This document shows positions 1-64,000 of a stretch of 64,000 nucleotides of DNA, one piece after another. The stretch's first letter is position 1. The number at the start of each line of letters is the position of its first letter. The DNA lies in the IMG/VR virus record IMGVR_UViG_3300008267_000054, positions 52,440 to 116,439 of that record, one strand, 5' to 3'. The notes below the pieces were generated by a model. That model saw only the letters and a program-made list of their open reading frames with translations. It was not told where the DNA came from and did not search any database. This DNA is from a virus. Made by a program: the position numbers and the translations under genes.

Positions 1-1608
1 GAATCACCATTAACAGCTGCATACAAGTATATTGAAACAGCACCTAAGGGAGCGTATGCACTAGCATCAAGTAATAAAGGTGATGATTATATAAGAGTTA
101 AAAAGTTTGTTGAAGATCATGGAGAAAATGGTAAGTATGCAAGACCAGGGATATCTGTTCAAGAGCTTCCAATGGATCCAAAACCTTTACTATATAAAAA
201 TCGTAATGATGAGTTTAAAGGAAAGGGTATAAGTGCATCTGTTTTAAGAAATGATATTAAGCAGAAAAATCTCAAAAACTTCCAAACAAACTATCCAGGA
301 GTTCCAAGCGAAACTGTTTCCAATATCTTTAATATGCTTGTTAAGACTGTAAAAGAATCGGTTATGTTGACTGAGGGTGGAGGTGCCGGTCATCTAGCTC
401 ATCCATACGAAGACATGGATCTAACTTTCGCGGATATTGAAAGTATGATAGATGCAGCATTAGCTGGCAAACTTAATTTAGCACAAGAGAAGTTAGATGG
501 CCAAAATTTAATGGTATCCTATAAAAATGGTGGATTAGTAGCTGCAAGAAACAAAGGACAGCTTAAAAACTATGGTGAAAACTCTTTAAGCATCGAACAG
601 ATGAAAAAGCAGTTTAGTAATAGAGGGCAAATACAAGTTGCTTTTGTTGAAGCAATGAGAGATCTTGATAGTGCAATTAAAAATCTAAGTCCTCAAGAAA
701 AAGAAGAAATCTTTCAAAACGGAAAAAACTTTATATCGTTAGAAGTACTTTACCCTGGCACTGCAAATGTAATACCATATGGAGCAGCTCAGTTGAGATT
801 ACATCATGTTAAAACATACGATGAAAATGGTAATGTAGTTGATGAAACACAAGAGCCGGTAAAAAGATTGCAAGCAGCTTTAGAACAACAAAAGGCACAG
901 AACCAAAAAACCTACCAAATTAGAGCAACAGATCCAGCAACAATCAAACCAGACCAAGATTATGAAAGCAAGCGAAGTGAGTTTGTGCAGGAACTTGAGA
1001 AGCTAAGATCTAAGTATAACTTAAAGAGAGATGATAAAATGTCACTCTATTTTTACAATTGGTGGAAAGATTACATTACACAGAATGCTAAAGGATACAG
1101 GTACAAGATACCAGATCAAGTATTACAACTGCTAATCAATAGATGGGCATTTACTGATAAGACAACATCTATCAAGCAAATATACAATTTAATTAAAAAC
1201 GAAGACTTTAAAAATTGGGTTGTAAACTTTGATCGCACACAAGTTAATGATCAAAAGAAAATAGCTGGTCGACCGGTAGAAATGTTATTTTTAAAACTCG
1301 GAGCTCGTATATTAAAAAATCTTGAGAACCTTGTAACTCTAAATCCTGATCAGTCAGTTAGACAAATAAAAAAAGACCTCAATACATCAGTAGCTCAAAT
1401 TAAACAAGCAGCTTCATCACCAGATTATGCAGATGGCGAAGCAGCTCTGAGATTTTTAAAGAGAGAACTTGAGCGTATAAAAGATATAGGTGGTATGAGC
1501 ACAATTGTGCCAACTGAAGGTTTAGTGTTTACTTATAACGGAAAATTGTATAAGTTAACTGGTGCCTTTGCACCAATTAACCAAATACTAGGATACTTAA
1601 AATTCTAA
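1..1608 (+). CDS. Cytidylyltransferase-like / ATP-dependent ligase-like fusion protein, 5' end outside window
   Basis: The frame is open from base 1 and ends at TAA 1606-1608, so the true start lies upstream; the first internal ATG is at 172. Two nucleotidyltransferase signatures are visible. The part up to about base 300 looks like the end of a HIGH-type cytidylyl/adenylyltransferase, with the 'GISASVLRNDI' helix that resembles the family's ISxTxxR motif. Downstream are covalent nucleotidyltransferase (RNA/DNA ligase) motifs: motif I 'EKLDGQN' with the candidate adenylated Lys codon at 490, 'ARNKGQ', motif III-like 'LEVLYPGTANVIPYG', and motif IV/V-like 'EGLVFTYNGKLYKLTG' near the C-terminus. 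The gene is followed directly by the small-gene cluster, whose first ATG overlaps its stop. The role is inferred as nucleic-acid end repair or nucleotide transfer; the substrate is unknown. The two domain calls rest on short motifs. Confidence 0.65.
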   Translation, partial: ESPLTAAYKYIETAPKGAYALASSNKGDDYIRVKKFVEDHGENGKYARPGISVQELPMDPKPLLYKNRNDEFKGKGISASVLRNDIKQKNLKNFQTNYPGVPSETVSNIFNMLVKTVKESVMLTEGGGAGHLAHPYEDMDLTFADIESMIDAALAGKLNLAQEKLDGQNLMVSYKNGGLVAARNKGQLKNYGENSLSIEQMKKQFSNRGQIQVAFVEAMRDLDSAIKNLSPQEKEEIFQNGKNFISLEVLYPGTANVIPYGAAQLRLHHVKTYDENGNVVDETQEPVKRLQAALEQQKAQNQKTYQIRATDPATIKPDQDYESKRSEFVQELEKLRSKYNLKRDDKMSLYFYNWWKDYITQNAKGYRYKIPDQVLQLLINRWAFTDKTTSIKQIYNLIKNEDFKNWVVNFDRTQVNDQKKIAGRPVEMLFLKLGARILKNLENLVTLNPDQSVRQIKKDLNTSVAQIKQAASSPDYADGEAALRFLKRELERIKDIGGMSTIVPTEGLVFTYNGKLYKLTGAFAPINQILGYLKF

Positions 1609-1610
1609 TG

Positions 1611-1955
1611 ATGAAATTAAAAAGCATATTACAAAAGGAAATACTCAAAGAAGAGGAAATTCCATTGGCTGAGAAAAAAGAGGTAATTGGTGCATCACCA
1701 TTACTAAATCTCACCTTCCACCTAGACCACAAGTTCTCTAATGTTGGAGAAACTGGTAAACCCGAATTAACTTTTACAATAAGTGTTAGTTCTACTGGAG
1801 GAAAGGAGTATTACAAGATTGTGTCTGATCAGGCTGAAAAAGAAAAGTTTGAACTAGCAGTAAGAAAGGAAATTAATAAAGCTGCAAAAAGACTCAATAA
1901 GAATATGGAGTATATTGTTGAGAAGTATCAATTAAAACCAAGAGCAGAAGAATAA
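1611..1955 (+). CDS. Small protein with capsid-targeting-like N-terminal leader
   Basis: Unrecognised protein of 114 residues, lysine- and glutamate-rich. Two adjacent ATGs are available (1608 and 1611). I chose 1611 because it gives 'MKLKSILQKEILKEEE', which matches the leader on several other small proteins here (starts at 3754, 4049, 4284, 5063, 11208, 11751). The leader contains L-K-E, a possible site for a gp21-type prohead protease. The body has a beta-rich middle ('PELTFTISVSSTGGKEYYKI') and a helical lysine-rich end. It overlaps or abuts the upstream ligase stop and sits 5 nt before the next gene, so it is probably co-transcribed. No function is assigned; packaging into the head is an inference from the leader only. 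Confidence 0.7.
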   Translation: MKLKSILQKEILKEEEIPLAEKKEVIGASPLLNLTFHLDHKFSNVGETGKPELTFTISVSSTGGKEYYKIVSDQAEKEKFELAVRKEINKAAKRLNKNMEYIVEKYQLKPRAEE

Positions 1956-1960
1956 ACTAT

Positions 1961-2413
1961 ATGTTACGACAAGAAGGAGATATCTGGACAGAAAAAGGAA
2001 AAACTTGGACCATTAAGAATGGTATCAAGAGAACTGTTAGTAAATTTTCACAAGTACGAAAAGACTTGCAAACACCACTTTGCTGCCCAAATTGCAGTAA
2101 GACAATTAACCGTGTAGACGAAAAGTTTTACAAATTTAATAAGATGTGTTTGGACTGTACCATTGAATTTGAGCATGAGTTGCTTAAACAAGATAAGTAC
2201 CAAGATTATGAGCGTGCACGAGTGTTAGCAAATGTTAAAGGATGTGTAGATGATTTAGATGTGTATTTTAATGAGTATTTTCAAAACGCATCAAACAAAT
2301 CGTATGTTACAGAAGATGGAGAGGTTGAAACATGGACTGGTAACTCTGTAAAAAGAGTTGAAGAAATTGTTAAACCCGAACTAGATAAACTGAAACAGCA
2401 ATTTGAAAAATAG
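1961..2413 (+). CDS. Zinc-ribbon-like hypothetical protein
   Basis: A 150-residue protein with a CPxC...CxxC arrangement: 'CCPNCSKTINRVDEKF' followed about 20 residues later by 'MCLDC'. This is the usual layout of a small zinc ribbon. The N-terminus ('GDIWTEKGKTWTIKNGIKRT') is compact and basic, and the C-terminal half is helical and charged. Spacing to neighbours is 5 nt upstream and 3 nt downstream, indicating an operon. It lacks the MKLK leader of its neighbours. A nucleic-acid- or protein-binding role is possible but unproven. Confidence 0.7.
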   Translation: MLRQEGDIWTEKGKTWTIKNGIKRTVSKFSQVRKDLQTPLCCPNCSKTINRVDEKFYKFNKMCLDCTIEFEHELLKQDKYQDYERARVLANVKGCVDDLDVYFNEYFQNASNKSYVTEDGEVETWTGNSVKRVEEIVKPELDKLKQQFEK

Positions 2414-2416
2414 CAT

Positions 2417-3025
2417 ATGAAAATACCAGTTGAATGGATTCCAATTTTAGCAGCATTTATAACCGGAATATTCGGACCGATTATAGTACGCTTTGCAGCA
2501 AAGAAGTTTGAGTCAACAAAAGATCCCTTAAATGATGCTTTTGTGTTTGGTGAAAAGGTAGAGGAGAAATTATATAGTATGCTTGAAGAATATCAAGCTG
2601 ATAGAATTTACATTCTACAATTTCACAATGGTGGTCATTATTACCCTACAGGCAAAAGCATACAAAAATTCAGTATGTTTTATGAGGTAACTAAAGACAC
2701 AAAATACTCAATAAGAAACAATTTTCAGAACATACCAGTACATCTTTTTTCAAAAAGCTTGAAACAACTATCCGAACACAACTTTATAGCAATAGACGAT
2801 TATAAGGATCCAACTGTAGCAACATTTGGATTAAAGTATATTGCTGAGGAGAGTGGTACAAAATCATCATATTTATTTACAGTAAGGAATATTGAAGATA
2901 GATTAATAGCTGTTATGGGTTTTGATTTCTATAAAAAGAATGCATTAGCACATGATAAAACAACTGAACTACAGATAGAAGCAGCTGCTATCGGTGGTGA
3001 ACTTGCAAAATACTTAAAGAAATGA
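2417..3025 (+). CDS. Membrane-anchored GAF-like protein
   Basis: A 202-residue protein. Residues about 5-27 ('WIPILAAFITGIFGPIIVRF') form one hydrophobic segment that should anchor it in the membrane, followed by a basic stretch. The remainder has the look of a GAF/PAS-type sensor fold: 'RIYILQFHNGGHYYPTG' early, 'SSYLFTVRNIEDRLIAVMGF' later and a closing helix. The GAF assignment is from overall pattern, not from diagnostic catalytic residues. Its stop overlaps the next start (ATGA at 3022). An inner-membrane protein with a ligand-sensing domain could act during infection or superinfection exclusion; that is speculation. Confidence 0.6.
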   Translation: MKIPVEWIPILAAFITGIFGPIIVRFAAKKFESTKDPLNDAFVFGEKVEEKLYSMLEEYQADRIYILQFHNGGHYYPTGKSIQKFSMFYEVTKDTKYSIRNNFQNIPVHLFSKSLKQLSEHNFIAIDDYKDPTVATFGLKYIAEESGTKSSYLFTVRNIEDRLIAVMGFDFYKKNALAHDKTTELQIEAAAIGGELAKYLKK

Positions 3026-3456
3026 CATCAGAAGAATCAAAAGGACTTTGGCACAACATAAGAGCAAAAAGAGCTCGTGGTGAAAAGCCTGCTCCAAAAG
3101 GATCAGAGGAGTACAATAAAGCAGTGGCAGCAGCTAAAAAAATAAATGCCGATGAAGAAGTGACCATCTGTGAAAAATGTGCAGTGGCTCTTTTAGAAGA
3201 TATCAAGGCTGGTTTATTTGAAGCTGAGTACCAAGGTCGAGATGTCGCGCTTAATAAACCTATGAGAGGTGATGTTAAGAAGTTTAAGGTGTATGTTAAA
3301 AAGGGTGACAAGGTTGTGAAAGTTAACTTTGGTGATCCTAACATGAGAATAAAAAAGTCTAATCCTGAACGTAGAAAATCATTTAGAGCTAGGCACAATT
3401 GTGATAACCCTGGACCAAAAACTAAAGCTAGATACTGGTCCTGCAGAAAATGGTAA
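3022..3456 (+). CDS. Conserved phage protein with C-terminal 'RARHNCDNPGPKTKARYW' module
   Basis: A 144-residue basic protein that starts inside the upstream stop (ATGA). It seems to be composite. Residues 1-45 contain 'GLWHNIRAKRARGEKPAP', a lysine/arginine-rich module. After a 'CEKC' pair, the C-terminal half carries 'LNKPMRGDVKKFKVYV', 'VNFGDPNMRIKK' and the distinctive 'RARHNCDNPGPKTKARYW' ending in a Cys. I recognise this C-terminal module as recurring in T4-like environmental phages, without an assigned function. The cysteines (CEKC, HNC, SC) could bind a metal. Confidence 0.7.
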   Translation: MTSEESKGLWHNIRAKRARGEKPAPKGSEEYNKAVAAAKKINADEEVTICEKCAVALLEDIKAGLFEAEYQGRDVALNKPMRGDVKKFKVYVKKGDKVVKVNFGDPNMRIKKSNPERRKSFRARHNCDNPGPKTKARYWSCRKW

Positions 3457-3457
3457 C

Positions 3458-3754
3458 ATGCCGTACAAATATAAAAAAGTAGGAGACGAGTATGTCGTAT
3501 ACAAAAAATCAGGTGAGAGAGTTGGTGCAACTGCTGGTAATAAAGAAGCATTGCGTAAGTATCTTGCCGCATTACATATAAACGCTAAAGAAAATACAAC
3601 TATGACAAAAGAACAACAACTTCGTGAATACATCCGCAAAGAAATTAAAAAGGCTTTGAAAGAGGAAGAAGCAAAGCCGGATTACTTGGATGCTGATAAG
3701 GATGGTGATAAAAAAGAGCCAATGAAAAAAGCTTTTAAAGATAAAGAAAAATAA
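3458..3754 (+). CDS. Small lysine-rich protein with internal leader-like helix
   Basis: I chose ATG 3458, one base past the upstream stop, over an in-frame start at 3401 that would overlap deeply. The 98-residue product begins 'MPYKYKKVGDEYVVYKKSG', a compact beta-hairpin followed by a helix. From residue 49 (a second ATG at 3602) it reads 'MTKEQQLREYIRKEIKKALK' followed by EEE, which is nearly the same as the N-termini of the proteins starting at 11563 and 61404. The gene may therefore be a fusion of two units or carry an internal start. The C-terminus is acidic and lysine-rich ('YLDADKDGDKKEP'). Confidence 0.65.
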   Translation: MPYKYKKVGDEYVVYKKSGERVGATAGNKEALRKYLAALHINAKENTTMTKEQQLREYIRKEIKKALKEEEAKPDYLDADKDGDKKEPMKKAFKDKEK

Positions 3755-4062
3755 TGATAAAGCTCAAATCTTTATTAAAAGAAGAGATGACTAATTTGGG
3801 TGGAATGAAAATTCCAATCCAACTTGTAGATCTTTATTTTGCATTGGAAAAATGTCCAAAGGGCAACATATACGCATCTGCTCAAGATCAAACTAGATTA
3901 TTTAAAGCTTTGAGTAAATTTGGAGAAACCGCGGTTGTACAACCACTACTAAACAAAATTAATAATGTTTATGGTGAAAAGGGTTTTTATCTACTTAACC
4001 AGCAGGAAATTGATCCAACTAAACCAATAATGTTTCACTACATACCAAATGATCAAGCTTAA
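3754..4062 (+). CDS. Small protein with MIKLKSLLKEE leader
   Basis: Unrecognised 102-residue protein whose ATG shares the final A of the upstream TAA. The first ten residues, MIKLKSLLKE, match the recurring leader, and L-K-E fits a gp21-type cleavage site. After the leader the sequence reads as a helical domain ('IPIQLVDLYFALEKCPKG', 'TRLFKALSKFGETAVVQPLL'). Its 3' end overlaps the next gene by 14 nt. Possible head-internal protein; nothing in the body reveals a function. Confidence 0.7.
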   Translation: MIKLKSLLKEEMTNLGGMKIPIQLVDLYFALEKCPKGNIYASAQDQTRLFKALSKFGETAVVQPLLNKINNVYGEKGFYLLNQQEIDPTKPIMFHYIPNDQA

Positions 4063-4291
4063 AGAAATTTTAGACGAAAAGAAGGAAGTTTATGTTCCTT
4101 ATATGTACTCCAAGGATGGATTTGGATGTCATGTATGTAAGTTCTATTACAAAGAGGGTAATACCCATATGTGTAATAACGTTGATTACGTTAAGTATAA
4201 TAAGGGTAGTGAGGTGTTGGTAGATAATAATGGTAAACCTATAACGGATCCATCTAAGTGGTGTTCTAACTGGTTTAAACCAAATGATTAA
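4049..4291 (+). CDS. Cysteine-rich small protein with MIKLKEILDE leader
   Basis: An 80-residue protein overlapping both neighbours (14 nt upstream, 8 nt downstream). After the leader MIKLKEILDE, which ends in L-D-E, there are four spaced cysteines: 'GCHVCKFYY', 'HMCNN' and 'DPSKWCSNWF'. The C-x2-C...C...C pattern with terminal W-C-S-N-W suggests a small metal-binding or Fe-S-like fold. If the leader is removed by the prohead protease, the mature product would be an approximately 70-residue metal-binding domain. Function unknown. Confidence 0.7.
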   Translation: MIKLKEILDEKKEVYVPYMYSKDGFGCHVCKFYYKEGNTHMCNNVDYVKYNKGSEVLVDNNGKPITDPSKWCSNWFKPND

Positions 4292-4790
4292 GTTAAGCAA
4301 TATACTAGAGACTACTAATAAGGGATACACAATCTATTGTGATATGGATGGTGTACTTTGTGATTTCAACGCCGCTTACAGGGATCTATCGGGAGGATAC
4401 ACATTTGATGAGTATATTCAAGAGTATGACGTTCGAGCAGCATGGAAATTAATAAATGATGAAGGTGCTGAATGGTGGGCAAATCTACCATGGATGCCGG
4501 GAGGAGAGCAGTTATGGAAAACAATAAAGAAATACAAACCAACTCTACTATCAGCTCCATCTGCAGACCCATCAAGTATTGAAGGTAAAAAGCAGTGGAT
4601 AAATAAACACTTAGGTTATCAAAAAGCAATATTTGTACCAGCAAAGATGAAACAAAAATACGCTGATCAGTATAGCATACTAATTGATGATTATATTAGA
4701 AACGTTGAACAGTGGGGAGCAAAAGGTGGTATTGCAATTATGCATGTTGATTTAAACACAACATTAAATGAATTACGACCATATTTATAA
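4284..4790 (+). CDS. HAD-superfamily 5'-nucleotidase-like phosphatase with leader
   Basis: A 168-residue protein with the HAD motifs in order: motif I 'YCDMDGVLCDF' (nucleophile D20, D22), motif II 'LLSAPS' (S90), a lysine in the 'KMKQKYADQY' stretch, and motif IV 'ILIDDYIRN' (D135, D136). The short cap and motif context are typical of phage 5'(3')-deoxyribonucleotidase-like HAD enzymes, which hydrolyse nucleoside monophosphates. Oddly, the catalytic domain is preceded by MIKLSNILET, a version of the leader shared with non-enzymatic neighbours. The start overlaps the previous stop by 8 nt. Phosphatase call is firm; the substrate is inferred. Confidence 0.8.
   Translation: MIKLSNILETTNKGYTIYCDMDGVLCDFNAAYRDLSGGYTFDEYIQEYDVRAAWKLINDEGAEWWANLPWMPGGEQLWKTIKKYKPTLLSAPSADPSSIEGKKQWINKHLGYQKAIFVPAKMKQKYADQYSILIDDYIRNVEQWGAKGGIAIMHVDLNTTLNELRPYL
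4782..4789 (+). promoter_or_regulatory. TATTTATA element before 4803 gene
   Basis: Exact motif overlapping the HAD gene stop codon, 13 nt before ATG 4803. Confidence 0.45.
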
Positions 4791-4802
4791 AAAACATATA
4801 AG

Positions 4803-5066
4803 ATGAATAAAAATCCCAAACTATATAATGCAGTGATGAAAAAGGACTTGCAGCTAAGTCCAGAATTACTTAATCTCATTGACGATCAAACACAAGACAT
4901 GGATCTACAAGTAATCTCTAAAGGATGGGTTGCAGATACAATTGAGATGTTAAAAGATACAGAATTAATACGCACCGATGACGAGTATGATGAAAACCTT
5001 GTTACTGAGTTGGCTGAATTAGCGAGACTAATGATTGAAAAAAGAATTCAAGTAATCGTATTATGA
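4803..5066 (+). CDS. Hypothetical acidic helical protein
   Basis: Unrecognised 87-residue acidic protein, largely helical by composition ('ELLNLIDDQTQDMDL', 'LVTELAELARLMIEKRI'). It has no leader motif and no cysteines. An exact TATTTATA lies at 4782-4789, 13 nt before the ATG and overlapping the previous stop codon, so it may begin a new transcript. Its TGA stop overlaps the ATG of the next small gene (ATGA at 5063). Confidence 0.6.
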   Translation: MNKNPKLYNAVMKKDLQLSPELLNLIDDQTQDMDLQVISKGWVADTIEMLKDTELIRTDDEYDENLVTELAELARLMIEKRIQVIVL

Positions 5067-5242
5067 AATTAAAAAACCTACTACCGATCCGAGAGGCAAA
5101 AGAGGAAATGACAGACGCAACGGTTTGTAAGATGAAACTAAAGGATGGCAGAGTTGAACATATTATGTTTGATGACAAGGATAAGAAGAACTTTGATGCT
5201 AAGACAACTAAATTTTTAGAAATTTATAAAGATGCGAAATAA
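5063..5242 (+). CDS. 59-residue protein with MKLKNLLP leader
   Basis: A short gene between two recognised frames. The ATG at 5063 overlaps the upstream TGA and the TAA at 5240-5242 overlaps the next ATG (5232). The product begins 'MKLKNLLPIREAKEEMTD', closely matching the start of the protein at 11751 ('MKLVSLLPLNLREAEKE'), including LLP and REA. The rest is a small domain ('CKMKLKDGRVEHIMFDDKDK'). The tight overlaps on both sides and the conserved leader argue that it is real. I-R-E is a possible prohead-protease site. Confidence 0.7.
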   Translation: MKLKNLLPIREAKEEMTDATVCKMKLKDGRVEHIMFDDKDKKNFDAKTTKFLEIYKDAK

Positions 5243-5567
5243 ATCCAAAATACAAGAAAACCAATTTCGTGCGTTAGTTCGTAATGAAATTGCTAAAATA
5301 ATGAAAGAACAAGAAGATGAGCAAATTCCAAGCAAGGAGAAAGGAGCTGATCAAAAGGCTCCTGAAGAGGAAAAGCCTAAAAAAGATCGTGGTGAGGCAC
5401 TTGAAAAAATCACCTACTCATACACAAGAGCTTTAAAAAACAATTTACAACAGCTATCCTCAGAAGAGCTAGCAGAAGTAATGGATTCAATATTAGACCA
5501 TTTTGGATTTGGTAAAGATGGTAAGATGGATGTTCTTAGAACATTAAAGAACAAGATCCAATATTAA
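5232..5567 (+). CDS. Small charged protein upstream of terminase
   Basis: A 111-residue protein ending 23 nt before terL. The N-terminus carries the second leader type ('QFRALVRNEIAKIMKEQEDE'), similar to starts at 3602, 11563 and 61404. A lysine/glutamate/proline-rich linker follows, then a helical domain ('SSEELAEVMDSILDHFGFG', 'MDVLRTLKNKIQY'). Its place just before the large terminase is where a small terminase might sit, but no helix-turn-helix or gp16-like signature is visible, so I do not assign that role. Confidence 0.65.
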   Translation: MRNKSKIQENQFRALVRNEIAKIMKEQEDEQIPSKEKGADQKAPEEEKPKKDRGEALEKITYSYTRALKNNLQQLSSEELAEVMDSILDHFGFGKDGKMDVLRTLKNKIQY

Positions 5568-5590
5568 TTTAGATAGGTTACAGTAGGACT

Positions 5591-7171
5591 ATGAGCGAAC
5601 AGCAAAAGTCTATAAAAGAAATTATACGGGAAGAGTATAAGAAGTGTGCAACAGACCCAGCATACTTTATGAAAAAGTACTGTGTAATTCAGCACCCAAC
5701 AAAAGGTAAAATTCCATTTCAACTATTTCCATACCAGGAAGATGCTATTAGCAAATTTAATGAGTATGATAGAAATATTATTTTAAAATCTAGACAGCTT
5801 GGTATATCAACGCTAATTGCTGGATACTCACTGTGGATGATTCTTTTCAACAATGATAAGAATATACTTGTTGTTGCAATAGATCAACAAACATCCAAAA
5901 ACCTTGTAACAAAGGTTAGAGTGATGTATGAAAATTTACCTTCCTGGCTAAGATTAAAATCAGCAGAGGATAATAAACTATCATTACGTTTAGTCAATGG
6001 TTCACAAATTAAGGCAGTTGCATCAACCGGAACATCTGGTCGTTCAGAAGCTTTATCACTTGTAATTATTGATGAAGCTGCTTTCGTAGACAATGCAGAG
6101 GAGTTGTGGGCATCACTACAACAAACACTTTCAACCGGTGGTAGAGGTATTATTTTATCAACACCAAATGGAACAGGAAACTTTTTTCACAAACTTTGGA
6201 CTGCAGCTGAATCAGGTCAAAACAAATTCAACACACTTAGACTACCTTGGCAAGTACATCCTGAAAGGGACATAAATTGGAGAAAGCGACAAGATGAGGA
6301 GTTAGGAATAAGATTAGCTGCACAGGAATGTGACTGTGACTTCTCTACATCCGGTAATACTGTTATTGATCCAGTGATACTTGGAGAAATACTGAAATCA
6401 TCTGTCAAGGATCCACTATACACAAGAGGGTTTGATAATAATTTGTGGGTATGGCAACAACCAGACTACTCAAAGGATTATATTGTAACAGCTGACGTAG
6501 CAAGAGGTGATGGTAGTGACTACTCAGGATTCCACGTAATAGAGGTGGAGTCTATGGAACAAGTAGCAGAATACAAAGGCCAACTATCAACTAAGGACTA
6601 CGGTAATATGCTTGTATCGATTGCAACTGAATACAATGATGCATTACTTGTGGTAGAAAATGCTAACGTAGGTTGGGCAACAATAGATCAAATTATTACA
6701 AGAGGTTACAAAAATCTATACTATAGTTACAAAGATAATCTATTTGATTCAGATGCTTTTTTAACAAGAGGATACGATATTGCTAATAAATCTGACATGG
6801 TCGCTGGATTTACTATGAGTCATAAGATCAGACCGCTTGCAATATCGAAAATGGATTTGTATATTAGAGAAAGAGTTTGCACAATTCGTAGCAGGAGATT
6901 GATTGATGAGTTACTTGTGTTTGTATGGAAAAACGATAAGGCACAAGCTCAAAGTGGATATAATGATGACTTAGTGTTGTCATATGCACAAGGCATGTGG
7001 GTTCGTGACACGGCTTTAAAATTAAGACAAGCTGGTATCGAGTTGAATAAGATGGCAGTCTCAAATATTCAAAAAACAATGGCGATCAGAACGACCAATA
7101 ACCTTAATACTAACCCCTGGAAAGTTGAAACAAAAAATGGTAACCAGGAAGATATTACTTGGTTATTATAG
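5591..7171 (+). CDS. terL: Terminase large subunit (gp17-like)
   Basis: The ATP-driven DNA-packaging motor and headful nuclease, 526 residues. N-terminal ATPase: upstream 'PFQLFPYQEDAI' adenine-binding region, a deviant Walker A 'LKSRQLGIST' (about 66-74, where K66 must serve as the P-loop lysine because GKT is GIS), Walker B 'LSLVIIDEA' (D161, E162), and coupling motif 'LSTPNGTGNFFHKLW'. C-terminal RNase H-like nuclease: 'VTADVARGDGSDYSGF' (D302), 'LVVEN' (E356) and 'GYNDDLVLSYA' (D459/D460). The order and length match T4 gp17 closely. It is followed by a 29-nt gap with a TATTTATA element and then the portal, the usual T4-like neighbour. Confidence 0.96.
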   Translation: MSEQQKSIKEIIREEYKKCATDPAYFMKKYCVIQHPTKGKIPFQLFPYQEDAISKFNEYDRNIILKSRQLGISTLIAGYSLWMILFNNDKNILVVAIDQQTSKNLVTKVRVMYENLPSWLRLKSAEDNKLSLRLVNGSQIKAVASTGTSGRSEALSLVIIDEAAFVDNAEELWASLQQTLSTGGRGIILSTPNGTGNFFHKLWTAAESGQNKFNTLRLPWQVHPERDINWRKRQDEELGIRLAAQECDCDFSTSGNTVIDPVILGEILKSSVKDPLYTRGFDNNLWVWQQPDYSKDYIVTADVARGDGSDYSGFHVIEVESMEQVAEYKGQLSTKDYGNMLVSIATEYNDALLVVENANVGWATIDQIITRGYKNLYYSYKDNLFDSDAFLTRGYDIANKSDMVAGFTMSHKIRPLAISKMDLYIRERVCTIRSRRLIDELLVFVWKNDKAQAQSGYNDDLVLSYAQGMWVRDTALKLRQAGIELNKMAVSNIQKTMAIRTTNNLNTNPWKVETKNGNQEDITWLL

Positions 7172-7180
7172 TTCGTGCCA

Positions 7181-7188
7181 TATTTATA
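7181..7188 (+). promoter_or_regulatory. TATTTATA element before portal gene
   Basis: Exact motif in the 29-nt gap after terL, 12 nt before the portal ATG; leader is A-rich without Shine-Dalgarno. Confidence 0.55.
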
Positions 7189-7200
7189 AAAAAAGTATAG

Positions 7201-9021
7201 ATGGCCGAAAACAATTTATTTAACAGGCTTAAAAAATTATTTAGCACTGACGTAATCATTAGAAACGTTGGTGGTAATCAGTTAAAGGTTATTGATACCG
7301 ATAGAATTCAATCGGCGGGTAATATTGAAACTAATAGACGTGTCGATAGATGGTCTAGAGTATATCAACATACCCCAGGATTAAGTTACTATCAAGGACA
7401 GTTACTACACAGTTCACGTATAGAATTGTTTCGTGATTACGAAGCCATGGATACGGACAGTATTATAGCCAGCGCATTAGATATATACGCAGATGAATGT
7501 ACATCGAGAGATGAGTTTGGAGACGTATTAACAATCAGAACGCAAAACGAAAGAGTTTACAAAGTTTTGCGTAATCTATTTTATGATGTGCTTAACATTG
7601 AGTTCAATATGTGGCCGTGGACTCGCAATATGCTAAAGTATGGTGATTTTTATCTACACCTAAATATAGCAGATAAGTTTGGGGTAATTGGTGTTGATCC
7701 AATATCAGCTTACGAGATTATTAGAGATGAAATGTTTGATCCTGAGAATCCACACAGAGTGAGATTTAAAAGAGACGTTTCAGCTATTAGTGGCTATGCT
7801 ACTATCAACCAAAATGGTGAAGAGTATGATAACTATGAAATAGCACACTTTCGTTTATTAACTGATACCAATTTCTTACCATATGGTCGATCTATAATTG
7901 AACCTTCTAGAAAAGTTTGGAAACAGATTGTACTGATGGAAGATGCGATGTTGATTCATCGTATTATGAGAGCTCCAGATAAGAGAGTTTTTAAAATTGA
8001 TATTGGTAATATCCCACCAAATGAAGTAGATGCGTTTATGGAACTTACCATAAACAAAATGAAAAAGGTTCCATACATGGATCCCGAAACTGGTCAATAC
8101 AATTTGAAGTTTAACATGCAGAACATGATGGAAGACTTTTACTTACCGGTTCGTGGTGGTGAAAGCGGTACAACTATCGACAATCTGACCGGTTTAAATT
8201 TTGATAGCATTCAAGATATTGAATACCTAAAGAATAGGTTGTTAGGTTCCTTAAAAATACCAAAAGCATATTTGGGATATGAAGAGGATACAAGTGGTAA
8301 AGCAACGTTAGCATCTCAAGATTTTAGATTTGCTAGAACTATCGAGAGAGTGCAGCGTATTATGGTGTCTGAACTATATAAGATAGCTGTAATTCACTTA
8401 TACGCACAAGGATTTAAGGATGATGAGGTTGTAGATTTTGAGTTGAGCTTTACGGCACCATCTACAGTATATGAAAAGGAGAAGGTTGAATTGTGGACCA
8501 GTAAAATGACATTGGCTGGTGACATGATGGACAAAAAGCTCTTTAGCAAAGAGTGGATATATGAAAACCTATTTAATCTATCACCTGAGCAGTATGCTAA
8601 GGAAATGGAAAAGATGGTTGTGGATAGTAAAGAATTCTTCCGTCTCGAGCAAATTAAAAACGAAGGTAATGACCCAGTAAAAACAGGTCAATCCTTTGGA
8701 ACAGCACATGATCTTGCATCCTTATATAAGGGTAATGGAGGTATACCAAAAGGCTATGATGAAAGAGAGCCTGCACCTGATGGTGGATGGCCAGGAGCTG
8801 GTCGACCAGAAGAACCCGGATCATATGGTACACACCAACATCCACTTGGATGGGATCCACTTGGCTCAAAAGCAATAAGAAAAGTTTATGAGAGAGCAGA
8901 TGCTATGACAGCTGCTGGCAGACTAAAAGACTTCAAAAGTAAGGCTGTAAAGCAAACTATATTGGAGCAAAAAAGTACGCAAGAAGGTATGTTGGACGAA
9001 TCTGGACTATTAGATGAATAA
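7201..9021 (+). CDS. gp20: Portal vertex protein (gp20-like)
   Basis: The dodecameric head-tail connector through which DNA is packaged, 606 residues, close to T4 gp20 (524) plus a C-terminal extension. Characteristic stretches include 'ELFRDYEAMDTDSIIASAL' followed by DIYADE, the 'GDFYLHLNI' strand, the 'EIAHFRLLTDTNFLPYGRS' region and 'RLLGSLKIPKAYLGYEED' before the C-terminal barrel. The Gly/Pro-rich segment at about residues 520-560 and the charged tail look like the species-variable end. The ATG has no Shine-Dalgarno but a TATTTATA 12 nt upstream. Gene order terL-portal-...-protease-scaffold-capsid is T4-like. Confidence 0.95.
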   Translation: MAENNLFNRLKKLFSTDVIIRNVGGNQLKVIDTDRIQSAGNIETNRRVDRWSRVYQHTPGLSYYQGQLLHSSRIELFRDYEAMDTDSIIASALDIYADECTSRDEFGDVLTIRTQNERVYKVLRNLFYDVLNIEFNMWPWTRNMLKYGDFYLHLNIADKFGVIGVDPISAYEIIRDEMFDPENPHRVRFKRDVSAISGYATINQNGEEYDNYEIAHFRLLTDTNFLPYGRSIIEPSRKVWKQIVLMEDAMLIHRIMRAPDKRVFKIDIGNIPPNEVDAFMELTINKMKKVPYMDPETGQYNLKFNMQNMMEDFYLPVRGGESGTTIDNLTGLNFDSIQDIEYLKNRLLGSLKIPKAYLGYEEDTSGKATLASQDFRFARTIERVQRIMVSELYKIAVIHLYAQGFKDDEVVDFELSFTAPSTVYEKEKVELWTSKMTLAGDMMDKKLFSKEWIYENLFNLSPEQYAKEMEKMVVDSKEFFRLEQIKNEGNDPVKTGQSFGTAHDLASLYKGNGGIPKGYDEREPAPDGGWPGAGRPEEPGSYGTHQHPLGWDPLGSKAIRKVYERADAMTAAGRLKDFKSKAVKQTILEQKSTQEGMLDESGLLDE

Positions 9022-9025
9022 ACGA

Positions 9026-9033
9026 TATTTATA
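9026..9033 (+). promoter_or_regulatory. TATTTATA element before 9037 gene
   Basis: Exact motif ending 3 nt before ATG 9037. A T4-like +1 would fall inside the first codons, so either the transcript is leaderless or the motif works in another way. Confidence 0.45.
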
Positions 9034-9036
9034 TAC

Positions 9037-9900
9037 ATGAAAAAATCAACTCATTCCAAAATAAAAAACACCGTAATTCTCTTTGAATTATTATCTAGGC
9101 AAATAGCAGCAGATACAATACAAGGAAAAGAAAATTCTCCTGCTATCAAGCTAATCAAGGAGTACTTCAATAGTACTACTTGCCTAGCAAAAGAGTTGAC
9201 GCTATACCAATCCCTTATAAGTGAAAGCTACAAGTCAAAGGACAAGGCAAACTATCTAATCAACGCAGTTGTAAAAGCTAGAAAGGCTATTGACATTGAA
9301 AAGCTTAGAAGTGAGAAGTACAATCTAGTAAAGGAGATCAAAAAGCATTATGATCTAGAAGCTTTTTTCAAAACATCTCTAACAGACTATAAACTATATG
9401 CATCAATATACAGAATCTTTGAAGGAGCTGTTGCAGTTAATCCAAATGAGTTAGTTAATAGTCGATTCACTATCATAGAACACATTGTTGATAAAAAGAA
9501 GCTGAAAAGTGATGGTGACAAAACACAAAAGTTAATCAACGAATATACAAAGCAAGATGAAAGTGTTAGATTATTAGCATATCGTTTGCTTGTAGACAAG
9601 TTTAACGAGAAGTATAAAAACTTATCAGACAAACAAAAAAATGTACTGAAAGAGTATATTAATAACGTGTCTAATACAGCTACATTAAAGACCTTTGTTG
9701 TTGAAGAAGCTGGCAACCTAAAAAAGACTTTATCAAAGCAAGCTACAGAGGTAAAGGATCAAGTAATAAGGATCAAATTAAAGGAAGTTGTTAGTTTGCT
9801 TGGAAAATATGAGAAGATGAAAGTGGTTAATGAAAACCACGTATTATCTTTGTTACTTTATTATGAACTACATAAGGAATTGAAAAATGCTCACAAATAA
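9037..9900 (+). CDS. Conserved head-module protein of unknown function
   Basis: A 287-residue lysine-rich, mostly helical protein between portal and prohead protease. No catalytic motif or transmembrane segment is visible; repeated Lys/Glu helices ('RLLAYRLLVDKFNEKYKN', 'KQATEVKDQVIRIKLKEV') suggest coiled-coil or core-forming character. In T4 this interval holds small prohead-core genes 67 and 68, so a prohead core role is plausible by position only. TATTTATA ends just 3 nt before the ATG, leaving no room for a normal leader. Its end overlaps the next gene by 14 nt. Confidence 0.65.
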   Translation: MKKSTHSKIKNTVILFELLSRQIAADTIQGKENSPAIKLIKEYFNSTTCLAKELTLYQSLISESYKSKDKANYLINAVVKARKAIDIEKLRSEKYNLVKEIKKHYDLEAFFKTSLTDYKLYASIYRIFEGAVAVNPNELVNSRFTIIEHIVDKKKLKSDGDKTQKLINEYTKQDESVRLLAYRLLVDKFNEKYKNLSDKQKNVLKEYINNVSNTATLKTFVVEEAGNLKKTLSKQATEVKDQVIRIKLKEVVSLLGKYEKMKVVNENHVLSLLLYYELHKELKNAHK

Positions 9901-10585
9901 AGACCTACAAGAAGTTAAAAGCTTTATCAAAAAGGTTAAGAAGATGAAGCGAGAAGGCAGCACAACCGCAGGTGCTCCTGGCTACCTAACACCAAAAGCT
10001 TTTAGTGGAGAAGAGGGTGGAGAAGGTGCTAGCAATATAGATAAGATATCCCACGCAACAGGGTATGATATAAAAGCCAAAAAGACTAGAGTACATTCTA
10101 TAGATTTGCATGAAGTCAGCTACAATGATTTCAAGAAAGATGAATCACGCAGTACAGTCAAGAAAGTTAATGAGTCTATAATTGAAATCAACAGAAAACT
10201 TAGAGAAATACAGAGACTACTAACACACTCTAGTAAACTAAAAACTGAAGCTAGCTTAGATGACTCTAAATTGTGGAAACGTACAAATGAAGCACTTTTA
10301 AAGATATCAGATAGAATGTCTGAAATTGCTGATAAAACTAGACGTTTTGCAAATCTCAAAGAAATACAAACAAATGTTGGTTTAGAAAACATATTTAAAG
10401 CAGCAGGCCTAGATGCAGAAATTTTCAAAGATGCAGATGGATTGCATGTTGATGTTACTCATTTTGGTGAACCGGTAGGCTTTGATGTTGAAGGAACTAA
10501 AATTATAGATGACAGAGGTAAAGTGTTGGGAGATATATCAGATACGGACATTGTAGACAAATTGAAGCGTTATTTTAATGCATAA
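9887..10585 (+). CDS. Conserved head-module protein of unknown function
   Basis: A 232-residue protein overlapping the upstream gene by 14 nt. Near the N-terminus it has 'STTAGAPGYLTPKAFSGEEG', a Gly/Pro-rich segment of a kind I associate with prohead or internal proteins of T4-like environmental phages. The middle is a long helix likely to form a coiled coil ('VNESIIEINRKLREIQRLL'), and the C-terminus is a small alpha/beta domain ('GLHVDVTHFGEPVGFDVEG'). The location immediately before the prohead protease suggests a role in the head; it is not otherwise recognised. Confidence 0.65.
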   Translation: MLTNKDLQEVKSFIKKVKKMKREGSTTAGAPGYLTPKAFSGEEGGEGASNIDKISHATGYDIKAKKTRVHSIDLHEVSYNDFKKDESRSTVKKVNESIIEINRKLREIQRLLTHSSKLKTEASLDDSKLWKRTNEALLKISDRMSEIADKTRRFANLKEIQTNVGLENIFKAAGLDAEIFKDADGLHVDVTHFGEPVGFDVEGTKIIDDRGKVLGDISDTDIVDKLKRYFNA

Positions 10586-10588
10586 CAA

Positions 10589-10596
10589 TATTTATA
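10589..10596 (+). promoter_or_regulatory. TATTTATA element before prohead protease
   Basis: Exact motif, 6 nt before ATG 10603. Confidence 0.5.
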
Positions 10597-10602
10597 AGAA
10601 AA

Positions 10603-11205
10603 ATGGAAAATAAAAGACTACTAGTTGATTTTGTTGGGTCTTTTGAGTTAACACCTCAACAGATCAACGAGTCTATGATGCAAAATGATGGTAAACTGAT
10701 ACTAAGTGGTATCATGCAGCGTTGTGATGCAATTAACCAAAACGGTAGAAAGTACCCAGTAGAAATTTTAAGAAGAGAGGCTGACAAATACAAAAATGTG
10801 TTTATTAAGGAGCGCAGAGCATTAGGTGAGTTAGATCATCCAGAAAGTCCTGTTGTTAACCTTAGCAACGTATCACATAACGTGTTAGACTTGTGGTGGG
10901 ATGGTAACAACTTGATGGGTAAAATTGAGGTACTAGGAACACCATCTGGCAACATTGCTAGAGAATTATTAAAAGCTGGTATTCGTTTAGGAATATCATC
11001 TAGAGGTATGGGATCTGTTAAAGCAATTGGTGAGGGTAAAGTAGAGGTTCAAGATGATTTTGAAATCGTTTGTTGGGATCTTGTATCAAATCCAAGTACA
11101 CAAGGAGCGTTTATGAACCAGTTAAATGAAGGTAAAGGTAGTTCATTACCAAACAAATATGGTAAGGTAAATGAGCTTATAAATGACATTATAACATTGA
11201 TATAA
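10603..11205 (+). CDS. gp21: Prohead core protease (gp21-like)
   Basis: The serine protease that matures the prohead by cutting scaffold, internal proteins and the capsid N-terminus. The 200-residue product shows the herpesvirus-assemblin-like catalytic set: His in 'ALGELDHP' (H79), Ser in 'RLGISSRGMGS' (S132/S133) and an acidic residue in 'VCWDLVSNPS' (D159). Length and motif spacing match T4 gp21 (about 212). A TATTTATA lies 6 nt before the ATG. It is followed at 2 nt by three small genes whose N-termini end in L/I-x-E, the expected cleavage pattern for this protease. Confidence 0.93.
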   Translation: MENKRLLVDFVGSFELTPQQINESMMQNDGKLILSGIMQRCDAINQNGRKYPVEILRREADKYKNVFIKERRALGELDHPESPVVNLSNVSHNVLDLWWDGNNLMGKIEVLGTPSGNIARELLKAGIRLGISSRGMGSVKAIGEGKVEVQDDFEIVCWDLVSNPSTQGAFMNQLNEGKGSSLPNKYGKVNELINDIITLI

Positions 11206-11207
11206 CA

Positions 11208-11573
11208 ATGAAATTAAAAAACATACTCGACGAAAACTTTGGCAATCCTAAAAAGACGTCTGTAAACGAAAAAACAGCTTTCCTTGAGGAAGTGAAAAAA
11301 TTTAATGAGTACGGATCTGTTATTTACAGAACGGAAGATTTAAAAAAAGTTGCAGAAGCAATCACACAATTAGCAGAGAGAGCTGAAATGATTACGCTTC
11401 AGGAGACTGAAGATTGGTTTGATGAGGTGACGGTAAAAAAGAACATGCGTGGCATGAAACAGAATGTTAAGGAGTTTAACAGATCTGTAGCCGAAATTTC
11501 CAAACTACAACAGAGACTAGAATCTATTTACGAAGAAATTGGACACACACTTGGAAGATATTATGAACTCTAA
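11208..11573 (+). CDS. Small coiled-coil protein with MKLKNILDE leader
   Basis: A 121-residue, mostly helical protein directly after the protease. It starts MKLKNILDEN, the recurring leader with L-D-E. The rest is charged helix ('LKKVAEAITQLAERAEM', 'SVAEISKLQQRLESIYEEIG'), suggesting a coiled coil. It lies in the position of T4 prohead core or internal proteins, between protease and scaffold, which makes a head-internal role more credible than for the same leader elsewhere. Its 3' end overlaps the next gene by 11 nt. Confidence 0.7.
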   Translation: MKLKNILDENFGNPKKTSVNEKTAFLEEVKKFNEYGSVIYRTEDLKKVAEAITQLAERAEMITLQETEDWFDEVTVKKNMRGMKQNVKEFNRSVAEISKLQQRLESIYEEIGHTLGRYYEL

Positions 11574-11751
11574 GATCAACGAACTAAGAAATTTAATTCG
11601 CAAAGAGATTAAAAAAGCTCTTAGTGAAGATCTTGGCACAGATATTAAAAAGGCTAAAGATGTCAAAATGCAAGCGATAAAGAAGCTAGCTGATCTAGAA
11701 AAGAAGAAGGCAGACATCGATGTTAAAAACGCACAAAAAGGTATATCATAA
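11563..11751 (+). CDS. Short lysine-rich helical protein with LIRKEIKKALSE leader
   Basis: I chose ATG 11563 over an upstream in-frame start at 11539, which would overlap the previous gene more deeply. The 62-residue product begins 'MNSKINELRNLIRKEIKK' and continues ALSED; L-S-E is a potential gp21 site. The rest is almost purely Lys/Ala/Asp helix ('MQAIKKLADLEKKKADID'). Small basic helical proteins made beside the scaffold are typical of phage head-internal or core proteins. The stop shares a base with the next ATG (TAATG). Confidence 0.65.
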   Translation: MNSKINELRNLIRKEIKKALSEDLGTDIKKAKDVKMQAIKKLADLEKKKADIDVKNAQKGIS

Positions 11752-12131
11752 TGAAACTAGTATCACTACTACCTCTAAATCTTAGAGAAGCTGAAAAAGA
11801 AGCAAAAGACGAAAAACCGGCAGATGATGCAGAAGGTGGTGATGAAAATCCATTTGCTGCTGCGGATGATTCAAATAAAGATGCTGGAGAGGAAAGTGAA
11901 AAAGATGCAGCTGCGGATACTGGAGAAGAGGCTGAAGAGGGTGGTGATGCAAAATCAAGCGAAGAAGCAAAACCATTAGACATTGTGTTTAATCCAACAA
12001 GAGTGAGAAAGTACAATGATGTTAAGTTCAAAGACAATAAAGGTAGTGTTGTATCCATATCACGATTCGGTTTAACTGTTAAATTACCAGACGAAACTAC
12101 TGTTTTTGTTAATTTTGAAGATATTTTATAA
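11751..12131 (+). CDS. Acidic prohead-core-like protein with MKLVSLLP leader
   Basis: A 126-residue protein. It begins 'MKLVSLLPLNLREAEKEAK', near-identical in pattern to the gene at 5063. Residues 15-75 are extremely acidic and alanine-rich ('EGGDENPFAAADDSNKDAGE'), and the C-terminus is a small beta domain ending 'TTVFVNFEDIL'. Acidic low-complexity composition plus position before the scaffold resemble T4 gp67/gp68 prohead core proteins. L-R-E before Ala is a plausible processing site. It is followed by an AT-rich gap with regulatory-looking hairpins. Confidence 0.65.
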   Translation: MKLVSLLPLNLREAEKEAKDEKPADDAEGGDENPFAAADDSNKDAGEESEKDAAADTGEEAEEGGDAKSSEEAKPLDIVFNPTRVRKYNDVKFKDNKGSVVSISRFGLTVKLPDETTVFVNFEDIL

Positions 12132-12165
12132 TTTTTTCTTGTAAAAAAACTTATTTTTATTTTTT

Positions 12166-12240
12166 GTCTATATTTATAGACGAATACGCTATTTCCTAAT
12201 ATAGCGTTTTTTATATCAAAGCTATTGTGGCTCAAATAGC
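12166..12240 (+). promoter_or_regulatory. Three stacked inverted repeats upstream of the scaffold gene
   Basis: Three hairpins follow one another. An imperfect palindrome, arms GTCTATA 12166-12172 and TATAGAC 12175-12181, encloses the TATTTATA at 12171. A terminator-like stem, ACGCTAT 12186-12192 with ATAGCGT 12201-12207, is followed by a T run to 12212. A third, GCTATT 12221-12226 with AATAGC 12235-12240, places a GTG (12227) in its loop. If TATTTATA is a promoter, the scaffold/capsid mRNA would start with a hairpin and a U run. The terminator-like stem could instead end the upstream unit. Confidence 0.5.
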
Positions 12241-12262
12241 CATAGAAATCACAAAAAGTATT

Positions 12263-13306
12263 ATGAACAAATTATTAAAAGACGCTATTGCGGACGCAAA
12301 AGCTGTGCGTGAAACAGCATTGGCTCAAGCTAAGTTAGCTCTTGAAGAAGCATTTGCTCCTAAACTTCAATCAATGCTTTCCAACAAAATTAAGGAAGAG
12401 ATGGAAGAAGAAGAGCCTAAAATGGATGCTTCAACAGAAGACGAAGCTATGAGAATGAAAGAACTTGCTGGTCTAGCAGAAAAGGGTGATGAAGACATGA
12501 CTGGAGACGACGAAATGTCCATGGATATGGATATGGGCGGCGAAGAAGGTGGTGAAGAATCCTTTGATGACATGGGCGGTGAAGACGAAATGGGTGGAGA
12601 TGAATTTTCTGGTGGTGACGAAGAAATGGGCGGAGAGGAAGAGTTTTCTGATGAAGACGATGACCTTGAAGAAATTTTACGTCAGCTTGAAGAAGAAGAG
12701 ACTTCATCTGATGAGGAAGATTCCTCAATGATGGAAATGTCCGATGATTCTGAAAAGAAGGATGAAATGGATGAAGAAATTAATCTTGACGAACTTATCC
12801 AAGCTCTTAAAGAGGGTGAAGATGAGGAAGAAAAAGAGGAAATGGACGAAGTTGCTGGTGACGAAGAGTACAAAAAATCTTCTGATCAAGCGATGGATGC
12901 CAACAAAGGTAGTCATGGTGATGTTGTAGAGATGAAGAAGAAAATGAAAAAGATGGAAGGAGAAATTAACGAAGCTTATGGAGCTGTTAAGTTTCTTCGT
13001 GAAAAGCTGTCTGAAGTAAATCTTCTTAATGCTAAATTGTTATACGTTAACAAGCTGTTTAGAAAGAATGGACTTTCTGAGTCACAAAAAGTTAAGATTA
13101 TCGAAACTTTTGATCGTGCTAAGAATGTGCGTGAAGCTAAACTTATCTACGCAACATTGTCTGAGTCCTTCGTAGCTCCGACAAAAACAAAAAAACCTGT
13201 AGTTGAAAACTTCGCTTCCGCTCCTGTTAAGAAGACTGAAGTTATTGCTGAAGGTAACGAACAAATGAACAGATTCAAAACATTAGCAGGAATCATTAAA
13301 TCTTAA
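12263..13306 (+). CDS. gp22: Prohead scaffold protein (gp22-like)
   Basis: The main prohead core protein, placed directly before the capsid gene as in T4. I prefer ATG 12263 (347 residues, starting 'MNKLLKDAIADAKAVRET') over GTG 12227, which would add 12 residues and lies in a hairpin loop. The N-terminal helix is alanine-rich; the centre (about residues 50-230) is extremely Asp/Glu/Met/Gly-rich low complexity; the C-terminal domain is a conserved helical scaffold end ('VKFLREKLSEVNLLNAKLLY', 'SESQKVKIIETFDRA'). It would be degraded by the gp21-like protease during maturation. Five nt separate it from gp23. Confidence 0.88.
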   Translation: MNKLLKDAIADAKAVRETALAQAKLALEEAFAPKLQSMLSNKIKEEMEEEEPKMDASTEDEAMRMKELAGLAEKGDEDMTGDDEMSMDMDMGGEEGGEESFDDMGGEDEMGGDEFSGGDEEMGGEEEFSDEDDDLEEILRQLEEEETSSDEEDSSMMEMSDDSEKKDEMDEEINLDELIQALKEGEDEEEKEEMDEVAGDEEYKKSSDQAMDANKGSHGDVVEMKKKMKKMEGEINEAYGAVKFLREKLSEVNLLNAKLLYVNKLFRKNGLSESQKVKIIETFDRAKNVREAKLIYATLSESFVAPTKTKKPVVENFASAPVKKTEVIAEGNEQMNRFKTLAGIIKS

Positions 13307-13311
13307 TAAAC

Positions 13312-14916
13312 ATGAACTTATTCGAAAACGTAGAAGGCTATAATAGAGCCGATGAAATCAAACCACTTATTAACAAGTGGTCGAAGACTGGCCTTCTTGA
13401 GGGTTTGAGCACTCAGTACAAAGCTACTGTTGCTTCAATGCTTGAGAACCAGGCAAAACAATTAATTAAAGAAGGTTCAGCTACAACAGCTGGAACATCC
13501 GGAACTGGATACGAACAGTGGACTGGTGTAGCATTACCGTTAGTACGACGTGTATTTGCTCAGATCGCTGCTAAAGAATTCGTTTCTGTACAGCCGATGA
13601 ACTTACCTTCAGGTCTTGTATTCTATCTTGATTACAAGTATGCTACTGACAAGAATCCATTTGGATTTGCTCCAACTGAGAAAAACCAAACTGGTACACT
13701 TCAAGGTATCACTTCAACTATTGGTGTTGATGCATCTGATGGTTTGTATGGTGCTGGTGCTTTTGGTTACTCTGTAAACACTAAGAGTGGTAGTGCAGCT
13801 GTGTCAGCAACAACTGCTTCTGCAGCTGCTTCTGATGTTAATTATGATGGTGCTTACACAGCATCGGTTGATACACGTTGGAAAACAGTAGCAATTCCAA
13901 CATCATCTGCAACTGATCTTGATACTTTAGCTGTACGTTCATTCGTACCTAAGTCAGGTTCAACCATTCTTGAGCCAGGTCAATATGTACCAGCATTTAC
14001 TCGTATTTCTGGTGGTAATGTGTTATTCGTTGTAACAGCATCTGTAACCTTGAACATGACTGCAGGTTACAACTTCTTGTACTCAGTACAACCTACAAAC
14101 GATGCTCGTGGAGATTTCGAAGCTAAGCCAGTTAGTTCTACTAACCGTAACGTTGATACAGACCTTAGCATTCCAGAAATTGAATTGCAAATGCGCTCTA
14201 TCGCGTTAACTGCTAAGACACGTAAGTTGAAAGCAAGCTGGACTCCAGAATTTGCTCAAGACTTGAACGCATATCACTCAATCGACGCTGAAGCTGAATT
14301 GACTTCAATGTTGTCTGAGTATGTGTCAATGGAAATTGATCTTGAAATTCTTGATATGCTTATTAGCCAAGCTGCAACAACTGCATATTGGTCTGCTAAA
14401 GTTGGTCAAGAGTGGAATGGTTCAAGCTTCGCTACTAGCCAATTCACTGGTACAGCTTACGTACAAGGTACTTGGTTCAGCACACTTGGCACTCAACTGC
14501 AAAAGGTATCTAACGAGATTCACCGTAAGACCTTACGTGGTGGTGCTAACTTCTTAGTATGTTCTCCAACTGTAGCTACAATCCTTGAGTCAATCCCAGG
14601 ATATGCTGCTGATGGTGATGGTACTAAGATGACTTATAACATGGGTGTACAAAAAGTTGGTTCATTAACTGGCCGCTACACTGTGTATAAGAACCCTTAC
14701 ATGACTGAGAACACAATCTTGATGGGATTCCGTGGTAACCAGTTCCTTGAAACAGGTGCTGTGTACGCTCCGTACATTCCGTTAATGTTGACTCCGCTTG
14801 TATACGATCCGAATAACTTCACGCCAAGACGTGGTGTGATGACTCGCTATGCGAAGATCGTTACTCGTCCTGAGTTCTACGGTAAGGTTCTTGTTGCTGA
14901 CCTAAACACTATCTAA
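13312..14916 (+). CDS. gp23: Major capsid protein (gp23-like)
   Basis: The HK97-fold hexamer-forming shell protein, 534 residues (T4 gp23 is 521). The N-terminus has the T4-type prodomain ('IKPLINKWSKTGLLEGL', 'VASMLENQAKQLIKE'); a processing site is likely after E54 in LIKE|GSATTA, equivalent to T4 FLTE|A. Then come 'ALPLVRRVFAQIAAKEFVS' and 'VQPMNLPSGLVFYLDYKY', a diagnostic gp23 stretch, and near the end 'VLVADLNTI'. Codon usage is richer in C- and G-ending codons than its neighbours, as expected for a very highly expressed gene. A strong terminator follows. Confidence 0.97.
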   Translation: MNLFENVEGYNRADEIKPLINKWSKTGLLEGLSTQYKATVASMLENQAKQLIKEGSATTAGTSGTGYEQWTGVALPLVRRVFAQIAAKEFVSVQPMNLPSGLVFYLDYKYATDKNPFGFAPTEKNQTGTLQGITSTIGVDASDGLYGAGAFGYSVNTKSGSAAVSATTASAAASDVNYDGAYTASVDTRWKTVAIPTSSATDLDTLAVRSFVPKSGSTILEPGQYVPAFTRISGGNVLFVVTASVTLNMTAGYNFLYSVQPTNDARGDFEAKPVSSTNRNVDTDLSIPEIELQMRSIALTAKTRKLKASWTPEFAQDLNAYHSIDAEAELTSMLSEYVSMEIDLEILDMLISQAATTAYWSAKVGQEWNGSSFATSQFTGTAYVQGTWFSTLGTQLQKVSNEIHRKTLRGGANFLVCSPTVATILESIPGYAADGDGTKMTYNMGVQKVGSLTGRYTVYKNPYMTENTILMGFRGNQFLETGAVYAPYIPLMLTPLVYDPNNFTPRRGVMTRYAKIVTRPEFYGKVLVADLNTI

Positions 14917-14939
14917 TCAATAGTTAAGCAATAAAAGGA

Positions 14940-14970
14940 AAGCCCCTCTTTGGAGGGGCTTTTCTGTTTT
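14940..14970 (+). terminator. Rho-independent terminator after capsid gene
   Basis: Perfect 9-bp stem AAGCCCCTC (14940-14948) with GAGGGGCTT (14953-14961), 4-nt loop, then TTCTGTTTT. It is GC-rich against an AT-rich background and lies 24 nt after the gp23 stop. The minus-strand gene ends at 14985, so the element could also serve transcription from the other side. Confidence 0.92.
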
Positions 14971-14984
14971 GACAGGGTAGGGGT

Positions 14985-15164
14985 TTATTTTAATTTAGTA
15001 CGTACATTAACCTGGTTAACAACATTACTAGATGGACTTTGGACTCCTTGAAATCCATTTTGTTTAATACCATTAAACTGTGTGTGATGATTGAATGGTT
15101 TTTGTGTCAAACTAGGTCTATTGACTAGGTTGGCAAGTTTTGAGTGATGTGAGTGTGATTCCAT
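14985..15164 (-). CDS. Small minus-strand protein of unknown function
   Basis: In the only sizeable gap of the window, the minus strand encodes a 59-residue protein from ATG (complement of 15162-15164) to TAA (14985-14987). It begins 'MESHSHHSKLANLVNRPSL' and ends with VRTKLK; it is rich in His, Asn and Gln and has no Cys or Asp. Support: it fills the gap between the gp23 terminator and the phoH leader, and a TATTTATT on its own strand (complement of 15174-15181) lies 9 nt before its ATG, the same arrangement as for + strand genes. It would be the only minus-strand gene here. Function unknown. Confidence 0.6.
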   Translation of the reverse strand: MESHSHHSKLANLVNRPSLTQKPFNHHTQFNGIKQNGFQGVQSPSSNVVNQVNVRTKLK

Positions 15165-15173
15165 GATTTTTCT

Positions 15174-15181
15174 AATAAATA
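15174..15181 (-). promoter_or_regulatory. TATTTATT element, minus strand
   Basis: On the minus strand this reads TATTTATT and ends 9 nt before the ATG of the small minus-strand gene. Together with TATTTATA at 15195-15202 on the + strand it forms a divergent pair, showing that the motif follows gene orientation. Confidence 0.5.
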
Positions 15182-15194
15182 GTAACTGTCGAAC

Positions 15195-15202
15195 TATTTA
15201 TA
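15195..15202 (+). promoter_or_regulatory. TATTTATA element before phoH
   Basis: Exact motif, 16 nt before the phoH ATG. It is divergent from the minus-strand copy at 15174-15181. The leader TATAAAAAACATTGTTCT has no Shine-Dalgarno. Confidence 0.55.
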
Positions 15203-15218
15203 TAAAAAACATTGTTCT

Positions 15219-15896
15219 ATGGAAGAGTTGCAAAATGAGTTTCCCAAGAAGAAACCAAAAAATCCGATCAAGTTCTTAATTTCTTTAAACGAGGAACAAA
15301 AACAAGCAAAAGCAATAATCCTAGCAAGTACAATTACAGTCCTGCGTGGTTCTGCTGGAAGTGGTAAGAGTATGGTTGCTGCTAATGTCGCGTTAGATAT
15401 GTTGTTTAGAAAAGAGGTGGAGAGAATTATTTTAACAAGACCAGCAGTAACATCCGGTGAAGAGATTGGTTTCTTACCTGGAGACAAAGATGCAAAGTTA
15501 GCACCGTATACTGCAGCAATCTATGACAATATGTATCGTCTATACAAGAAGGAGTTAATCGACAAACATATACAAGAAGGTTCGATAGAAGTTATACCAC
15601 TTGGTTTTATGAGAGGTAGAAATTTATCAAACTGCTGTGTAGTTGTAGATGAAGCTCAAAATATAACAGATAGACAGATGGAGTTGGTTCTTGGTCGTTT
15701 GTGTAAAGGTAGTAAGATGTTGTTGTGTGGAGATGCAGCACAGATTGACTTAAAAGACAGAAAGATGTCAGGATTTGACTTCATATGTAAACATTTAAAA
15801 GATGTACCAGGTTTTAGTGTTGTTACGTTGAAAACTAATCATAGACATGAAATCGTAGAACCAATTATTAAAATCTACGATGAATATAGAACGTAA
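15219..15896 (+). CDS. phoH: PhoH-like ATPase
   Basis: A 225-residue PhoH-family P-loop NTPase. Walker A is 'RGSAGSGKSMVAANVAL' (44-51), Walker B 'CCVVVDEAQN' (D144, E145), and the downstream conserved stretch 'MLLCGDAAQIDLKDRK' and 'LKTNHRHEIVEPI' completes the family core. The family is common in T4-like environmental phages and is related to the helicase domain of bacterial PhoH; the biochemical role in infection is not settled. It has its own TATTTATA 16 nt upstream. Confidence 0.92.
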   Translation: MEELQNEFPKKKPKNPIKFLISLNEEQKQAKAIILASTITVLRGSAGSGKSMVAANVALDMLFRKEVERIILTRPAVTSGEEIGFLPGDKDAKLAPYTAAIYDNMYRLYKKELIDKHIQEGSIEVIPLGFMRGRNLSNCCVVVDEAQNITDRQMELVLGRLCKGSKMLLCGDAAQIDLKDRKMSGFDFICKHLKDVPGFSVVTLKTNHRHEIVEPIIKIYDEYRT

Positions 15897-15904
15897 TATT
15901 TATA
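15897..15904 (+). promoter_or_regulatory. TATTTATA element before 15911 gene
   Basis: Exact motif overlapping the phoH stop region, 6 nt before the next ATG. A T4-type start point about 6 nt downstream would coincide with the ATG, giving a leaderless mRNA. Confidence 0.5.
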
Positions 15905-15910
15905 CAAAAA

Positions 15911-16297
15911 ATGGCAGCAGGTAAATACTCTTTTGTTATTGAACAAGGGTCAACATTAAACTTTGAAATTCAGTATAAGGATTCAACTGGAACACCCATC
16001 GATTTATCAGGGTATTCCGGTAAAATGCAAATACGTTCAGATTACGCAGACAATAGTCCAACAACATATGCTACATTATCTAGTTCACTAGCTGCCGATG
16101 GTACTGGTTTAAATTTTAGTGGATCTAATGGAAGTACACCTTTATCATCAGGATCAATAGGAATTATTATATCAGCAGCGTCTAGTTCAGCATTTACTTT
16201 TAACGAAGCTAAATACGATTTAGAACTAACTAATGGTGCTGTAGTTACCAGAATACTTGAAGGTAATGTTAAACTTAGCAAGGAGGTAACAAGATGA
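15911..16297 (+). CDS. Virion-associated beta-sandwich protein (BppU-like N-terminal type)
   Basis: A 128-residue protein starting 'MAAGKYSFVIEQGSTLNF' and 'YKDSTGTPIDLSGYSGKMQI', a pattern typical of small beta-sandwich phage proteins that attach to fibres or baseplates. The Ser/Thr/Gly-rich body contains no cysteines. Its stop overlaps the next start (ATGA), and that next gene is fibre-like, so the two probably act together on the virion surface. The exact role is not known. Confidence 0.6.
   Translation: MAAGKYSFVIEQGSTLNFEIQYKDSTGTPIDLSGYSGKMQIRSDYADNSPTTYATLSSSLAADGTGLNFSGSNGSTPLSSGSIGIIISAASSSAFTFNEAKYDLELTNGAVVTRILEGNVKLSKEVTR
16281..16286 (+). promoter_or_regulatory. Consensus Shine-Dalgarno AGGAGG
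   Basis: AGGAGG with 7-nt spacing to ATG 16294, inside the end of the upstream gene. It contrasts with the motif-preceded genes, which lack any Shine-Dalgarno, and fixes this start. Confidence 0.75.
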
Positions 16298-17049
16298 GCA
16301 ACACAGTAACTGTAAACCAAAATACTACCACCGTAGTTACTATAGCAGCTCAAGGACCACAAGGTATACAAGGACCATCAGGCTCACAAGGAACTGGATT
16401 TAATTCAGGTTCGTATACTACAACGTCCTCGTTTAATTCCTTTACTAGTTCATATCAAACAGATAGCTCATCTTTCAATACTAAAATCACAAGCCTAACT
16501 TCTGCTACAAGCTCATATGTTCAAAATTCTCAAACATCAAGCTTTGTAACTAATTCAAGTACCGGATCCTTTGCTGTAACTGGTTCAAATACATTTATAG
16601 GAAATCAAACCATATCAGGTAGTCTAGCCATATCAGGAAGCGTAACAGCAGATAATTTATGGTATAGATATACATTAATAAATCTTCCATTAAATACAGC
16701 GGGTACCTATACAATTGTGCCTGTAACACCTGGATATAAATTTGTACAAGCATATTATGTATTATCATCAGTTCATATCCCAATTAATACCTCAATTGAA
16801 AATAATAGTAACTCATCAGTTACTATTTCAAATCCTATAAAGTTAGGTACACCAAGTGTTGATTCTGCAATTTGGAAATTTGATGGTGGTACTTTAGGAG
16901 CAAATGAAGTATATAGTAAATGGAGTACAATAGGAAGCAATGTAATGATTGATATTAGTACAGATCCTATTATAGTTACTATAGATGGATTTGGTAGTGA
17001 TACAGGTGTAATAGATGTAACAGTAACTGGATATCTTAAAAAGATCTAA
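16294..17049 (+). CDS. Collagen-like / TGS-repeat tail fibre protein
   Basis: A 251-residue fibre-like protein. The N-terminus has a short collagen-like run ('GPQGIQGPSGSQGTG'), then a Ser/Thr-rich coiled segment ('SFNSFTSSYQTDSSSFN'), then one copy of the repeat that recurs in the big fibres ('TGSNTFIGNQTISGSLAISG'), and a beta-rich C-terminal domain with a 'GYKFVQAYYVLS' strand. The sequence style indicates a trimeric, head- or tail-attached fibre. Position between PhoH and the neck proteins suggests a neck/whisker-like or head-decoration fibre, but this is not certain. Confidence 0.65.
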   Translation: MSNTVTVNQNTTTVVTIAAQGPQGIQGPSGSQGTGFNSGSYTTTSSFNSFTSSYQTDSSSFNTKITSLTSATSSYVQNSQTSSFVTNSSTGSFAVTGSNTFIGNQTISGSLAISGSVTADNLWYRYTLINLPLNTAGTYTIVPVTPGYKFVQAYYVLSSVHIPINTSIENNSNSSVTISNPIKLGTPSVDSAIWKFDGGTLGANEVYSKWSTIGSNVMIDISTDPIIVTIDGFGSDTGVIDVTVTGYLKKI

Positions 17050-17057
17050 TATTTATA
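17050..17057 (+). promoter_or_regulatory. TATTTATA element before gp13-like gene
   Basis: Exact motif starting at the second-to-last base region of the upstream stop, 15 nt before ATG 17073; no Shine-Dalgarno in the leader. Confidence 0.5.
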
Positions 17058-17072
17058 ACAAATACACAACCC

Positions 17073-18212
17073 ATGAACATACCAATTTGGCCAGGATCTA
17101 GTTCATTTTACCCAGGCAAAACACCATTTGGTTTCTATGATGATGACTACTACTTTCAGCTAGATGCTGATAAAGTAGCAGATTGGTGTGCTAATAAATT
17201 AGGCTATCCTATCATGGAAGTTGAAATGCAAGACAAAAATTTCTATGCATGTTTTGAAGAAGCAGTTACAGAGTTTAGTAATCAAGTAAATATGTACAAT
17301 GCAAGAGATTATATGCTTGCATTGCAAGGTGCATCAACTAGTTCAAATTTAAGTGGTAGAGTTGTATCTACAAATTTAGGTAGAACTATTGATCTTGCAA
17401 AGAATTATGGAGCAGAGGCAGGTAGTGGAGGAAATGTAACATGGAAAACAGGTTCCATACAATTACAAGCAGGCGTACAAGATTATGATTTAGATGTATT
17501 GTGGACTAATGTTCACGAAAATGGAAATCATATTGAAATTAAAACGATATACCACGAATTTAGTCCAGCAATCGTACGATACTTTGATCCATATGTTGGA
17601 ACTGGTGCAGGTACACAACAGCTTTTAGATTCTTTTGGATGGGGATCTTATTCACCATCAGTTAGTTTTTTGGTAATGCCACTTTATGCTGACTTGCTCA
17701 GAATTCAAGCTATTGAAATGAATGACCAGATTAGGAAGTCTGCTTATACGTTTGAAATCAGAAACAATAAATTAAGAATATTTCCAATACCTGGAAATGA
17801 TGTGACATTACATTTTAGGTACATTGTAACAGAAGAGCGTTCCAATCCACTAAAAGGAGATGCTGGAGTAATATCAGATATATCAAATATACCATACAAT
17901 AGATTGGAATATAGATATGTATCGCCTTTGGGTAAAGGGTGGATCTACAAATACACACTTGCACTAACAAAAGAGCTTCTTGGCTTAATTAGAAACAAAT
18001 ATAGTGCAGTACCAATACCAGGTGCAGAAGTAACACTTAATGGTTCAGATCTTGTATCACAGGGTCGTGAGGACAGAACCAACTTGATAACAGAACTAAA
18101 AGAAACACTCGAAGTTTTAACAAGAAAAGGACAAATGGAGCAAGAGCAGGCAATTGCAACGGCTATGAATTACCAACTGTCAAAAGTTCCATTAACTATA
18201 TACATTAAATAA
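17073..18212 (+). CDS. gp13: Neck protein (gp13-like)
   Basis: A 379-residue protein (T4 gp13 is 309) that seals the portal after packaging and forms part of the neck. Family-like features are 'KVADWCANKLGYPIMEVEMQ' followed by a 'FYACFEEAVTEFSNQVNMYN' helix, a beta middle containing 'YFDPYVGTGAGTQQL', and a C-terminal helical segment ('YKYTLALTKELLGLIRNKYS') ending in a long helix. It is followed at 1 nt by a gp14-like gene, the T4 order. Confidence 0.82.
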   Translation: MNIPIWPGSSSFYPGKTPFGFYDDDYYFQLDADKVADWCANKLGYPIMEVEMQDKNFYACFEEAVTEFSNQVNMYNARDYMLALQGASTSSNLSGRVVSTNLGRTIDLAKNYGAEAGSGGNVTWKTGSIQLQAGVQDYDLDVLWTNVHENGNHIEIKTIYHEFSPAIVRYFDPYVGTGAGTQQLLDSFGWGSYSPSVSFLVMPLYADLLRIQAIEMNDQIRKSAYTFEIRNNKLRIFPIPGNDVTLHFRYIVTEERSNPLKGDAGVISDISNIPYNRLEYRYVSPLGKGWIYKYTLALTKELLGLIRNKYSAVPIPGAEVTLNGSDLVSQGREDRTNLITELKETLEVLTRKGQMEQEQAIATAMNYQLSKVPLTIYIK

Positions 18213-18213
18213 T

Positions 18214-18720
18214 ATGGCACTGTTTGGAAGTTCTCGAGACATTAGTATGTTTGTTAAAGTGAACAACGAGCTGTTAGATAACATAATACAGCAAGAGGTA
18301 GACTATTATCAAATAAATTTAGAACATACTAAGGAAAATTTATATGGTGAAGCTTCTCAAAATAAAGTGTACAATTCACCACTAAGGCTAACATGCCTTA
18401 TTGAGAGAAATGATCAAACTTTTAATGTGGATGATCAGATTGGTGTAGATGCAACACAAACTTATACATTTAGATTTTTTCATAGAAAGCTTGTTGAACT
18501 AGCACTTTGGCCGGAAGTTGGTGATTTAATAGAGAATAGAGGCAATTATTATGAAATTGATAATGTTAACGAGAATCAATATGTTGTTGGTAAAGACGCA
18601 GATTATCCAAAAAATGTTGGAGCAGAGTTTGGAGAAAGTTGGTCAATCATATGTGTAACTCATTACACTAGAATTAGTAAGTTGCAGATTGTAGAATCTA
18701 GAGGAGGTCAAAATGTATAA
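18214..18720 (+). CDS. gp14: Neck protein (gp14-like)
   Basis: A 168-residue protein, shorter than T4 gp14 (256), in the correct place after gp13. Recognisable stretches are 'YQINLEHTKENLYGEASQ' near the N-terminus and 'GDLIENRGNYYEIDNVNENQ' followed by a 'YVVGKD' element, typical of the T4-like neck/head-closure protein. The Gln-Val C-terminus overlaps the next gene by 8 nt. Assignment rests on motif resemblance plus gene order. Confidence 0.7.
   Translation: MALFGSSRDISMFVKVNNELLDNIIQQEVDYYQINLEHTKENLYGEASQNKVYNSPLRLTCLIERNDQTFNVDDQIGVDATQTYTFRFFHRKLVELALWPEVGDLIENRGNYYEIDNVNENQYVVGKDADYPKNVGAEFGESWSIICVTHYTRISKLQIVESRGGQNV
18702..18707 (+). promoter_or_regulatory. Consensus Shine-Dalgarno AGGAGG
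   Basis: AGGAGG with 5-nt spacing to ATG 18713, within the coding end of the gp14-like gene. It supports the 18713 start and translational coupling. Confidence 0.75.
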
Positions 18721-19555
18721 CAGAAAAAGACAACCAGCAACGCAGGTGGAGATTATAAACTCCAAACCAATACAACCTGAAGTACGTACTAATGAAGTTA
18801 GACGTGACAACGATGATAATCCAGAACTTAAAATAGGATTATATGACATTGATTTTGCTATCAAATACTATTTTGATAATGTAATAAGACCCTCGGTAAA
18901 TGATAATGGATCACTTATACCGGTACCGGTTATGTACGGTGCACCGGAAAAGTGGAAGAATGTTAGAACTGATGGTTTTATGCGTGATAAGAATGGTAAG
19001 GTCCAATGCCCATTAATAGCTTATAGAAGAAGTTCGATTGAAAAAAATAGAAATCTCGGATCTAAAGTTGATGCAAATGCACCAGCAGCTTATTATACAA
19101 CCCACACCACATACACAAAAGAAAATCGATACGATCAGTTTAGTGTACTAACAAATCAAAAGCCACAGCAAACAACATATAGAGTCATAGTACCAGAATA
19201 TCTGAACCTAACCTACGACTTGATAGTTTGGACCGATTACATTGAGCATATGAATGGTCTACTAGAAGCTGTGTTGTATAGTGAAGGAAGTTTTTGGGGA
19301 GATAAGGATAGGTTTAAATTTAGAACAAAGGTAGACAATATAACAACCATCACAGATCTACAAAACGATAATGATAGGTTGGTTAGAAGTACTTTTAGCA
19401 TGACAGTATTTGGATACATTGTTCCTGATGCATTAGTTAAGAAACTAAGCAATACTGGTCCGGAAAAGAATATTGGTGTAGACTCAAGAACAACAATCTA
19501 TAGTACACCTACTTATGAGACTGAACAAGAGTCAATAATTAGCGGAAGTCTATAA
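18713..19555 (+). CDS. gp15: Tail completion / sheath stabilizer (gp15-like)
   Basis: A 280-residue protein in the neck cluster. The core resembles T4 gp15: 'IPVPVMYGAPEKWKNVRT' near the start (T4 'VRVPITYAS'), a central 'YRVIVPEYLNLTYDLIVWTD' with 'YIEHMNGLLEAV', and a late 'DRLVRSTFSMTVFGYIVPD' strand. Gp15 forms the hexameric ring capping the contracted or extended tail and interfaces with neck proteins. The disordered charged N-terminus and C-terminus are extra relative to T4. Assignment is by pattern and position. Confidence 0.65.
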   Translation: MYNRKRQPATQVEIINSKPIQPEVRTNEVRRDNDDNPELKIGLYDIDFAIKYYFDNVIRPSVNDNGSLIPVPVMYGAPEKWKNVRTDGFMRDKNGKVQCPLIAYRRSSIEKNRNLGSKVDANAPAAYYTTHTTYTKENRYDQFSVLTNQKPQQTTYRVIVPEYLNLTYDLIVWTDYIEHMNGLLEAVLYSEGSFWGDKDRFKFRTKVDNITTITDLQNDNDRLVRSTFSMTVFGYIVPDALVKKLSNTGPEKNIGVDSRTTIYSTPTYETEQESIISGSL

Positions 19556-19562
19556 ACCTGCA

Positions 19563-19570
19563 TATTTATA
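19563..19570 (+). promoter_or_regulatory. TATTTATA element before 19576 gene
   Basis: Exact motif 5 nt before ATG 19576; a start point 6 nt downstream would fall on the A of the ATG. Confidence 0.5.
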
Positions 19571-19575
19571 GGTAA

Positions 19576-19893
19576 ATGGCTCAAGTAAAAAAATATCTTA
19601 CTTGGGATCAAACTGAATACCCAATTCAATGGGATAACAACCCATACACTTGGGAAGAGGTTTTTGTCCTAATAGAAGTTGCTGAGGCAATAGGTGGTGG
19701 TCATACACCACATGATGCCTACAAACATCTAGAAGAGAGAAAAAAGAAGGTATTAATTAAAGTTATTGCTAAAGTAAAAGGTGAAGAGTTCAGCGAAGAA
19801 AAATACAAACAGGAAAATATAAAAGTTACTACAGAGGATATTGAGTTGGTATTAAAAGAAGTGCTACACATACAAGTAAATAAAGTAGAATAA
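19576..19893 (+). CDS. Conserved small tail-region protein
   Basis: Unrecognised 105-residue protein. The first 45 residues are aromatic-rich ('YLTWDQTEYPIQWDNNPYTW'), then lysine/glutamate-rich helices. No metal ligands or membrane segments. It is preceded by TATTTATA and followed at 1 nt by another unknown gene, forming a two-gene unit ahead of the fibres. I regard it as structural by context only. Confidence 0.6.
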   Translation: MAQVKKYLTWDQTEYPIQWDNNPYTWEEVFVLIEVAEAIGGGHTPHDAYKHLEERKKKVLIKVIAKVKGEEFSEEKYKQENIKVTTEDIELVLKEVLHIQVNKVE

Positions 19894-19894
19894 T

Positions 19895-20446
19895 ATGTAT
19901 ACATTTTATACGGATAAGCAAGAGATGTTTGAATGTAAGTTGGACCTCGAAGGAGCAAAACTAACAGATTCAAAAGTAAGATTAGTATTAGAATCAGACA
20001 ACTATAACTTGCTATTTTATGGTACTATTAACGAAAATGGTAAATGCCAAATACCAGTAAAGAGGTTAAAAAGCCTCCTTCAAGAATCAGATACGGGCAA
20101 AGTTAAGTTGGAAGTCATTGCAGAGGATACATACTTTGAACCTTGGAAAGATACATACAGTGTTGAAACTAGCAAAAAAGTTACTGTTGAAATTGTATCA
20201 AAAGAAACTGCTAAACCAATCACAGAGAAAAAAGTAACAGCTGTTGTTGAAAAGATTGAACCAAAAGAAGATCCTAGAACAACTCAATTTTTAAAGATAC
20301 TTGAAAAGAAGAACATAACATTAGCAAACATTAAACAACACATTAAAACCATACAAACCCTAAGCGAAATCTTTACAAAAAAGTATAACTTGTCAGATTC
20401 AGAAAAAAGGAGTATAGTTGAAGGTGTAGTTAATAAATTAAAATGA
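19895..20446 (+). CDS. Conserved tail-region protein of unknown function
   Basis: A 183-residue protein. The N-terminal half is a beta-rich domain ('VRLVLESDNYNLLFYGTINE', 'KVKLEVIAEDTYFEPWKD'), followed by a Lys/Glu/Val linker and a C-terminal helical bundle ('TLANIKQHIKTIQTLSEIF'). The layout suggests a structural adaptor. It sits between the neck cluster and the first long fibre. No enzymatic motif is seen. Confidence 0.6.
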   Translation: MYTFYTDKQEMFECKLDLEGAKLTDSKVRLVLESDNYNLLFYGTINENGKCQIPVKRLKSLLQESDTGKVKLEVIAEDTYFEPWKDTYSVETSKKVTVEIVSKETAKPITEKKVTAVVEKIEPKEDPRTTQFLKILEKKNITLANIKQHIKTIQTLSEIFTKKYNLSDSEKRSIVEGVVNKLK

Positions 20447-20458
20447 TAAAATGTTACA

Positions 20459-22792
20459 ATGTCAGCTGATAACTTTACAGGACAAAATATTAGTGGCACA
20501 TACCAAAGGCTACTTCAGCTGTCAGATAATGATGGTTTCGTAATCAACGGTACCGGTTCTAGGGTAGACCTTTTACGAACTACATCATCATATGCTTTAA
20601 CAGCATCTTACGTACCAGGAGTTACAGTCACTACTCCAGGTGGAGACTTGTGGTCTATACAATTTAATTCAGCTAGTACTTTTCAAGGTTCCAACAAACT
20701 ACTATTTAACAGTGTATCCTCAGTACTAACATTAACCGGTAGTTTATTTACAACCGGCTCAAACACATTTATTGGTACACAAACAGTAACCGGTAGTTTG
20801 TTTACAACCGGATCCAATACATTAATAGGTAATACCACATTAACCGGTTCATTAAGTATAACTGGTTCAACTCTACAAGTAGGAAGCAATACATTATACG
20901 GTGATACTCTGTTATCGGGTAGTATAACCATATCCGGATCACATTTAGCAAATACACCAACAATTAGGGTGTATGGTGATATGGAAACTGATGGTGTAAT
21001 TAAATTCCTACCAGTATCCTATGACATAGATCCAACAATATCCGGTTCCTACATTTTCGTATCAGGTTCAACTGATGACTTATATTTTTCTCAAAATGGG
21101 GCTGGGTTTTCCAATACAACTCGATTACGTTGGTTAGAAGGTAATTTGTATACTGGGTTATTAAACGGTGGTTTATTATCAATCGTAAATACCAACACAT
21201 ACAGGATTAGTAGTGGTAGTGGTATTATTGTTAATTTGAACGGATCGTATAGTGATAATCCATACCCAATAATAGAATATCTTAATTGGGGAAATATAAC
21301 TAATACAATTGATGCTTTAAGTGGATCATTTGGTGATTATAATGAATTTATACCCATTGGTATTGTACTCCATCAAAACAGATCTACAATCAACGGAGTT
21401 CAAACATTCCCTGGCACAGCTTATGGTTGGAAACAGAGATCCTATGATTTTATTAAAGCGTTCGGAGCATTAAAAGTCTCAGGCTATACATTAGCACAGA
21501 GTGGCTCTTCAGCAAGAGGTTTAGCGTTAAGTGGAGGTGTCGCTTGGGTAGAGGGAAGAAATTACACAAATGATCCTAATAGTCCAAGTTACATTGTAGA
21601 AGCAACGGGCATAACTACATCTAAAATATTTAGATACTATCAATCAGGATCTAATTGGCAATCTAATTGGGGCTATAATACAAATGGAGGAGCAGGATTT
21701 ACAGATATTGATCCAACTCAGTATTCAAATGCCGGTACACTAACTTCGGTAGGATCTAATAAATGGACCATACAACGAGTATATTATTTCCCTAATAGTG
21801 CAACAAAGGCATTATTTGTTTATTATGGAAACGCTGAATACGCCAATGAAGCAGATGCATTAGCAGCAGTAACCACTGAACCATTTACCGAAGCTCCTAA
21901 TACAGCAGCCAGCGCTATCTATGTTGGTTATATGTTATTAAGAAATGATGCAATTTTTACATTACCAGTATCATATACTTTTTATCAAGCAGGATTATTT
22001 AGAGGGTCCGGTACTGGTGGTGCAGGTGGAGGTGGAGCATCTACATTAGCAGGATTAACAGACGTATCCATATCATCAGTAACCAATGGTGATTTATTAA
22101 AGTATAATTCAACCACAGGATTATGGAACAATACAAAAACGCTATCAGGTAGTTATACTTTATCAGGATCTCTAGTTACCAATGATGGTGTATGGGTTCA
22201 GAGTTTAACAGCTTCCTTTATCAGTGCATCCTCAGGCATAACCGGTAGTTTATTTGGAACAGCATCATATGCTGACAGATCTTTTAGAGCTACAGAGATT
22301 GGTGATGATAGTTACCAAATAGATGTTTTTGAAATTGGATATGGCATTTCTCAACCAACATCCGACTCAGTTCAATTATATAATATACAAAACACTCCGA
22401 TAGCAACAGTTACAATCGATAATGTAGCTAACGCGGCCAATGCAGGGTTTGCAATAACGGCGACAAATGCCGATTCAGCATCATACGTAAATACTCTAAG
22501 CCAAACTGTTGTAGTGTCGGGATCGGTTGATATATCTGGTTCCCTATTTTTAAATGGTGTAGCAGTAGGTTCAAGTGGTACTGAAACTGACCCAGTTTAC
22601 ACAGCAGAAAAATCAACGTTAGCAAGAACGGGATCAAACCAGTTTAATGGTAATCAAACAATAACCGGTAGCTTGGATGTAAGTGGCTCTTTTGGTCTCT
22701 ATAGCTTTGGAACAGCTGCACCAATATCTAGTCCTACAAGACCGGGATTACTTTACTTCACAAATACTGATCTGTATATCTCACTAGATTGA
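20459..22792 (+). CDS. Long tail fibre protein with TGSL repeats
   Basis: A 777-residue receptor-binding or fibre protein. The N-terminus has 'TYQRLLQLSDNDGFVING', then 'SSYALTASYVPG'-type Ser/Ala/Tyr motifs, then four copies of an approximately 18-residue unit like 'TGSLFTTGSNTFIGTQTV' (residues about 92-160). A large beta-rich domain follows, with 'GGAGGGGASTLAGLTDVSIS' as a flexible hinge and more TGSL units near the end. The repeat style, Gly-rich hinge and lack of catalytic motifs fit a trimeric fibre. Similar units occur in the genes at 16294 and 22821. Confidence 0.8.
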   Translation: MSADNFTGQNISGTYQRLLQLSDNDGFVINGTGSRVDLLRTTSSYALTASYVPGVTVTTPGGDLWSIQFNSASTFQGSNKLLFNSVSSVLTLTGSLFTTGSNTFIGTQTVTGSLFTTGSNTLIGNTTLTGSLSITGSTLQVGSNTLYGDTLLSGSITISGSHLANTPTIRVYGDMETDGVIKFLPVSYDIDPTISGSYIFVSGSTDDLYFSQNGAGFSNTTRLRWLEGNLYTGLLNGGLLSIVNTNTYRISSGSGIIVNLNGSYSDNPYPIIEYLNWGNITNTIDALSGSFGDYNEFIPIGIVLHQNRSTINGVQTFPGTAYGWKQRSYDFIKAFGALKVSGYTLAQSGSSARGLALSGGVAWVEGRNYTNDPNSPSYIVEATGITTSKIFRYYQSGSNWQSNWGYNTNGGAGFTDIDPTQYSNAGTLTSVGSNKWTIQRVYYFPNSATKALFVYYGNAEYANEADALAAVTTEPFTEAPNTAASAIYVGYMLLRNDAIFTLPVSYTFYQAGLFRGSGTGGAGGGGASTLAGLTDVSISSVTNGDLLKYNSTTGLWNNTKTLSGSYTLSGSLVTNDGVWVQSLTASFISASSGITGSLFGTASYADRSFRATEIGDDSYQIDVFEIGYGISQPTSDSVQLYNIQNTPIATVTIDNVANAANAGFAITATNADSASYVNTLSQTVVVSGSVDISGSLFLNGVAVGSSGTETDPVYTAEKSTLARTGSNQFNGNQTITGSLDVSGSFGLYSFGTAAPISSPTRPGLLYFTNTDLYISLD
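20733..20940 (+). repeat. Tandem 54-bp-type repeats coding TGSL units
   Basis: Consecutive coding repeats of about 18 codons with the core T-G-S-L and S-N-T-x-x-G. DNA copies share blocks such as TAACCGGTAGTTT and ACAACCGG, so some identity exists at the DNA level and slippage or recombination is possible. Confidence 0.75.
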
Positions 22793-22800
22793 TATTTATA
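22793..22800 (+). promoter_or_regulatory. TATTTATA element before the largest TGSL fibre
   Basis: Exact motif adjoining the upstream stop, 20 nt before ATG 22821. The following GGTAAA matches the copy at 19563. Confidence 0.5.
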
Positions 22801-22820
22801 GGTAAAGTCAATTACAATAT

Positions 22821-25800
22821 ATGGGATATAGTTTTAAATGGATTTTAGAGCATCTTTCGCAATCCTTTGTTGTAGCATCAGCATCATATGCCGCTAATGC
22901 TGGAACTGCATCCTACGCAATTTACGCCGCCAATGCAGGAACTGCTTCATACGTAACTGCTTCTAATGTCTATGGTCTATATGGTAGTAACTCCATCTTA
23001 TCTGCAAGCTGGGCTTTAACAGCAGCTTATGCAATGAATGGTGGCTCTGGAGGAGGTGGAACTCCAGGAGGTGCTAATACAACCATACAATTCAATTCAG
23101 GTGGATACTTTAGTGGTAGCACTAACTTCACCTTCATATCACAAAGTAATGCGGTTAGATTAACCGGAAGTTTGTATATTACAGCAAGCGGTACTACACC
23201 GGCTGTAACAATAACACAAAAAAACAGTGGTACTACTGGAGTGTTTTTTGTGCACGGACCAAGTGGTAATACCAAGTTTGCATATGACCTACCTTTTAGC
23301 TCAACTGGTATTTATGTAATACCATACGAGTCTGCAACCGGTAGAATTAGTGGTACGAATTATGGATCAGCAGGATTTCAAATTCTTGGTGCAGCATCCC
23401 ACTTAATACTGCAAACAGATAGCGTTACAGCACCTATCAGACTATTACCTGGTACAACGGGAGGTGGTAATGTATTACTATCAGGCTCACTATATGTAAC
23501 TAACTCAGTTTATTTTAGTGGTTTAACAACTACAGCACAAACAAATGTATTAACAATTAACCCAACAACTGGTCAGATATTTTATACAGCATCAAATGCT
23601 TTTGCAACAACACCTGGTATAAATGGTATAGATCAATATATTTCTAGGTTTAGTGGATCTAATCAGTTAGAGACATCTTCAGTGTTCAATGATAGGTCCT
23701 TACTATCATTAAAGTCTGGTCATTTACCATCCCTATTCACCGACGCAGATATATCAGTAGTTTTTGGATCAGGAAGTTGGATTTACAACAATGCTCAGGC
23801 AATATCCGCTGCACAACCTCGAATAACTGCAGCACATAGTTTTGGTAAATATAATACTAATCATGGATCTAATATAGGGTTCAGTGCAAATTATGCAACA
23901 AGTAATGTTGGTGCATATGACTTTGTACAAAACTTATTAGCATCCTCAGCACCAAGGATACATTTTTCTAGTTATTATTCTGGTGGACAGATATTATATG
24001 CTCCATTCGCAGGAGATTTACATTATTTAGGTCAATCGCAACGTACAAACTATGCAATAGTTGCAGATCTAAATAATGGAGACATAATGCGTGTAATAGG
24101 TATCTATTATCCAATTACAGATTCAGATATATTAATAAACACTGTAGCTGATGCAAACTTTGTAGATTCAAGTGGCGGTGCCAATTATACTGGACTAACT
24201 ATAAATTTTAGCTCCATTGACGAGTATATACAAGGTGGTGGCGTAAATACACAAACAAATGGTAATATAGTGTGTTTTTTCTTGGATGGTGGTCCTGATG
24301 GTTTTTTTGATACAAACGCTAACACTGCAAAAAATATTGCAACATCAGCACATGGATACGGAACACATGCTGAAGGGTATTATACACAAACAAGAGGCCA
24401 TTACACACATGCAGAAAATAACAACACAGTAGCAGTTGGATCTGGGTCAAGAGCTTCAGGGTATAAAACAGTTGGAGCGGGAAGATATGGTAATGCAAAC
24501 AATATCTTCACCGCTGCAGGTCCAACGTATTATGTAAAAAATGCAATAATTAGAAGATCTAATTATAATCAAAATTCCTATGATTACTATTATAGTGTTG
24601 GTATTGAACAAGTTGGTTCACCTAATCCAACTGATTATGTTAGTAATATAACGTGGATAGCTGACAATGAACTTGGAACTAGGTTTAATAATGCAGGTTT
24701 CTCTTCACATACTCAAGCAATAAAATGTGTAATACAAATACCATCCCTAGATTATATTGGCATAGTAGAGCTGTTTGCAGGAGAGTATGATAGTGATCGC
24801 TATGTAACAACACTGCTTGATATATTACCTGATGGTATATCATCATCAATAGCAAACACTTATATAACACCAATTGATACCAACACTTTTTTTGAAACAT
24901 ATGATAGTCAATATGGTGGTGGTTCTGGATATGGTGCTTTTTCAATTGGCGTTGAAACTATATCAACTAATTCGGGTTCATTTGCCGGTGGTATATCAAC
25001 AAAAACATATGGGTCAGGATCTTTTACCTATGGTCAAGACTTAAACAATACACACAATAATAGCTTCTTATTTGGCCGGGATGCCGACTCTGCAGCTGAC
25101 GATTCCTTTTTGTTTAGTGTTAACGGCAGCAGTAATTTATATGCTAATGATTATTTTGTTGGGATCAATACGTTAGCACTACCTAACTCTGGATATAGAG
25201 GAATTAGTATAATTGGTACAGCTAGTGTGAGTAATGATTTGTTTGTTAATGCAAACAGTTACTTGGGCAATGGTATATCTGATGTAACAACTATTACCGG
25301 TTCATTGATAGTATCTAACAGCTATCAGTTAATTGGTACAGGTAACGTAACTGGTTCGTTAATAGTATCCAATTCCCTAAGAACAATTGGTACATCACAA
25401 GTCACTGGTTCATTAATTGTTTCCAACTCGCTAAACGTAATTGGTACATCTCGTGTTACCGGTTCATTAATAGTATCAACTAGCTTAAATACTATTGGAA
25501 CAAATACAACAACCGGTTCTCTTTTTATAACCGGATCATCAAGATTAATCGGCGACAGTACAATTACCGGTTCAATTTTAATGACTGGGTCTGCGGCAAT
25601 CTCCAAAGTAAATTATATTGATTTTGTAACTAGTAGTGTCCATCCACATTTAGTCGGTAGAATACATTGGGATAATGACTATGGTACACTTAATATAGAT
25701 TTAGATAGTACTTCTGGTAATGAAGTTATGACCAAAGTTGGTCAAGACAACTTTTACTACATCAAAAATCAAACCGGTGTTACTTTAACAAAGGGTAAAG

Positions 25801-26687
25801 TTATACGAGCATCAGGTACATTAGGAGCATCTGGAAGATTGCTAGGTAATTATATGATTGCTGATGGTACTATACCATATTATTACACTATTGGTATAGC
25901 GGCAGAGGACATAGGTAATGGTGAAGATGGATATGTGTATGAGTTTGGATTACTAAGAGGTATTCAAACTGATGGAGGTAATTACGGTGAGACGTGGACA
26001 GATGGAACTATTTTATATGTTTCCACTACTAATTTAGGAGGACTAACTTCAGTAGAACCAACTGCTCCAAATCCTAAAATGCAAATGGCTATTGTCATTG
26101 ATGCTGATGCATCTAATGGTAGTATTTTTATTAGGCCAGATTTGCGTGGCAATATTAACGACTTACATAATGTAAAATTATCTGCTCCATCTTCTAGTGG
26201 AGATCTATTGGTATATAGTGGATCAGTTTGGATCAATTCAAAACAATTAACTGGGTCTTATGGTTTAACTGGTAGCCTAACAGCAATAAATGGAGGATTT
26301 ACAGGATCATTAAGTGGGTCAGCTACATCTGTAGTAAGTTCATTGGCTAGTAGTACTGGTATTGTTTCATTTAACTATAATGGTTCAACAGCACAGACAG
26401 TAGCAGTATCAGGAGCATCTAGCTTAACTACTAATAAAGTTATTAAGTGGGATGGAAGTGCTTTTGCAAATACAAACATCTCAGATGATGGTAACCTAGT
26501 AAACATTAATAGTAATACCGGTATAACTGGGTCATTCTTTATTAAGTCTGGATTTGGTACACAAACACAACCGGCAATGCAAGTTAACACAGATGGTGTG
26601 TTAGTTTTAGGAGAGTATTCAACAACACCAACAGCAATAGTAGGAGCAATCATATACAGTGGTAGTGATTATTATTTAGGATTTTAA
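22821..26687 (+). CDS. Large tail fibre / adhesin
   Basis: A 1288-residue fibre protein. N-terminal 'SASYAANAGTASYAIYAANA' repeats lead to a Gly hinge ('GGSGGGGTPGGANT'). A head-like segment around residue 508 ('HGYGTHAEGYYTQTRG', then 'HYTHAEN') resembles YadA/trimeric-adhesin repeats. Residues about 815-930 hold six TGSLIVSNSL units. A C-terminal domain begins 'YYIKNQTGVTLTKGKVIRAS' and includes 'DGYVYEFGLLRGIQTDGG', a module I associate with phage fibres that carry an intramolecular-chaperone or carbohydrate-binding end. Similar repeats link it to the gene at 20459. Confidence 0.8.
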   Translation: MGYSFKWILEHLSQSFVVASASYAANAGTASYAIYAANAGTASYVTASNVYGLYGSNSILSASWALTAAYAMNGGSGGGGTPGGANTTIQFNSGGYFSGSTNFTFISQSNAVRLTGSLYITASGTTPAVTITQKNSGTTGVFFVHGPSGNTKFAYDLPFSSTGIYVIPYESATGRISGTNYGSAGFQILGAASHLILQTDSVTAPIRLLPGTTGGGNVLLSGSLYVTNSVYFSGLTTTAQTNVLTINPTTGQIFYTASNAFATTPGINGIDQYISRFSGSNQLETSSVFNDRSLLSLKSGHLPSLFTDADISVVFGSGSWIYNNAQAISAAQPRITAAHSFGKYNTNHGSNIGFSANYATSNVGAYDFVQNLLASSAPRIHFSSYYSGGQILYAPFAGDLHYLGQSQRTNYAIVADLNNGDIMRVIGIYYPITDSDILINTVADANFVDSSGGANYTGLTINFSSIDEYIQGGGVNTQTNGNIVCFFLDGGPDGFFDTNANTAKNIATSAHGYGTHAEGYYTQTRGHYTHAENNNTVAVGSGSRASGYKTVGAGRYGNANNIFTAAGPTYYVKNAIIRRSNYNQNSYDYYYSVGIEQVGSPNPTDYVSNITWIADNELGTRFNNAGFSSHTQAIKCVIQIPSLDYIGIVELFAGEYDSDRYVTTLLDILPDGISSSIANTYITPIDTNTFFETYDSQYGGGSGYGAFSIGVETISTNSGSFAGGISTKTYGSGSFTYGQDLNNTHNNSFLFGRDADSAADDSFLFSVNGSSNLYANDYFVGINTLALPNSGYRGISIIGTASVSNDLFVNANSYLGNGISDVTTITGSLIVSNSYQLIGTGNVTGSLIVSNSLRTIGTSQVTGSLIVSNSLNVIGTSRVTGSLIVSTSLNTIGTNTTTGSLFITGSSRLIGDSTITGSILMTGSAAISKVNYIDFVTSSVHPHLVGRIHWDNDYGTLNIDLDSTSGNEVMTKVGQDNFYYIKNQTGVTLTKGKVIRASGTLGASGRLLGNYMIADGTIPYYYTIGIAAEDIGNGEDGYVYEFGLLRGIQTDGGNYGETWTDGTILYVSTTNLGGLTSVEPTAPNPKMQMAIVIDADASNGSIFIRPDLRGNINDLHNVKLSAPSSSGDLLVYSGSVWINSKQLTGSYGLTGSLTAINGGFTGSLSGSATSVVSSLASSTGIVSFNYNGSTAQTVAVSGASSLTTNKVIKWDGSAFANTNISDDGNLVNINSNTGITGSFFIKSGFGTQTQPAMQVNTDGVLVLGEYSTTPTAIVGAIIYSGSDYYLGF
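25286..25600 (+). repeat. Tandem TGSLIVSNSL repeats
   Basis: Six in-frame units of about 17 codons, for example 'VTGSLIVSNSLRTIGTSQ' and 'VTGSLIVSNSLNVIGTSR'. DNA copies are clearly related (GGTTCATTAATAGTATC-type blocks) but not identical. Confidence 0.8.
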
Positions 26688-26690
26688 GTA

Positions 26691-26698
26691 TATTTATT
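26691..26698 (+). promoter_or_regulatory. TATTTATT element before 26724 fibre
   Basis: One-base variant of the motif, 25 nt before ATG 26724, with an A-rich leader and no Shine-Dalgarno. Confidence 0.4.
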
Positions 26699-26723
26699 AT
26701 AAAGAAAACATAAAACAAACTAA

Positions 26724-27617
26724 ATGGCAACGTGGAAAAAGATTGTAGTATCAGGTAGTAACATCTCCCAACTAAATAACGATTCAAATTATATAACAGC
26801 TGGGGGCGTTGCAGCAAACTCACCAAATTCATTTGCAACGATGTCCATCAACGGAACATTAGTTTTAGCAGATAATCCTACTGGATCATTAGTGTTTGCA
26901 TCGTCATCTGGCGCAGGTTTAAATATTGTAGGAAGTAGCGCACCGGACACTATTACTTTTAATTTAATCAGTATACCAAATGCAAGTTTAGCGAATTCTA
27001 GTGTTACGGTTGGATCAACAGCAATATCGTTAGGAGCCACCTCCACAACCTTAGCTGGTTTAACATCTGTAACATCGACTACTTTTGTTGGTGATTTAAC
27101 TGGAACAGCTACCACTGCATCCAACATTACACCAGCTATAACAAATGGAGCTGATAACAGAGTTCTTACTGCAAATACAAATGGCACTATTAATGGTGAA
27201 GCTAATTTAACATTTGACGGCTCAACATTAACTGTAGCTGGTAACTTAACAGTTAATGGTACAACTACAACTGTCAACACAACAAATCTTATTGTAACAG
27301 ATCAATTTGTTTTACTAGGATCAGGTTCAGTTGCAAACAAAGATGGTGGTATTATTATTCAAAGCTCTGCTGGAGACAATACAGGATTTGCATATTTCCT
27401 AGACAATACTACTAATCCACGTTGGGCATTCTCATCTAGTGTTGCGGCAAACTCGACAACCGTTTCACCGGATGAATACGTTGTATCAGCTAAGTCAGTA
27501 GCCGGTACATGGACAGCAGCAAGTGCAGCGCCAACATATGGTGGAACAACAGCAGGCTATGGTAACATAGTTATTGATGCTAATGGTGGGGGAGATATTT
27601 GGATTTATACAATATAA
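26724..27617 (+). CDS. Tail fibre protein with MATWKKIVVSGS anchor
   Basis: A 297-residue fibre protein. Its start 'MATWKKIVVSGSNISQLNND' is paralogous to the start of the gene at 28133 ('MPSWKKLIVSGGS'), suggesting a shared virion-attachment segment. The body is Ser/Thr/Ala/Asn-rich beta structure with 'VNGTTTTVNTTNLIVTDQFV', followed by the 'GGIIIQSSAGDNTGFAYFLD' module commonly seen at fibre C-termini. No catalytic residues are recognised. Confidence 0.72.
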   Translation: MATWKKIVVSGSNISQLNNDSNYITAGGVAANSPNSFATMSINGTLVLADNPTGSLVFASSSGAGLNIVGSSAPDTITFNLISIPNASLANSSVTVGSTAISLGATSTTLAGLTSVTSTTFVGDLTGTATTASNITPAITNGADNRVLTANTNGTINGEANLTFDGSTLTVAGNLTVNGTTTTVNTTNLIVTDQFVLLGSGSVANKDGGIIIQSSAGDNTGFAYFLDNTTNPRWAFSSSVAANSTTVSPDEYVVSAKSVAGTWTAASAAPTYGGTTAGYGNIVIDANGGGDIWIYTI

Positions 27618-27634
27618 TTCCTATATTATAGGTT

Positions 27635-27844
27635 ATGGGTATATTAGATAGAATAACTGCAAGCAAGCAGCAAATGGAGGTTGTTAGTCAAGAGCAACAA
27701 CCAGATCCAAACAAACTAACACAACAAGAAATTCAGATGGCATTGTTGTTGTTAAAGCAATCGACAATAAAAGGTGAGCAAGTTGAAGTTTTTTATAACT
27801 TGGTTCTGAAACTACAAAATCAATTTATACAACAAGGTAGTTAA
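27635..27844 (+). CDS. Small helical hypothetical protein
   Basis: A 69-residue protein, Gln-rich, with helix 'QEIQMALLLLKQSTIKGEQV' and 'VFYNLVLKLQNQF'. It lies between two fibre genes and 3 nt ahead of another small gene. A pair of small helical proteins among fibre genes is reminiscent of fibre-assembly chaperones, but nothing in the sequence proves it. Confidence 0.6.
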   Translation: MGILDRITASKQQMEVVSQEQQPDPNKLTQQEIQMALLLLKQSTIKGEQVEVFYNLVLKLQNQFIQQGS

Positions 27845-27847
27845 GTT

Positions 27848-28051
27848 ATGGATATTTTTTCAATAGATTTGACATTGCCGGAGCTAGTAATACTAAGACA
27901 ATCTTTAGATTTTGTTACAATACCAGGCAAAGATGCTAAACAATTTGCAGCTTTACAAGTAAAGTTGGAGACTGAGATAGCTGAAATACAAAGATTACTT
28001 ACACCAGTAACAGAAGGGCCAAGTTCAAAAAAGAAATTAGTAAAAGAATAA
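27848..28051 (+). CDS. Small helical hypothetical protein
   Basis: A 67-residue protein ('LTLPELVILRQSLDFVTIPG', then a helix 'VKLETEIAEIQRLL') with a lysine-rich tail. It is coupled to the preceding small gene (3-nt gap). No recognised family; possibly works with its neighbour. Confidence 0.58.
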   Translation: MDIFSIDLTLPELVILRQSLDFVTIPGKDAKQFAALQVKLETEIAEIQRLLTPVTEGPSSKKKLVKE

Positions 28052-28058
28052 ATTGTTA

Positions 28059-28066
28059 TATTTATA
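28059..28066 (+). promoter_or_regulatory. TATTTATA element with long leader
   Basis: Exact motif, but 66 nt from ATG 28133, the longest spacing seen. The intervening leader holds a weak inverted repeat, CTAGA 28096-28100 with TCTAG 28105-28109. Confidence 0.45.
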
Positions 28067-28132
28067 ATAAATTATTGGCCCGTAAGGGAAGTGGACTAGA
28101 CATATCTAGCAACCAACCATAATTAAGTTAAT

Positions 28133-28939
28133 ATGCCGAGTTGGAAAAAATTAATTGTATCCGGTGGAAGTGCTGCATTAAGTAGCGTAACAGCTAGCGT
28201 TGGATTTCTTGGTAATTTACAAGGAACAGCAACGAGTGCCTCATACGTAACGGGATCAATATTTACAGGATCAAATTTAGCAACATCATCATCGTATGCT
28301 ATAACAGCATCGTATGCTTTATCATCACCAGGTGGTGGTGCCTCACCAGGAGGTACTCAGTGGCAAGTTCAAGTTAATAGTGGATCAGGTCAGTTTTATG
28401 CTGACAGTGGCTTCGTTTACATACCGGCTACCAGAAAAATACAATACACAGCAAATAGAGATTTCGATTCAAATAACTACGATCAAAATGCTGCTAGTAG
28501 CTTTCAATTATTAAATAACAATGATTCGGTTTTTAGTAAAGGACATTATTCAAATCTACTACAGCGTACTAAACTCATTACAAAAAACGTAACAACATCC
28601 ATAATAACTTTTGATGTAGCAGCTGCAGTCTCGACTGCATTAACAGTCACTGGATTCAAATGTGATTATTCAATAGGGTATGGTAATTTGACAAATGGAT
28701 CACCAGCACAAATCAGTGATAGTAGAATTGGAACAATTCATGGAGTATGGTCTTGGGATTACACTAGTACTAACATATCAGACAATCATGTAATATCAGA
28801 TGCATATGGTGTCTTAAAAGATGGTGTATTCCAATTAACATGGGGAGCAGGTACAGTGACATTAGAATACTCAACCGGTCCAAACATATCTGAAGATTGT
28901 GTATTTAATGGTCTATTTACAGTATTCGTAAACAAATAA
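28133..28939 (+). CDS. Tail fibre protein with MPSWKKLIVSGG anchor
   Basis: A 268-residue fibre protein sharing its N-terminal 'WKK(I/L)(V/I)VSG' anchor with the gene at 26724. Next come Ser/Ala/Tyr fibre motifs ('SSSYAITASYALSSPGGG') and a Gly hinge. The C-terminal about 150 residues form a distinct beta domain ('CDYSIGYGNLTNGSPAQISD', 'GVWSWDYTSTN') that is probably the tip. The different tip on a common anchor suggests modular or alternative adhesins. Confidence 0.7.
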   Translation: MPSWKKLIVSGGSAALSSVTASVGFLGNLQGTATSASYVTGSIFTGSNLATSSSYAITASYALSSPGGGASPGGTQWQVQVNSGSGQFYADSGFVYIPATRKIQYTANRDFDSNNYDQNAASSFQLLNNNDSVFSKGHYSNLLQRTKLITKNVTTSIITFDVAAAVSTALTVTGFKCDYSIGYGNLTNGSPAQISDSRIGTIHGVWSWDYTSTNISDNHVISDAYGVLKDGVFQLTWGAGTVTLEYSTGPNISEDCVFNGLFTVFVNK

Positions 28940-28947
28940 TATAAATA
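28940..28947 (+). promoter_or_regulatory. TATAAATA element (T4 late-promoter sequence)
   Basis: Here the + strand reads TATAAATA, identical to the T4 late -10 and the reverse complement of the motif used elsewhere. It ends 7 nt before ATG 28955. A single copy, so possibly chance. Confidence 0.35.
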
Positions 28948-28954
28948 AGGTAAT

Positions 28955-29542
28955 ATGCCAGTAACTAAAACACCAGCAATAATAAAAGCAAAGGATGGAG
29001 TAGAGATCAGAGGTCTCTGCTTACCTGGTGTTGTTCAAGATGGTACCACCGATCCATATCAAGTTGATAGTGAAGTGGTAGTGCTTGTTGACACAACGTC
29101 ATTAACCTTCACGGTCGATTTGAGTAATGTTGAAGTAGATGGACGAATTGTGATGATCTATGATGTTGGTGGCAATTGCTTTGCAAACAATGTTACAATA
29201 ACATCAGCCGCAACAATAACTGGTAAACAAAAACTAAATCAAGATTATGGAGTTATTGGTTACATCTATAGAGAGTCAACTGGTAGATGGTATTCTATAA
29301 TCAATGAAACAACAAAAACGGGTTATATAGGTCCTGGGGATTTTACAGGATCGCCCTTATCAGCAACTGTAACCTTTGATACAACCTACGTATCAACAAA
29401 TTACTCAATAGCAATAACCGGTGAAGATGCTAGATCATGGTCCATTAGCTCAAAAGCTGCTGGTGGTTTTACTGTAGATAGTAATTCCTCTACAGCCTTA
29501 ACTGGTAATGTTTATTGGACAACAATTGCATACACATCATAA
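28955..29542 (+). CDS. Fibre-associated protein with H-type-lectin-like C-terminus
   Basis: A 195-residue protein. The first part contains 'KDGVEIRGLCLPGVVQDG' and a beta domain with 'GYIYRESTGRWYSIINETTK'. The last about 65 residues ('ATVTFDTTYVSTNYSIAITG', 'GGFTVDSNSS') follow the pattern of the short beta-sandwich found at the end of many phage fibres, related to H-type lectins. It probably binds surface glycans or attaches to the neighbouring fibre. The lectin comparison is from pattern only. Confidence 0.62.
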   Translation: MPVTKTPAIIKAKDGVEIRGLCLPGVVQDGTTDPYQVDSEVVVLVDTTSLTFTVDLSNVEVDGRIVMIYDVGGNCFANNVTITSAATITGKQKLNQDYGVIGYIYRESTGRWYSIINETTKTGYIGPGDFTGSPLSATVTFDTTYVSTNYSIAITGEDARSWSISSKAAGGFTVDSNSSTALTGNVYWTTIAYTS

Positions 29543-29559
29543 TAATTATATAAAAACGT

Positions 29560-32500
29560 ATGGCTACATTTCAAGTAGATAGTGCAAGTTTAAAAAATGT
29601 TACCGCTACGGGTAGTTTCACAGGATCCTTCATTGGTAGTGGAGCAGGTTTGACTGGAGTAACAGCTGGGCCGTCTTTTATTGATAACTACTTAACAGTA
29701 GGTTTACCTGGATCAGATACAGACTACAATTCTATTAGTGCATCTATAAACAGCATTACGGACGCATCCGCAAACAACACTTATACAGTGTATGTTGCTC
29801 CAGGTGTGTATATTGAAAATCCAATGGTTGTACCATCCTATGTTGCAATCCGTGGTGATAGTTCAATATCTACAATCGTATCAGCATCGAGTATAAACAA
29901 TACTATATTCACACTCAGTGATCAGTCCATGATTCTTGATATGCAAATTCAAGGATCAACCGGTACAAGTGCAAGTGCAGTTGTATACTCATCAGCAACA
30001 ACACCACAAACAAACGCAATATCTTATGTTGAGAATGTTAGATTTGGATCTAATTACACAAATGCAAAGGTTGTAGGAGTAGCTGGTGGAAACTGTATTA
30101 TGCAGTGTTCTAATGTGAAGTATGGTGGATTTACAGCAAATAATAAATCATTTGATGTTGGATTCCATGTAACTGGATCAGGTGGTGGTATTGGTAGAAT
30201 GCAATTGCGTAACGTAACATCAACTAATGGTGGTGTAACGGGATCATCAGATCAAATATTTGCATTGGCTGACGCTGCAGGATGTACATTTATTGTAAAT
30301 GGTTGCTTATTAACTAGAGCAGTTGGCACAGCAGCTGGTACGGGATTCAAAGTTTATAATGGAGGTCAATTAAGATTAACTGGAGTTAACTTTCAAAGAT
30401 GGGCCAAAGGTATTTGGGCACCACAAACTGGATCAGCACCATCAGTGGATGCAATAGCACTCAACTTTGAAAACTGTACGCTTGATGTAGCTATTGAACA
30501 TTCCGGATCAACTGGTAAGGTTCAAGGAACAGATACATTTTTAAAAACACAAATAAACCTTAGTTCATCTTTATATGAAGTTGGACAAGATCCAAGAAGA
30601 ATTACCGTTGGTACAAAAGGTGCCGACTTCACATCTATTAGCGCATCAGTAGCTTATATTACAGATTCTAGTGTTAATAACAGATATGTGATTGAAGTTG
30701 GACCAGGTCAATTCACCGAAAAGATGATTGACCTTACCGGCAAACCATATGTTAGTATTGTTGGTAGTAGTATACAAACCACACAAATATTCCCAAGCTC
30801 ATCTACTCAACATTTGATTAAGATGGGTATTAATAATGAAGTATCCTTCTTATCATTAACAAATGCACCTGCAGGATACTCAGCTTTATATATAGATGAT
30901 GTTGGTGATTATGCTCAAGCACATAAGTTATCCTTCTATGATTGTGATACTTGTGTAACAGTTATTTCAAGAACACAAGACACTAAGTTTTATGGTGAGT
31001 ATCTTGATTTTAATGGTGTATATAGAACTGGTAGCTTTATCAGCTCCTCCAATGGATTTGTAGCACTAGCAAGTTTAGAAAACTACTACCAATTTCCAGC
31101 TGGTGCAACAGGCCTAATAGCAAACTATGGAACTGGTGCTACTACCGAGTTAGACCTTTATAGTGGGGCAATGATTGGTGAAAACGATGCAACTTCAGTA
31201 GCCATTAGATTAGAAAACGGAGCAGATTTACAAGCAGCAGGGTTTGATTTTCCAAGATGGGGTACGGCAGTTTATATACCAAATTTAATTAACTCAGCTA
31301 GCTTCAATATAGTTGGATCAATGATTCACGATTCTGTGAATTATGATTTTGAAATACTACATCCAAGCTCATCTTGTCGATTCCAAGGTACAGCAGATCA
31401 TACTAAGATTTATGCTCCTAATGGTGCATCTAACTTCTTTTGGACATTTTTGGATGAAACAGATGGTGAACTTGATATTACAAGAAATTTAGCTGTAACT
31501 TTTGCAGATGGAACTCACACAGATGCCTCAACTCTAATCTTTCGTGGTAGTCCAATGGGTGTAATGGAAGGTGGTGTGATAACAACATCATCAGCAAATC
31601 CATCAGCACTTGAGGTTGATATAACTGAAGGATTTGGTTATTTAGAAACGCCAACTACGGGAATTTATAAAAGAGTTGATTTTGGCGGAAATTCAGGATA
31701 CACAAACATAACAGATGATGCAAATAATTACTTGTATGTTGATAAGGATGGTCAAGTGCAATCTGACACCGTAGAACCAAGTAACATAACGAGTATTATA
31801 TTAGGTAGAGTGTATGCTGCTAATGGCAGTATACAGTTTGTTGATCAGAGTCCACGCAACGCATCACATACCACAAATTTACTATCTACATTCAATAGAA
31901 CAGCACTTGGACCAGTGTATGCTCAGGGTAGTATTGTTACAGCAAATGGAACATATAAGTTAGATGTATCAAGTGGTAATTATTACTTTGGAGAAAATTC
32001 ATTTAGTCCAGCAGGCGGAATTCAAGTTACATTTGACAGATATTATAGAAATACAGGAGCATCTGATAACTGGAATAGACAATCAGGTACTGATGTACCA
32101 ATTGATGTATGGGATTCAGGTTCAAATGCATTAGTTGCATTATCAGCTTCCTACTATACAAAACACACTCTATACGCAGTTGGTGATGGAGCCGAAGAGA
32201 AATATTTTTTAGTAACTGGTCAGCAACAGTTTTCATCTCTAGTATCTGCAGAAGCGGCAGATCTACCCACCTCACCTAACTTCTTTACAGATGGTGTTGT
32301 TCAGTTAGCAGCAGTCTATGTACAATCCGGCTCAGGAATTACTCAGATTGAAGATATAAGACCAGTTATTGGTTTTAGAGCAGGTGGAGTAAATGCAGCG
32401 TCAGATCACGGTAATCTACTAGGATTAGCAGATGATGATCATACACAATATTTGTTAGTGAGTGGTACTAGAGCAATGTCTGGACCACTAACAGCATCAC

Positions 32501-33615
32501 TAGTTAGCGCATCTTCAGGATTTGTAGGCAATTTAACTGGTACTGCATCTTTTGTATCAGGCAACATTTTCACATCAACAAATCCTGCACTATCAGCATC
32601 ATATGCTTTGACAGCATCGTATGCGTTAGCATCACCAGGAGGAGGTGGAAATATAGCCGTATCAGCAGGCACAACGTCAACTAATCTATCCTCTGTAGTA
32701 TTTGCAAATGCAAATAACGTAAGCTTTGGATTAAATGGAAGTACTATCACAGCAAATGCTCCTATAGTATTATCTGCCGGTACTCTATCCTCTAATGTAT
32801 CATCGCTAGTGTTTTCGAATGCTAATGGAGTGTCTTTTGGATTAAATGGTAATACGCTAACTGCAACAGCAAATGGTAGTGGTATTAAAGCAGAAGCAGG
32901 TGCATCAACAAACACAGTATCACATCTTGTATTCTCTAATGCAAATAACGTAAGCTTTGGATTAAATGGAAGTACAATTACTGCTACTGCCGGAGGAGGA
33001 GGTGGTGGAGTAACATTGAATTATTTTAATCCACGTGATGGTTATCTTCAAGTAACAAATCAGTTAGGGCAAGCCTCCCTTCATTTCCAACCAGCCCAAT
33101 TACCAAATGTACAGTTTGATAGGGTAGCTATACCAATAAACTATACAAATACAAACAACTCATCCAACTCCATAACAATTTCCATGTACTGGGGTATATA
33201 CTCTAGAAATGCATCTTCATTATCACTAATACAGAGTGTATCCACAAGTTTCAATGTATCTAACAGTGGCACTATTGGTAGTTATTCATTGTATGGTGGT
33301 GTTAGGTTGTTAACCCTAGGTTTAACTAACACATACTTAGAAGACCAGTATTATGTTGGTATAATGAGTAGATCAACAACATCCGGTGGATTGGGTATGA
33401 CGGCAGCTAACATGGCAGTATCACAATTAAACTCAAACTTCTCAGGTATAGTGGGTATAGGATCAACGCTATCGGCACAATATACAAGAGGTTTAGGATA
33501 TTACTCAGCAGCTACAACTGCATTACCTAGTGTTGTTCCATTTACGGATATAAGAGGTACTAACTCCCAGGCATTGAGACCACCTTTATTTTATTTAGTA
33601 AATGGTACTTTTTAA
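29560..33615 (+). CDS. Giant beta-helix tail spike/fibre
   Basis: The second-largest adhesin, 1351 residues. Two related beta-helix (pectin-lyase-like) segments start near residues 45 ('LTVGLPGSDTDYNSISASIN') and 347 ('ITVGTKGADFTSISASVAYI'), each with a 'YxVxVxPGxYxE' strand, indicating an internal duplication. No clear catalytic site is seen. Around residue 948 is 'HGNLLGLADDDHTQYL', a widespread fibre motif. Residues about 1047-1140 hold three copies of a NANxVSFGLNG unit, then a Gly hinge and a C-terminal tip of about 200 residues. A receptor-binding or capsule-contacting role is inferred. Confidence 0.8.
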   Translation: MATFQVDSASLKNVTATGSFTGSFIGSGAGLTGVTAGPSFIDNYLTVGLPGSDTDYNSISASINSITDASANNTYTVYVAPGVYIENPMVVPSYVAIRGDSSISTIVSASSINNTIFTLSDQSMILDMQIQGSTGTSASAVVYSSATTPQTNAISYVENVRFGSNYTNAKVVGVAGGNCIMQCSNVKYGGFTANNKSFDVGFHVTGSGGGIGRMQLRNVTSTNGGVTGSSDQIFALADAAGCTFIVNGCLLTRAVGTAAGTGFKVYNGGQLRLTGVNFQRWAKGIWAPQTGSAPSVDAIALNFENCTLDVAIEHSGSTGKVQGTDTFLKTQINLSSSLYEVGQDPRRITVGTKGADFTSISASVAYITDSSVNNRYVIEVGPGQFTEKMIDLTGKPYVSIVGSSIQTTQIFPSSSTQHLIKMGINNEVSFLSLTNAPAGYSALYIDDVGDYAQAHKLSFYDCDTCVTVISRTQDTKFYGEYLDFNGVYRTGSFISSSNGFVALASLENYYQFPAGATGLIANYGTGATTELDLYSGAMIGENDATSVAIRLENGADLQAAGFDFPRWGTAVYIPNLINSASFNIVGSMIHDSVNYDFEILHPSSSCRFQGTADHTKIYAPNGASNFFWTFLDETDGELDITRNLAVTFADGTHTDASTLIFRGSPMGVMEGGVITTSSANPSALEVDITEGFGYLETPTTGIYKRVDFGGNSGYTNITDDANNYLYVDKDGQVQSDTVEPSNITSIILGRVYAANGSIQFVDQSPRNASHTTNLLSTFNRTALGPVYAQGSIVTANGTYKLDVSSGNYYFGENSFSPAGGIQVTFDRYYRNTGASDNWNRQSGTDVPIDVWDSGSNALVALSASYYTKHTLYAVGDGAEEKYFLVTGQQQFSSLVSAEAADLPTSPNFFTDGVVQLAAVYVQSGSGITQIEDIRPVIGFRAGGVNAASDHGNLLGLADDDHTQYLLVSGTRAMSGPLTASLVSASSGFVGNLTGTASFVSGNIFTSTNPALSASYALTASYALASPGGGGNIAVSAGTTSTNLSSVVFANANNVSFGLNGSTITANAPIVLSAGTLSSNVSSLVFSNANGVSFGLNGNTLTATANGSGIKAEAGASTNTVSHLVFSNANNVSFGLNGSTITATAGGGGGGVTLNYFNPRDGYLQVTNQLGQASLHFQPAQLPNVQFDRVAIPINYTNTNNSSNSITISMYWGIYSRNASSLSLIQSVSTSFNVSNSGTIGSYSLYGGVRLLTLGLTNTYLEDQYYVGIMSRSTTSGGLGMTAANMAVSQLNSNFSGIVGIGSTLSAQYTRGLGYYSAATTALPSVVPFTDIRGTNSQALRPPLFYLVNGTF
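32707..32975 (+). repeat. Near-identical 38-bp direct repeats in the spike gene
   Basis: Identical 38-bp blocks at 32707-32744 and 32938-32975, 231 bp apart, encoding NANNVSFGLNGST. A diverged third copy lies between them (about 32818-32860). The DNA identity is far above that of other repeats in this gene, suggesting recent duplication or gene conversion. Confidence 0.85.
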
Positions 33616-33675
33616 TTTTGTTTTTTAAAAAGAATTTATTATATTATCATAAGTTATAAAAATAGTTACAAATTT

Positions 33676-34398
33676 ATGTCTCAAATAAAACCACAGATTA
33701 TTATACCTTCATATGAAGGAAGGCACAATACTACTGAGTATAAAGAAAATTTAGAAAAAAATGCATATAAAGATTTATCTACTATATGCATCGTCCCATC
33801 AAGAGGAGTAGTACCAGCTAAAATTGTACAATCCTGGATGAGTATTATGTCTCCTATGAATCAAAAATTCACAAGAATCTTTGCTTTAGGAATGGAAGTA
33901 GGAGCGGCTTATTCATCAACTATTGAGCAGATATTACAAAGCCCCGAACTAAGTACATGGAAGTATATACTAACATTAGAAGAAGATAATGCACCTCCTC
34001 CAGATGGTCTACTAAAACTATATGAACATATGGATAAGTACGATGTCATTGGAGGATTGTATTGGACTAAAGGTATAGAAGGAAAACCAATGTGTTATGG
34101 TCAACCAAACATATTTCCTGTTAATTTTGCTCCATTTATGCCTGATGCAGATACTATTACTCCATGTAATGGGCTTGGAATGGGTTTCACATTGTTTAAG
34201 TTGGATATATTTAAAAATCCATCTTTGCCAAAACCGTTTTTTCAAACCGTACAGAGAGTAGTTCCCGGTCAAGGAATTGAAGCATATACACAAGATTTGA
34301 AATTTTTTGAAAATGCTAGTAAGTTGGGTTATAAATTTGCATGCGATTCAAGAATAAAAGTTGGACATTATGATTATCAAAACGATGAAATGTGGTAA
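33676..34398 (+). CDS. GT-A-like glycosyltransferase
   Basis: A 240-residue protein with a Rossmann-type start ('DLSTICIVPSRGVVPAKIVQ'), an acidic D/E-x-D equivalent in 'YILTLEEDNAPPPDGLLKL' and a 'CNGLGMGFTLFKLDIF' acceptor-side motif. This is the layout of GT-A transferases that use a metal-bound nucleotide sugar. It follows the fibre module and precedes a methyltransferase, so decoration of virion fibres or host glycans is plausible. Substrate unknown. Confidence 0.75.
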   Translation: MSQIKPQIIIPSYEGRHNTTEYKENLEKNAYKDLSTICIVPSRGVVPAKIVQSWMSIMSPMNQKFTRIFALGMEVGAAYSSTIEQILQSPELSTWKYILTLEEDNAPPPDGLLKLYEHMDKYDVIGGLYWTKGIEGKPMCYGQPNIFPVNFAPFMPDADTITPCNGLGMGFTLFKLDIFKNPSLPKPFFQTVQRVVPGQGIEAYTQDLKFFENASKLGYKFACDSRIKVGHYDYQNDEMW

Positions 34399-34415
34399 TA
34401 AAATAAAGTTATAAT

Positions 34416-35018
34416 ATGATAAACAAACAAATGCAAGAAGTAGTAGACATAACAGAAGAAGTTATTGCTGTTGATTTAGGATGTGGACAAGTTAAAGCAA
34501 CGGTCGACTTTTTTAAAGATAATTTACAAATAACGCCAACAAAGGTTGTGGGCGTAGATATTGTTAAATGTGATGATGGAGTTGACATTGTACATAATTT
34601 AACTGTATTCCCATATCCATTTGAAGACAATTCCGTAGATGCAATTCACGCATCCCACTTTGTTGAACATCTAGATGGATTTGAACGAATGAAGTTCATG
34701 GACGAATGTCATCGTATCCTAAAACCAGGTGGGAAGATGCGATTAGTACATCCATATTATAAATCCGTTAGAGCAGTTCAAGATCCAACTCACAAATGGC
34801 CTCCCATTGCAGAAAATAGTTATTTTTATTGGGACAAGAGTTGGAGGGAAATGAACAAGCTAGACCACTATCCCATTAATTGTGATTTTGAATTCAACAT
34901 TTATTATGTTTGGCAAGATGGAACAGTTGTGAATAGAAGTGAAGAGACTAGAACATTTTGGGTAGACAAATATTGGAATGTTGTTGCTGATATGGTAGTA
35001 GATTTGATTAAAAGATAA
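34416..35018 (+). CDS. Class I SAM-dependent methyltransferase
   Basis: A 200-residue protein with motif I 'IAVDLGCGQVKATVDFF', an acidic motif II ('VVGVDIVKCDDG'), 'NSVDAIHASHFVEHL' and 'RILKPGGKMRLVHPYY'. These are the standard small-molecule/sugar methyltransferase features of the methyltransf_11/12 type. Pairing with the preceding glycosyltransferase suggests a shared glycan pathway. No DNA-methylase target-recognition domain is present. Confidence 0.85.
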   Translation: MINKQMQEVVDITEEVIAVDLGCGQVKATVDFFKDNLQITPTKVVGVDIVKCDDGVDIVHNLTVFPYPFEDNSVDAIHASHFVEHLDGFERMKFMDECHRILKPGGKMRLVHPYYKSVRAVQDPTHKWPPIAENSYFYWDKSWREMNKLDHYPINCDFEFNIYYVWQDGTVVNRSEETRTFWVDKYWNVVADMVVDLIKR

Positions 35019-35041
35019 TATATTTTTGCATAATGTTTACA

Positions 35042-35049
35042 TATTTATA
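35042..35049 (+). promoter_or_regulatory. TATTTATA element before 35063 gene
   Basis: Exact motif, 13 nt before ATG 35063, A-rich leader, no Shine-Dalgarno. Confidence 0.5.
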
Positions 35050-35062
35050 AACAAAATTAGTT

Positions 35063-35341
35063 ATGTCACAAGAAGTAAAGTTTACACAAGAGGAATTAGA
35101 GCACATCAAATCACTACAAGCAAAATACAATGAGATTGGTATCCAACTTGTTCAATTAAAACTGGCAAAGAAAAATGCCATTGAGTATTTAGACAAGCTC
35201 GAAGAACAAGAGGAACAGCTTACTGCAGAAGTAGTTGAAGCCAACCAATCGGAAAAATTACTAGCGCAAGAACTAAGTAGTAAGTACGGTGCCGGTTCCC
35301 TTGATATGGAAACTGGACTTTTTGTGTCTAATACAGAGTAA
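35063..35341 (+). CDS. Small coiled-coil protein before tail sheath
   Basis: A 92-residue protein that is one long charged helix ('LEHIKSLQAKYNEIGIQLVQ', 'YLDKLEEQEEQLTAEVVE') with a short Gly-containing end. It lies just upstream of the sheath. T4-like environmental phages often have such a small coiled-coil gene at this spot. Function unknown, probably structural or assembly-related. Confidence 0.65.
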   Translation: MSQEVKFTQEELEHIKSLQAKYNEIGIQLVQLKLAKKNAIEYLDKLEEQEEQLTAEVVEANQSEKLLAQELSSKYGAGSLDMETGLFVSNTE

Positions 35342-35369
35342 AACAAAAAGGTTTGAGGTTACGATAGAA

Positions 35370-35377
35370 TATTTATT
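35370..35377 (+). promoter_or_regulatory. TATTTATT element before tail sheath
   Basis: One-base variant of the motif, 25 nt before the gp18 ATG. Confidence 0.4.
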
Positions 35378-35402
35378 AATAAACTTATAAAAACTACGTA
35401 AC

Positions 35403-37790
35403 ATGGCCGAAAAAATTGTCAGTCCTGGCGTCTTTACAAACGAGAAAGATCTCTCGTTTTTACCGTCAGGGGTTGCTCAAATAGGAGCAGCAATCGTGGG
35501 TCCAACTCCAAAAGGACCTGCCTTTGTACCAACTATCATCAGAAACTTTGAAGAATTCAAAGCGTATTTTGGAGACATTAATGAAAACTACTATGTACCA
35601 TATGCAGTTAGAACTTACTTAAAAAGTGCTGCATCTGTTACTATTGTACGTGTTGTATCAGAGGGTGGATATACTACTTCCGGTATTACCTTGTTTTCTG
35701 CATCAGTTGTTTATGGTTTGTTATTACCAACTATTCAAGTTGGAGCAAGCACAGGCAGTGATTTCAGCAAAACAACTTTAGGTACTGGTACTGGTGTAAT
35801 ATCAGCATCTTTTACAATCTCAGGTAGTAATGTAACTGCCGAAGCTAATGAAGTAGCTTGGGCTAAAACATCATCAAACACTGTTGAAAAGGTATTTGGA
35901 TTATCACCATCTGGTCCTAAGAAAGCTTACGCTTACTTGTGGTTCCAGAATGCTGCATCAGCATCTAACCTTATAACAATGTCATTTGCATCAGGTGCAT
36001 ATGCTGTAGGTGGTGGATCTACTATTGACTTATCAGGAGACACATTTGGCGCTTACAGTCCAGCATCAACTCCATGGGTAACATCACAGAGAATTGGTGC
36101 ATCAGGAGCAACTACAAGATTGTTCAAAGTTTACACTTTGGGTGATGGTATTGCAATGAACACCTCAGTTAAAGTATCGCTTGTTAACAACTCACTTGCT
36201 GGTACATTACCTGGTACAGATTATGGTACTTTCACTATGCTTGTTCGTGACTACACTGATACTGATCAACGTCCGATTGTATTGGAAACTTATTCTAATT
36301 TGAATTTAGATCCAGATTCTCCAAACTATATAGCAAGAAGAATTGGTGACAGATCTTATACTGTAGCCGCAAGTGGTGAAGTAACAGCTACTGGAGATTA
36401 TGCTAACGTAAGTAAGTACATCCGTGTATCTGTAACAGATGCAGTTAGAACAAAAGCACTTAGCCCATCATTGAATCCATTTGGTCACGAAGCTTATCTT
36501 GAACCATGGAGCACAGGAAGTAAGTTTCTACCAGCTGCTGTATTAACTACAAGCAATCCAACTATTAACGGTGTATACAATGCAAAAGCATACTACGCTG
36601 TTAGCTATGTTGAAACGGATAACACAAACTACTGGAAGCCATTAGCTTCAGGTTCAGTATCAGGTGCCAACGCTGCATTCAACTTAGATGCTTGCTTAAT
36701 TTCTACTGACTACGGTACACCGCTTGATGGTAATAGTTCAACTACATTAGCTGGTATTGCAGTATCTGCAAGTACACTAAGAGGTCAAGATGTTCCAAAC
36801 ATTGCTAAGTTTACCATGGGTCTACAAGGTGGATTTGATGGAATGGATCCAGCAGTACCACTTAACATTGGAGCAAACATTACCGGCACTAACACTGTAG
36901 GTTTGAATTGTAACGGTGCAACAACTGGCGGTACAAATGGCTACAAGAAAGCTCTAAATGTATTGTCAAATGCTGAAACGTACGACATCAACATGATTGC
37001 AATCCCAGGTGTTACTGTGTTTGATCACACTTTCGTAACAACTAAAGCAATTGAAGTTGCTGAAGATAGAGGTGACTGCTTCGTACTACTTGATCCAGTT
37101 AAGCAAGGTGAAACTGTAGCTGATGCAGTATCTGCAATCGCAAACAGTGGAATCAACACTAGCTACGCAGCTACTTACTGGCCTTGGGTTAAGATTGTAG
37201 ATGCTAATCGTTTGAAGCCAATTTGGGTACCACCTTCTGTAGTACTTCCTCGTGTAATTGCTCAGTCTGACACAGCAGCATTCGAATGGTTTGCTCCTGC
37301 AGGTCTGAACCGTGGTGGTATACAAGATGCAGTTGATGTTGAAGCTAAACTTAGCTTTGCACAACGCGATACCTTATATGAAGCTCGCATCAACCCACTT
37401 GCAACATTCCCAGCTCAGGGAGTATGTGTATGGGGTCAGAAAACTCTACAAACAAAAGCTTCTGCACTTGATCGTATCAACGTTCGTCGTCTGATGATTA
37501 CTCTGAAGAAGTTTATCGCAAGCTCAAGCCGCTACTTAGTATTCGAGAACAATACAAACGAAACTCGTCAGAGATTCATTAACATTGTTACTCCTTACCT
37601 AGAGAACGTAAAAGCTCGTCAGGGTCTGTATGCCTTCCGTGTAGTAATGGATGAAACTAACAACACTCCAGATGTAATTGATCGTAACGAACTTTATGGT
37701 CAGATCTTCTTACAACCTGCGAAGACAGCTGAATTCATTATCTTGGACTTCAATATTCTGCCAACTGGTGCAACTTTTGATAACGCTTAA
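35403..37790 (+). CDS. gp18: Tail sheath protein (gp18-like)
   Basis: The contractile sheath subunit, 795 residues (T4 gp18 is 659; the excess lies in Ser/Thr/Gly-rich surface domains). The N-terminus 'VSPGVFTNEKDLSFLPSG' and 'GAAIVGPTPKGPAFVPTIIR' is diagnostic. The C-terminal core 'RINVRRLMITLKKFIASSSR' and 'YAFRVVMDETNNTPDVIDRN' with 'GQIFLQPAKTAEFIILDFNI' is the inner sheath domain that contacts the tube. Codon use shifts toward C-ending codons as in gp23, consistent with high expression. The tube gene follows. Confidence 0.96.
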   Translation: MAEKIVSPGVFTNEKDLSFLPSGVAQIGAAIVGPTPKGPAFVPTIIRNFEEFKAYFGDINENYYVPYAVRTYLKSAASVTIVRVVSEGGYTTSGITLFSASVVYGLLLPTIQVGASTGSDFSKTTLGTGTGVISASFTISGSNVTAEANEVAWAKTSSNTVEKVFGLSPSGPKKAYAYLWFQNAASASNLITMSFASGAYAVGGGSTIDLSGDTFGAYSPASTPWVTSQRIGASGATTRLFKVYTLGDGIAMNTSVKVSLVNNSLAGTLPGTDYGTFTMLVRDYTDTDQRPIVLETYSNLNLDPDSPNYIARRIGDRSYTVAASGEVTATGDYANVSKYIRVSVTDAVRTKALSPSLNPFGHEAYLEPWSTGSKFLPAAVLTTSNPTINGVYNAKAYYAVSYVETDNTNYWKPLASGSVSGANAAFNLDACLISTDYGTPLDGNSSTTLAGIAVSASTLRGQDVPNIAKFTMGLQGGFDGMDPAVPLNIGANITGTNTVGLNCNGATTGGTNGYKKALNVLSNAETYDINMIAIPGVTVFDHTFVTTKAIEVAEDRGDCFVLLDPVKQGETVADAVSAIANSGINTSYAATYWPWVKIVDANRLKPIWVPPSVVLPRVIAQSDTAAFEWFAPAGLNRGGIQDAVDVEAKLSFAQRDTLYEARINPLATFPAQGVCVWGQKTLQTKASALDRINVRRLMITLKKFIASSSRYLVFENNTNETRQRFINIVTPYLENVKARQGLYAFRVVMDETNNTPDVIDRNELYGQIFLQPAKTAEFIILDFNILPTGATFDNA

Positions 37791-37814
37791 TACTTATAAT
37801 AAAATAATCATAAC

Positions 37815-38312
37815 ATGGCACAATTAATTCCAGATAACGGCCCTCAAGGTATTTATTATACCAATTACGAGCCAAAAACACAGAATAGATTTATATTGTC
37901 GGTTAGTGGGATACCTTCTTTCATCATGAAGAAGGTAACCCGCCCGAATATTGACTGCGGTGAGGTTATCATTGACCACATCAACCTAGTAAGAAAACTG
38001 AAAGGTAAATGTAAATGGCAAGATATCTCCATGACCCTCTATGATCCGATTGTACCTTCTGGTGCTCAAACGGTAATGGAGTGGGTAAGAACTGCTCACG
38101 AATCAGCAACAGGACGTGATGGATATGCAGACTTCTATAAGAAGGACTTCCAAATCCAAACACTTGGTCCGGTAGGTGATATCGTTGAACAGTGGACTGT
38201 AAAAGGTGCTTACATCAAGACTGCAAACTTTGGTCAATTAGACTGGTCTACTGAGACTCAAGTTGAAATTGAACTTACAATCGGTTTAGATAACTGCTTC
38301 CTAGAGTTCTAA
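37815..38312 (+). CDS. gp19: Tail tube protein (gp19-like)
   Basis: The inner tube subunit, 165 residues, the same size as T4 gp19 (163). Characteristic are the N-terminal 'RFILSVSGIPSFIMKKVTRP', the 'KGKCKWQDISMTLYDPIVPS' stretch, 'GPVGDIVEQWTVKGAYIKTA' and the final 'TEVQ/EIELTIGLDNCFLEF'-type strand. A variant TACTTATA (37791-37798) precedes the ATG by 16 nt, and a strong terminator follows. Confidence 0.95.
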   Translation: MAQLIPDNGPQGIYYTNYEPKTQNRFILSVSGIPSFIMKKVTRPNIDCGEVIIDHINLVRKLKGKCKWQDISMTLYDPIVPSGAQTVMEWVRTAHESATGRDGYADFYKKDFQIQTLGPVGDIVEQWTVKGAYIKTANFGQLDWSTETQVEIELTIGLDNCFLEF

Positions 38313-38333
38313 TTTTCTGAACTATTTTAATTT

Positions 38334-38363
38334 AAGAGCTGATCTTTGGGTCAGCTCTTTTTT
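38334..38363 (+). terminator. Rho-independent terminator after tail tube gene
   Basis: 9-bp stem AAGAGCTGA (38334-38342) with TCAGCTCTT (38351-38359), 8-nt loop, followed by a T run. It lies 21 nt past the gp19 stop and just before a TATTTATA element. Confidence 0.92.
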
Positions 38364-38373
38364 ATTTTCCGTA

Positions 38374-38381
38374 TATTTATA
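38374..38381 (+). promoter_or_regulatory. TATTTATA element after the gp19 terminator
   Basis: Exact motif 10 nt past the terminator T run and 29 nt before ATG 38411, a clean terminator-then-promoter layout. Confidence 0.6.
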
Positions 38382-38410
38382 TGAAAGGTTATTAACATAA
38401 GTTATAAAAC

Positions 38411-39280
38411 ATGGCTAACGTAGTTGACGAGAATTACCCTAAGAAGGGTCCGATTTCAAACGAGGAAATCAAACAAATGTTTGCAGCAGAAGCAGCTGCC
38501 GTTGCTGGACAAGCAACACCAATCAAACACGACTTTGCAACAGAGATGATCGACTTACCATCTCAAGGTTATTTCTACCCAGAAGGACATCCACTACAAA
38601 GTGGCAAACTGGAGATGAAGTATATGACTGCAAAGGAAGAAGATATCTTATCATCAGCAACACTTATTAAACAAGGTGTTGTTATTGATAGATTGATTCA
38701 AGCATTGATTGTAGACAAGATTAATTATAATGATCTACTTGTAGCAGATAAGAACGGACTACTCATTGCAGCAAGAATTTTGGCATACGGTCCACAGTAC
38801 GATGTAGAAGTTACTTGTCCTAATTGTGGAGCTAAGAACAATCTCAACATTGATCTATATCAATTTGAGTCTAAGGATTTAGACTTCAGTAAGTTCCAAA
38901 AAGGTCAAACTGAGTTTGAATACAAGTTTCCAAATGGTAAAACTATTACCTACAAATTCTTAACTCACGGTGACGAAAAGAATATTGAAGCAGAGCTTAA
39001 AGGATACAACAAACTTCGCAGCATTAGTGGAGTAGATACTCAGCTGTCTACAAGATTAAAGCACATTATTGCTTCAGTTGAAGGAGATAATACACAAGCT
39101 ACTATTAATAAGTTTGTTGATAACATGCTATCAAGAGATTCCTTACAGTTTAGAAAACACTTAAAAGAAGTGACACCTGACATCGATTTAACATTCCAGT
39201 TTGCTTGCAACAGCTGTGATCATGTTGATGACAAGATGCAGTTGCCACTTGGGGTATCCTTTTTTTGGCCTGGGGCCTAG
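38411..39280 (+). CDS. Baseplate hub / tail-assembly protein (gp26-like), zero-frame product
   Basis: A 289-residue protein between tube and tape measure. It has a 'MKYMTAKEEDILSSATLIKQ' and 'GVVIDRLIQALIVDKI' segment typical of the T4 gp26-type baseplate family. Two CxxC pairs ('CPNCGAKNN' and 'CNSCDHV') should bind one zinc. The frame ends 'GVSFFWPGA' then TAG at 39278, immediately after T7 and GGGG runs; the conserved-looking continuation is in the +1 frame (next entry). Gene position and probable frameshift match phage tail-assembly chaperones that build the tail around the tape measure. Confidence 0.72.
   Translation: MANVVDENYPKKGPISNEEIKQMFAAEAAAVAGQATPIKHDFATEMIDLPSQGYFYPEGHPLQSGKLEMKYMTAKEEDILSSATLIKQGVVIDRLIQALIVDKINYNDLLVADKNGLLIAARILAYGPQYDVEVTCPNCGAKNNLNIDLYQFESKDLDFSKFQKGQTEFEYKFPNGKTITYKFLTHGDEKNIEAELKGYNKLRSISGVDTQLSTRLKHIIASVEGDNTQATINKFVDNMLSRDSLQFRKHLKEVTPDIDLTFQFACNSCDHVDDKMQLPLGVSFFWPGA
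39260..39280 (+). other. Probable +1 frameshift site
   Basis: Seven T (39260-39266) and four G (39272-39275) directly precede the in-frame TAG at 39278. A +1 slip of the glycine codon GGG onto the overlapping GGG, or of TTT onto TTT, joins the 38411 frame to the open +1 frame. The T or G runs could also hide a sequencing indel, which cannot be excluded here. Confidence 0.55.
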
Positions 39281-39464
39281 TTACCGGCCCCTACTCTACG
39301 GACAACTCTTTGATCTAATGTATCATGGTAAGATGGGATTTACTCATACAGAACTCTACAATTTACCAATATATCTTCGCAATTTTTACTATAAGAAATT
39401 GGTAGAGATTCGAAAGCAGGAAAACGAAGAGCATCAGAAAGCAGCGAGTAAAAGTAAAAGATAA
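39276..39464 (+). CDS. C-terminal extension reached by +1 frameshift (gp51-like part)
   Basis: The +1 frame continues without interruption: 'SYRPLLYGQLFDLMYHGKMG', 'FTHTELYNLPIYLRNFYYKK' and a Lys/Glu tail, ending at TAA 39462-39464. The stretch before the first ATG (39318) already reads as conserved protein, so an independent start at 39318 would discard half the domain; the only earlier start is a TTG at 39201 giving an unlikely peptide. A fused product of about 350 residues is the better reading. The helix-rich domain resembles hub-assembly parts of T4-like phages. Confidence 0.6.
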   Translation, partial: PSYRPLLYGQLFDLMYHGKMGFTHTELYNLPIYLRNFYYKKLVEIRKQENEEHQKAASKSKR

Positions 39465-39468
39465 AAGA

Positions 39469-39491
39469 GGCCAGCATAACGCTGGCCTTTT
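39469..39491 (+). terminator. Rho-independent terminator
   Basis: Perfect 7-bp GC stem GGCCAGC (39469-39475) with GCTGGCC (39481-39487), 5-nt loop, then TTTT. It lies 5 nt after the stop of the frameshift product. Confidence 0.9.
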
Positions 39492-39503
39492 CCATTCACA
39501 AAC

Positions 39504-39511
39504 TATTTATA
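39504..39511 (+). promoter_or_regulatory. TATTTATA element before 39522 gene
   Basis: Exact motif 12 nt past the terminator and 10 nt before ATG 39522. It would drive the tape measure unit. Confidence 0.6.
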
Positions 39512-39521
39512 AAGAAAAAGG

Positions 39522-39815
39522 ATGACTAGGAAAGAACTTCAGGAAATCATTCAAGAAGAGTATGTTAATGTTAGACTCGAAGAAGGTCTACTTTCTTGGG
39601 CAAGTGGTGCAGCAGACAATCTTGTTTATGGTATCCTAAATAGAAGAGCGGATATTATGAATAGTAAGATTTTTGATGATCCAAAACTATTACAACTTGC
39701 CAAAGACCTTAAAATGAGTAAGAGTGATTTTGAAAAAAGGGTAACATCAATGTTATCAAAAGATAATAGATTTCTAAAAGCACTGGCAACAGTTAGAGCT
39801 AAGTACGTTAGATAA
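39522..39815 (+). CDS. Small protein coupled to tape measure
   Basis: A 97-residue protein whose stop shares a base with the tape measure ATG. It starts 'MTRKELQEIIQEEYVNVRLE', the second type of leader with I-Q-E and L-E-E. The rest is helical ('PKLLQLAKDLKMSKSDFEKR', 'RFLKALATVRAKYVR'). Position suggests an assembly factor for the tail or hub. Function not recognised. Confidence 0.65.
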   Translation: MTRKELQEIIQEEYVNVRLEEGLLSWASGAADNLVYGILNRRADIMNSKIFDDPKLLQLAKDLKMSKSDFEKRVTSMLSKDNRFLKALATVRAKYVR

Positions 39816-42800
39816 TGGCATTAGACGCAGAAGAGTTTGACTTTGAGGGGTTAGGTAGTAAACTAACTAACACAATACTTGGGAGCTTTAATGAAGCTCT
39901 CGGGAAAATCAAATTTTCTACGATAGGCACCAGCTTAACGGCAGCTTTCAAAGAGGTTAAAATGTCCAAAGTAATTGAAGACAGTTTAACAAAGAGTAGC
40001 GAAGTTAAAGGTGCAATGAAAGACATTCAGAAAAAATTAGAGGATGGCTTTAATAAAATAAAATTTAAGGTAGGTGATATTACGGTACCTGAGTTACCAG
40101 AGCAAGTTGTCAAAGTAACTGCAGATACGTCCGAATTCAAATTACAAGATCAAAAACCAGTAGTAGTACCAGTACAGTATAAGTACGATAAATTCGAGCA
40201 ACAGAAGTTTGATCCAATAACTGTATCTGTTAAATATGAATATCCAAAACCTGAGTTACCAAAAACAGATCTTTTACAGGTAGGTGTTGAACCTGTTTAT
40301 GAAAAACTTGTACCACCAAAAGCACAAGATCTCCCAATAACATTAGTACCAGATACAACAAAGTTAGACGCAGTAAAGCCAACGATTGATACTGGACCAT
40401 TTGAAAAAGTTGGTGATTTGGTAAGAGAGTTCGTTAACCTAACTCAAGAAGCAAATAAGAAAACTAAAGTTACCTCAGAACTCTATTCTAAAATTGTTGG
40501 TATTGCTGAAAAGCTTGTAGCAACAAAAAGAATGGAAAAAGATGCTATTGATCAGATATTAGCTTCTTACCAACAAAAAATGGACATACCACAAGCTGAA
40601 ATTATGGCTGAGGTTGTTGATGTTGATACAAGCAAAGTTGCAGAAGCATCTACCGGTCCAATTGAAGTCGAAGCAAATGTTGGTAAAGTTGGAGGTGGAG
40701 ATTTTAGTAGCATTGAAAAGGCAATGACTGTGCTTATAGGTAAATTAGGTAAGCAACTACAATCCTTATTTAAAACATTTGACAATAAGAAGCTCAATAT
40801 AGCTATACCACCAACAGATCGATTAGATGATTACAAGATAAGCTACGATACTATATCTTCTGCTGTAGATGAATTAAAAACTGAGGTTGGAGAACTATCT
40901 AATCTTGAACTATTCCTATCAGTTTATAGCAAAGATACATACGACATTGTACAAAAGAGAATAGCTGTTGAGAATTTATTAGTAGGTAAAAAAAGGGAGG
41001 AGCTTGATATTGCTGCACAAGTGATTGGCTTAACTAACACGGCATCATTATCAGAATCACAGCTAAAAGCATTAATAGAGAGTAAGCTTGTTTCACTCCA
41101 CAAAGAAGTTGAGTTGAGAGGTTTAATAGTTAACGCTACAGAATCCTATAATACAGCAATACAACAATCTGATTTAGGTAAACTAACAGCGGAGCTTTCA
41201 AGTCAATTTGGTTTGATTGAGGATGAAGTTGCAGCAAAAGCAACTGTACTAGCTTTAGAGAATGAAAGAGTGACTGGCGTTAGAGCACTAACAGCAGAAC
41301 AGATAACTTTACTACAATCGGAGGATGGTGTATTAAATAAAAAGAAAGAGATCTTAAATGCTGATCAGGCATTATTGAATCTTAATAAAACAATAGTAGA
41401 GTCAAACAAAAAGATTGATCTTACTACACAAACACAACAACTAGCAAATCAATTATCTCTGTTATCAGAAGAAGCAAAGTTAAAAGCTGAATTGTTGTTA
41501 CAACAGAAACTTGTAAATGGTGAGGTAGCTGAGCTAACAAACTCAGAAAAATTATCAGTTGTGTTTCTTGACCAACAAGTAGCATCAAGTAAAAAGTTTG
41601 CAGATGCCTTAGCAAAAGTTGGACAAGGGCAAACTGAAATAAGCAATTTGGTTGAGGATCTCGGCTATGATAAAATAGTAGCCGAACTATCAATACAAAA
41701 GAGTTTAACAGAAGCAACAGTTGTTGCACAAGCAAAGAGCCTAATAGCTGCTAAAGTTGCCGCTGGTGAAGCTGCAAAACTGACTGATGAAGAGCTTTCA
41801 CAACTACAAGCACTAAATAATCAAATTAAGAGTAATCAGGAAATACTTGGATTAAAGCAGAGAATTGTTGAGGCAACAAACTCACTATTTAAAACAATGC
41901 AAGACGCAACTGCAGAAGCACTTGCTCTTGAGGGTCCAATGTATACACAGTTAGGCCTAACTCAGGATTTAACGAGAGAAAAAGCATTAGCAATTATACT
42001 CGATGGTCAAAGACGTGGTCTAACCACTGACGAGATTAATATGCAACTTCAATTATTAAAAAATGAAGATGATATATTACAGAAGACAAGAGAGCGAGTA
42101 AATGCATCAAAAGACCTAGAAGCGGCAGCAGACGCATATGCACAAGCAGTTAGACAAGCTGATGCAGACATACAAATAAAGAGTTTAATTGTAGCACTTC
42201 ATTTAACAGAAGATGAGGTAGCACAGGAAGCTAGATTACTTGCGTTAAAGAATCAGCAGGCAGCAGCCGCCGGCAAATTAACTAAACAGGAGTTAGAGCA
42301 AATAAAAGCCAACAACGGTTTACTTAATAGTCAAGTACAGCAGTTAAAGTTAAACAATCAAACATTAAGGCACAGAAGAGAAGAGGTAGAATTAGTTGAA
42401 CACGTTGCAGAGTATCAAAGAGAGGTAAATGAGGAATTAGAAAAATACTCAATGGGTTGGAAAAAGACAAAGGCAACGATGTCAGCAATCATTAAGGATC
42501 CAGCCTTTGCAAAAGGAGTGTTTTTAGCAGGTGCAATAACAAGTGTTGAGAAATTACACCACTCTATGCACGAGTTTATGGATGTTGGGATGACTGCTGG
42601 TGAGGGTGTAGCAGCAACATTCAAAACACTCTCCGTCGAATCTGTTATGGGTTTGAGTAAGAGCAAAGACGTACTTACCAGTATGGTTCAAGAAACTGGT
42701 AATATGAATACCTTAAATAAGGACCAACTAAACTCAGTTGGTAAAATAGCTGCAAGTTATGGTCTTGCCGGTGATGAAGCTTTTGGTTTGTCAATGGCAA

Positions 42801-44653
42801 TATCAAGAATGCCAGGTGAAACAAAAGATACAGCTGCTAATTTTGATAAAACTGTAGCAAGTGTAGCAAAAATGAAAGGTGTGATGCCGTCTCAGGTAAT
42901 GAAAGAGATGGCAAAAAACACAGGCAATATGGCATTATTCAGCAAGGGTGGTGCAGAAGGTTTTGCCAAAGCCGCAGCAACAGCTAAAAAAATGGGTATT
43001 GAGGTTTCTTCAATGGCAAAAGCTGCTGAAGGATTATTGGATTTTGAAAATAGTATCAATAAGCAGATGGAGGCGTCTGTCTTACTAGGTAGAGAAATAA
43101 ATCTTGATAAAGCAAGAGAACTAGCTCTGTCAGGTGATTTGGAAGGTGCAACCCAAGAAATAGTTAGAAATGCTGGAGGTGCAGCTGCATTCGATAAAAT
43201 GAATGTACTACAAAAGAAAGCATTGGCTGAGGCAGCAGGTTTAACTGTTGAAGAACTACAAAAAGCAGCAAAAGCACAACAAGATGGTACCGCTGCAACA
43301 CAAGATCAAGCAAACTCAGCCGAAGAGGGACTTGGAAAAGTATTAAAGCTGGGTGGTGGTCTTGTAACCGGCTTTGGAGCAATTGCACCAATGCTTATGA
43401 CTATTACAAGTTTAATGAGTATAATGAACTCCGGTACTGCCTTAGGTGGTATGATTAAAGGTATGTCTAACTTTGCTGGCTCAACTTTTGAAGCAATAAA
43501 AGGTCTAACTAAAATGGTAGCCTTAAATGTTGGTAAAGCACTTGGATTTGGTGAAGGTTCAAAAGAAAAAGCTGGTGGTATACTTAGTAAGGCCTTTGGT
43601 AAGAAAACACCTGAATTACCAAAACCTGAAGCACCAGCAGCCGGAGGTGGAGCAGGTCCAGCAGACAAGGCAGATAAATTGAGTAAAATAAACGCAGGCT
43701 CATTACTAAAAGGTGCAGCAGCAATGTTAGTTGCAGCAGCAGCAATTTATGTTTTCGCAAAGGCAGTACAGGAATTAGATAAAGTAAAAGACTGGAAAAA
43801 TGTTGCGATAGGACTAGGTCTATTTGCAGCATCAATGGCAATAACAGCAGGAATATTATCACTAGCAGGACCAGGAATTGCAATAGCAAGCTTGGCATTA
43901 ATACCTTTTGGTTTAGCTTTAATGATGTTTGCTAAAGCCATCGATATAGCAGCACCAGCAATAACAATGTTGGGAGCAGCATTTGGATCCTTTGTAGAGA
44001 TTGTTAGTAAAAATATAGGTGGATTTATTGCGGTTGCTTTAGGTTTACCATTACTAGCAGCAGGTATTACAACACTAGGAATAGCATCTATATTTGCATT
44101 ACCAGCAGCAGGAGCACTTACCATACTTGGAATTGGTATAGCAGCTTTTGGTAAGTTGGCTGGAGCAGCTGCTCCAGGTATCGTTGCAGTCGCGACTTCG
44201 TTAGCAGGTATATCGAAAGTTGATCCAGTTAATTTTAAGAGTATTGGTGACGGCCTACTACATATAGCAAAGGGATTAGGAGCAATAGGATTGTCAGGCT
44301 TATTAGCATTGCCTGTACTTAGCATGCTTGGCAGTATGTCGGCATTTGGTGGAGCACCTACTACACCTACCACACCGGCAACAACTACACCAAAGGCAGA
44401 AGCAAAAGCAGTTGCACCTGCACCAACTACGCCAATAGCAGCTCCGGCAGCAGCCGCAGCAGCCCCAGCAACAACAACAGCAACACCTGCAGCTGCACCA
44501 AAAGCAGAGGCTGGTGGAGATATGAAAGCGTTGATGGGTAAAATGGATCAGCTAATAGCAGTATTGCAAGCAGGTGGAACGATACAAATGGATGGTAAGA
44601 AGGTTGCAGACATAGTACAACGTAATATACGAACAGTAAAATTCGCTGATTAA
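39815..44653 (+). CDS. Tape measure protein
   Basis: The longest protein in the window, 1612 residues; it should set tail length and later be ejected. The N-terminal about 900 residues are helical with coiled-coil-like Gln/Glu/Leu repeats (for example 'LLQQKLVNGEVAELTNSEKL'). Gly/Ala/Met-rich membrane-like segments occur near residues 900, 1182 and 1297-1470 ('AAMLVAAAAIYVFAKAVQEL', 'LGLPLLAAGITTLGIASIFA'), a hallmark of tape measures. A Pro/Ala/Thr linker (about 1512-1570) precedes the C-terminal 'QMDGKKVADIVQRN' motif. T4 uses gp29 for this role; the present protein is much longer, implying a longer tail. Confidence 0.9.
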   Translation: MALDAEEFDFEGLGSKLTNTILGSFNEALGKIKFSTIGTSLTAAFKEVKMSKVIEDSLTKSSEVKGAMKDIQKKLEDGFNKIKFKVGDITVPELPEQVVKVTADTSEFKLQDQKPVVVPVQYKYDKFEQQKFDPITVSVKYEYPKPELPKTDLLQVGVEPVYEKLVPPKAQDLPITLVPDTTKLDAVKPTIDTGPFEKVGDLVREFVNLTQEANKKTKVTSELYSKIVGIAEKLVATKRMEKDAIDQILASYQQKMDIPQAEIMAEVVDVDTSKVAEASTGPIEVEANVGKVGGGDFSSIEKAMTVLIGKLGKQLQSLFKTFDNKKLNIAIPPTDRLDDYKISYDTISSAVDELKTEVGELSNLELFLSVYSKDTYDIVQKRIAVENLLVGKKREELDIAAQVIGLTNTASLSESQLKALIESKLVSLHKEVELRGLIVNATESYNTAIQQSDLGKLTAELSSQFGLIEDEVAAKATVLALENERVTGVRALTAEQITLLQSEDGVLNKKKEILNADQALLNLNKTIVESNKKIDLTTQTQQLANQLSLLSEEAKLKAELLLQQKLVNGEVAELTNSEKLSVVFLDQQVASSKKFADALAKVGQGQTEISNLVEDLGYDKIVAELSIQKSLTEATVVAQAKSLIAAKVAAGEAAKLTDEELSQLQALNNQIKSNQEILGLKQRIVEATNSLFKTMQDATAEALALEGPMYTQLGLTQDLTREKALAIILDGQRRGLTTDEINMQLQLLKNEDDILQKTRERVNASKDLEAAADAYAQAVRQADADIQIKSLIVALHLTEDEVAQEARLLALKNQQAAAAGKLTKQELEQIKANNGLLNSQVQQLKLNNQTLRHRREEVELVEHVAEYQREVNEELEKYSMGWKKTKATMSAIIKDPAFAKGVFLAGAITSVEKLHHSMHEFMDVGMTAGEGVAATFKTLSVESVMGLSKSKDVLTSMVQETGNMNTLNKDQLNSVGKIAASYGLAGDEAFGLSMAISRMPGETKDTAANFDKTVASVAKMKGVMPSQVMKEMAKNTGNMALFSKGGAEGFAKAAATAKKMGIEVSSMAKAAEGLLDFENSINKQMEASVLLGREINLDKARELALSGDLEGATQEIVRNAGGAAAFDKMNVLQKKALAEAAGLTVEELQKAAKAQQDGTAATQDQANSAEEGLGKVLKLGGGLVTGFGAIAPMLMTITSLMSIMNSGTALGGMIKGMSNFAGSTFEAIKGLTKMVALNVGKALGFGEGSKEKAGGILSKAFGKKTPELPKPEAPAAGGGAGPADKADKLSKINAGSLLKGAAAMLVAAAAIYVFAKAVQELDKVKDWKNVAIGLGLFAASMAITAGILSLAGPGIAIASLALIPFGLALMMFAKAIDIAAPAITMLGAAFGSFVEIVSKNIGGFIAVALGLPLLAAGITTLGIASIFALPAAGALTILGIGIAAFGKLAGAAAPGIVAVATSLAGISKVDPVNFKSIGDGLLHIAKGLGAIGLSGLLALPVLSMLGSMSAFGGAPTTPTTPATTTPKAEAKAVAPAPTTPIAAPAAAAAAPATTTATPAAAPKAEAGGDMKALMGKMDQLIAVLQAGGTIQMDGKKVADIVQRNIRTVKFAD

Positions 44654-47600
44654 TGGCTAAACTATTTGCAAATAAATTCGATTTAGATAGACTACCGGAA
44701 CCAAAGAAACCTAGTGGTGACATTAATCAGGGAAGTGTGGTTATTAATAGAACTACGTCTGAAAATAAAATAACAGACCCTAATATACAAACACAGTTAG
44801 TTGATCAAGGCAGTAAGATTACTGATCCTAAACTTGACATAAAACCAATTGATCAGGGAAGCAAGATAACTAATCCCGAAACTAAAGTTGATTTAGTAGA
44901 TCAAGGTGATAAGATAACTAATCCAAATATAGAAGTACAAAAAGTTATATCTGGTGAATTAATTACTAATCCTAATATTCGCATTGAACCGGTTGAACCA
45001 ACTCAATTAGAAACACAAGCACTGAACAGTAGATTGAGAGAGGTTGATAATGAGAAGCAGGGTATATTGACTAGTGATCAGATACTTGAAAGACAGGGTG
45101 TTAGAAAAAGTTCAGCTGGTGAATATGTGAGCTCTGTGAAAGTGGAGCCGTTTGGAACTAACCCAGTTAACCAAGGTGGCATTAGCGTTGTAAGAGCAAC
45201 AGAACCACAAGACAAGATTAGCAATGTTGAAGTGAGTAAGGTTGATCAGGGTAGTAAAATTGTAGATCCAAAGATTGAAACTAAACTAGTTGATCAAGGT
45301 GAACAAATAGTTAATCCAAATACTCAAGTTCAAAAAGTAATTGCTAATGAGCTTATAACTAATCCAAACTTAGAGATCAAACCTATTGAACAAGGAGATC
45401 GAACAGTAAATCCAAACACAACTGTACAGAAAATACAGCCTGGAGATAGGATTGTAAATCCTAATATAGAGGTTAGTCCGGTTAATGCTAATGAATTAAT
45501 TATAAATCCAAATACAATTATACAAAGAGTTGTAGCGGATGAGCTTATAACTAATCCTAACATACAACCAATATTAACAAAACCAGTTGATCCAAATGTA
45601 CAAGTACCAAACAATGTAGTCGGAGTTGGTACAACAATTCTATTTCCACGAAGCATATCGTTAAAGAATAGATTAGAGCAGTCTGATTTAGGTACAACAA
45701 GACACTTACCGGAGTATCTTTTATCAGACTTAAACACCGGCATAATTGATATAACAAGTCAAAATTTAATACCAAAAACATCACAAGTAGATGTACAAAA
45801 AATCAGCTACCAGGACACTGTCTTAAAACAAGGAGGTATCGAAACAATATTAAATGATGTTGTTAGTATTGTTAATCCTTTTAAATTTGGACAAACTGAG
45901 GTTGAGCAAGGTAGCGTTACTATTAAGAATTTACAAACCGTAATAAAAAAGACTAGTCCGGTTGAGATTAAGAAAGTTGCAGTTGGTGAACGTACGATTG
46001 ACCCAAAAACCGAAATAGTAAAAGTAAAATCAGGGGAGCGTACAGTTGATCCAAAAACAAAAATAAAACCAATAGTAGCAGGAGAAAGAACAACTGATCC
46101 AAATACAAAAGTTGTAGCTATTAAACCAGGTGAACGCACCATAGATCCAAAAACAAAAATAAATCCTATCATACCAGGAGAAAGAACAACCGATCCTGAT
46201 ATCAAGATACCATTAGTACAACCTGGAGAAAGGACTATTGATCCCAAGATTGAGATTAAACCCATTGCAGTAGGAGAAAGAACTATTGATCCTAAAATAG
46301 TAATACAACCAATCACACCGGGTGAAAGAACAACTGATCCACAATTAGAAATTAAACCAATTGTAGCTGGGGAAAGAACGTTTGATCCAATGTTGGAGAT
46401 ACCATTGATTGAACCAGGTGATAGAACTATTGATCCAAAAACAGTAGTAAGACCGGTAGAACCAGGTGAAAGGACAACGATTGTAGAAAATAGACTTTAC
46501 CTATTCCCACAATCAGATGATAAAATATTTTACACTCAAGAACCTGAGGTATTTGTAAACACATATGATATATTTCCAAGTGATGGATATATCCCATTAA
46601 CAAGTGATGGAAGATTCAATGAGTATAGTACAGACCTAGCGTATGTCTCTGCACTTAATAGTCTACAATTAACGGAGAATGGTCAAACAAAATTAAAAAG
46701 TGCAATACAACCCAATGACTTACCTGGACAGGGAACATATCAGGAAGTTGTATTGGGTGGGGCAGCTGATAGTTCGGGTGTAATATTTTGGTCACACAAT
46801 ACTGATCCAATAAAAATACTTAAACCAAATGGTGGTGCAAGTAGGTACAATCAAGTTGATGCTTATGTACAACGTGGTACTGGTGTACTATCCAATGAAA
46901 GTAAATTAAAAACAGCTGGATCTGAGGATGCACCAGCATATGTTGAAGAAATAGCTATAGAAGGTGGATTTACTGATTTAGTAAAACCACTAAACTTCCC
47001 ACCAGCACAGCATGGTGATCCAACACTACCTGGTGGTTATAGGTTGTTAAACTATGGTGAGATACAAAGACGTAGAGAGAGTGGTGAAGGTAGAAATCTT
47101 GACTTTACATACAATTTAGGTGACATTAAATTGGATCCATATCCACAACGAATTGGAATGCCTGACCGTGGTGCTGATACATTAAATACAGCATACAATA
47201 AAACAGGAAATGATTTTGTTGCAATGAAGTTTGAATCTGTTAGAGATAGTGTAACAATACAGTTTAGATCTTTCTTAAAAGGATTTACAGACAACTACAC
47301 AGCCAACTATACCGATGTAAACTATGTAGGTAGACCTGATACACTCAAAGTATTTAAAGGTACTACAAGACAGTTAAGCATATCTTTTACAGTGCCAGTA
47401 TTTAGTGAGGATGAGATTAAGGTTGTCTATGAAAAGTTAGAAGAGTTAATAAAAATATCATCAATTGGTAAACGAGATGGTATATATATGCAAGGACCAT
47501 TTTTAAGAATGACTGTTGGTGGATGGTGTAAAAGGACACCTATAATTGTTAGCTCACTTAAATTTGAAACAAATCCAACAGAATATACGTGGGATATCGA

Positions 47601-47712
47601 AAGAGAAATACCACAAATAGTTGAAGTTAGTATGGATTGTACAGCTCTATCCGACAACACTGGAAAAGGATTCTTACAAGAAGGAACATTTATACAATAC
47701 GGTAATAGATAA
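44653..47712 (+). CDS. Baseplate/tail protein with 16-residue DP-GERT repeats
   Basis: A 1019-residue protein directly after the tape measure. Most of residues 40-608 is built from three arrays of 16-residue units; the last is ten units in exact register, such as 'IDPKTKINPIIPGERT' and 'TDPQLEIKPIVAGERT'. The pattern is D/N-P at positions 2-3, alternating hydrophobics in the middle and G-E/D-R-T at the end, which suggests a regular beta-solenoid or fibrous shaft. The last about 155 residues ('VRDSVTIQFRSFLKGFTDNY' onward) form a globular domain reminiscent of tube-initiator/baseplate proteins. Call by position and C-terminal pattern; repeat function unknown. Confidence 0.65.
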   Translation: MAKLFANKFDLDRLPEPKKPSGDINQGSVVINRTTSENKITDPNIQTQLVDQGSKITDPKLDIKPIDQGSKITNPETKVDLVDQGDKITNPNIEVQKVISGELITNPNIRIEPVEPTQLETQALNSRLREVDNEKQGILTSDQILERQGVRKSSAGEYVSSVKVEPFGTNPVNQGGISVVRATEPQDKISNVEVSKVDQGSKIVDPKIETKLVDQGEQIVNPNTQVQKVIANELITNPNLEIKPIEQGDRTVNPNTTVQKIQPGDRIVNPNIEVSPVNANELIINPNTIIQRVVADELITNPNIQPILTKPVDPNVQVPNNVVGVGTTILFPRSISLKNRLEQSDLGTTRHLPEYLLSDLNTGIIDITSQNLIPKTSQVDVQKISYQDTVLKQGGIETILNDVVSIVNPFKFGQTEVEQGSVTIKNLQTVIKKTSPVEIKKVAVGERTIDPKTEIVKVKSGERTVDPKTKIKPIVAGERTTDPNTKVVAIKPGERTIDPKTKINPIIPGERTTDPDIKIPLVQPGERTIDPKIEIKPIAVGERTIDPKIVIQPITPGERTTDPQLEIKPIVAGERTFDPMLEIPLIEPGDRTIDPKTVVRPVEPGERTTIVENRLYLFPQSDDKIFYTQEPEVFVNTYDIFPSDGYIPLTSDGRFNEYSTDLAYVSALNSLQLTENGQTKLKSAIQPNDLPGQGTYQEVVLGGAADSSGVIFWSHNTDPIKILKPNGGASRYNQVDAYVQRGTGVLSNESKLKTAGSEDAPAYVEEIAIEGGFTDLVKPLNFPPAQHGDPTLPGGYRLLNYGEIQRRRESGEGRNLDFTYNLGDIKLDPYPQRIGMPDRGADTLNTAYNKTGNDFVAMKFESVRDSVTIQFRSFLKGFTDNYTANYTDVNYVGRPDTLKVFKGTTRQLSISFTVPVFSEDEIKVVYEKLEELIKISSIGKRDGIYMQGPFLRMTVGGWCKRTPIIVSSLKFETNPTEYTWDIEREIPQIVEVSMDCTALSDNTGKGFLQEGTFIQYGNR
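44773..45012 (+). repeat. Array 1 of 16-codon repeats (5 units)
   Basis: Five consecutive 48-bp units coding for example 'TDPNIQTQLVDQGSKI', 'TDPKLDIKPIDQGSKI', 'TNPNIEVQKVISGELI'. Confidence 0.9.
45262..45597 (+). repeat. Array 2 of 16-codon repeats (7 units)
   Basis: Seven 48-bp units, for example 'VNPNTQVQKVIANELI' and 'TNPNLEIKPIEQGDRT'. The last unit is degenerate. Confidence 0.88.
45997..46476 (+). repeat. Array 3 of 16-codon repeats (10 units, perfect register)
   Basis: Ten uninterrupted 48-bp units coding [I/T/V/F]-D-P...G-[E/D]-R-T. Third codon positions vary between units, so the protein pattern rather than the DNA is conserved. Confidence 0.95.
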
Positions 47713-47715
47713 GCA

Positions 47716-48015
47716 ATGATAAGTAGATATTCATTTAGCAAGCTAAATAAGAACACAGCTGGTAAACAAGTTTATACTAGTTTAAGCTTTCCAATAATTG
47801 AAGAGCAAGAAACAGACACATACATTATAACAAATAGTGCTGATAGGCTTGATAGTCTGGCTTATAAGTTCTATGGTGATGCAAAGTACTGGTGGGTATT
47901 AGCAATGGTAAATAATTTAGGTAAAGGAACTTTGGTTGTTGAAGGTGGTATACAATTAAGAATACCAGCTAATCCGTCAGATATAGTTAATTTACTAAAA
48001 GAAGAAAATCAGTAA
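47716..48015 (+). CDS. gp53: Baseplate wedge/LysM-like protein (gp53-like)
   Basis: A 99-residue protein with 'DRLDSLAYKFYGDAKYWWVL' and 'NNLGKGTLVVEGGIQLRIPA', the LysM-like pattern shared by T4 gp53 N-terminus and phage P2 gpX-type tail proteins. T4 gp53 is 196 residues, so only the LysM-like part is present here. It should clamp baseplate hub and wedge. It is spaced 3 nt after the repeat protein and 1 nt before the hub-like gene. Confidence 0.75.
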   Translation: MISRYSFSKLNKNTAGKQVYTSLSFPIIEEQETDTYIITNSADRLDSLAYKFYGDAKYWWVLAMVNNLGKGTLVVEGGIQLRIPANPSDIVNLLKEENQ

Positions 48016-48016
48016 T

Positions 48017-49903
48017 ATGGGTGTGTTTTCGTCAAAAGCCGTTCCAAGCAGTGTGCAAAGTGAACTAAATGCAAGAGCTTCAATACAAGCTAGTGACGCT
48101 TGGTTTGCATCAAGAGTTAATTGGGTTCACATTATGAGTTTTTGTGATGGTTGTAGTTCTACTAATGTAGAGCAATTATATTCCCTGAAGTCTTTAAATA
48201 TATACCAAGATGGTGGTACTTTTAGCGGACAGAGGCCTACACCTATTGTTGAATCTATTCAAGTTAAAGCACAGGGAAATCTTGGAACAACAAGATCCTG
48301 TACCATAAAGATAATTGCATTCACACAAGCACAGCTAGATGAGTTAACAGCTTGTTATGGTATACCAAGTATGAGTGTGAGAGTTCAATTTGGTTGGAAT
48401 AAAGGAGCCAATGATACTAGTGCACCAAGTCCATTAATTGGTGTTATGACAGATAATGAAGCTATTGGTGCAATAAATGATCGCAGATCAACATTTGCTA
48501 ATTACGATGGTCTTCAGGGTCTTGTGGGTAAGTGGAGTATTAATTTTGTAAAGGAGTCTATGTGGTGGGAATTTACTTTAGATCTCATGGCAGCATCATC
48601 ACCAGTATTATCAAGACCGTTAGAAGATTTTACAAGCCAATGTTATTGTGATAGAGTAGCGCAAGGTAGTGAGGATACTGAAAAAGTTAGTCAAGGAACA
48701 TCCGCTCTCAGAGCAAAGCTAATTCAATACATAGAAAAGCCAGATACTAAAGAGGAGGGTGTTTACAAGATACAACTAAACCACAGCGAGAGAGATCAAC
48801 TTGGAGCCTACGCAGGTGGGTTGATGGGCAAATTAGCTTCAAAGATTGGTGTTACCTTAGATACAAAAGAAGCATACATATCGTTTGGAAAATTGCAAAA
48901 GATAGTAAACGATTACTCTTTTTCACAAGCAGCAGGTAAATCATTAATGGCTATTATAGACTCAACTACTTATGGCACAATATCATATAAATCACCGGGA
49001 TACACATCAGATCCTGATATATGCATATATCCAGGTATTGATCAACCTAATGATGGAGGACTAGATGGTATTAAGAATGTACCAACTTGCAAAGTAACCG
49101 ATGGAGTGGATATTAATAAAGTACTATTAAATTGCATATTTCTTAATAAATGTATTGAGGACATTGGTAAACAAGGTACACTGCAAGATTTCTTTGAAAA
49201 AGTGTTTAATGGAATGAATCAAGCAGCTGGAGGTATATACGAGCTTAGTCTTGTTGATAATGGTGGTGAAACAAAATCTAAAGTACCAATCTTAACAGCC
49301 ATTGATCTTCAGAAGTTTAAAAAGGAAGTTGCTGTATATGAACTAAAGGCTGGTCCAACAAGTGCTGTTATAAGAGATATTAAATTGGATCTCAAACTAA
49401 CAGATGCAATGAAAGCACAGGCATTGTACGCTGGAGTGAGAAAGAATTCAAATAGTAGTCCATGTGATGAGGCTCGTTTTAGAAATGAACTAAAGGGATC
49501 AATTAATAAGACACTACCAAGCCCAGTAACACCACCCAAATCAGATTGTGGAACGGAGTGCAAAACTAAAGAAGAACACGAAGCTGAAAAGTCATTGGCA
49601 GACGATTATAAGGATATGTTGTCAGATACAAATGATGTATCTAAAGAAACAATTAGATCGAGGTTAGTTGAAGAATATAATAAGAACGCTGAAAAGGATT
49701 TATGTAAGGATGTGATAGTACCTTATGAGTTTTCCTTTACTGTTGATGGTATTGGTGGCTTTGCATTTGGTCAACTAGTTACTTGCAACCTCCTTCCGGA
49801 AAAAGTTAAAACAACTTACGTATATCAAATAACTGCTGTTGAGCACAGTATAACCTATGGCGACTGGACAACAACTGTAAACACAGTAGCAAGATACAAA
49901 TAA
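48017..49903 (+). CDS. Baseplate hub-like protein (gp27/gpD-type)
   Basis: A 628-residue protein. The N-terminal part has a beta domain ('VESIQVKAQGNLGTTRSCTI', 'MSVRVQFGWNKG') and the C-terminal strand set 'VPYEFSFTVDGIGGFAFGQL', 'YVYQITAVEHSITYGDWTT', a signature of hub proteins that form the pseudo-hexameric ring at the tail tip. A large charged insertion ('CKTKEEHEAEKSLADDYKDM') lies between. Several Cys may pair or bind metal. No lysozyme domain is visible. Identity as the gp27-like hub is probable rather than certain. Confidence 0.6.
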   Translation: MGVFSSKAVPSSVQSELNARASIQASDAWFASRVNWVHIMSFCDGCSSTNVEQLYSLKSLNIYQDGGTFSGQRPTPIVESIQVKAQGNLGTTRSCTIKIIAFTQAQLDELTACYGIPSMSVRVQFGWNKGANDTSAPSPLIGVMTDNEAIGAINDRRSTFANYDGLQGLVGKWSINFVKESMWWEFTLDLMAASSPVLSRPLEDFTSQCYCDRVAQGSEDTEKVSQGTSALRAKLIQYIEKPDTKEEGVYKIQLNHSERDQLGAYAGGLMGKLASKIGVTLDTKEAYISFGKLQKIVNDYSFSQAAGKSLMAIIDSTTYGTISYKSPGYTSDPDICIYPGIDQPNDGGLDGIKNVPTCKVTDGVDINKVLLNCIFLNKCIEDIGKQGTLQDFFEKVFNGMNQAAGGIYELSLVDNGGETKSKVPILTAIDLQKFKKEVAVYELKAGPTSAVIRDIKLDLKLTDAMKAQALYAGVRKNSNSSPCDEARFRNELKGSINKTLPSPVTPPKSDCGTECKTKEEHEAEKSLADDYKDMLSDTNDVSKETIRSRLVEEYNKNAEKDLCKDVIVPYEFSFTVDGIGGFAFGQLVTCNLLPEKVKTTYVYQITAVEHSITYGDWTTTVNTVARYK

Positions 49904-49904
49904 T

Positions 49905-50510
49905 ATGGCAAAGGACTTAAAACCAAGCCAGTATGGCCTAAACACTAGAAACAAGAGAACCTATTTATATACAAAAGGTTTTGAGTATTCTTTGGATGGC
50001 AACAATTACATTGGGGAATATCACATACAAGGTTCCTCTGTCAAAACCGGTCCAGTTCCTTCACCGGAAAGCATTGTTTTAAGAAAGTATTATTCAGATC
50101 CACTTGTTTATCAATATGACAAGGCAAGAGGTTTTCCAAAAAGACCAAGAATAGAACCCAATCAGATAGTTTGGTCACCAATAGAAACTAACTATAAAAC
50201 TGGATTTGCAACTAGATACTTTGTTGAGAGAATAGCGAAGTTTGAGAGCTATCCAATAGAAATAGATGATGAACAAGCATCGGCATATGGTAAAGATGAT
50301 GGAATAGATGAAGGACTATATAGTTTGCTAAAGTTAACATGGAAGCTTACTGGATCAGAAAGAAATATTTACAGAAATAATGAATTATATGCTGAAGGTA
50401 TTTTTGAATACAACCAACGGCAGGTAATATTGGGAACTAGAGTTATACCCAACATAGAATCAGCTATAAAAAATTATACAGAGTATGCTCGCATAACTCT
50501 ACGTAGTTGA
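49905..50510 (+). CDS. Baseplate-region structural protein, unknown
   Basis: A 201-residue protein, Tyr- and Arg-rich ('NTRNKRTYLYTKGFEYSLDG', 'NNYIGEYHIQGSSVKTG'). It is coupled (1-nt gap) to the hub-like gene and is the last of the tail block. A beta-rich structural protein is likely; no motif allows a T4 equivalent. Confidence 0.62.
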   Translation: MAKDLKPSQYGLNTRNKRTYLYTKGFEYSLDGNNYIGEYHIQGSSVKTGPVPSPESIVLRKYYSDPLVYQYDKARGFPKRPRIEPNQIVWSPIETNYKTGFATRYFVERIAKFESYPIEIDDEQASAYGKDDGIDEGLYSLLKLTWKLTGSERNIYRNNELYAEGIFEYNQRQVILGTRVIPNIESAIKNYTEYARITLRS

Positions 50511-50541
50511 TTTATAAGAAAAAATAACCTATATTGTAGTT

Positions 50542-51885
50542 ATGTTTGTGGATACACGAGAGGATCTAATTGCGTACAAGCAGTACGTTGCTGGTAAAGT
50601 TGTGAAGGTAATACCTTTATTGGCTAGTAATAAACAACATTACAAATTTAGTGACATAATATCCTATTACGTTAGTTGTGACCAAAACGAGTATGTTTTT
50701 CCATTCAAGCATCCAGAGTCGGTTTTTAGTGAGTATACCTTAGAAGATATTCTAGATAACACAATATGTTACTTTTATGGTAGGTCCATATTGCTTTACA
50801 AAGATATTAATCTTAGTAATGTGTACGATCTTGAATTAGCACACTATCTAAATAAAATAGAGCCTATTGAGAGTAGCACTATATTGACAGAACACTTCTA
50901 TGCTAGAATGCATACTAAATATGCAAAAACAAACACACTTGTTAGCATATCAAACTTTATAGCATATGCTAGAGATGTAGTGAACAATTCAATAAACCAA
51001 GATGCTTGTGGTTTACCATTCTATACAAAAATGCAAACCATACTACATAGCATTGAAAGGAGTGGATTGAAAATTGATCAAAAACATTTTACACCAATAT
51101 ACGGCAGCTCAGGAAATACTATCGATGGTTTTGTCTACACAAAGTACAACCTATTTACGTCAACTGGACGACCAAGTAATAGGTTTGGAGGTATCAACTT
51201 TGCAGCATTAAATAAAAATGATGATACAAGAAGATGCTTTGTATCCAGGTATGATGATGGTACATTAGTGGAAATGGATTTTAAGGCTTATCATCCTCAC
51301 ATTATAGCATCATTAATAGACTATGATTTTGGTGATGAAAATGTTTATGAGCATTTAGCAAAGTATTATTTTGAAACAAATAAACCATCAAAGGATCAGG
51401 TATCAAAAGCAAAAGAATATACCTTTAACCAAGTCTATGGTGGTATCAATAAAAAGTATTTGAGTATTGAGTTTTTTGCTAAGGCACAACAATTTGCTAC
51501 AAATATGTGGACTACTTTTCAAAATCAAGGTTGGGTTGAATCCGGAGTGTCGGGTAGAAGATTTTATGCAGATTGTATGGAAGATATGACGGAGGCAAAG
51601 CTCTTTAACTACTACATACAAATGACTGAAACAGAGTTAAATAGTATTTTCTTAAAAAACCTACTCTCTAGTATAGACAGCACAAAAGCATTACCAGTAC
51701 TTTATATTTATGATGCTGTTGTTTTTGATTGTAAAAAGGAGTATGTTAATAAACTAATAGAAAAAATACTGGGTACAACAACACAAAAATACCCTATTTC
51801 GGTGAAGATTGGTGATAATTATAAGGAGATGATCGACTATAATTATGAAGCCACAACTATTATGCACATTCACGGACAACAGTAA
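50542..51885 (+). CDS. Compact family A-like DNA polymerase
   Basis: A 447-residue protein carrying polymerase palm motifs in order: 'STGRPSNRFGGINFAALNK' (like PolA TGRLSS..PNLQN), motif A 'LVEMDFKAYHPHIIA' (D246), motif B 'KAKEYTFNQVYGGI' (K291, Y299, G300) and motif C 'LYIYDAVVFDC' (D391, with HDE changed to YDA). The first about 160 residues could be a degenerate 3'-5' exonuclease domain; no clear DxE is seen. It is followed by gp32, UvsX, FEN nuclease and helicase, a replication block. T4 uses a family B enzyme, so this is a replacement or an auxiliary polymerase. Confidence 0.72.
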   Translation: MFVDTREDLIAYKQYVAGKVVKVIPLLASNKQHYKFSDIISYYVSCDQNEYVFPFKHPESVFSEYTLEDILDNTICYFYGRSILLYKDINLSNVYDLELAHYLNKIEPIESSTILTEHFYARMHTKYAKTNTLVSISNFIAYARDVVNNSINQDACGLPFYTKMQTILHSIERSGLKIDQKHFTPIYGSSGNTIDGFVYTKYNLFTSTGRPSNRFGGINFAALNKNDDTRRCFVSRYDDGTLVEMDFKAYHPHIIASLIDYDFGDENVYEHLAKYYFETNKPSKDQVSKAKEYTFNQVYGGINKKYLSIEFFAKAQQFATNMWTTFQNQGWVESGVSGRRFYADCMEDMTEAKLFNYYIQMTETELNSIFLKNLLSSIDSTKALPVLYIYDAVVFDCKKEYVNKLIEKILGTTTQKYPISVKIGDNYKEMIDYNYEATTIMHIHGQQ

Positions 51886-52216
51886 CGTTTTTACCTGCAT
51901 AAGGACTATAAGAAAGAGTTATAATGATGATGGCATTCATGTTGATGTATACACAACACCAAACAGTATCGTTTGCATTTACAACGTAATAGACAGAACA
52001 AAGAGAATACCAGACACGATTAGTATTAACAAGAAAAAAGAAACAAACACGTATTACAGCATTAACGCACTTAACGCTCTAATAATGGCTCTAAACAACG
52101 GCGTACTAGACAAGACCTTTGCCATAGACTGGCACCAATATGTCAACACAATGCTACTCTCAGCCAACAATGGAGGATATAAGTGTATGAAGCTAGAAAA
52201 GATAAATTCACTCTAA
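51845..52216 (+). CDS. Conserved hypothetical protein in replication block
   Basis: A 123-residue protein that starts 41 nt before the polymerase stop. It reads as a small alpha/beta domain: 'MKPQLLCTFTDNSNVFTCIR', 'SIVCIYNVIDRTKRIPDTIS', then 'TNTYYSINALNALIMALNNG'. I recognise the 'INALN.LI..LNNGVLDK' pattern as recurring beside this polymerase in environmental phages, without a known function. The overlap indicates coupled translation. Confidence 0.65.
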   Translation: MKPQLLCTFTDNSNVFTCIRTIRKSYNDDGIHVDVYTTPNSIVCIYNVIDRTKRIPDTISINKKKETNTYYSINALNALIMALNNGVLDKTFAIDWHQYVNTMLLSANNGGYKCMKLEKINSL

Positions 52217-52266
52217 CTGTTGTTAGAAACAATCAATTTAGGTATATTAATAAAAAAACAAAACGT

Positions 52267-53043
52267 ATGAGTATTAACATCGACCAGCTGAAAAATCGGC
52301 TAAAGCAAATTCAATCAACAAGTAATTCGGGCGGTAGTGGAGGCAATGACCTCATTTGGAAAGCCCCAGTAGGTAAAAGTCAAGTTCGCATTGTTCCGTA
52401 TGCACATGACAAATCAAATCCTTTCATTGAACTCTATTTCCATTATGAGATTGGAAAGAAAGTGATGGTATCACCTTCTTCTTTCGGTCGTCCTGACCCA
52501 ATCATTGAGTTCTCTGACAAGTTAAAAAAATCTGGTAGTAAAGATGATTGGAAACTTGGTAAGAAAATCGAACCAAAATTCCGTGTCTATGTTCCAGTTA
52601 TCGTTCGTGGTGAAGAAGAGAAGGGTGTTCGCTTTTGGAGCTTTGGTAAACAAATCTTCCAAGAACTTTTAGGATACATCGCTGATCCAGACTACGGTGA
52701 TATTACAGACCTTATGAATGGTCGTGACGTAACAATCGAGCATATTGCCGCTGAAGAAGGTGGTAAGTCTTTCCCAAGCTACACTGTTCGCATTAAGCCT
52801 AATGCTACTCCTGCAACTCAAGATAAGGCAATTGCAGAGATGATTGTTAACGGTCAGAAAAACATTACAGAAATCGTAAAAGAACCTTCGTACGAAGACA
52901 TGACAGCAGCTCTTGAAGAGTGGTTAAATCCTGATGCTAAATCATCTGCACCAGCAGCTAAAGGTGCTCCTATTAAAGGTGCAACAACTGCAACTAAAGT
53001 AGACGATATTTCAAACGCATTCAGCGAACTCTTTAATAGCTAA
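52267..53043 (+). CDS. gp32: Single-stranded DNA-binding protein (gp32-like)
   Basis: A 258-residue ssDNA-binding protein. I chose ATG 52267 rather than an in-frame upstream start at 52183 because it gives 'MSINIDQLKNRLKQIQSTSN', the LAST-like basic N-terminus, and follows an A-rich leader. The core has 'SQVRIVPYAHDKSNPFIELY' and 'RFWSFGKQIFQELLGYI', as in T4-like gp32. The T4 zinc ligands (three Cys) are absent, which is common in environmental T4-like gp32. The C-terminus is Ala-rich with an acidic-aromatic tail ('ISNAFSELFNS') for partner binding. Confidence 0.88.
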   Translation: MSINIDQLKNRLKQIQSTSNSGGSGGNDLIWKAPVGKSQVRIVPYAHDKSNPFIELYFHYEIGKKVMVSPSSFGRPDPIIEFSDKLKKSGSKDDWKLGKKIEPKFRVYVPVIVRGEEEKGVRFWSFGKQIFQELLGYIADPDYGDITDLMNGRDVTIEHIAAEEGGKSFPSYTVRIKPNATPATQDKAIAEMIVNGQKNITEIVKEPSYEDMTAALEEWLNPDAKSSAPAAKGAPIKGATTATKVDDISNAFSELFNS

Positions 53044-53049
53044 TAAGTT

Positions 53050-53163
53050 ATGGCAAAAAAATCAAAACCAATCGAAGGAGGTGATCCTTTGAGTGGAAGG
53101 GACGAACTTGCTTCAGTGTTGGCAGACAACCTGAACAAGAAGTTCAAGGACATGAAAGCATAG
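53050..53163 (+). pseudogene. uvsX: UvsX N-terminal fragment (37 codons, then TAG)
   Basis: Starts ATG 53050 and stops at TAG 53161-53163. The peptide 'GDPLSGRDELASVLADNLNK' followed by KFKDMKA is the expected start of a T4-like UvsX/RecA recombinase. The next segment of the family (the strand before the P-loop, with a 'STG..LLDLAISN..NGG.P.GR' pattern, about 40 residues) is missing, and the frame breaks. Treat together with the next entry as one disrupted gene. Confidence 0.7.
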
Positions 53164-54074
53164 TTGAAGTAACTGGATTAGAAGCATCCGGTAAGAGTCT
53201 GATTATGGCTCACGTACTTGCTAACACCCAAAAGAAAGGTGGCTTAGCAGTGTACATTGACACAGAGAATGCTTTGTCAGAAGAATTCTTGAGAGCTGTT
53301 GGTGTAAATGTAAATGATATGTTGTACTTGCCAATGGATACCATTGAGGATATCTTTGAAGCAATGGAGAACATTATCGAAACAGTTCGTAAGTCAAGTA
53401 AAGACAGATTAGTAACAATCGTAGTGGATTCAGTTGCAGCAGCAACAACTAAGATTGAACAGGAAGCTGATTATGATAAGGATGGTTGGGCAACTGCTAA
53501 AGCCATTATTATGTCAAAAGCTTTGCGCAAGATTACTGGTATGATCGGTAAGGAGCGTATCCTTGTTTGTTTTACTAATCAGTTACGTGAGAAGCTTGGT
53601 GTAATGTTTGGAGACAAGTATACTACATCAGGTGGTAAAGCTCTACCTTTCCACGCTAGTTGCAGAATTAGGTTGAAAGGCTTAGAGAAGCTAAAAAGTA
53701 AGAGTGGTACCGTCGAACAAATCATCGGAGTTAGAACTGAGGCACAAATAGTTAAAAATAGGATGGGTCCTCCATTTAAGAAGGCCAACTTTGATATCTA
53801 CTTTGACTCAGGTATTGATGATGTTAACAGCTGGTTAACTTTGTTGAAGGATTATGAGGTAATCAGACAATCAGGATCTTGGTACATGATGACCGGACCT
53901 GATGGTCAGGAACTCAAGTTCCAAGCAAAGGATTGGAGAGCAATGGTGAGTGAAGATGATGATCTCAAAGAATATTGCTACAACAAGATCTGCGAAGTAG
54001 TCATTATGAAGTACAGAGCAGAAGACATTAACCCAGATGAAATTTTAACAGACGACGAGTTACCAAATGACTAA
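53160..54074 (+). pseudogene. uvsX: UvsX recombinase, remainder (frame-broken)
   Basis: In a different frame the family continues 'IVEVTGLEASGKSLIMAHV' (Walker A at 53175-53198), 'GGLAVYIDTENALSEEFL', 'LVTIVVDSVAAATTKIEQE' (Walker B) and 'ERILVCFTNQLREKLGVMFG', to TAA 54072-54074. The first ATG in this frame (53205) is after the P-loop, so an ATG-started product would lack it. Length without the gap (about 304) plus the 36-residue fragment and about 40 missing equals a normal UvsX (about 380). Either a real deletion or an assembly artefact. Overlaps the next gene by 8 nt. Confidence 0.8.
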
Positions 54075-55098
54075 TAGATACTTAGCAATACTAAATGAAT
54101 TAAAAAGCCGTCCAATTGATGATTCAACAAATAAAAATAGCAGAGTTCTTGTTATCGATGGTTTGAATACATTCATTAGATGTTACGCTGCTAGTCCAGT
54201 ATTAAATGACGATGGAGAGCATGTAGGAGGAATCTCAGGGTTCCTCCTCTCCATTGGACATGCTATCAAAGCAATCAATCCAACTAGGGTTATAATTGTA
54301 TTTGATGGTAAGAATGGAACAGCACGAAGAAAACAAATTTATCCGGAATACAAGGCACATAGAAACTTTAAGGTAAGACTTAACAGAGCTGAAACAGTTG
54401 ACAAGCAAGACAATCAACTTAGACAGCTTATCAGGCTTACAGAGTATCTAACTCAAATGCCTTTCACACTCGTTATCCAGGATAACACAGAGGCAGATGA
54501 TGTAATAGCTTACATTGTTAATGACCATTTTCAGCAGTCACACTGCTTTATTATGTCCTCAGATAAAGACTTCCTACAGCTGGTTTCAGACAGAGTACAT
54601 ATATGGAGTCCAACAAAGAAAAAGCTTTACTACAATGAGGATGTTATTGAGGAGTTTGGAGTACATCCACACAACTTTGCTTTATACAAAGCTATTATAG
54701 GTGACCCATCTGATAACATACCTGGTGTAGATGGAGTTGGAGCAAAAACTTTATTGAATAGGTTTGAGTTTATACAGCAACAAGATAAACTATCGGTTGA
54801 TGGTTTTATGCAGTTTGTAGATAATATGAATGATAAGACAAAGACACTGCAAACAATGAAGGAATCAAAAGAGATCATAGCTCGTAACATGGAGCTTGTA
54901 CAACTTGGAGAGTCCAATATGTCTGTTACAAACAAACTAAAGACACAACATCTTTTAGAACAACCAATACCAAGATTCATCAAGCCGTCTTTTCACAAAA
55001 TGCTGATCGAAGATAAAATGACGACAGCTATTAAGAACGTAGACTTTTGGTTAAGAGAAGTAGTACAAAAATTAGATATGTACGCTTTGAAAGATTAA
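54067..55098 (+). CDS. rnh: 5'-3' exonuclease / RNase H (FEN family)
   Basis: A 343-residue FEN-type nuclease, comparable to T4 RNase H (305), which removes RNA primers and trims flaps. Metal-site motifs are present: 'VLVIDGLNTFIR', 'VIIVFDGKNGTARR', 'TEADDVIAYIV', 'MSSDKDFLQL' and the helix-hairpin 'GDPSDNIPGVDGVGAKTLL'. It lies between uvsX and the helicase and overlaps uvsX by 8 nt, fitting a replication operon. Confidence 0.9.
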   Translation: MTNRYLAILNELKSRPIDDSTNKNSRVLVIDGLNTFIRCYAASPVLNDDGEHVGGISGFLLSIGHAIKAINPTRVIIVFDGKNGTARRKQIYPEYKAHRNFKVRLNRAETVDKQDNQLRQLIRLTEYLTQMPFTLVIQDNTEADDVIAYIVNDHFQQSHCFIMSSDKDFLQLVSDRVHIWSPTKKKLYYNEDVIEEFGVHPHNFALYKAIIGDPSDNIPGVDGVGAKTLLNRFEFIQQQDKLSVDGFMQFVDNMNDKTKTLQTMKESKEIIARNMELVQLGESNMSVTNKLKTQHLLEQPIPRFIKPSFHKMLIEDKMTTAIKNVDFWLREVVQKLDMYALKD

Positions 55099-55120
55099 AA
55101 ATTATTAGTACATTTATAAA

Positions 55121-56488
55121 ATGATTCAAGATACACTGCAATACTATGGAAATACCTTTCAACAAAAGGTAGTGGCGGCCTTAATGAGTGACCGCCTTTT
55201 TCTGCAGCAGATTCACGATATCATTGATCCCAAATACTTTGGTACAGACGCCACACAATGGATAGTTAAACAGATTATTGATTACTTCAATGAATACAAA
55301 TCAGCACCTACTTTAGAGGTGATGAGAGTACACTTAGAGACAGTATCAGTTGATTTGTTAAAGACATCCATTGTGGAAAGTCTAAAGGAATGCCTCAAAT
55401 ACACAGATGCACAAGATCTACAGTTTGTTAAGGATAAAACTATAGATTTTTGTAAGAACCAAAAATTAAAGAACGCTATATTAGGCTCAGTTGATCTATT
55501 AAAAAATGGTCAATATGATGACATTAAGCGATTAGTAGATAATGCTATGAAGGCTGGTACTGATCGTAATGTTGGTCACGACTATGTTGAACATTATGCA
55601 GATCGTTTTAGAGAGAATCTAAGAGACACAATACCAACTCCTTGGGATGTTGTTAATGACATTATGGATGGTGGTTTAGGTAAAGGTGAGTTAGGTGTGT
55701 TTGTTGCTCCGGCCGGTATTGGTAAATCAATGGCATTGGTTAATGTAGCTGCAGACGCTGTTAAGAAAGGTAAAAATGTAATTTACTATTCTTGTGAGTT
55801 GAGTGAAACATATGTAGGTGCTCGATTTGATAGTTTCTACACTGGTATACCATCACAAGATCTAAAGTTTCACCAAGATGAGGTTGAAGCTAAGTTAAAG
55901 AACATTAAAGGTCGTTTGATTGTTAAATACTTTCCAACCAAGACTGCTACAGTACCAATGCTTAATGCACACATTGAAAAGTGTATAATGCAAGGTATGA
56001 ATCCAGATCTTATTATCATTGACTATGCTGATTTGCTTAGGGATGTTGGTGGTAAAGGATCAAACGTTCGTCACGATATTATGCTTGGTAACATTTATGA
56101 GGATATTAGAGGTCTTGCTGGTGTATATCAAATACCAATCTACACTGCATCACAGGCAAACAGATCAGCATTAGAGGAAGATGTTATTGAAGCAGATAAG
56201 ATTGCTGAGTCCTATTCCAAAGTAATGGTTGCAGATTTTGTTGTATCATTATCACGTAAAATAACTGATAAGATATCAGGTACTGGTAGATGGCACATTA
56301 TTAAAAACCGTTTTGGTCCTGATGGAATTACATTCCCAAGTAAAATGAATATGTCTATCTGTCAAATACAGATCTATGGAGAGAATACTATAGATGGTCA
56401 AGAGGCTAAAAAGACTATGATGAGTGGTGATGAAGTTTTAAGAGCAACTTTAGCATCAAAGTTTGCCGAATTAACCGGGAAAACTTAA
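55121..56488 (+). CDS. gp41: Replicative DnaB-like helicase (gp41-like)
   Basis: A 455-residue hexameric helicase (T4 gp41 is 475). The N-terminal helical domain (about 1-150) precedes the RecA-like motor: Walker A 'VFVAPAGIGKSMAL' (196-203), 'VIYYSCELSETYVGARFDSF', Walker B 'LIIIDYADLL' and the later 'YTASQANRSALEED' and 'WHIIKNRFGPDG' arginine-finger region. A weak CATTTATA (55111-55118) lies only 2 nt before the ATG. Confidence 0.93.
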   Translation: MIQDTLQYYGNTFQQKVVAALMSDRLFLQQIHDIIDPKYFGTDATQWIVKQIIDYFNEYKSAPTLEVMRVHLETVSVDLLKTSIVESLKECLKYTDAQDLQFVKDKTIDFCKNQKLKNAILGSVDLLKNGQYDDIKRLVDNAMKAGTDRNVGHDYVEHYADRFRENLRDTIPTPWDVVNDIMDGGLGKGELGVFVAPAGIGKSMALVNVAADAVKKGKNVIYYSCELSETYVGARFDSFYTGIPSQDLKFHQDEVEAKLKNIKGRLIVKYFPTKTATVPMLNAHIEKCIMQGMNPDLIIIDYADLLRDVGGKGSNVRHDIMLGNIYEDIRGLAGVYQIPIYTASQANRSALEEDVIEADKIAESYSKVMVADFVVSLSRKITDKISGTGRWHIIKNRFGPDGITFPSKMNMSICQIQIYGENTIDGQEAKKTMMSGDEVLRATLASKFAELTGKT

Positions 56489-56497
56489 TTCAAATAC

Positions 56498-56505
56498 TAT
56501 TTATA
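56498..56505 (+). promoter_or_regulatory. TATTTATA element before nrdJ
   Basis: Exact motif 43 nt before ATG 56549 in the 60-bp gap after the helicase gene. Confidence 0.5.
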
Positions 56506-56548
56506 ACTACAAACAAGGTAGTTTTACACAATAAAAACATCGATTTCT

Positions 56549-58405
56549 ATGACAAAATCAAACGAAATTTTGAGCGAGATTACTATCTTCCTCAAATACG
56601 CAAAATTCATTCCCGAGCTCGAAAGACGTGAGACTTGGAAGGAGTTGGTTACTCGTAACATGGAGATGCACATCAAGAAGTATCCACAACTTGAAAGTGA
56701 GATCCGTGAGACATACAAACTGGTATACGACAAGAAGGTCTTACCGTCAATGAGAAGCTTGCAATTTGCTGGAAAGCCAATTGAGATCTCTCCAAACCGC
56801 ATCTACAACTGTGCATATCTACCAATCGATGATTGGAGAGCCTTTGGTGAGACTATGTTCTTGCTGTTAGGTGGAACCGGTGTTGGTTTCTCTGTGCAAA
56901 AACACCACGTTGAAAAGTTACCGGTTATCAGAAAGCCAAATAGAGATAAAGGTCGTCGCTTCTTGGTAGCTGATAGTATTGAAGGTTGGGCTGATGCAAT
57001 TAAGATGATTATGAAGAGTTACTTTGTTGGTGGCTCACACTTACAATTTGATTTCTCTGACATCAGACCAAAGGGAGCAAGATTAGTTACTTCTGGAGGT
57101 AAGGCACCAGGTCCACAACCTTTAAAAGAGTGTATTGTTAAGATTGAAGGAATTTTAGATAACAAACAAGATGGTGAACAACTTAAACCAATTGAGGTGC
57201 ACGATATTATCTGTCATATTGCAGACGCAGTCTTGGCAGGCGGTATTCGTAGAGCAGCTCTTATTAGTCTATTTAATGCTGACGATGAAGAAATGATTTC
57301 TTGTAAAGCAGGTGCTTGGTGGGAACAGAATCCACAAAGAGGTCGTGCTAACAACTCAGCAGTATTACTAAGACACAAGATTACTAAAGAGTTCTTTATG
57401 TCTCTTTGGAAAAAGATTGAAGCATCTGGAGCAGGTGAACCAGGTTTCGTATTTAGTAATGATAAGGATTGGGGAACTAATCCATGTGCAGAAATTGCTC
57501 TACGACCATTCCAATTTTGTAACTTATGTGAAGTAAATGTATCTGATGTTGAGTCACAAGAGGATTACAATAATCGAGTAAAGGCAGCTGCTTTTATTGG
57601 TACATTACAAGCAGGTTACACAGACTTTCACTATCTACGCCCAGTATGGAAACGTACAACTGAAAAAGATGCACTTATTGGAGTATCGATGACTGGTATT
57701 GGATCTGGTACAGTCTTGAAGTATGATATGAAGGAAGCAGCAAAGGTTGTGAAAGATGAAAATGAAAGAATTGCTGATTTAATTGGTATCAATAAGGCTG
57801 CAAGAGCAACTACAGTTAAACCAGCTGGTACAACATCTCTTGTATTAGGATGCTCTTCAGGTATTCACGCTTGGCACAATGATTACTACATTCGTAGAAT
57901 GAGGGTTGGTAAGAATGAAGCAATCTACACTTACCTATCAGTATATCATCCTGAGTTAATTGAAGATGAGTATTTCCGTCCTCACGATACAGCAGTTATT
58001 GGAGTACCACAAAAAGCTCCAGAAGGAGCTATCTTGAGATCAGAGTCACCAATCCAATTATTGGAAAGGGTGAAGAGAGTTGCTCAAGAGTGGATCAAAC
58101 CTGGACACAGATCAGGTGTTAATATGCACAATGTATCGGCTACAGTTAGTATTCGTGAGCATGAATGGCCTGCTGTAGGTGAGTGGATGTGGGAAAACCA
58201 AGACTATTACAATGGCTTGTCAGTTCTACCATACGCAGATCATACATACAAGCAAGCACCTTTTGAAGATTGTACATTGGAAGTGTATAACAAACTATTC
58301 GAAAGTTTATCTGAAGTAAATCTTGAAAACGTTGTTGAATTGGCAGATTTTACTGATCTTAAAGGAGAAGCCGCCTGCGCTGGTGGTGCTTGTGAAATCG
58401 TATAA
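56549..58405 (+). CDS. nrdJ: Class II (adenosylcobalamin-dependent) ribonucleotide reductase
   Basis: Makes deoxyribonucleotides from ribonucleotides using B12, independent of oxygen. The 618-residue length fits a monomeric class II enzyme. Active-site features: 'RIYNCAYLP' (C88), 'NPCAEIAL' (N311, C313, E315) with 'FQFCNLCEVNV', 'VKPAGTTSLVLGCSSGIH' and C-terminal redox pair C610/C615 ('CAGGACEIV'). There is no N-terminal ATP-cone. No small R2 subunit gene is present nearby, consistent with class II. A dUTPase follows. Confidence 0.92.
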   Translation: MTKSNEILSEITIFLKYAKFIPELERRETWKELVTRNMEMHIKKYPQLESEIRETYKLVYDKKVLPSMRSLQFAGKPIEISPNRIYNCAYLPIDDWRAFGETMFLLLGGTGVGFSVQKHHVEKLPVIRKPNRDKGRRFLVADSIEGWADAIKMIMKSYFVGGSHLQFDFSDIRPKGARLVTSGGKAPGPQPLKECIVKIEGILDNKQDGEQLKPIEVHDIICHIADAVLAGGIRRAALISLFNADDEEMISCKAGAWWEQNPQRGRANNSAVLLRHKITKEFFMSLWKKIEASGAGEPGFVFSNDKDWGTNPCAEIALRPFQFCNLCEVNVSDVESQEDYNNRVKAAAFIGTLQAGYTDFHYLRPVWKRTTEKDALIGVSMTGIGSGTVLKYDMKEAAKVVKDENERIADLIGINKAARATTVKPAGTTSLVLGCSSGIHAWHNDYYIRRMRVGKNEAIYTYLSVYHPELIEDEYFRPHDTAVIGVPQKAPEGAILRSESPIQLLERVKRVAQEWIKPGHRSGVNMHNVSATVSIREHEWPAVGEWMWENQDYYNGLSVLPYADHTYKQAPFEDCTLEVYNKLFESLSEVNLENVVELADFTDLKGEAACAGGACEIV

Positions 58406-58419
58406 GATACAAAAAGGTT

Positions 58420-58692
58420 ATGGAAGTTTGGATGACTCGGCAAAGAAATGGTCAATATATGCTAACAAAGTATAAACCAATAATGGCAATGGTAGAAGGT
58501 AGAGATTATATGGATGCCTACGTAGTTCCAGGTGAGCCAATTGGTGTTAGAAATCTATGTGATGCCATTTTAAGAGTGCTTAATAAATCCATTAGTCTTA
58601 AAAGAGGTGAGTCAGTATTAATTGAGCTTAGTGGTAAGATTATTGACATTTATGAACTAGTAACAGATATGAATAATGTTAGTGAAGATTAA
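58420..58692 (+). CDS. Hypothetical protein between RNR and dUTPase
   Basis: A 90-residue protein ('VVPGEPIGVRNLCDAILRVL', 'RGESVLIELSGKIIDIYELV'). No family recognised. It sits 14 nt after nrdJ and overlaps dut by 17 nt, so it is probably part of the nucleotide-metabolism operon. Confidence 0.6.
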   Translation: MEVWMTRQRNGQYMLTKYKPIMAMVEGRDYMDAYVVPGEPIGVRNLCDAILRVLNKSISLKRGESVLIELSGKIIDIYELVTDMNNVSED

Positions 58693-59101
58693 AAAATTAC
58701 ATAAGAATGCAGTTGTTCCAACCTACGCAAAGCCTGGCGATGCGGGGTTGGATCTAACCGCATCAGAAACAATTAAAGTTACAGAAACACATATTACTTA
58801 TGGTACCGGATTAGCATTTGAGATACCAGAAGGTTATGTTGGATTAGTTTATCCTAGATCATCAATTAAAAATTATGATTTAAGATTAACCAATTCAGTT
58901 GGAGTTATAGATAGTGGTTATAGAGGTGAAGTACAAGCAGTTTTTGAACGTATTGGTCGGAAATTACAAAACTACGGACCTGGTGATAGAATAGCACAAA
59001 TTATTATTATGCCACATCCACATATAAGCTTAGTAGAAGCAGAGGAATTATCTGAAACTGTGAGAGGTGAAGGTGGATTCGGCTCCTCAGGAATATGGTA
59101 A
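58676..59101 (+). CDS. dut: dUTPase
   Basis: Hydrolyses dUTP to dUMP and keeps uracil out of DNA. The 141-residue product shows all five trimeric dUTPase motifs: 'KPGDAGLDL', 'YPRSSI', 'GVIDSGYRGE', 'RIAQIII' and C-terminal 'GEGGFGSSG'. ATG 58676 lies inside the upstream gene; the first residues MLVKIKKL form the expected N-terminal strand. It follows the RNR and probably supplies dUMP for thymidylate synthesis. Confidence 0.95.
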   Translation: MLVKIKKLHKNAVVPTYAKPGDAGLDLTASETIKVTETHITYGTGLAFEIPEGYVGLVYPRSSIKNYDLRLTNSVGVIDSGYRGEVQAVFERIGRKLQNYGPGDRIAQIIIMPHPHISLVEAEELSETVRGEGGFGSSGIW

Positions 59102-59313
59102 AAAGAGATTGGGTATTCGAACAATACGTTAGAGACCTTTACACAACAAAAATGGAAAGGGAATATTATTTAGAGAGTGGTAGCTTTGTGTTTACAGAGC
59201 ACTATCTAAAGAAGAGAAGTGATTGTTGTGGTAATGGATGTAGACATTGTCCATTTGTACCACGACATATTAAAGGAAATACTGAACTGCAAGATATTTA
59301 TAGAAAAGTCTAA
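59095..59313 (+). CDS. DUF5522-like CCGxGCRHCP protein
   Basis: A 72-residue protein with 'YYLESGSFVFTEHYLKKR' followed by 'CCGNGCRHCPF' (C44, C45, C49, C52). This pattern is that of the small bacterial/phage DUF5522 family, which likely binds a metal. It overlaps dut by 7 nt. No biochemical role is known to me. Confidence 0.78.
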   Translation: MVKRDWVFEQYVRDLYTTKMEREYYLESGSFVFTEHYLKKRSDCCGNGCRHCPFVPRHIKGNTELQDIYRKV

Positions 59314-59329
59314 CTTAAAAATTAAAAAC

Positions 59330-59512
59330 ATGGCAGATTTAAAATCATGGCTCCAATCACGTACCATTTGGTCCGTATTGGTATCAGTTGCTCCATTTCT
59401 TAGCAAGTTAGTAGGATTCGATATCGATGCTACTCTTGCTGATGTTCTAACAATTGCAGGTGCGGTAGGTGCAATCTACTTCCGAGTAACTGCTTCAACT
59501 AAATTGAAGTAA
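59330..59512 (+). CDS. Small membrane protein, holin-like
   Basis: I chose ATG 59330 (60 residues, 'MADLKSWLQSRTIWSVLVSV') over an upstream in-frame start at 59219 that overlaps the previous gene. Two hydrophobic segments are visible, 'IWSVLVSVAPFLSKLVGF' and 'LADVLTIAGAVGAIYFRV', separated by a short acidic loop, ending in a Lys-rich tail. This is the size and topology of small phage holins, but other phage membrane proteins look alike and no endolysin is adjacent. Confidence 0.6.
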   Translation: MADLKSWLQSRTIWSVLVSVAPFLSKLVGFDIDATLADVLTIAGAVGAIYFRVTASTKLK

Positions 59513-59516
59513 AAGT

Positions 59517-61388
59517 ATGACATTAGACGATTTGTTATCGGAGGTATCCTACCGATTACCGAAAGGGTATCCAACAATCGTAAATGGAAAGTTTGTTGAT
59601 AGGGAGGAAGTTCTCCTTATCAACAAATTTTTATTGGAATATGGTTTTAGTGAATTACCAGTGCCGGAAGCAGCAAAAGTTAAAAGTACACCATCCAAAT
59701 TTGAAGAATGGTATAGTAAGCAAAATGAAACATTCATAACTCCATTTATGGAAACTGTACCTTTGGTTGAAGCAATGGTACCAGGAACAGTTACGTTGGA
59801 TGTTATAATTAAAACTGTTGAGGGTAATAAGAACATGGATTGGAAGCCTGAAGCATTAAAAGCTATCAGCGCAGTTAAAAGATTTCAAAATGACCCAGCA
59901 AGTGTTGACTTCATAAACAATAAATACCTAAAGGGCAAGTCTAATATTGGTTCACCTATAGTACAAGAAGGTGTCAACATGAAACAGTTAAATGGCAACA
60001 AGCCAATTGATTCTTTTATACATGGTAAAATAAACGAATTTTATAACTACATTGAAACCGGTGAGGTTAATAAAGTATTTACTGCAGATGTTATCCTTTT
60101 TTGGGGTGTAGATGATCCGTTTGATACGGAAGTACTTGGTGCAGTTGCAGAGAACCTTACAAATCCAAAAATTGTTAAAGATGTGCTTGTAGATCTTGGC
60201 AAAGGTAGACTGATGGCCTGTGTTAGTTTAAAGGCAAGTAGAGGTAGAATTGGTAAAATGACCCAGTACCTATCACGCTACGGTAATGTTGGTGATGATG
60301 TGCAAACTGAGGGTATTGGTGATAGTGTAAAAGCATTGCTCAGCAAATTAGCGCAAACAAAGATTGGACAAACTGTTATAAAGGCTTATAATAAACTTAA
60401 GCAGATGTTTTCATCACTATATGATTCAGTAAAAAATGCTGTATCACCGAGTAGTAAGTCGGTATCAGATTACAATAGTGTGTCAACATCGTTAAAAGAA
60501 CTAAATAAACTTGTAGATGAAGCACCAATTGACGAAGTTGATGGTGATGCTGTTGTGTGTTCTACTTGTATGCAGGCTAGGTTATTAGAAATAAAGCCTT
60601 ATGTTGACAAAGTATTAGAAGGTAACTCATTAGCAACTCTTGAATCAAACCTCAAGACCATAGCAAAAGATGGTTTATTTGTAACAAAATTTACTAATTT
60701 AGAGCCAACTGCTAATGAAATGAAGCAAGGTCATGCTAAATTGAAAAATATTTATACAGCAATAGCGAAAGCAAAACCTGCGCAGGCTGCCGGTAAGGGT
60801 AAATGTGCACCATTAGTTGTTAACGGTAAACCGTTAAAAGTAGCAAGAACTGATCTTAAAAATGTTATTTTTACAAATGGCAATGCAATAGCCTTTGAGT
60901 TGATAACAAACATTATTAATGATGCGTTCAAAGACATAGACATTAATAATCTAAAGGAGAAGAGAGACGCCTTAATAAAATTAGCAGTAACGTTTTCTGC
61001 AGAAATGGTGTTTGGCAAATCGGGAGCGTTACCTTTGGCCAAGTACACTGGTAAAAAGCTTGAAAAGCTAGGCACAAAGCAACAGTACATTGATAAAAAA
61101 TCAAAAAGTGCAAATAATCTCGTTAAAGGTAATACTGATTTACCTGTACTAGCATTAAAAATATACCCATCAGGAGGTAAAAAAGGTGAAACCCCTTACT
61201 ACTTTAATGTGTATTTTTACACTTTATACACAATCGAGGAGCCCAAGCGTAATGAGTACACACCTGAGGATGTTTCATATGCTGTTATTGCATTCAAATG
61301 TAATAGTGGTAGCAAACTAGCATTTGCAGTTGAGGCTGATAAAGAAGTTAATGGTGTAGGCTTGAAAAAGGATTTACAATCAACTTAA
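59517..61388 (+). CDS. Large unknown protein
   Basis: A 623-residue protein not assigned to a family. It begins 'MTLDDLLSEVSYRLPKGYPT' and has a long N-terminal segment resembling a phage-specific 'SYRLPKGYPT' module I have seen without a function. L-S-E at residues 7-9 resembles the leader cleavage motif. A 'CSTCM' pair and basic C-terminal half are visible. No transmembrane segments. Downstream is another leader-bearing unknown gene, so both may be head- or virion-associated. Confidence 0.6.
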   Translation: MTLDDLLSEVSYRLPKGYPTIVNGKFVDREEVLLINKFLLEYGFSELPVPEAAKVKSTPSKFEEWYSKQNETFITPFMETVPLVEAMVPGTVTLDVIIKTVEGNKNMDWKPEALKAISAVKRFQNDPASVDFINNKYLKGKSNIGSPIVQEGVNMKQLNGNKPIDSFIHGKINEFYNYIETGEVNKVFTADVILFWGVDDPFDTEVLGAVAENLTNPKIVKDVLVDLGKGRLMACVSLKASRGRIGKMTQYLSRYGNVGDDVQTEGIGDSVKALLSKLAQTKIGQTVIKAYNKLKQMFSSLYDSVKNAVSPSSKSVSDYNSVSTSLKELNKLVDEAPIDEVDGDAVVCSTCMQARLLEIKPYVDKVLEGNSLATLESNLKTIAKDGLFVTKFTNLEPTANEMKQGHAKLKNIYTAIAKAKPAQAAGKGKCAPLVVNGKPLKVARTDLKNVIFTNGNAIAFELITNIINDAFKDIDINNLKEKRDALIKLAVTFSAEMVFGKSGALPLAKYTGKKLEKLGTKQQYIDKKSKSANNLVKGNTDLPVLALKIYPSGGKKGETPYYFNVYFYTLYTIEEPKRNEYTPEDVSYAVIAFKCNSGSKLAFAVEADKEVNGVGLKKDLQST

Positions 61389-61403
61389 AAAAACATAAAC
61401 AAA

Positions 61404-62183
61404 ATGAACAAACAAGAATTTCGCAAACTAATACGTGAAGAGATTAGAAAAGTGATATCAGAAGTAGGCGGTGCAACAAATACCAATGCTACATACAAAG
61501 TTGATATCATTACATCAGATTTTACACCTGAGGAAGTGAAGGCAGTATCGGGAGATCCTATGATGATTGCAAAAGCTCTGAAAAAAAGGGCTCTTAAAGG
61601 ACTTGAACCTGATGATTTTGATGCAGAGTTTATTAAAGCACACAAGCTTGATAATGACACCTACATTGTTTCAACTGGTGAGGAAACTGCTACTGTTGTT
61701 GGAAAGCCATCATCTAAACTATATGGACAGTTTTGGTCATTGTTACAAAGTGGTGATATGGCTAGAGCAGAGAAGATGTGGTATCAGATGGATAAGGCAT
61801 CTTTGAAAGCACAGGAGATAGATGAGACTACGAGGATGATGAGTGAAGTGGATGTAAATCCAGATCCCAATGATGAGTTTTCAGGCTCTGCTAATTTTGA
61901 CAAATACAAAAACAAAGCTGTCGCTGTACTCTATTCCGAGTATGAAGGTGAATGGATGGATGTAAACCCTGATTGGGACCAAGATTTTGTACCATTTCAA
62001 AACTATCTATATTCAAAATACACAGATGGTAAAGACTTTGTTTTGGGTATTGGTATGGGTGATGATATTTTCAATGCATTAGCAATTCTAAACCCTGCAG
62101 TCGCAAAGGATCCAACTGTAAAAAAGTACATCAAAAAGATAATGTCTTATGGTGGCCTTGAGATAGGTAGGGGTAATCTGTAA
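61404..62183 (+). CDS. Unknown protein with LIREEIRKVISE leader
   Basis: A 259-residue protein starting 'MNKQEFRKLIREEIRKVISE', the second leader type, ending in I-S-E before VGG. The mature-looking region starts with a beta segment ('YKVDIITSDFTPEEVKAVSG') and is acidic overall ('DVNPDPNDEFSGSANFDKY'). No recognised fold. A terminator follows, so this is the last gene of its unit. Confidence 0.62.
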   Translation: MNKQEFRKLIREEIRKVISEVGGATNTNATYKVDIITSDFTPEEVKAVSGDPMMIAKALKKRALKGLEPDDFDAEFIKAHKLDNDTYIVSTGEETATVVGKPSSKLYGQFWSLLQSGDMARAEKMWYQMDKASLKAQEIDETTRMMSEVDVNPDPNDEFSGSANFDKYKNKAVAVLYSEYEGEWMDVNPDWDQDFVPFQNYLYSKYTDGKDFVLGIGMGDDIFNALAILNPAVAKDPTVKKYIKKIMSYGGLEIGRGNL

Positions 62184-62205
62184 TAAAAACAAAAAATAAA
62201 TTTTC

Positions 62206-62234
62206 AAAAAGGCTTGCTTATGTAAGCCTTTTTT
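62206..62234 (+). terminator. Rho-independent terminator
   Basis: Stem AAAAAGGCTT (62206-62215) with AAGCCTTTTT (62224-62233), 8-nt loop and a T run. Confidence 0.9.
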
Positions 62235-62248
62235 AGTATATTTAGGTT

Positions 62249-62719
62249 ATGGGAAAATTTAATTGGTGGAGACGCCATAAGACTAGGACTTTACTTAAAA
62301 GAAAGGATGCCTTCAAAGGACAATCATTTCTATTACAACAAATCCTACACGGAGATTATGAACACTCTGACTACTTGAAACAAGCTAGACAAGAGCTGAA
62401 GTATGCTGATCGTGATAAAATGCAAACAGCAAGTACTTGGATTGCAAGTGAAGACTCCCTAAGACACAAACTAGATGAGATTGATCGCAAATACATAAAG
62501 CGACACAACAAGTTAATGGAAGATTATGATCGAGAAGAGTTCAACATGCTCTTTGGATTGAAATCTAGTCTATTAAAAGAATTCGCTGTTGATGTTTGGG
62601 AAGAATCTTTAGAAAAGGTTGGTGAAGGTGATATAAAAGCCTTATATTATACCTACGCAGAGTTAGCAATTAAAAAAATACGTGAATATGAACAAATATC
62701 AGTCAACGAAACTGTTTGA
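62249..62719 (+). CDS. Conserved hypothetical protein upstream of queD
   Basis: A 156-residue, highly charged helical protein ('QSFLLQQILHGDYEHSDYLK', 'IDRKYIKRHNKLMEDYDREE'). It starts 8 nt after a TATTTAGG (62239-62246) that follows a terminator. Its end overlaps queD by about 32 nt. It may be an accessory of the 7-deazaguanine genes or unrelated; no domain recognised. Confidence 0.62.
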   Translation: MGKFNWWRRHKTRTLLKRKDAFKGQSFLLQQILHGDYEHSDYLKQARQELKYADRDKMQTASTWIASEDSLRHKLDEIDRKYIKRHNKLMEDYDREEFNMLFGLKSSLLKEFAVDVWEESLEKVGEGDIKALYYTYAELAIKKIREYEQISVNETV

Positions 62720-63152
62720 CGGTTACTCTACTTGTTTCCGTCAATGGAAGGCGACAGGCACACACTGTCAGTACTTACATGGCTATGCTATATCCTTTAG
62801 AGTGTGGTTCGAAGGTGAACTAGATCACCGTAATTGGGTATGGGACTTCGGTGGAATGAAGAGAGCCAAAACACAAATTAACGATATGCAACCAAAACAA
62901 TTCTTTGATTGGTTGCTGGATCACACTACGATTATAGCAGAAGATGATCCATATCTAGAACGATTTAGAGAAATGAATGAAGTAGGTATCATTCAATTAA
63001 GAGTGTTACCAGCAACTGGATGTGAACAATTTGCAAAATACTTATATACTATTATAAATGATTTTACCATTACAGAAACTAACGGACGAGTTAAAGTCGT
63101 TAAGGTGGAGGTATACGAACATGAACGTAACGCAGCAAACTATGGAGAATAA
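62688..63152 (+). CDS. queD: QueD-like 6-carboxytetrahydropterin synthase
   Basis: I chose ATG 62688 over GTG 62682. The 154-residue product matches the QueD/PTPS family: 'HCQYLHGYAISF' with the active-site Cys (C27), 'WDFGGMK' (D53), 'LDHT' (H79) and a terminal 'PATGCEQFAKY' with E113. Compared with E. coli QueD, the zinc histidine of the AAH motif is Cys (C16) and the second His of HGH is Tyr (Y33), leaving H31 as the only canonical ligand. Family membership is clear; whether the activity is QueD or another PTPS reaction is less so. QueE follows downstream. Confidence 0.85.
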   Translation: MNKYQSTKLFDGYSTCFRQWKATGTHCQYLHGYAISFRVWFEGELDHRNWVWDFGGMKRAKTQINDMQPKQFFDWLLDHTTIIAEDDPYLERFREMNEVGIIQLRVLPATGCEQFAKYLYTIINDFTITETNGRVKVVKVEVYEHERNAANYGE

Positions 63153-63366
63153 AGAAACAATGTTATCCCTTTATGATTATTTAGGGAAAGCAGCCGGACC
63201 TGAATTAGGTAAAGCAGTATGGAATACTGCAAAAGCACAAAAGATTAAACCTGAAGAAAGAGAAGTATCTACACCAAAATACTCAGGTAAGATTTTAATG
63301 TATCCAAAATCGTTTTTGGATCAGTATTTTGGTAGAAAGAAACAAACTAACGACTTACCATTTTAA
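63121..63366 (+). CDS. Small conserved protein between queD and queE
   Basis: Overlaps the end of queD by 32 nt. I chose ATG 63121 because GGTGGAGG (63104-63111) lies 9 nt upstream; ATG 63142 is the alternative, giving a product that starts closer to the recognisable 'LSLYDYLGKAAGPELGKAVW' stretch. The rest is 'GKILMYPKSFLDQYF', then a basic end. This small domain recurs in phages and Bacteroidetes-like genomes as far as I recall, with no known function. It may assist the pathway. Confidence 0.6.
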   Translation: MNVTQQTMENKETMLSLYDYLGKAAGPELGKAVWNTAKAQKIKPEEREVSTPKYSGKILMYPKSFLDQYFGRKKQTNDLPF

Positions 63367-63368
63367 TT

Positions 63369-64000
63369 ATGAGCGTAATAGACCCAAACAAATTATTAAT
63401 TAGTTCGGACTTCTACTCAGTACAAGGGGAAGGCATCTCATCAGGTGTTCCTTCCTACTTTGTACGTTTAGCAATCTGTAACTTGGCTTGTGGAATGTCC
63501 ACAAAGTTTCTTAACAAGATTAAGAAAGACAATAACCTAGAAGATGGAGAAATCTTTGTAGGTGACCTTCATGCAGAAGGTAAAGCTACTTGGACTTGTG
63601 ATTCTACATCACAATGGGCCATTAGAGGTGAAAACAAAGACTTCCAATACCTAATGGATAGGTGGAATGAGGAGGGTGTGTATGATGACATTCGTACCGG
63701 TCTAGTTCACGTAATTTGGACCGGTGGTGAACCAACTATTGCAGGACATCAGAAAGCAATTGTTGGATTTCACAATTACTTCTCAAACACTGAGCACTAT
63801 AGTAATCGTTGGCATGAATTCTCACCTTACTATGAGATTGAAACCAATGGAACAAATTATATTGAGGATGATTTAATGTCAATTCTTGATCAGATTAACT
63901 GTTCACCTAAACTAGCCAACTCTGGTATGACAATCAAGCAGAGAATTGTACCACATGCTATTGAGCGTATTATGGAACACGACAACTATCAATTCAAGTT
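63369..64000 (+). CDS. queE: QueE-like 7-carboxy-7-deazaguanine synthase, 3' end outside window
   Basis: The radical-SAM enzyme that makes the deazaguanine ring. Starts ATG 63369, 2 nt after the previous stop; 210 codons are in the window. Key features: 'FYSVQGEGISSGVPSYFVRL', the cluster cysteines C37 and C41 ('ICNLACGM'), a long insertion, then 'TWTCDSTSQW' (C77), and 'WTGGEPT' for SAM binding. Canonical QueE has CX3CX2C; here the third cysteine is 36 residues after the second (CX3CX35C), and the residue where it should be is Ser (S44). Activity is therefore plausible with an unusual cluster loop. Paired with queD. Confidence 0.82.
   Translation, partial: MSVIDPNKLLISSDFYSVQGEGISSGVPSYFVRLAICNLACGMSTKFLNKIKKDNNLEDGEIFVGDLHAEGKATWTCDSTSQWAIRGENKDFQYLMDRWNEEGVYDDIRTGLVHVIWTGGEPTIAGHQKAIVGFHNYFSNTEHYSNRWHEFSPYYEIETNGTNYIEDDLMSILDQINCSPKLANSGMTIKQRIVPHAIERIMEHDNYQFK

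Follow-up and report, generated by a model that had tools for sequence, protein, structure and literature searches.

The window analysed here, a stretch of 64,000 nucleotides that is part of a 116-kb virus record, encodes a set of tail genes in the order sheath, tube, PF12322 protein, 97-aa ORF, tape measure protein (TMP), protein X, LysM/gp53-like protein and hub-like protein. PF12322 is the T4_baseplate family, and its member is encoded after the tube gene. The features are as follows.

35403..37790, + strand: tail sheath protein (PF04984, E 1.3e-14)
37815..38312, + strand: tail tube protein, gp19-like (phrog_4542, E 4.9e-24)
39815..44653, + strand: TMP, 1612 aa (by position and by BLASTP, 8e-19, to the L033 protein)
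44653..47712, + strand: protein X, tube-initiator-like, 1019 aa, carrying the arrays (C-terminal fold predicted)
44653..44724, + strand: N-terminal peptide of X (MAKLFANKFDLDRL...), common to L010/L011 (helix at aa 2-9 in the model, pLDDT about 60)
44770..45009, + strand: array 1, five 16-aa A modules, aa 40-119
45259..45594, + strand: array 2, seven 16-aa A modules, aa 203-314, the last one degenerate
45631..45762, + strand: single segment, aa 327-370, by eye like a threefold module of L010 and the 44-aa B module of the Mel group
45994..46473, + strand: array 3, ten unbroken 16-aa A modules, aa 448-607
47209..47679, + strand: predicted tail-tube-initiator domain, aa 853-1009 (pLDDT mostly near 90)
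47716..48015, + strand: LysM/gp53-like baseplate wedge protein (phrog_7145, E 2e-14)
48017..49903, + strand: hub-like protein (by position; relatives at the same place in immuto and Mel-JY01)

The TMP of L033 matches phrog_1272, tape measure, with E 1.5e-10, and the window TMP has the conserved TMP block (E 1.6e-43); a block of 130 residues is common to all 31 TMPs examined, the window's included. A PHROG search with the TMPs of L012, L010 and L065 gave no match, and the TMP was taken throughout as the longest upstream frame ending beside X. Elsewhere in the window, 54-base tandem repeats lie at 20728-20848 and 25294-25502, within ORFs 20459-22792 and 22821-26687.

The 16-residue units of protein X

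Unit positions and shuffling confirm the claim of an earlier note on this DNA that X holds 22 units of 16 residues in three arrays (5+7+10), the last ten of them unbroken. The units start at aa 40, 56, 72, 88 and 104 in array 1, at aa 203, 219, 235, 251, 267, 283 and 299 in array 2 and, in constant 16-aa steps, from aa 448 to 592 in array 3, which ends at aa 607 (base 46473). Over aa 26-640, the fraction of residues identical to the one 16 positions on is 0.287, compared to at most 0.130 in 500 shuffles at any lag from 5 to 99, and a motif derived from the units occurs 22 times in X, compared to a shuffled mean of 0.2 and a maximum of 2. The pattern D-P-K...G-E-R-T given in the same note is exact for array 3, but arrays 1 and 2 need the looser general form [I/T]-[T/I/V]-[D/N]-P-[N/K]-[I/T/L]-x-[I/V]-x-[P/L/K]-[V/I]-x-x-G-[E/D]-[R/K/L], with Pro4 present in 22/22 units, D or N at position 3 likewise in 22/22 and Gly14 in 17/22. 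Additional degenerate units, recognized by eye, flank the arrays at about aa 24, 187, 315 and 432.

Given the same residue, codons in array 3 match at 0.48, the expectation from local codon usage also being 0.48, and identical residues share codons at 48% both within arrays and between arrays. Codon sharing at chance level implies that synonymous sites are saturated, hence that no recent DNA duplication has taken place, and further that the units are old and kept by selection at the protein level. The repeat lies outside described families, as had been supposed: X gave 0 Pfam or PHROG families at E<=0.1, a PDB-sequence search with X gave no match over the arrays, and profile searches of PDB sequences with arrays A1 and A3 gave none.

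Full-length X was modelled by AlphaFold2 with a 30-row alignment. Over the arrays, the monomer has pLDDT of about 30-40 and no secondary structure; the ten-unit array alone, modelled as a monomer with a register-rich alignment, has mean pLDDT 35.9 and no fold. Since the arrays are predicted to lack fold and strand stacking as monomers, the solenoid or extended beta fibre originally proposed for them is unsupported. Predicted disorder in all oligomeric states had been named as speaking against that proposal; disorder was found for the monomer, and the statement reaches that state only.

A tube-initiator domain behind the arrays

The model of X contains one confident domain, at aa 853-1000, with pLDDT mostly near 90. 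Structure comparison bears out the initial reading of the C-terminal domain as tube-initiator-like, with matches to baseplate tube initiators at E 9.9e-8 in Foldseek and Z 10-11.7 in VIA. The same tube-like barrel is present in P1 (9ay5_G, Z 11.7), in the AFP/PVC type (Afp7/Pvc7; 6j0n_b, Z 10.8) and in Mu (9ki1_0, Z 10.6), a set of tube initiators to which that of pyocins also belongs, and the fold also matches T4 gp48, the baseplate tail tube cap (5iv5 chain BE, Z 10.0, 140 residues, 3.9 Å). Chain BE comprises 165 modelled residues with numbering to at least 358, which points to gp48 (364 aa) as its identity, gp54 being too short at 320 aa. Over half of gp48 would accordingly lack a model in 5iv5 and, with only ~165/364 residues modelled, T4 may also have a chain of untraced course. 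Differences from X are that gp48 has 364 aa in all, with no array reported there in the parts of the literature available to us; a profile search of PDB sequences found no sequence similarity between the two.

Gene position points the same way. The X gene lies between the TMP and the LysM/hub genes (window 39815-49903), as expected of a tube initiator, and both in immuto and in Mel-JY01 the TMP adjoins the X orthologue, with a hub relative downstream. T4 gp48 shares this place straight after the tape measure gene (29-48-54), and so does P2 gpU (PF06995; P2 order TMP, U, hub D), which at 480 bases is short, unlike X. When PF06995 was compared with 30 family members, 1/30 matched weakly (E 0.041, outside the Pfam cut-off) and the window X did not match. 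By predicted fold and gene place, X is a tail-tube initiator. Initiators of the Mu gp43 type are described, in the portion of the source available, as a hexameric ring that starts the tube, and gp43 has a helix-rich LysM domain where X has its N-terminal module array (PMC11915804).

A further likeness is to tape measure proteins and their chaperones, in that length would be tied to tail length and can be expanded. X differs from TMPs in having the tube fold, and no homology to them was found in the searches made; a two-unit A HMM gave no match among distinct TMP sequences, so that A units are unseen there.

Relatives of X and the count of modules against tape measure length

A tblastn search with the domain returned 7 records, including Rhodothermus phage RM378, Flavobacterium immuto phages, Microcystis phage Mel-JY01 and a 484-kb uncultured phage (LR756508). 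Viral contig scans added two large groups, Mel-like and immuto-like (Imm), two near relatives of the window (L009/L010 and L011) and the small array-free groups L066-L068 and L087-L092. Among the first 66 sequences, 47 X proteins are distinct, and the complete ones range from 446 to 2927 aa. No match came from the scan of genome contigs or from a scan with the LR756508 domain, and the DNA pattern of two consecutive A modules recovered just the near-identical L002/L007 contig from viral contigs. By eye, the N-terminal peptide of the window X resembles the N-termini of other groups.

Across 17 X proteins of the Mel group, residues 1-450 contain 43 matches to the A motif derived from the window (mean 1.7 and maximum 7 in 300 shuffles), and L010 and L011 add 7, with spacings mostly of 16, 18 or 34. 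The motif shows no enrichment in 14 Imm-type and L066/L067 proteins, where 2 matches compare with a mean of 0.7 and a maximum of 4 after shuffling, and is absent from X of the 484-kb phage. The two-unit A HMM is weak in the Mel group, where the best domain scores 8.4 bits and one shuffled protein reached 6.3; homology of A units in that group is therefore argued from motif count and spacing. Judged from the sequences, the A repeat is an undescribed module common to distant phages.

In Mel-group X, the 16/18-residue motif is followed by a second module, B, of about 44 residues in 8 to 22 copies, whose profile had no match in 20 shuffles per protein and fell below threshold on the window segment aa 327-370. 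Seen at L005:2022-8789 and the Mel-group loci, B is an aromatic module (xFFDIxxxxTxxGFHxFAQLYDTKYxPESSIFDWDG) in a tube-initiator-like protein. The X orthologue of the 484-kb phage (L003:3807-8546) has about 52 acidic 17-residue units, with a net array charge of -27 per 100 aa. Low-complexity T/G/P-rich C-terminal extensions follow the X barrel in L049, L053 and L057, which also have the longest tape measures among the sixteen Mel-group records.

These sixteen are the distinct records with complete X and TMP (15 viral contigs and Mel-JY01), the set excluding duplicates (L036, L044, L045, L051, L054, L058-L062), near-copies (L032, L042), truncated X (L034, L043, L046, L055, L063) and truncated TMP (L047, L048). 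TMP length served as a stand-in for tail length throughout. To count modules, the stretch between aa 155 and the first B was divided into A slots of 16.7 aa and the number of B units was added, every slot and every unit counting as one. The resulting module count follows TMP length with r=0.99 and 23.3+-0.9 TMP aa per module (n=16), and with the near-copy L038 removed r is again 0.99 (n=15). Tree correction leaves r=0.98 over 15 contrasts at 23.15 TMP aa per module, with the same sign in 13/14 informative contrasts, and none of 20000 permutations reached the correlation. A free regression assuming no unit length returned 23.0 TMP residues per B module (R2 0.983) and equated one B module with 15.8 A residues (bootstrap 14.4-17.6), which matches the 16-aa period. 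The leave-one-out rms error of TMP prediction is 15 aa, or about 1%. The near-pair L052/L056, with TMPs of 1293 and 1292 aa that are 89% identical, differs in X: compared with its partner, one member is short of 47 A residues, equal to three units, and has three extra B units; as read from these sequences, it is the best natural experiment for a one-for-one exchange of A and B.

A held-out test used the formula as frozen beforehand. The last viral contig scan (36 loci) yielded three new distinct arrayed X proteins, L083 (=L084), L085 and L086, for which TMPs of 1361, 1341 and 1347 aa were predicted and open frames of 1377, 1366 and 1391 aa observed, the L086 frame measuring 1391 aa stop to stop and 1356 aa from the first Met. 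The errors of 16, 25 and 44 aa compare with 63, 52 and 77 for the training mean. In two of the three X proteins the B units are in places spaced more widely (93 and 71; 98 and 86), as would be expected if one or two units had been missed.

Other measures in the Mel group relate to TMP length less closely. Correlations are r=0.88 for the N-part of X (tree-corrected 0.79), r=0.86 for array length in residues and r=0.69 for the B count alone; a nearest-pair sign test on N-part length in residues gave 7/10 (p=0.34). The non-array remainder of the N-part also tracks the TMP (r=0.84, slope 0.37), as does the C-part of X (Spearman 0.77). The TMP segments before and after the conserved block correlate with module count at 0.60 and 0.885, compared to 0.99 for the whole TMP. 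Hub length, the control, has a tree-corrected r near 0 with TMP length.

Outside the Mel group the relation varies. Among 13 Imm records, N-part and TMP correlate with r=0.76 (tree-corrected 0.68) and a slope of 0.77, equal to 18 X residues per 23 TMP residues; this set leaves out duplicates (L006, L015-L017, L019, L029), L014 (TMP cut) and L020 (X cut). LR756508, with about 52 units of 17 aa and a TMP of 1604 aa, is about 10% off the formula. The suggestion in the earlier note to compare copy number with tail size among relatives proved fruitful, module number going with TMP length in the Mel group. In the window's group of three, N-parts of 849, 711 and 588 aa go with TMPs of 1612, 2222 and 1841 aa and no positive relation is seen. 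The two longer TMPs (L010:1200-7868, 2222 aa; L011:2712-8237, 1841 aa) have long N-terminal arrays of a 19-residue unit, YDKFxLPKxxxIxVxVxY, in roughly 30 copies by eye, and the window TMP has a few degenerate 19-aa units near aa 105-185; omitting the 19-aa array by hand makes the group monotonic, at n=3 only. Against the rule stand L066/L067, with long TMPs of 1187/1167 aa yet N-parts of 209/212 aa, and L087-L092, where X is short (465-466 aa) and array-free and the TMP has about 610 aa. The module–TMP rule thus holds strongly in the Mel group and moderately in the Imm group; for the window it is hypothetical.

A proposed ladder matched to the tail, and competing explanations

Based on these findings, we consider it somewhat more probable than the reverse that X is the tube initiator of a contractile-tailed phage and that its N-terminal module chain serves as a ladder matched to tail length, with about one module per ring. 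The C-terminal barrel would start the tube, in the place held by T4 gp48, Mu gp43 and P2 gpU, and the N-terminal part would be a chain of A modules (16 residues) and, in relatives, also of B modules (44 residues). Each module, short or long, would pair with about 23 TMP residues, roughly one tube ring. Unfolded when alone, the chain would be laid from the baseplate upward on the growing tail, along the TMP or the tube wall, one module engaging about one ring. One ring or one TMP stretch per module would explain that unlike modules count alike. This proposal presumes that the chain runs along the tail, that its modules bind rings or TMP, and that the count holds for the array of the window as well.

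The yardstick comes from T4, for which the source, as far as available, gives 23 tube rings of 40.6 Å (PMC3004832); 590 TMP aa over 23 rings is 25.7 aa per ring. By this measure 23.2 TMP residues correspond to about 37 Å, and one module thus to about 0.9 ring. A 16-residue chain could span 37-40 Å if fairly extended, at about 2.4 Å per residue. Besides the exceptions given above, it counts against the ladder that the 23 aa per module fall slightly under the T4 value and that the fit has an intercept of 563 TMP aa for which the ladder offers no account.

A bolder version, which we put forward tentatively and hold rather less probable than not, has two parallel tapes in a large phage family, the TMP and the module array on the tube initiator, with six chains climbing the tail. 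One module would serve each hexameric ring and the conserved N-terminal peptide would lie at the far end; modules of 16 and 44 residues would be equivalent because each spans one ring, and the genome would record, in the number of modules, how many rings the tail has.

The accepted view is that a single protein, the tape measure, determines how long a tail becomes. In one phage group, a countable array on a structural ring protein predicts TMP length to about 1%, and two unrelated-looking modules are interchangeable one for one, which suggests that tail assembly has a second component resembling a ruler. Should the modules count tube rings, a sequence would reveal how many rings a tail has, and changes to the number of modules in a laboratory phage system could serve to test length control. 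The open literature searched, PMC11948020 and PMC8718954 among it, gave no account of tube-initiator arrays that scale with the TMP, or of a second tape.

Of the competing explanations, the one that survives best, although we regard it as improbable, treats the array as a chaperone built into X. Many short motifs on one chain would bind multivalently and coat the TMP before the tube polymerises, to be displaced by the tube afterwards; with about 23 TMP residues covered by each module, the number of modules would follow TMP length. The tail-assembly chaperones of phage lambda coat the lambda TMP in this manner. Scaling directly with TMP residues, the predicted unfolded monomer array and the adjacency of the X and TMP genes in the window and immuto all agree with such a role, and TMP-coating chaperones are described for long non-contractile tails in the part of the source available (PMC9022992). 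However, an array fused to a structural ring protein would remain in the virion, and no TMP repeat of about 23 aa was found in the Mel-group TMPs tested.

A self-folding beta solenoid or fibre, its repeats stacked into a rigid rod pointing outward from the baseplate, appears very unlikely. The strict 16-residue period, the alternating hydrophobics and the length changes in steps of 2 (16/18), which preserve strand register, would suit it, but the monomer is without a predicted fold and an outward rod gives no reason for scaling with the TMP or for the equal counting of 16-aa and 44-aa modules. Least credible is an unselected low-complexity linker that grows by slippage and follows TMP length through shared ancestry alone: array type and length do vary widely between groups, with some relatives array-free, and the arrays are predicted to be unfolded, but synonymous sites are saturated while residues are kept, the correlation persists after tree correction (r=0.98), and in L052/L056 the loss of A is offset by a gain of B at constant TMP length.
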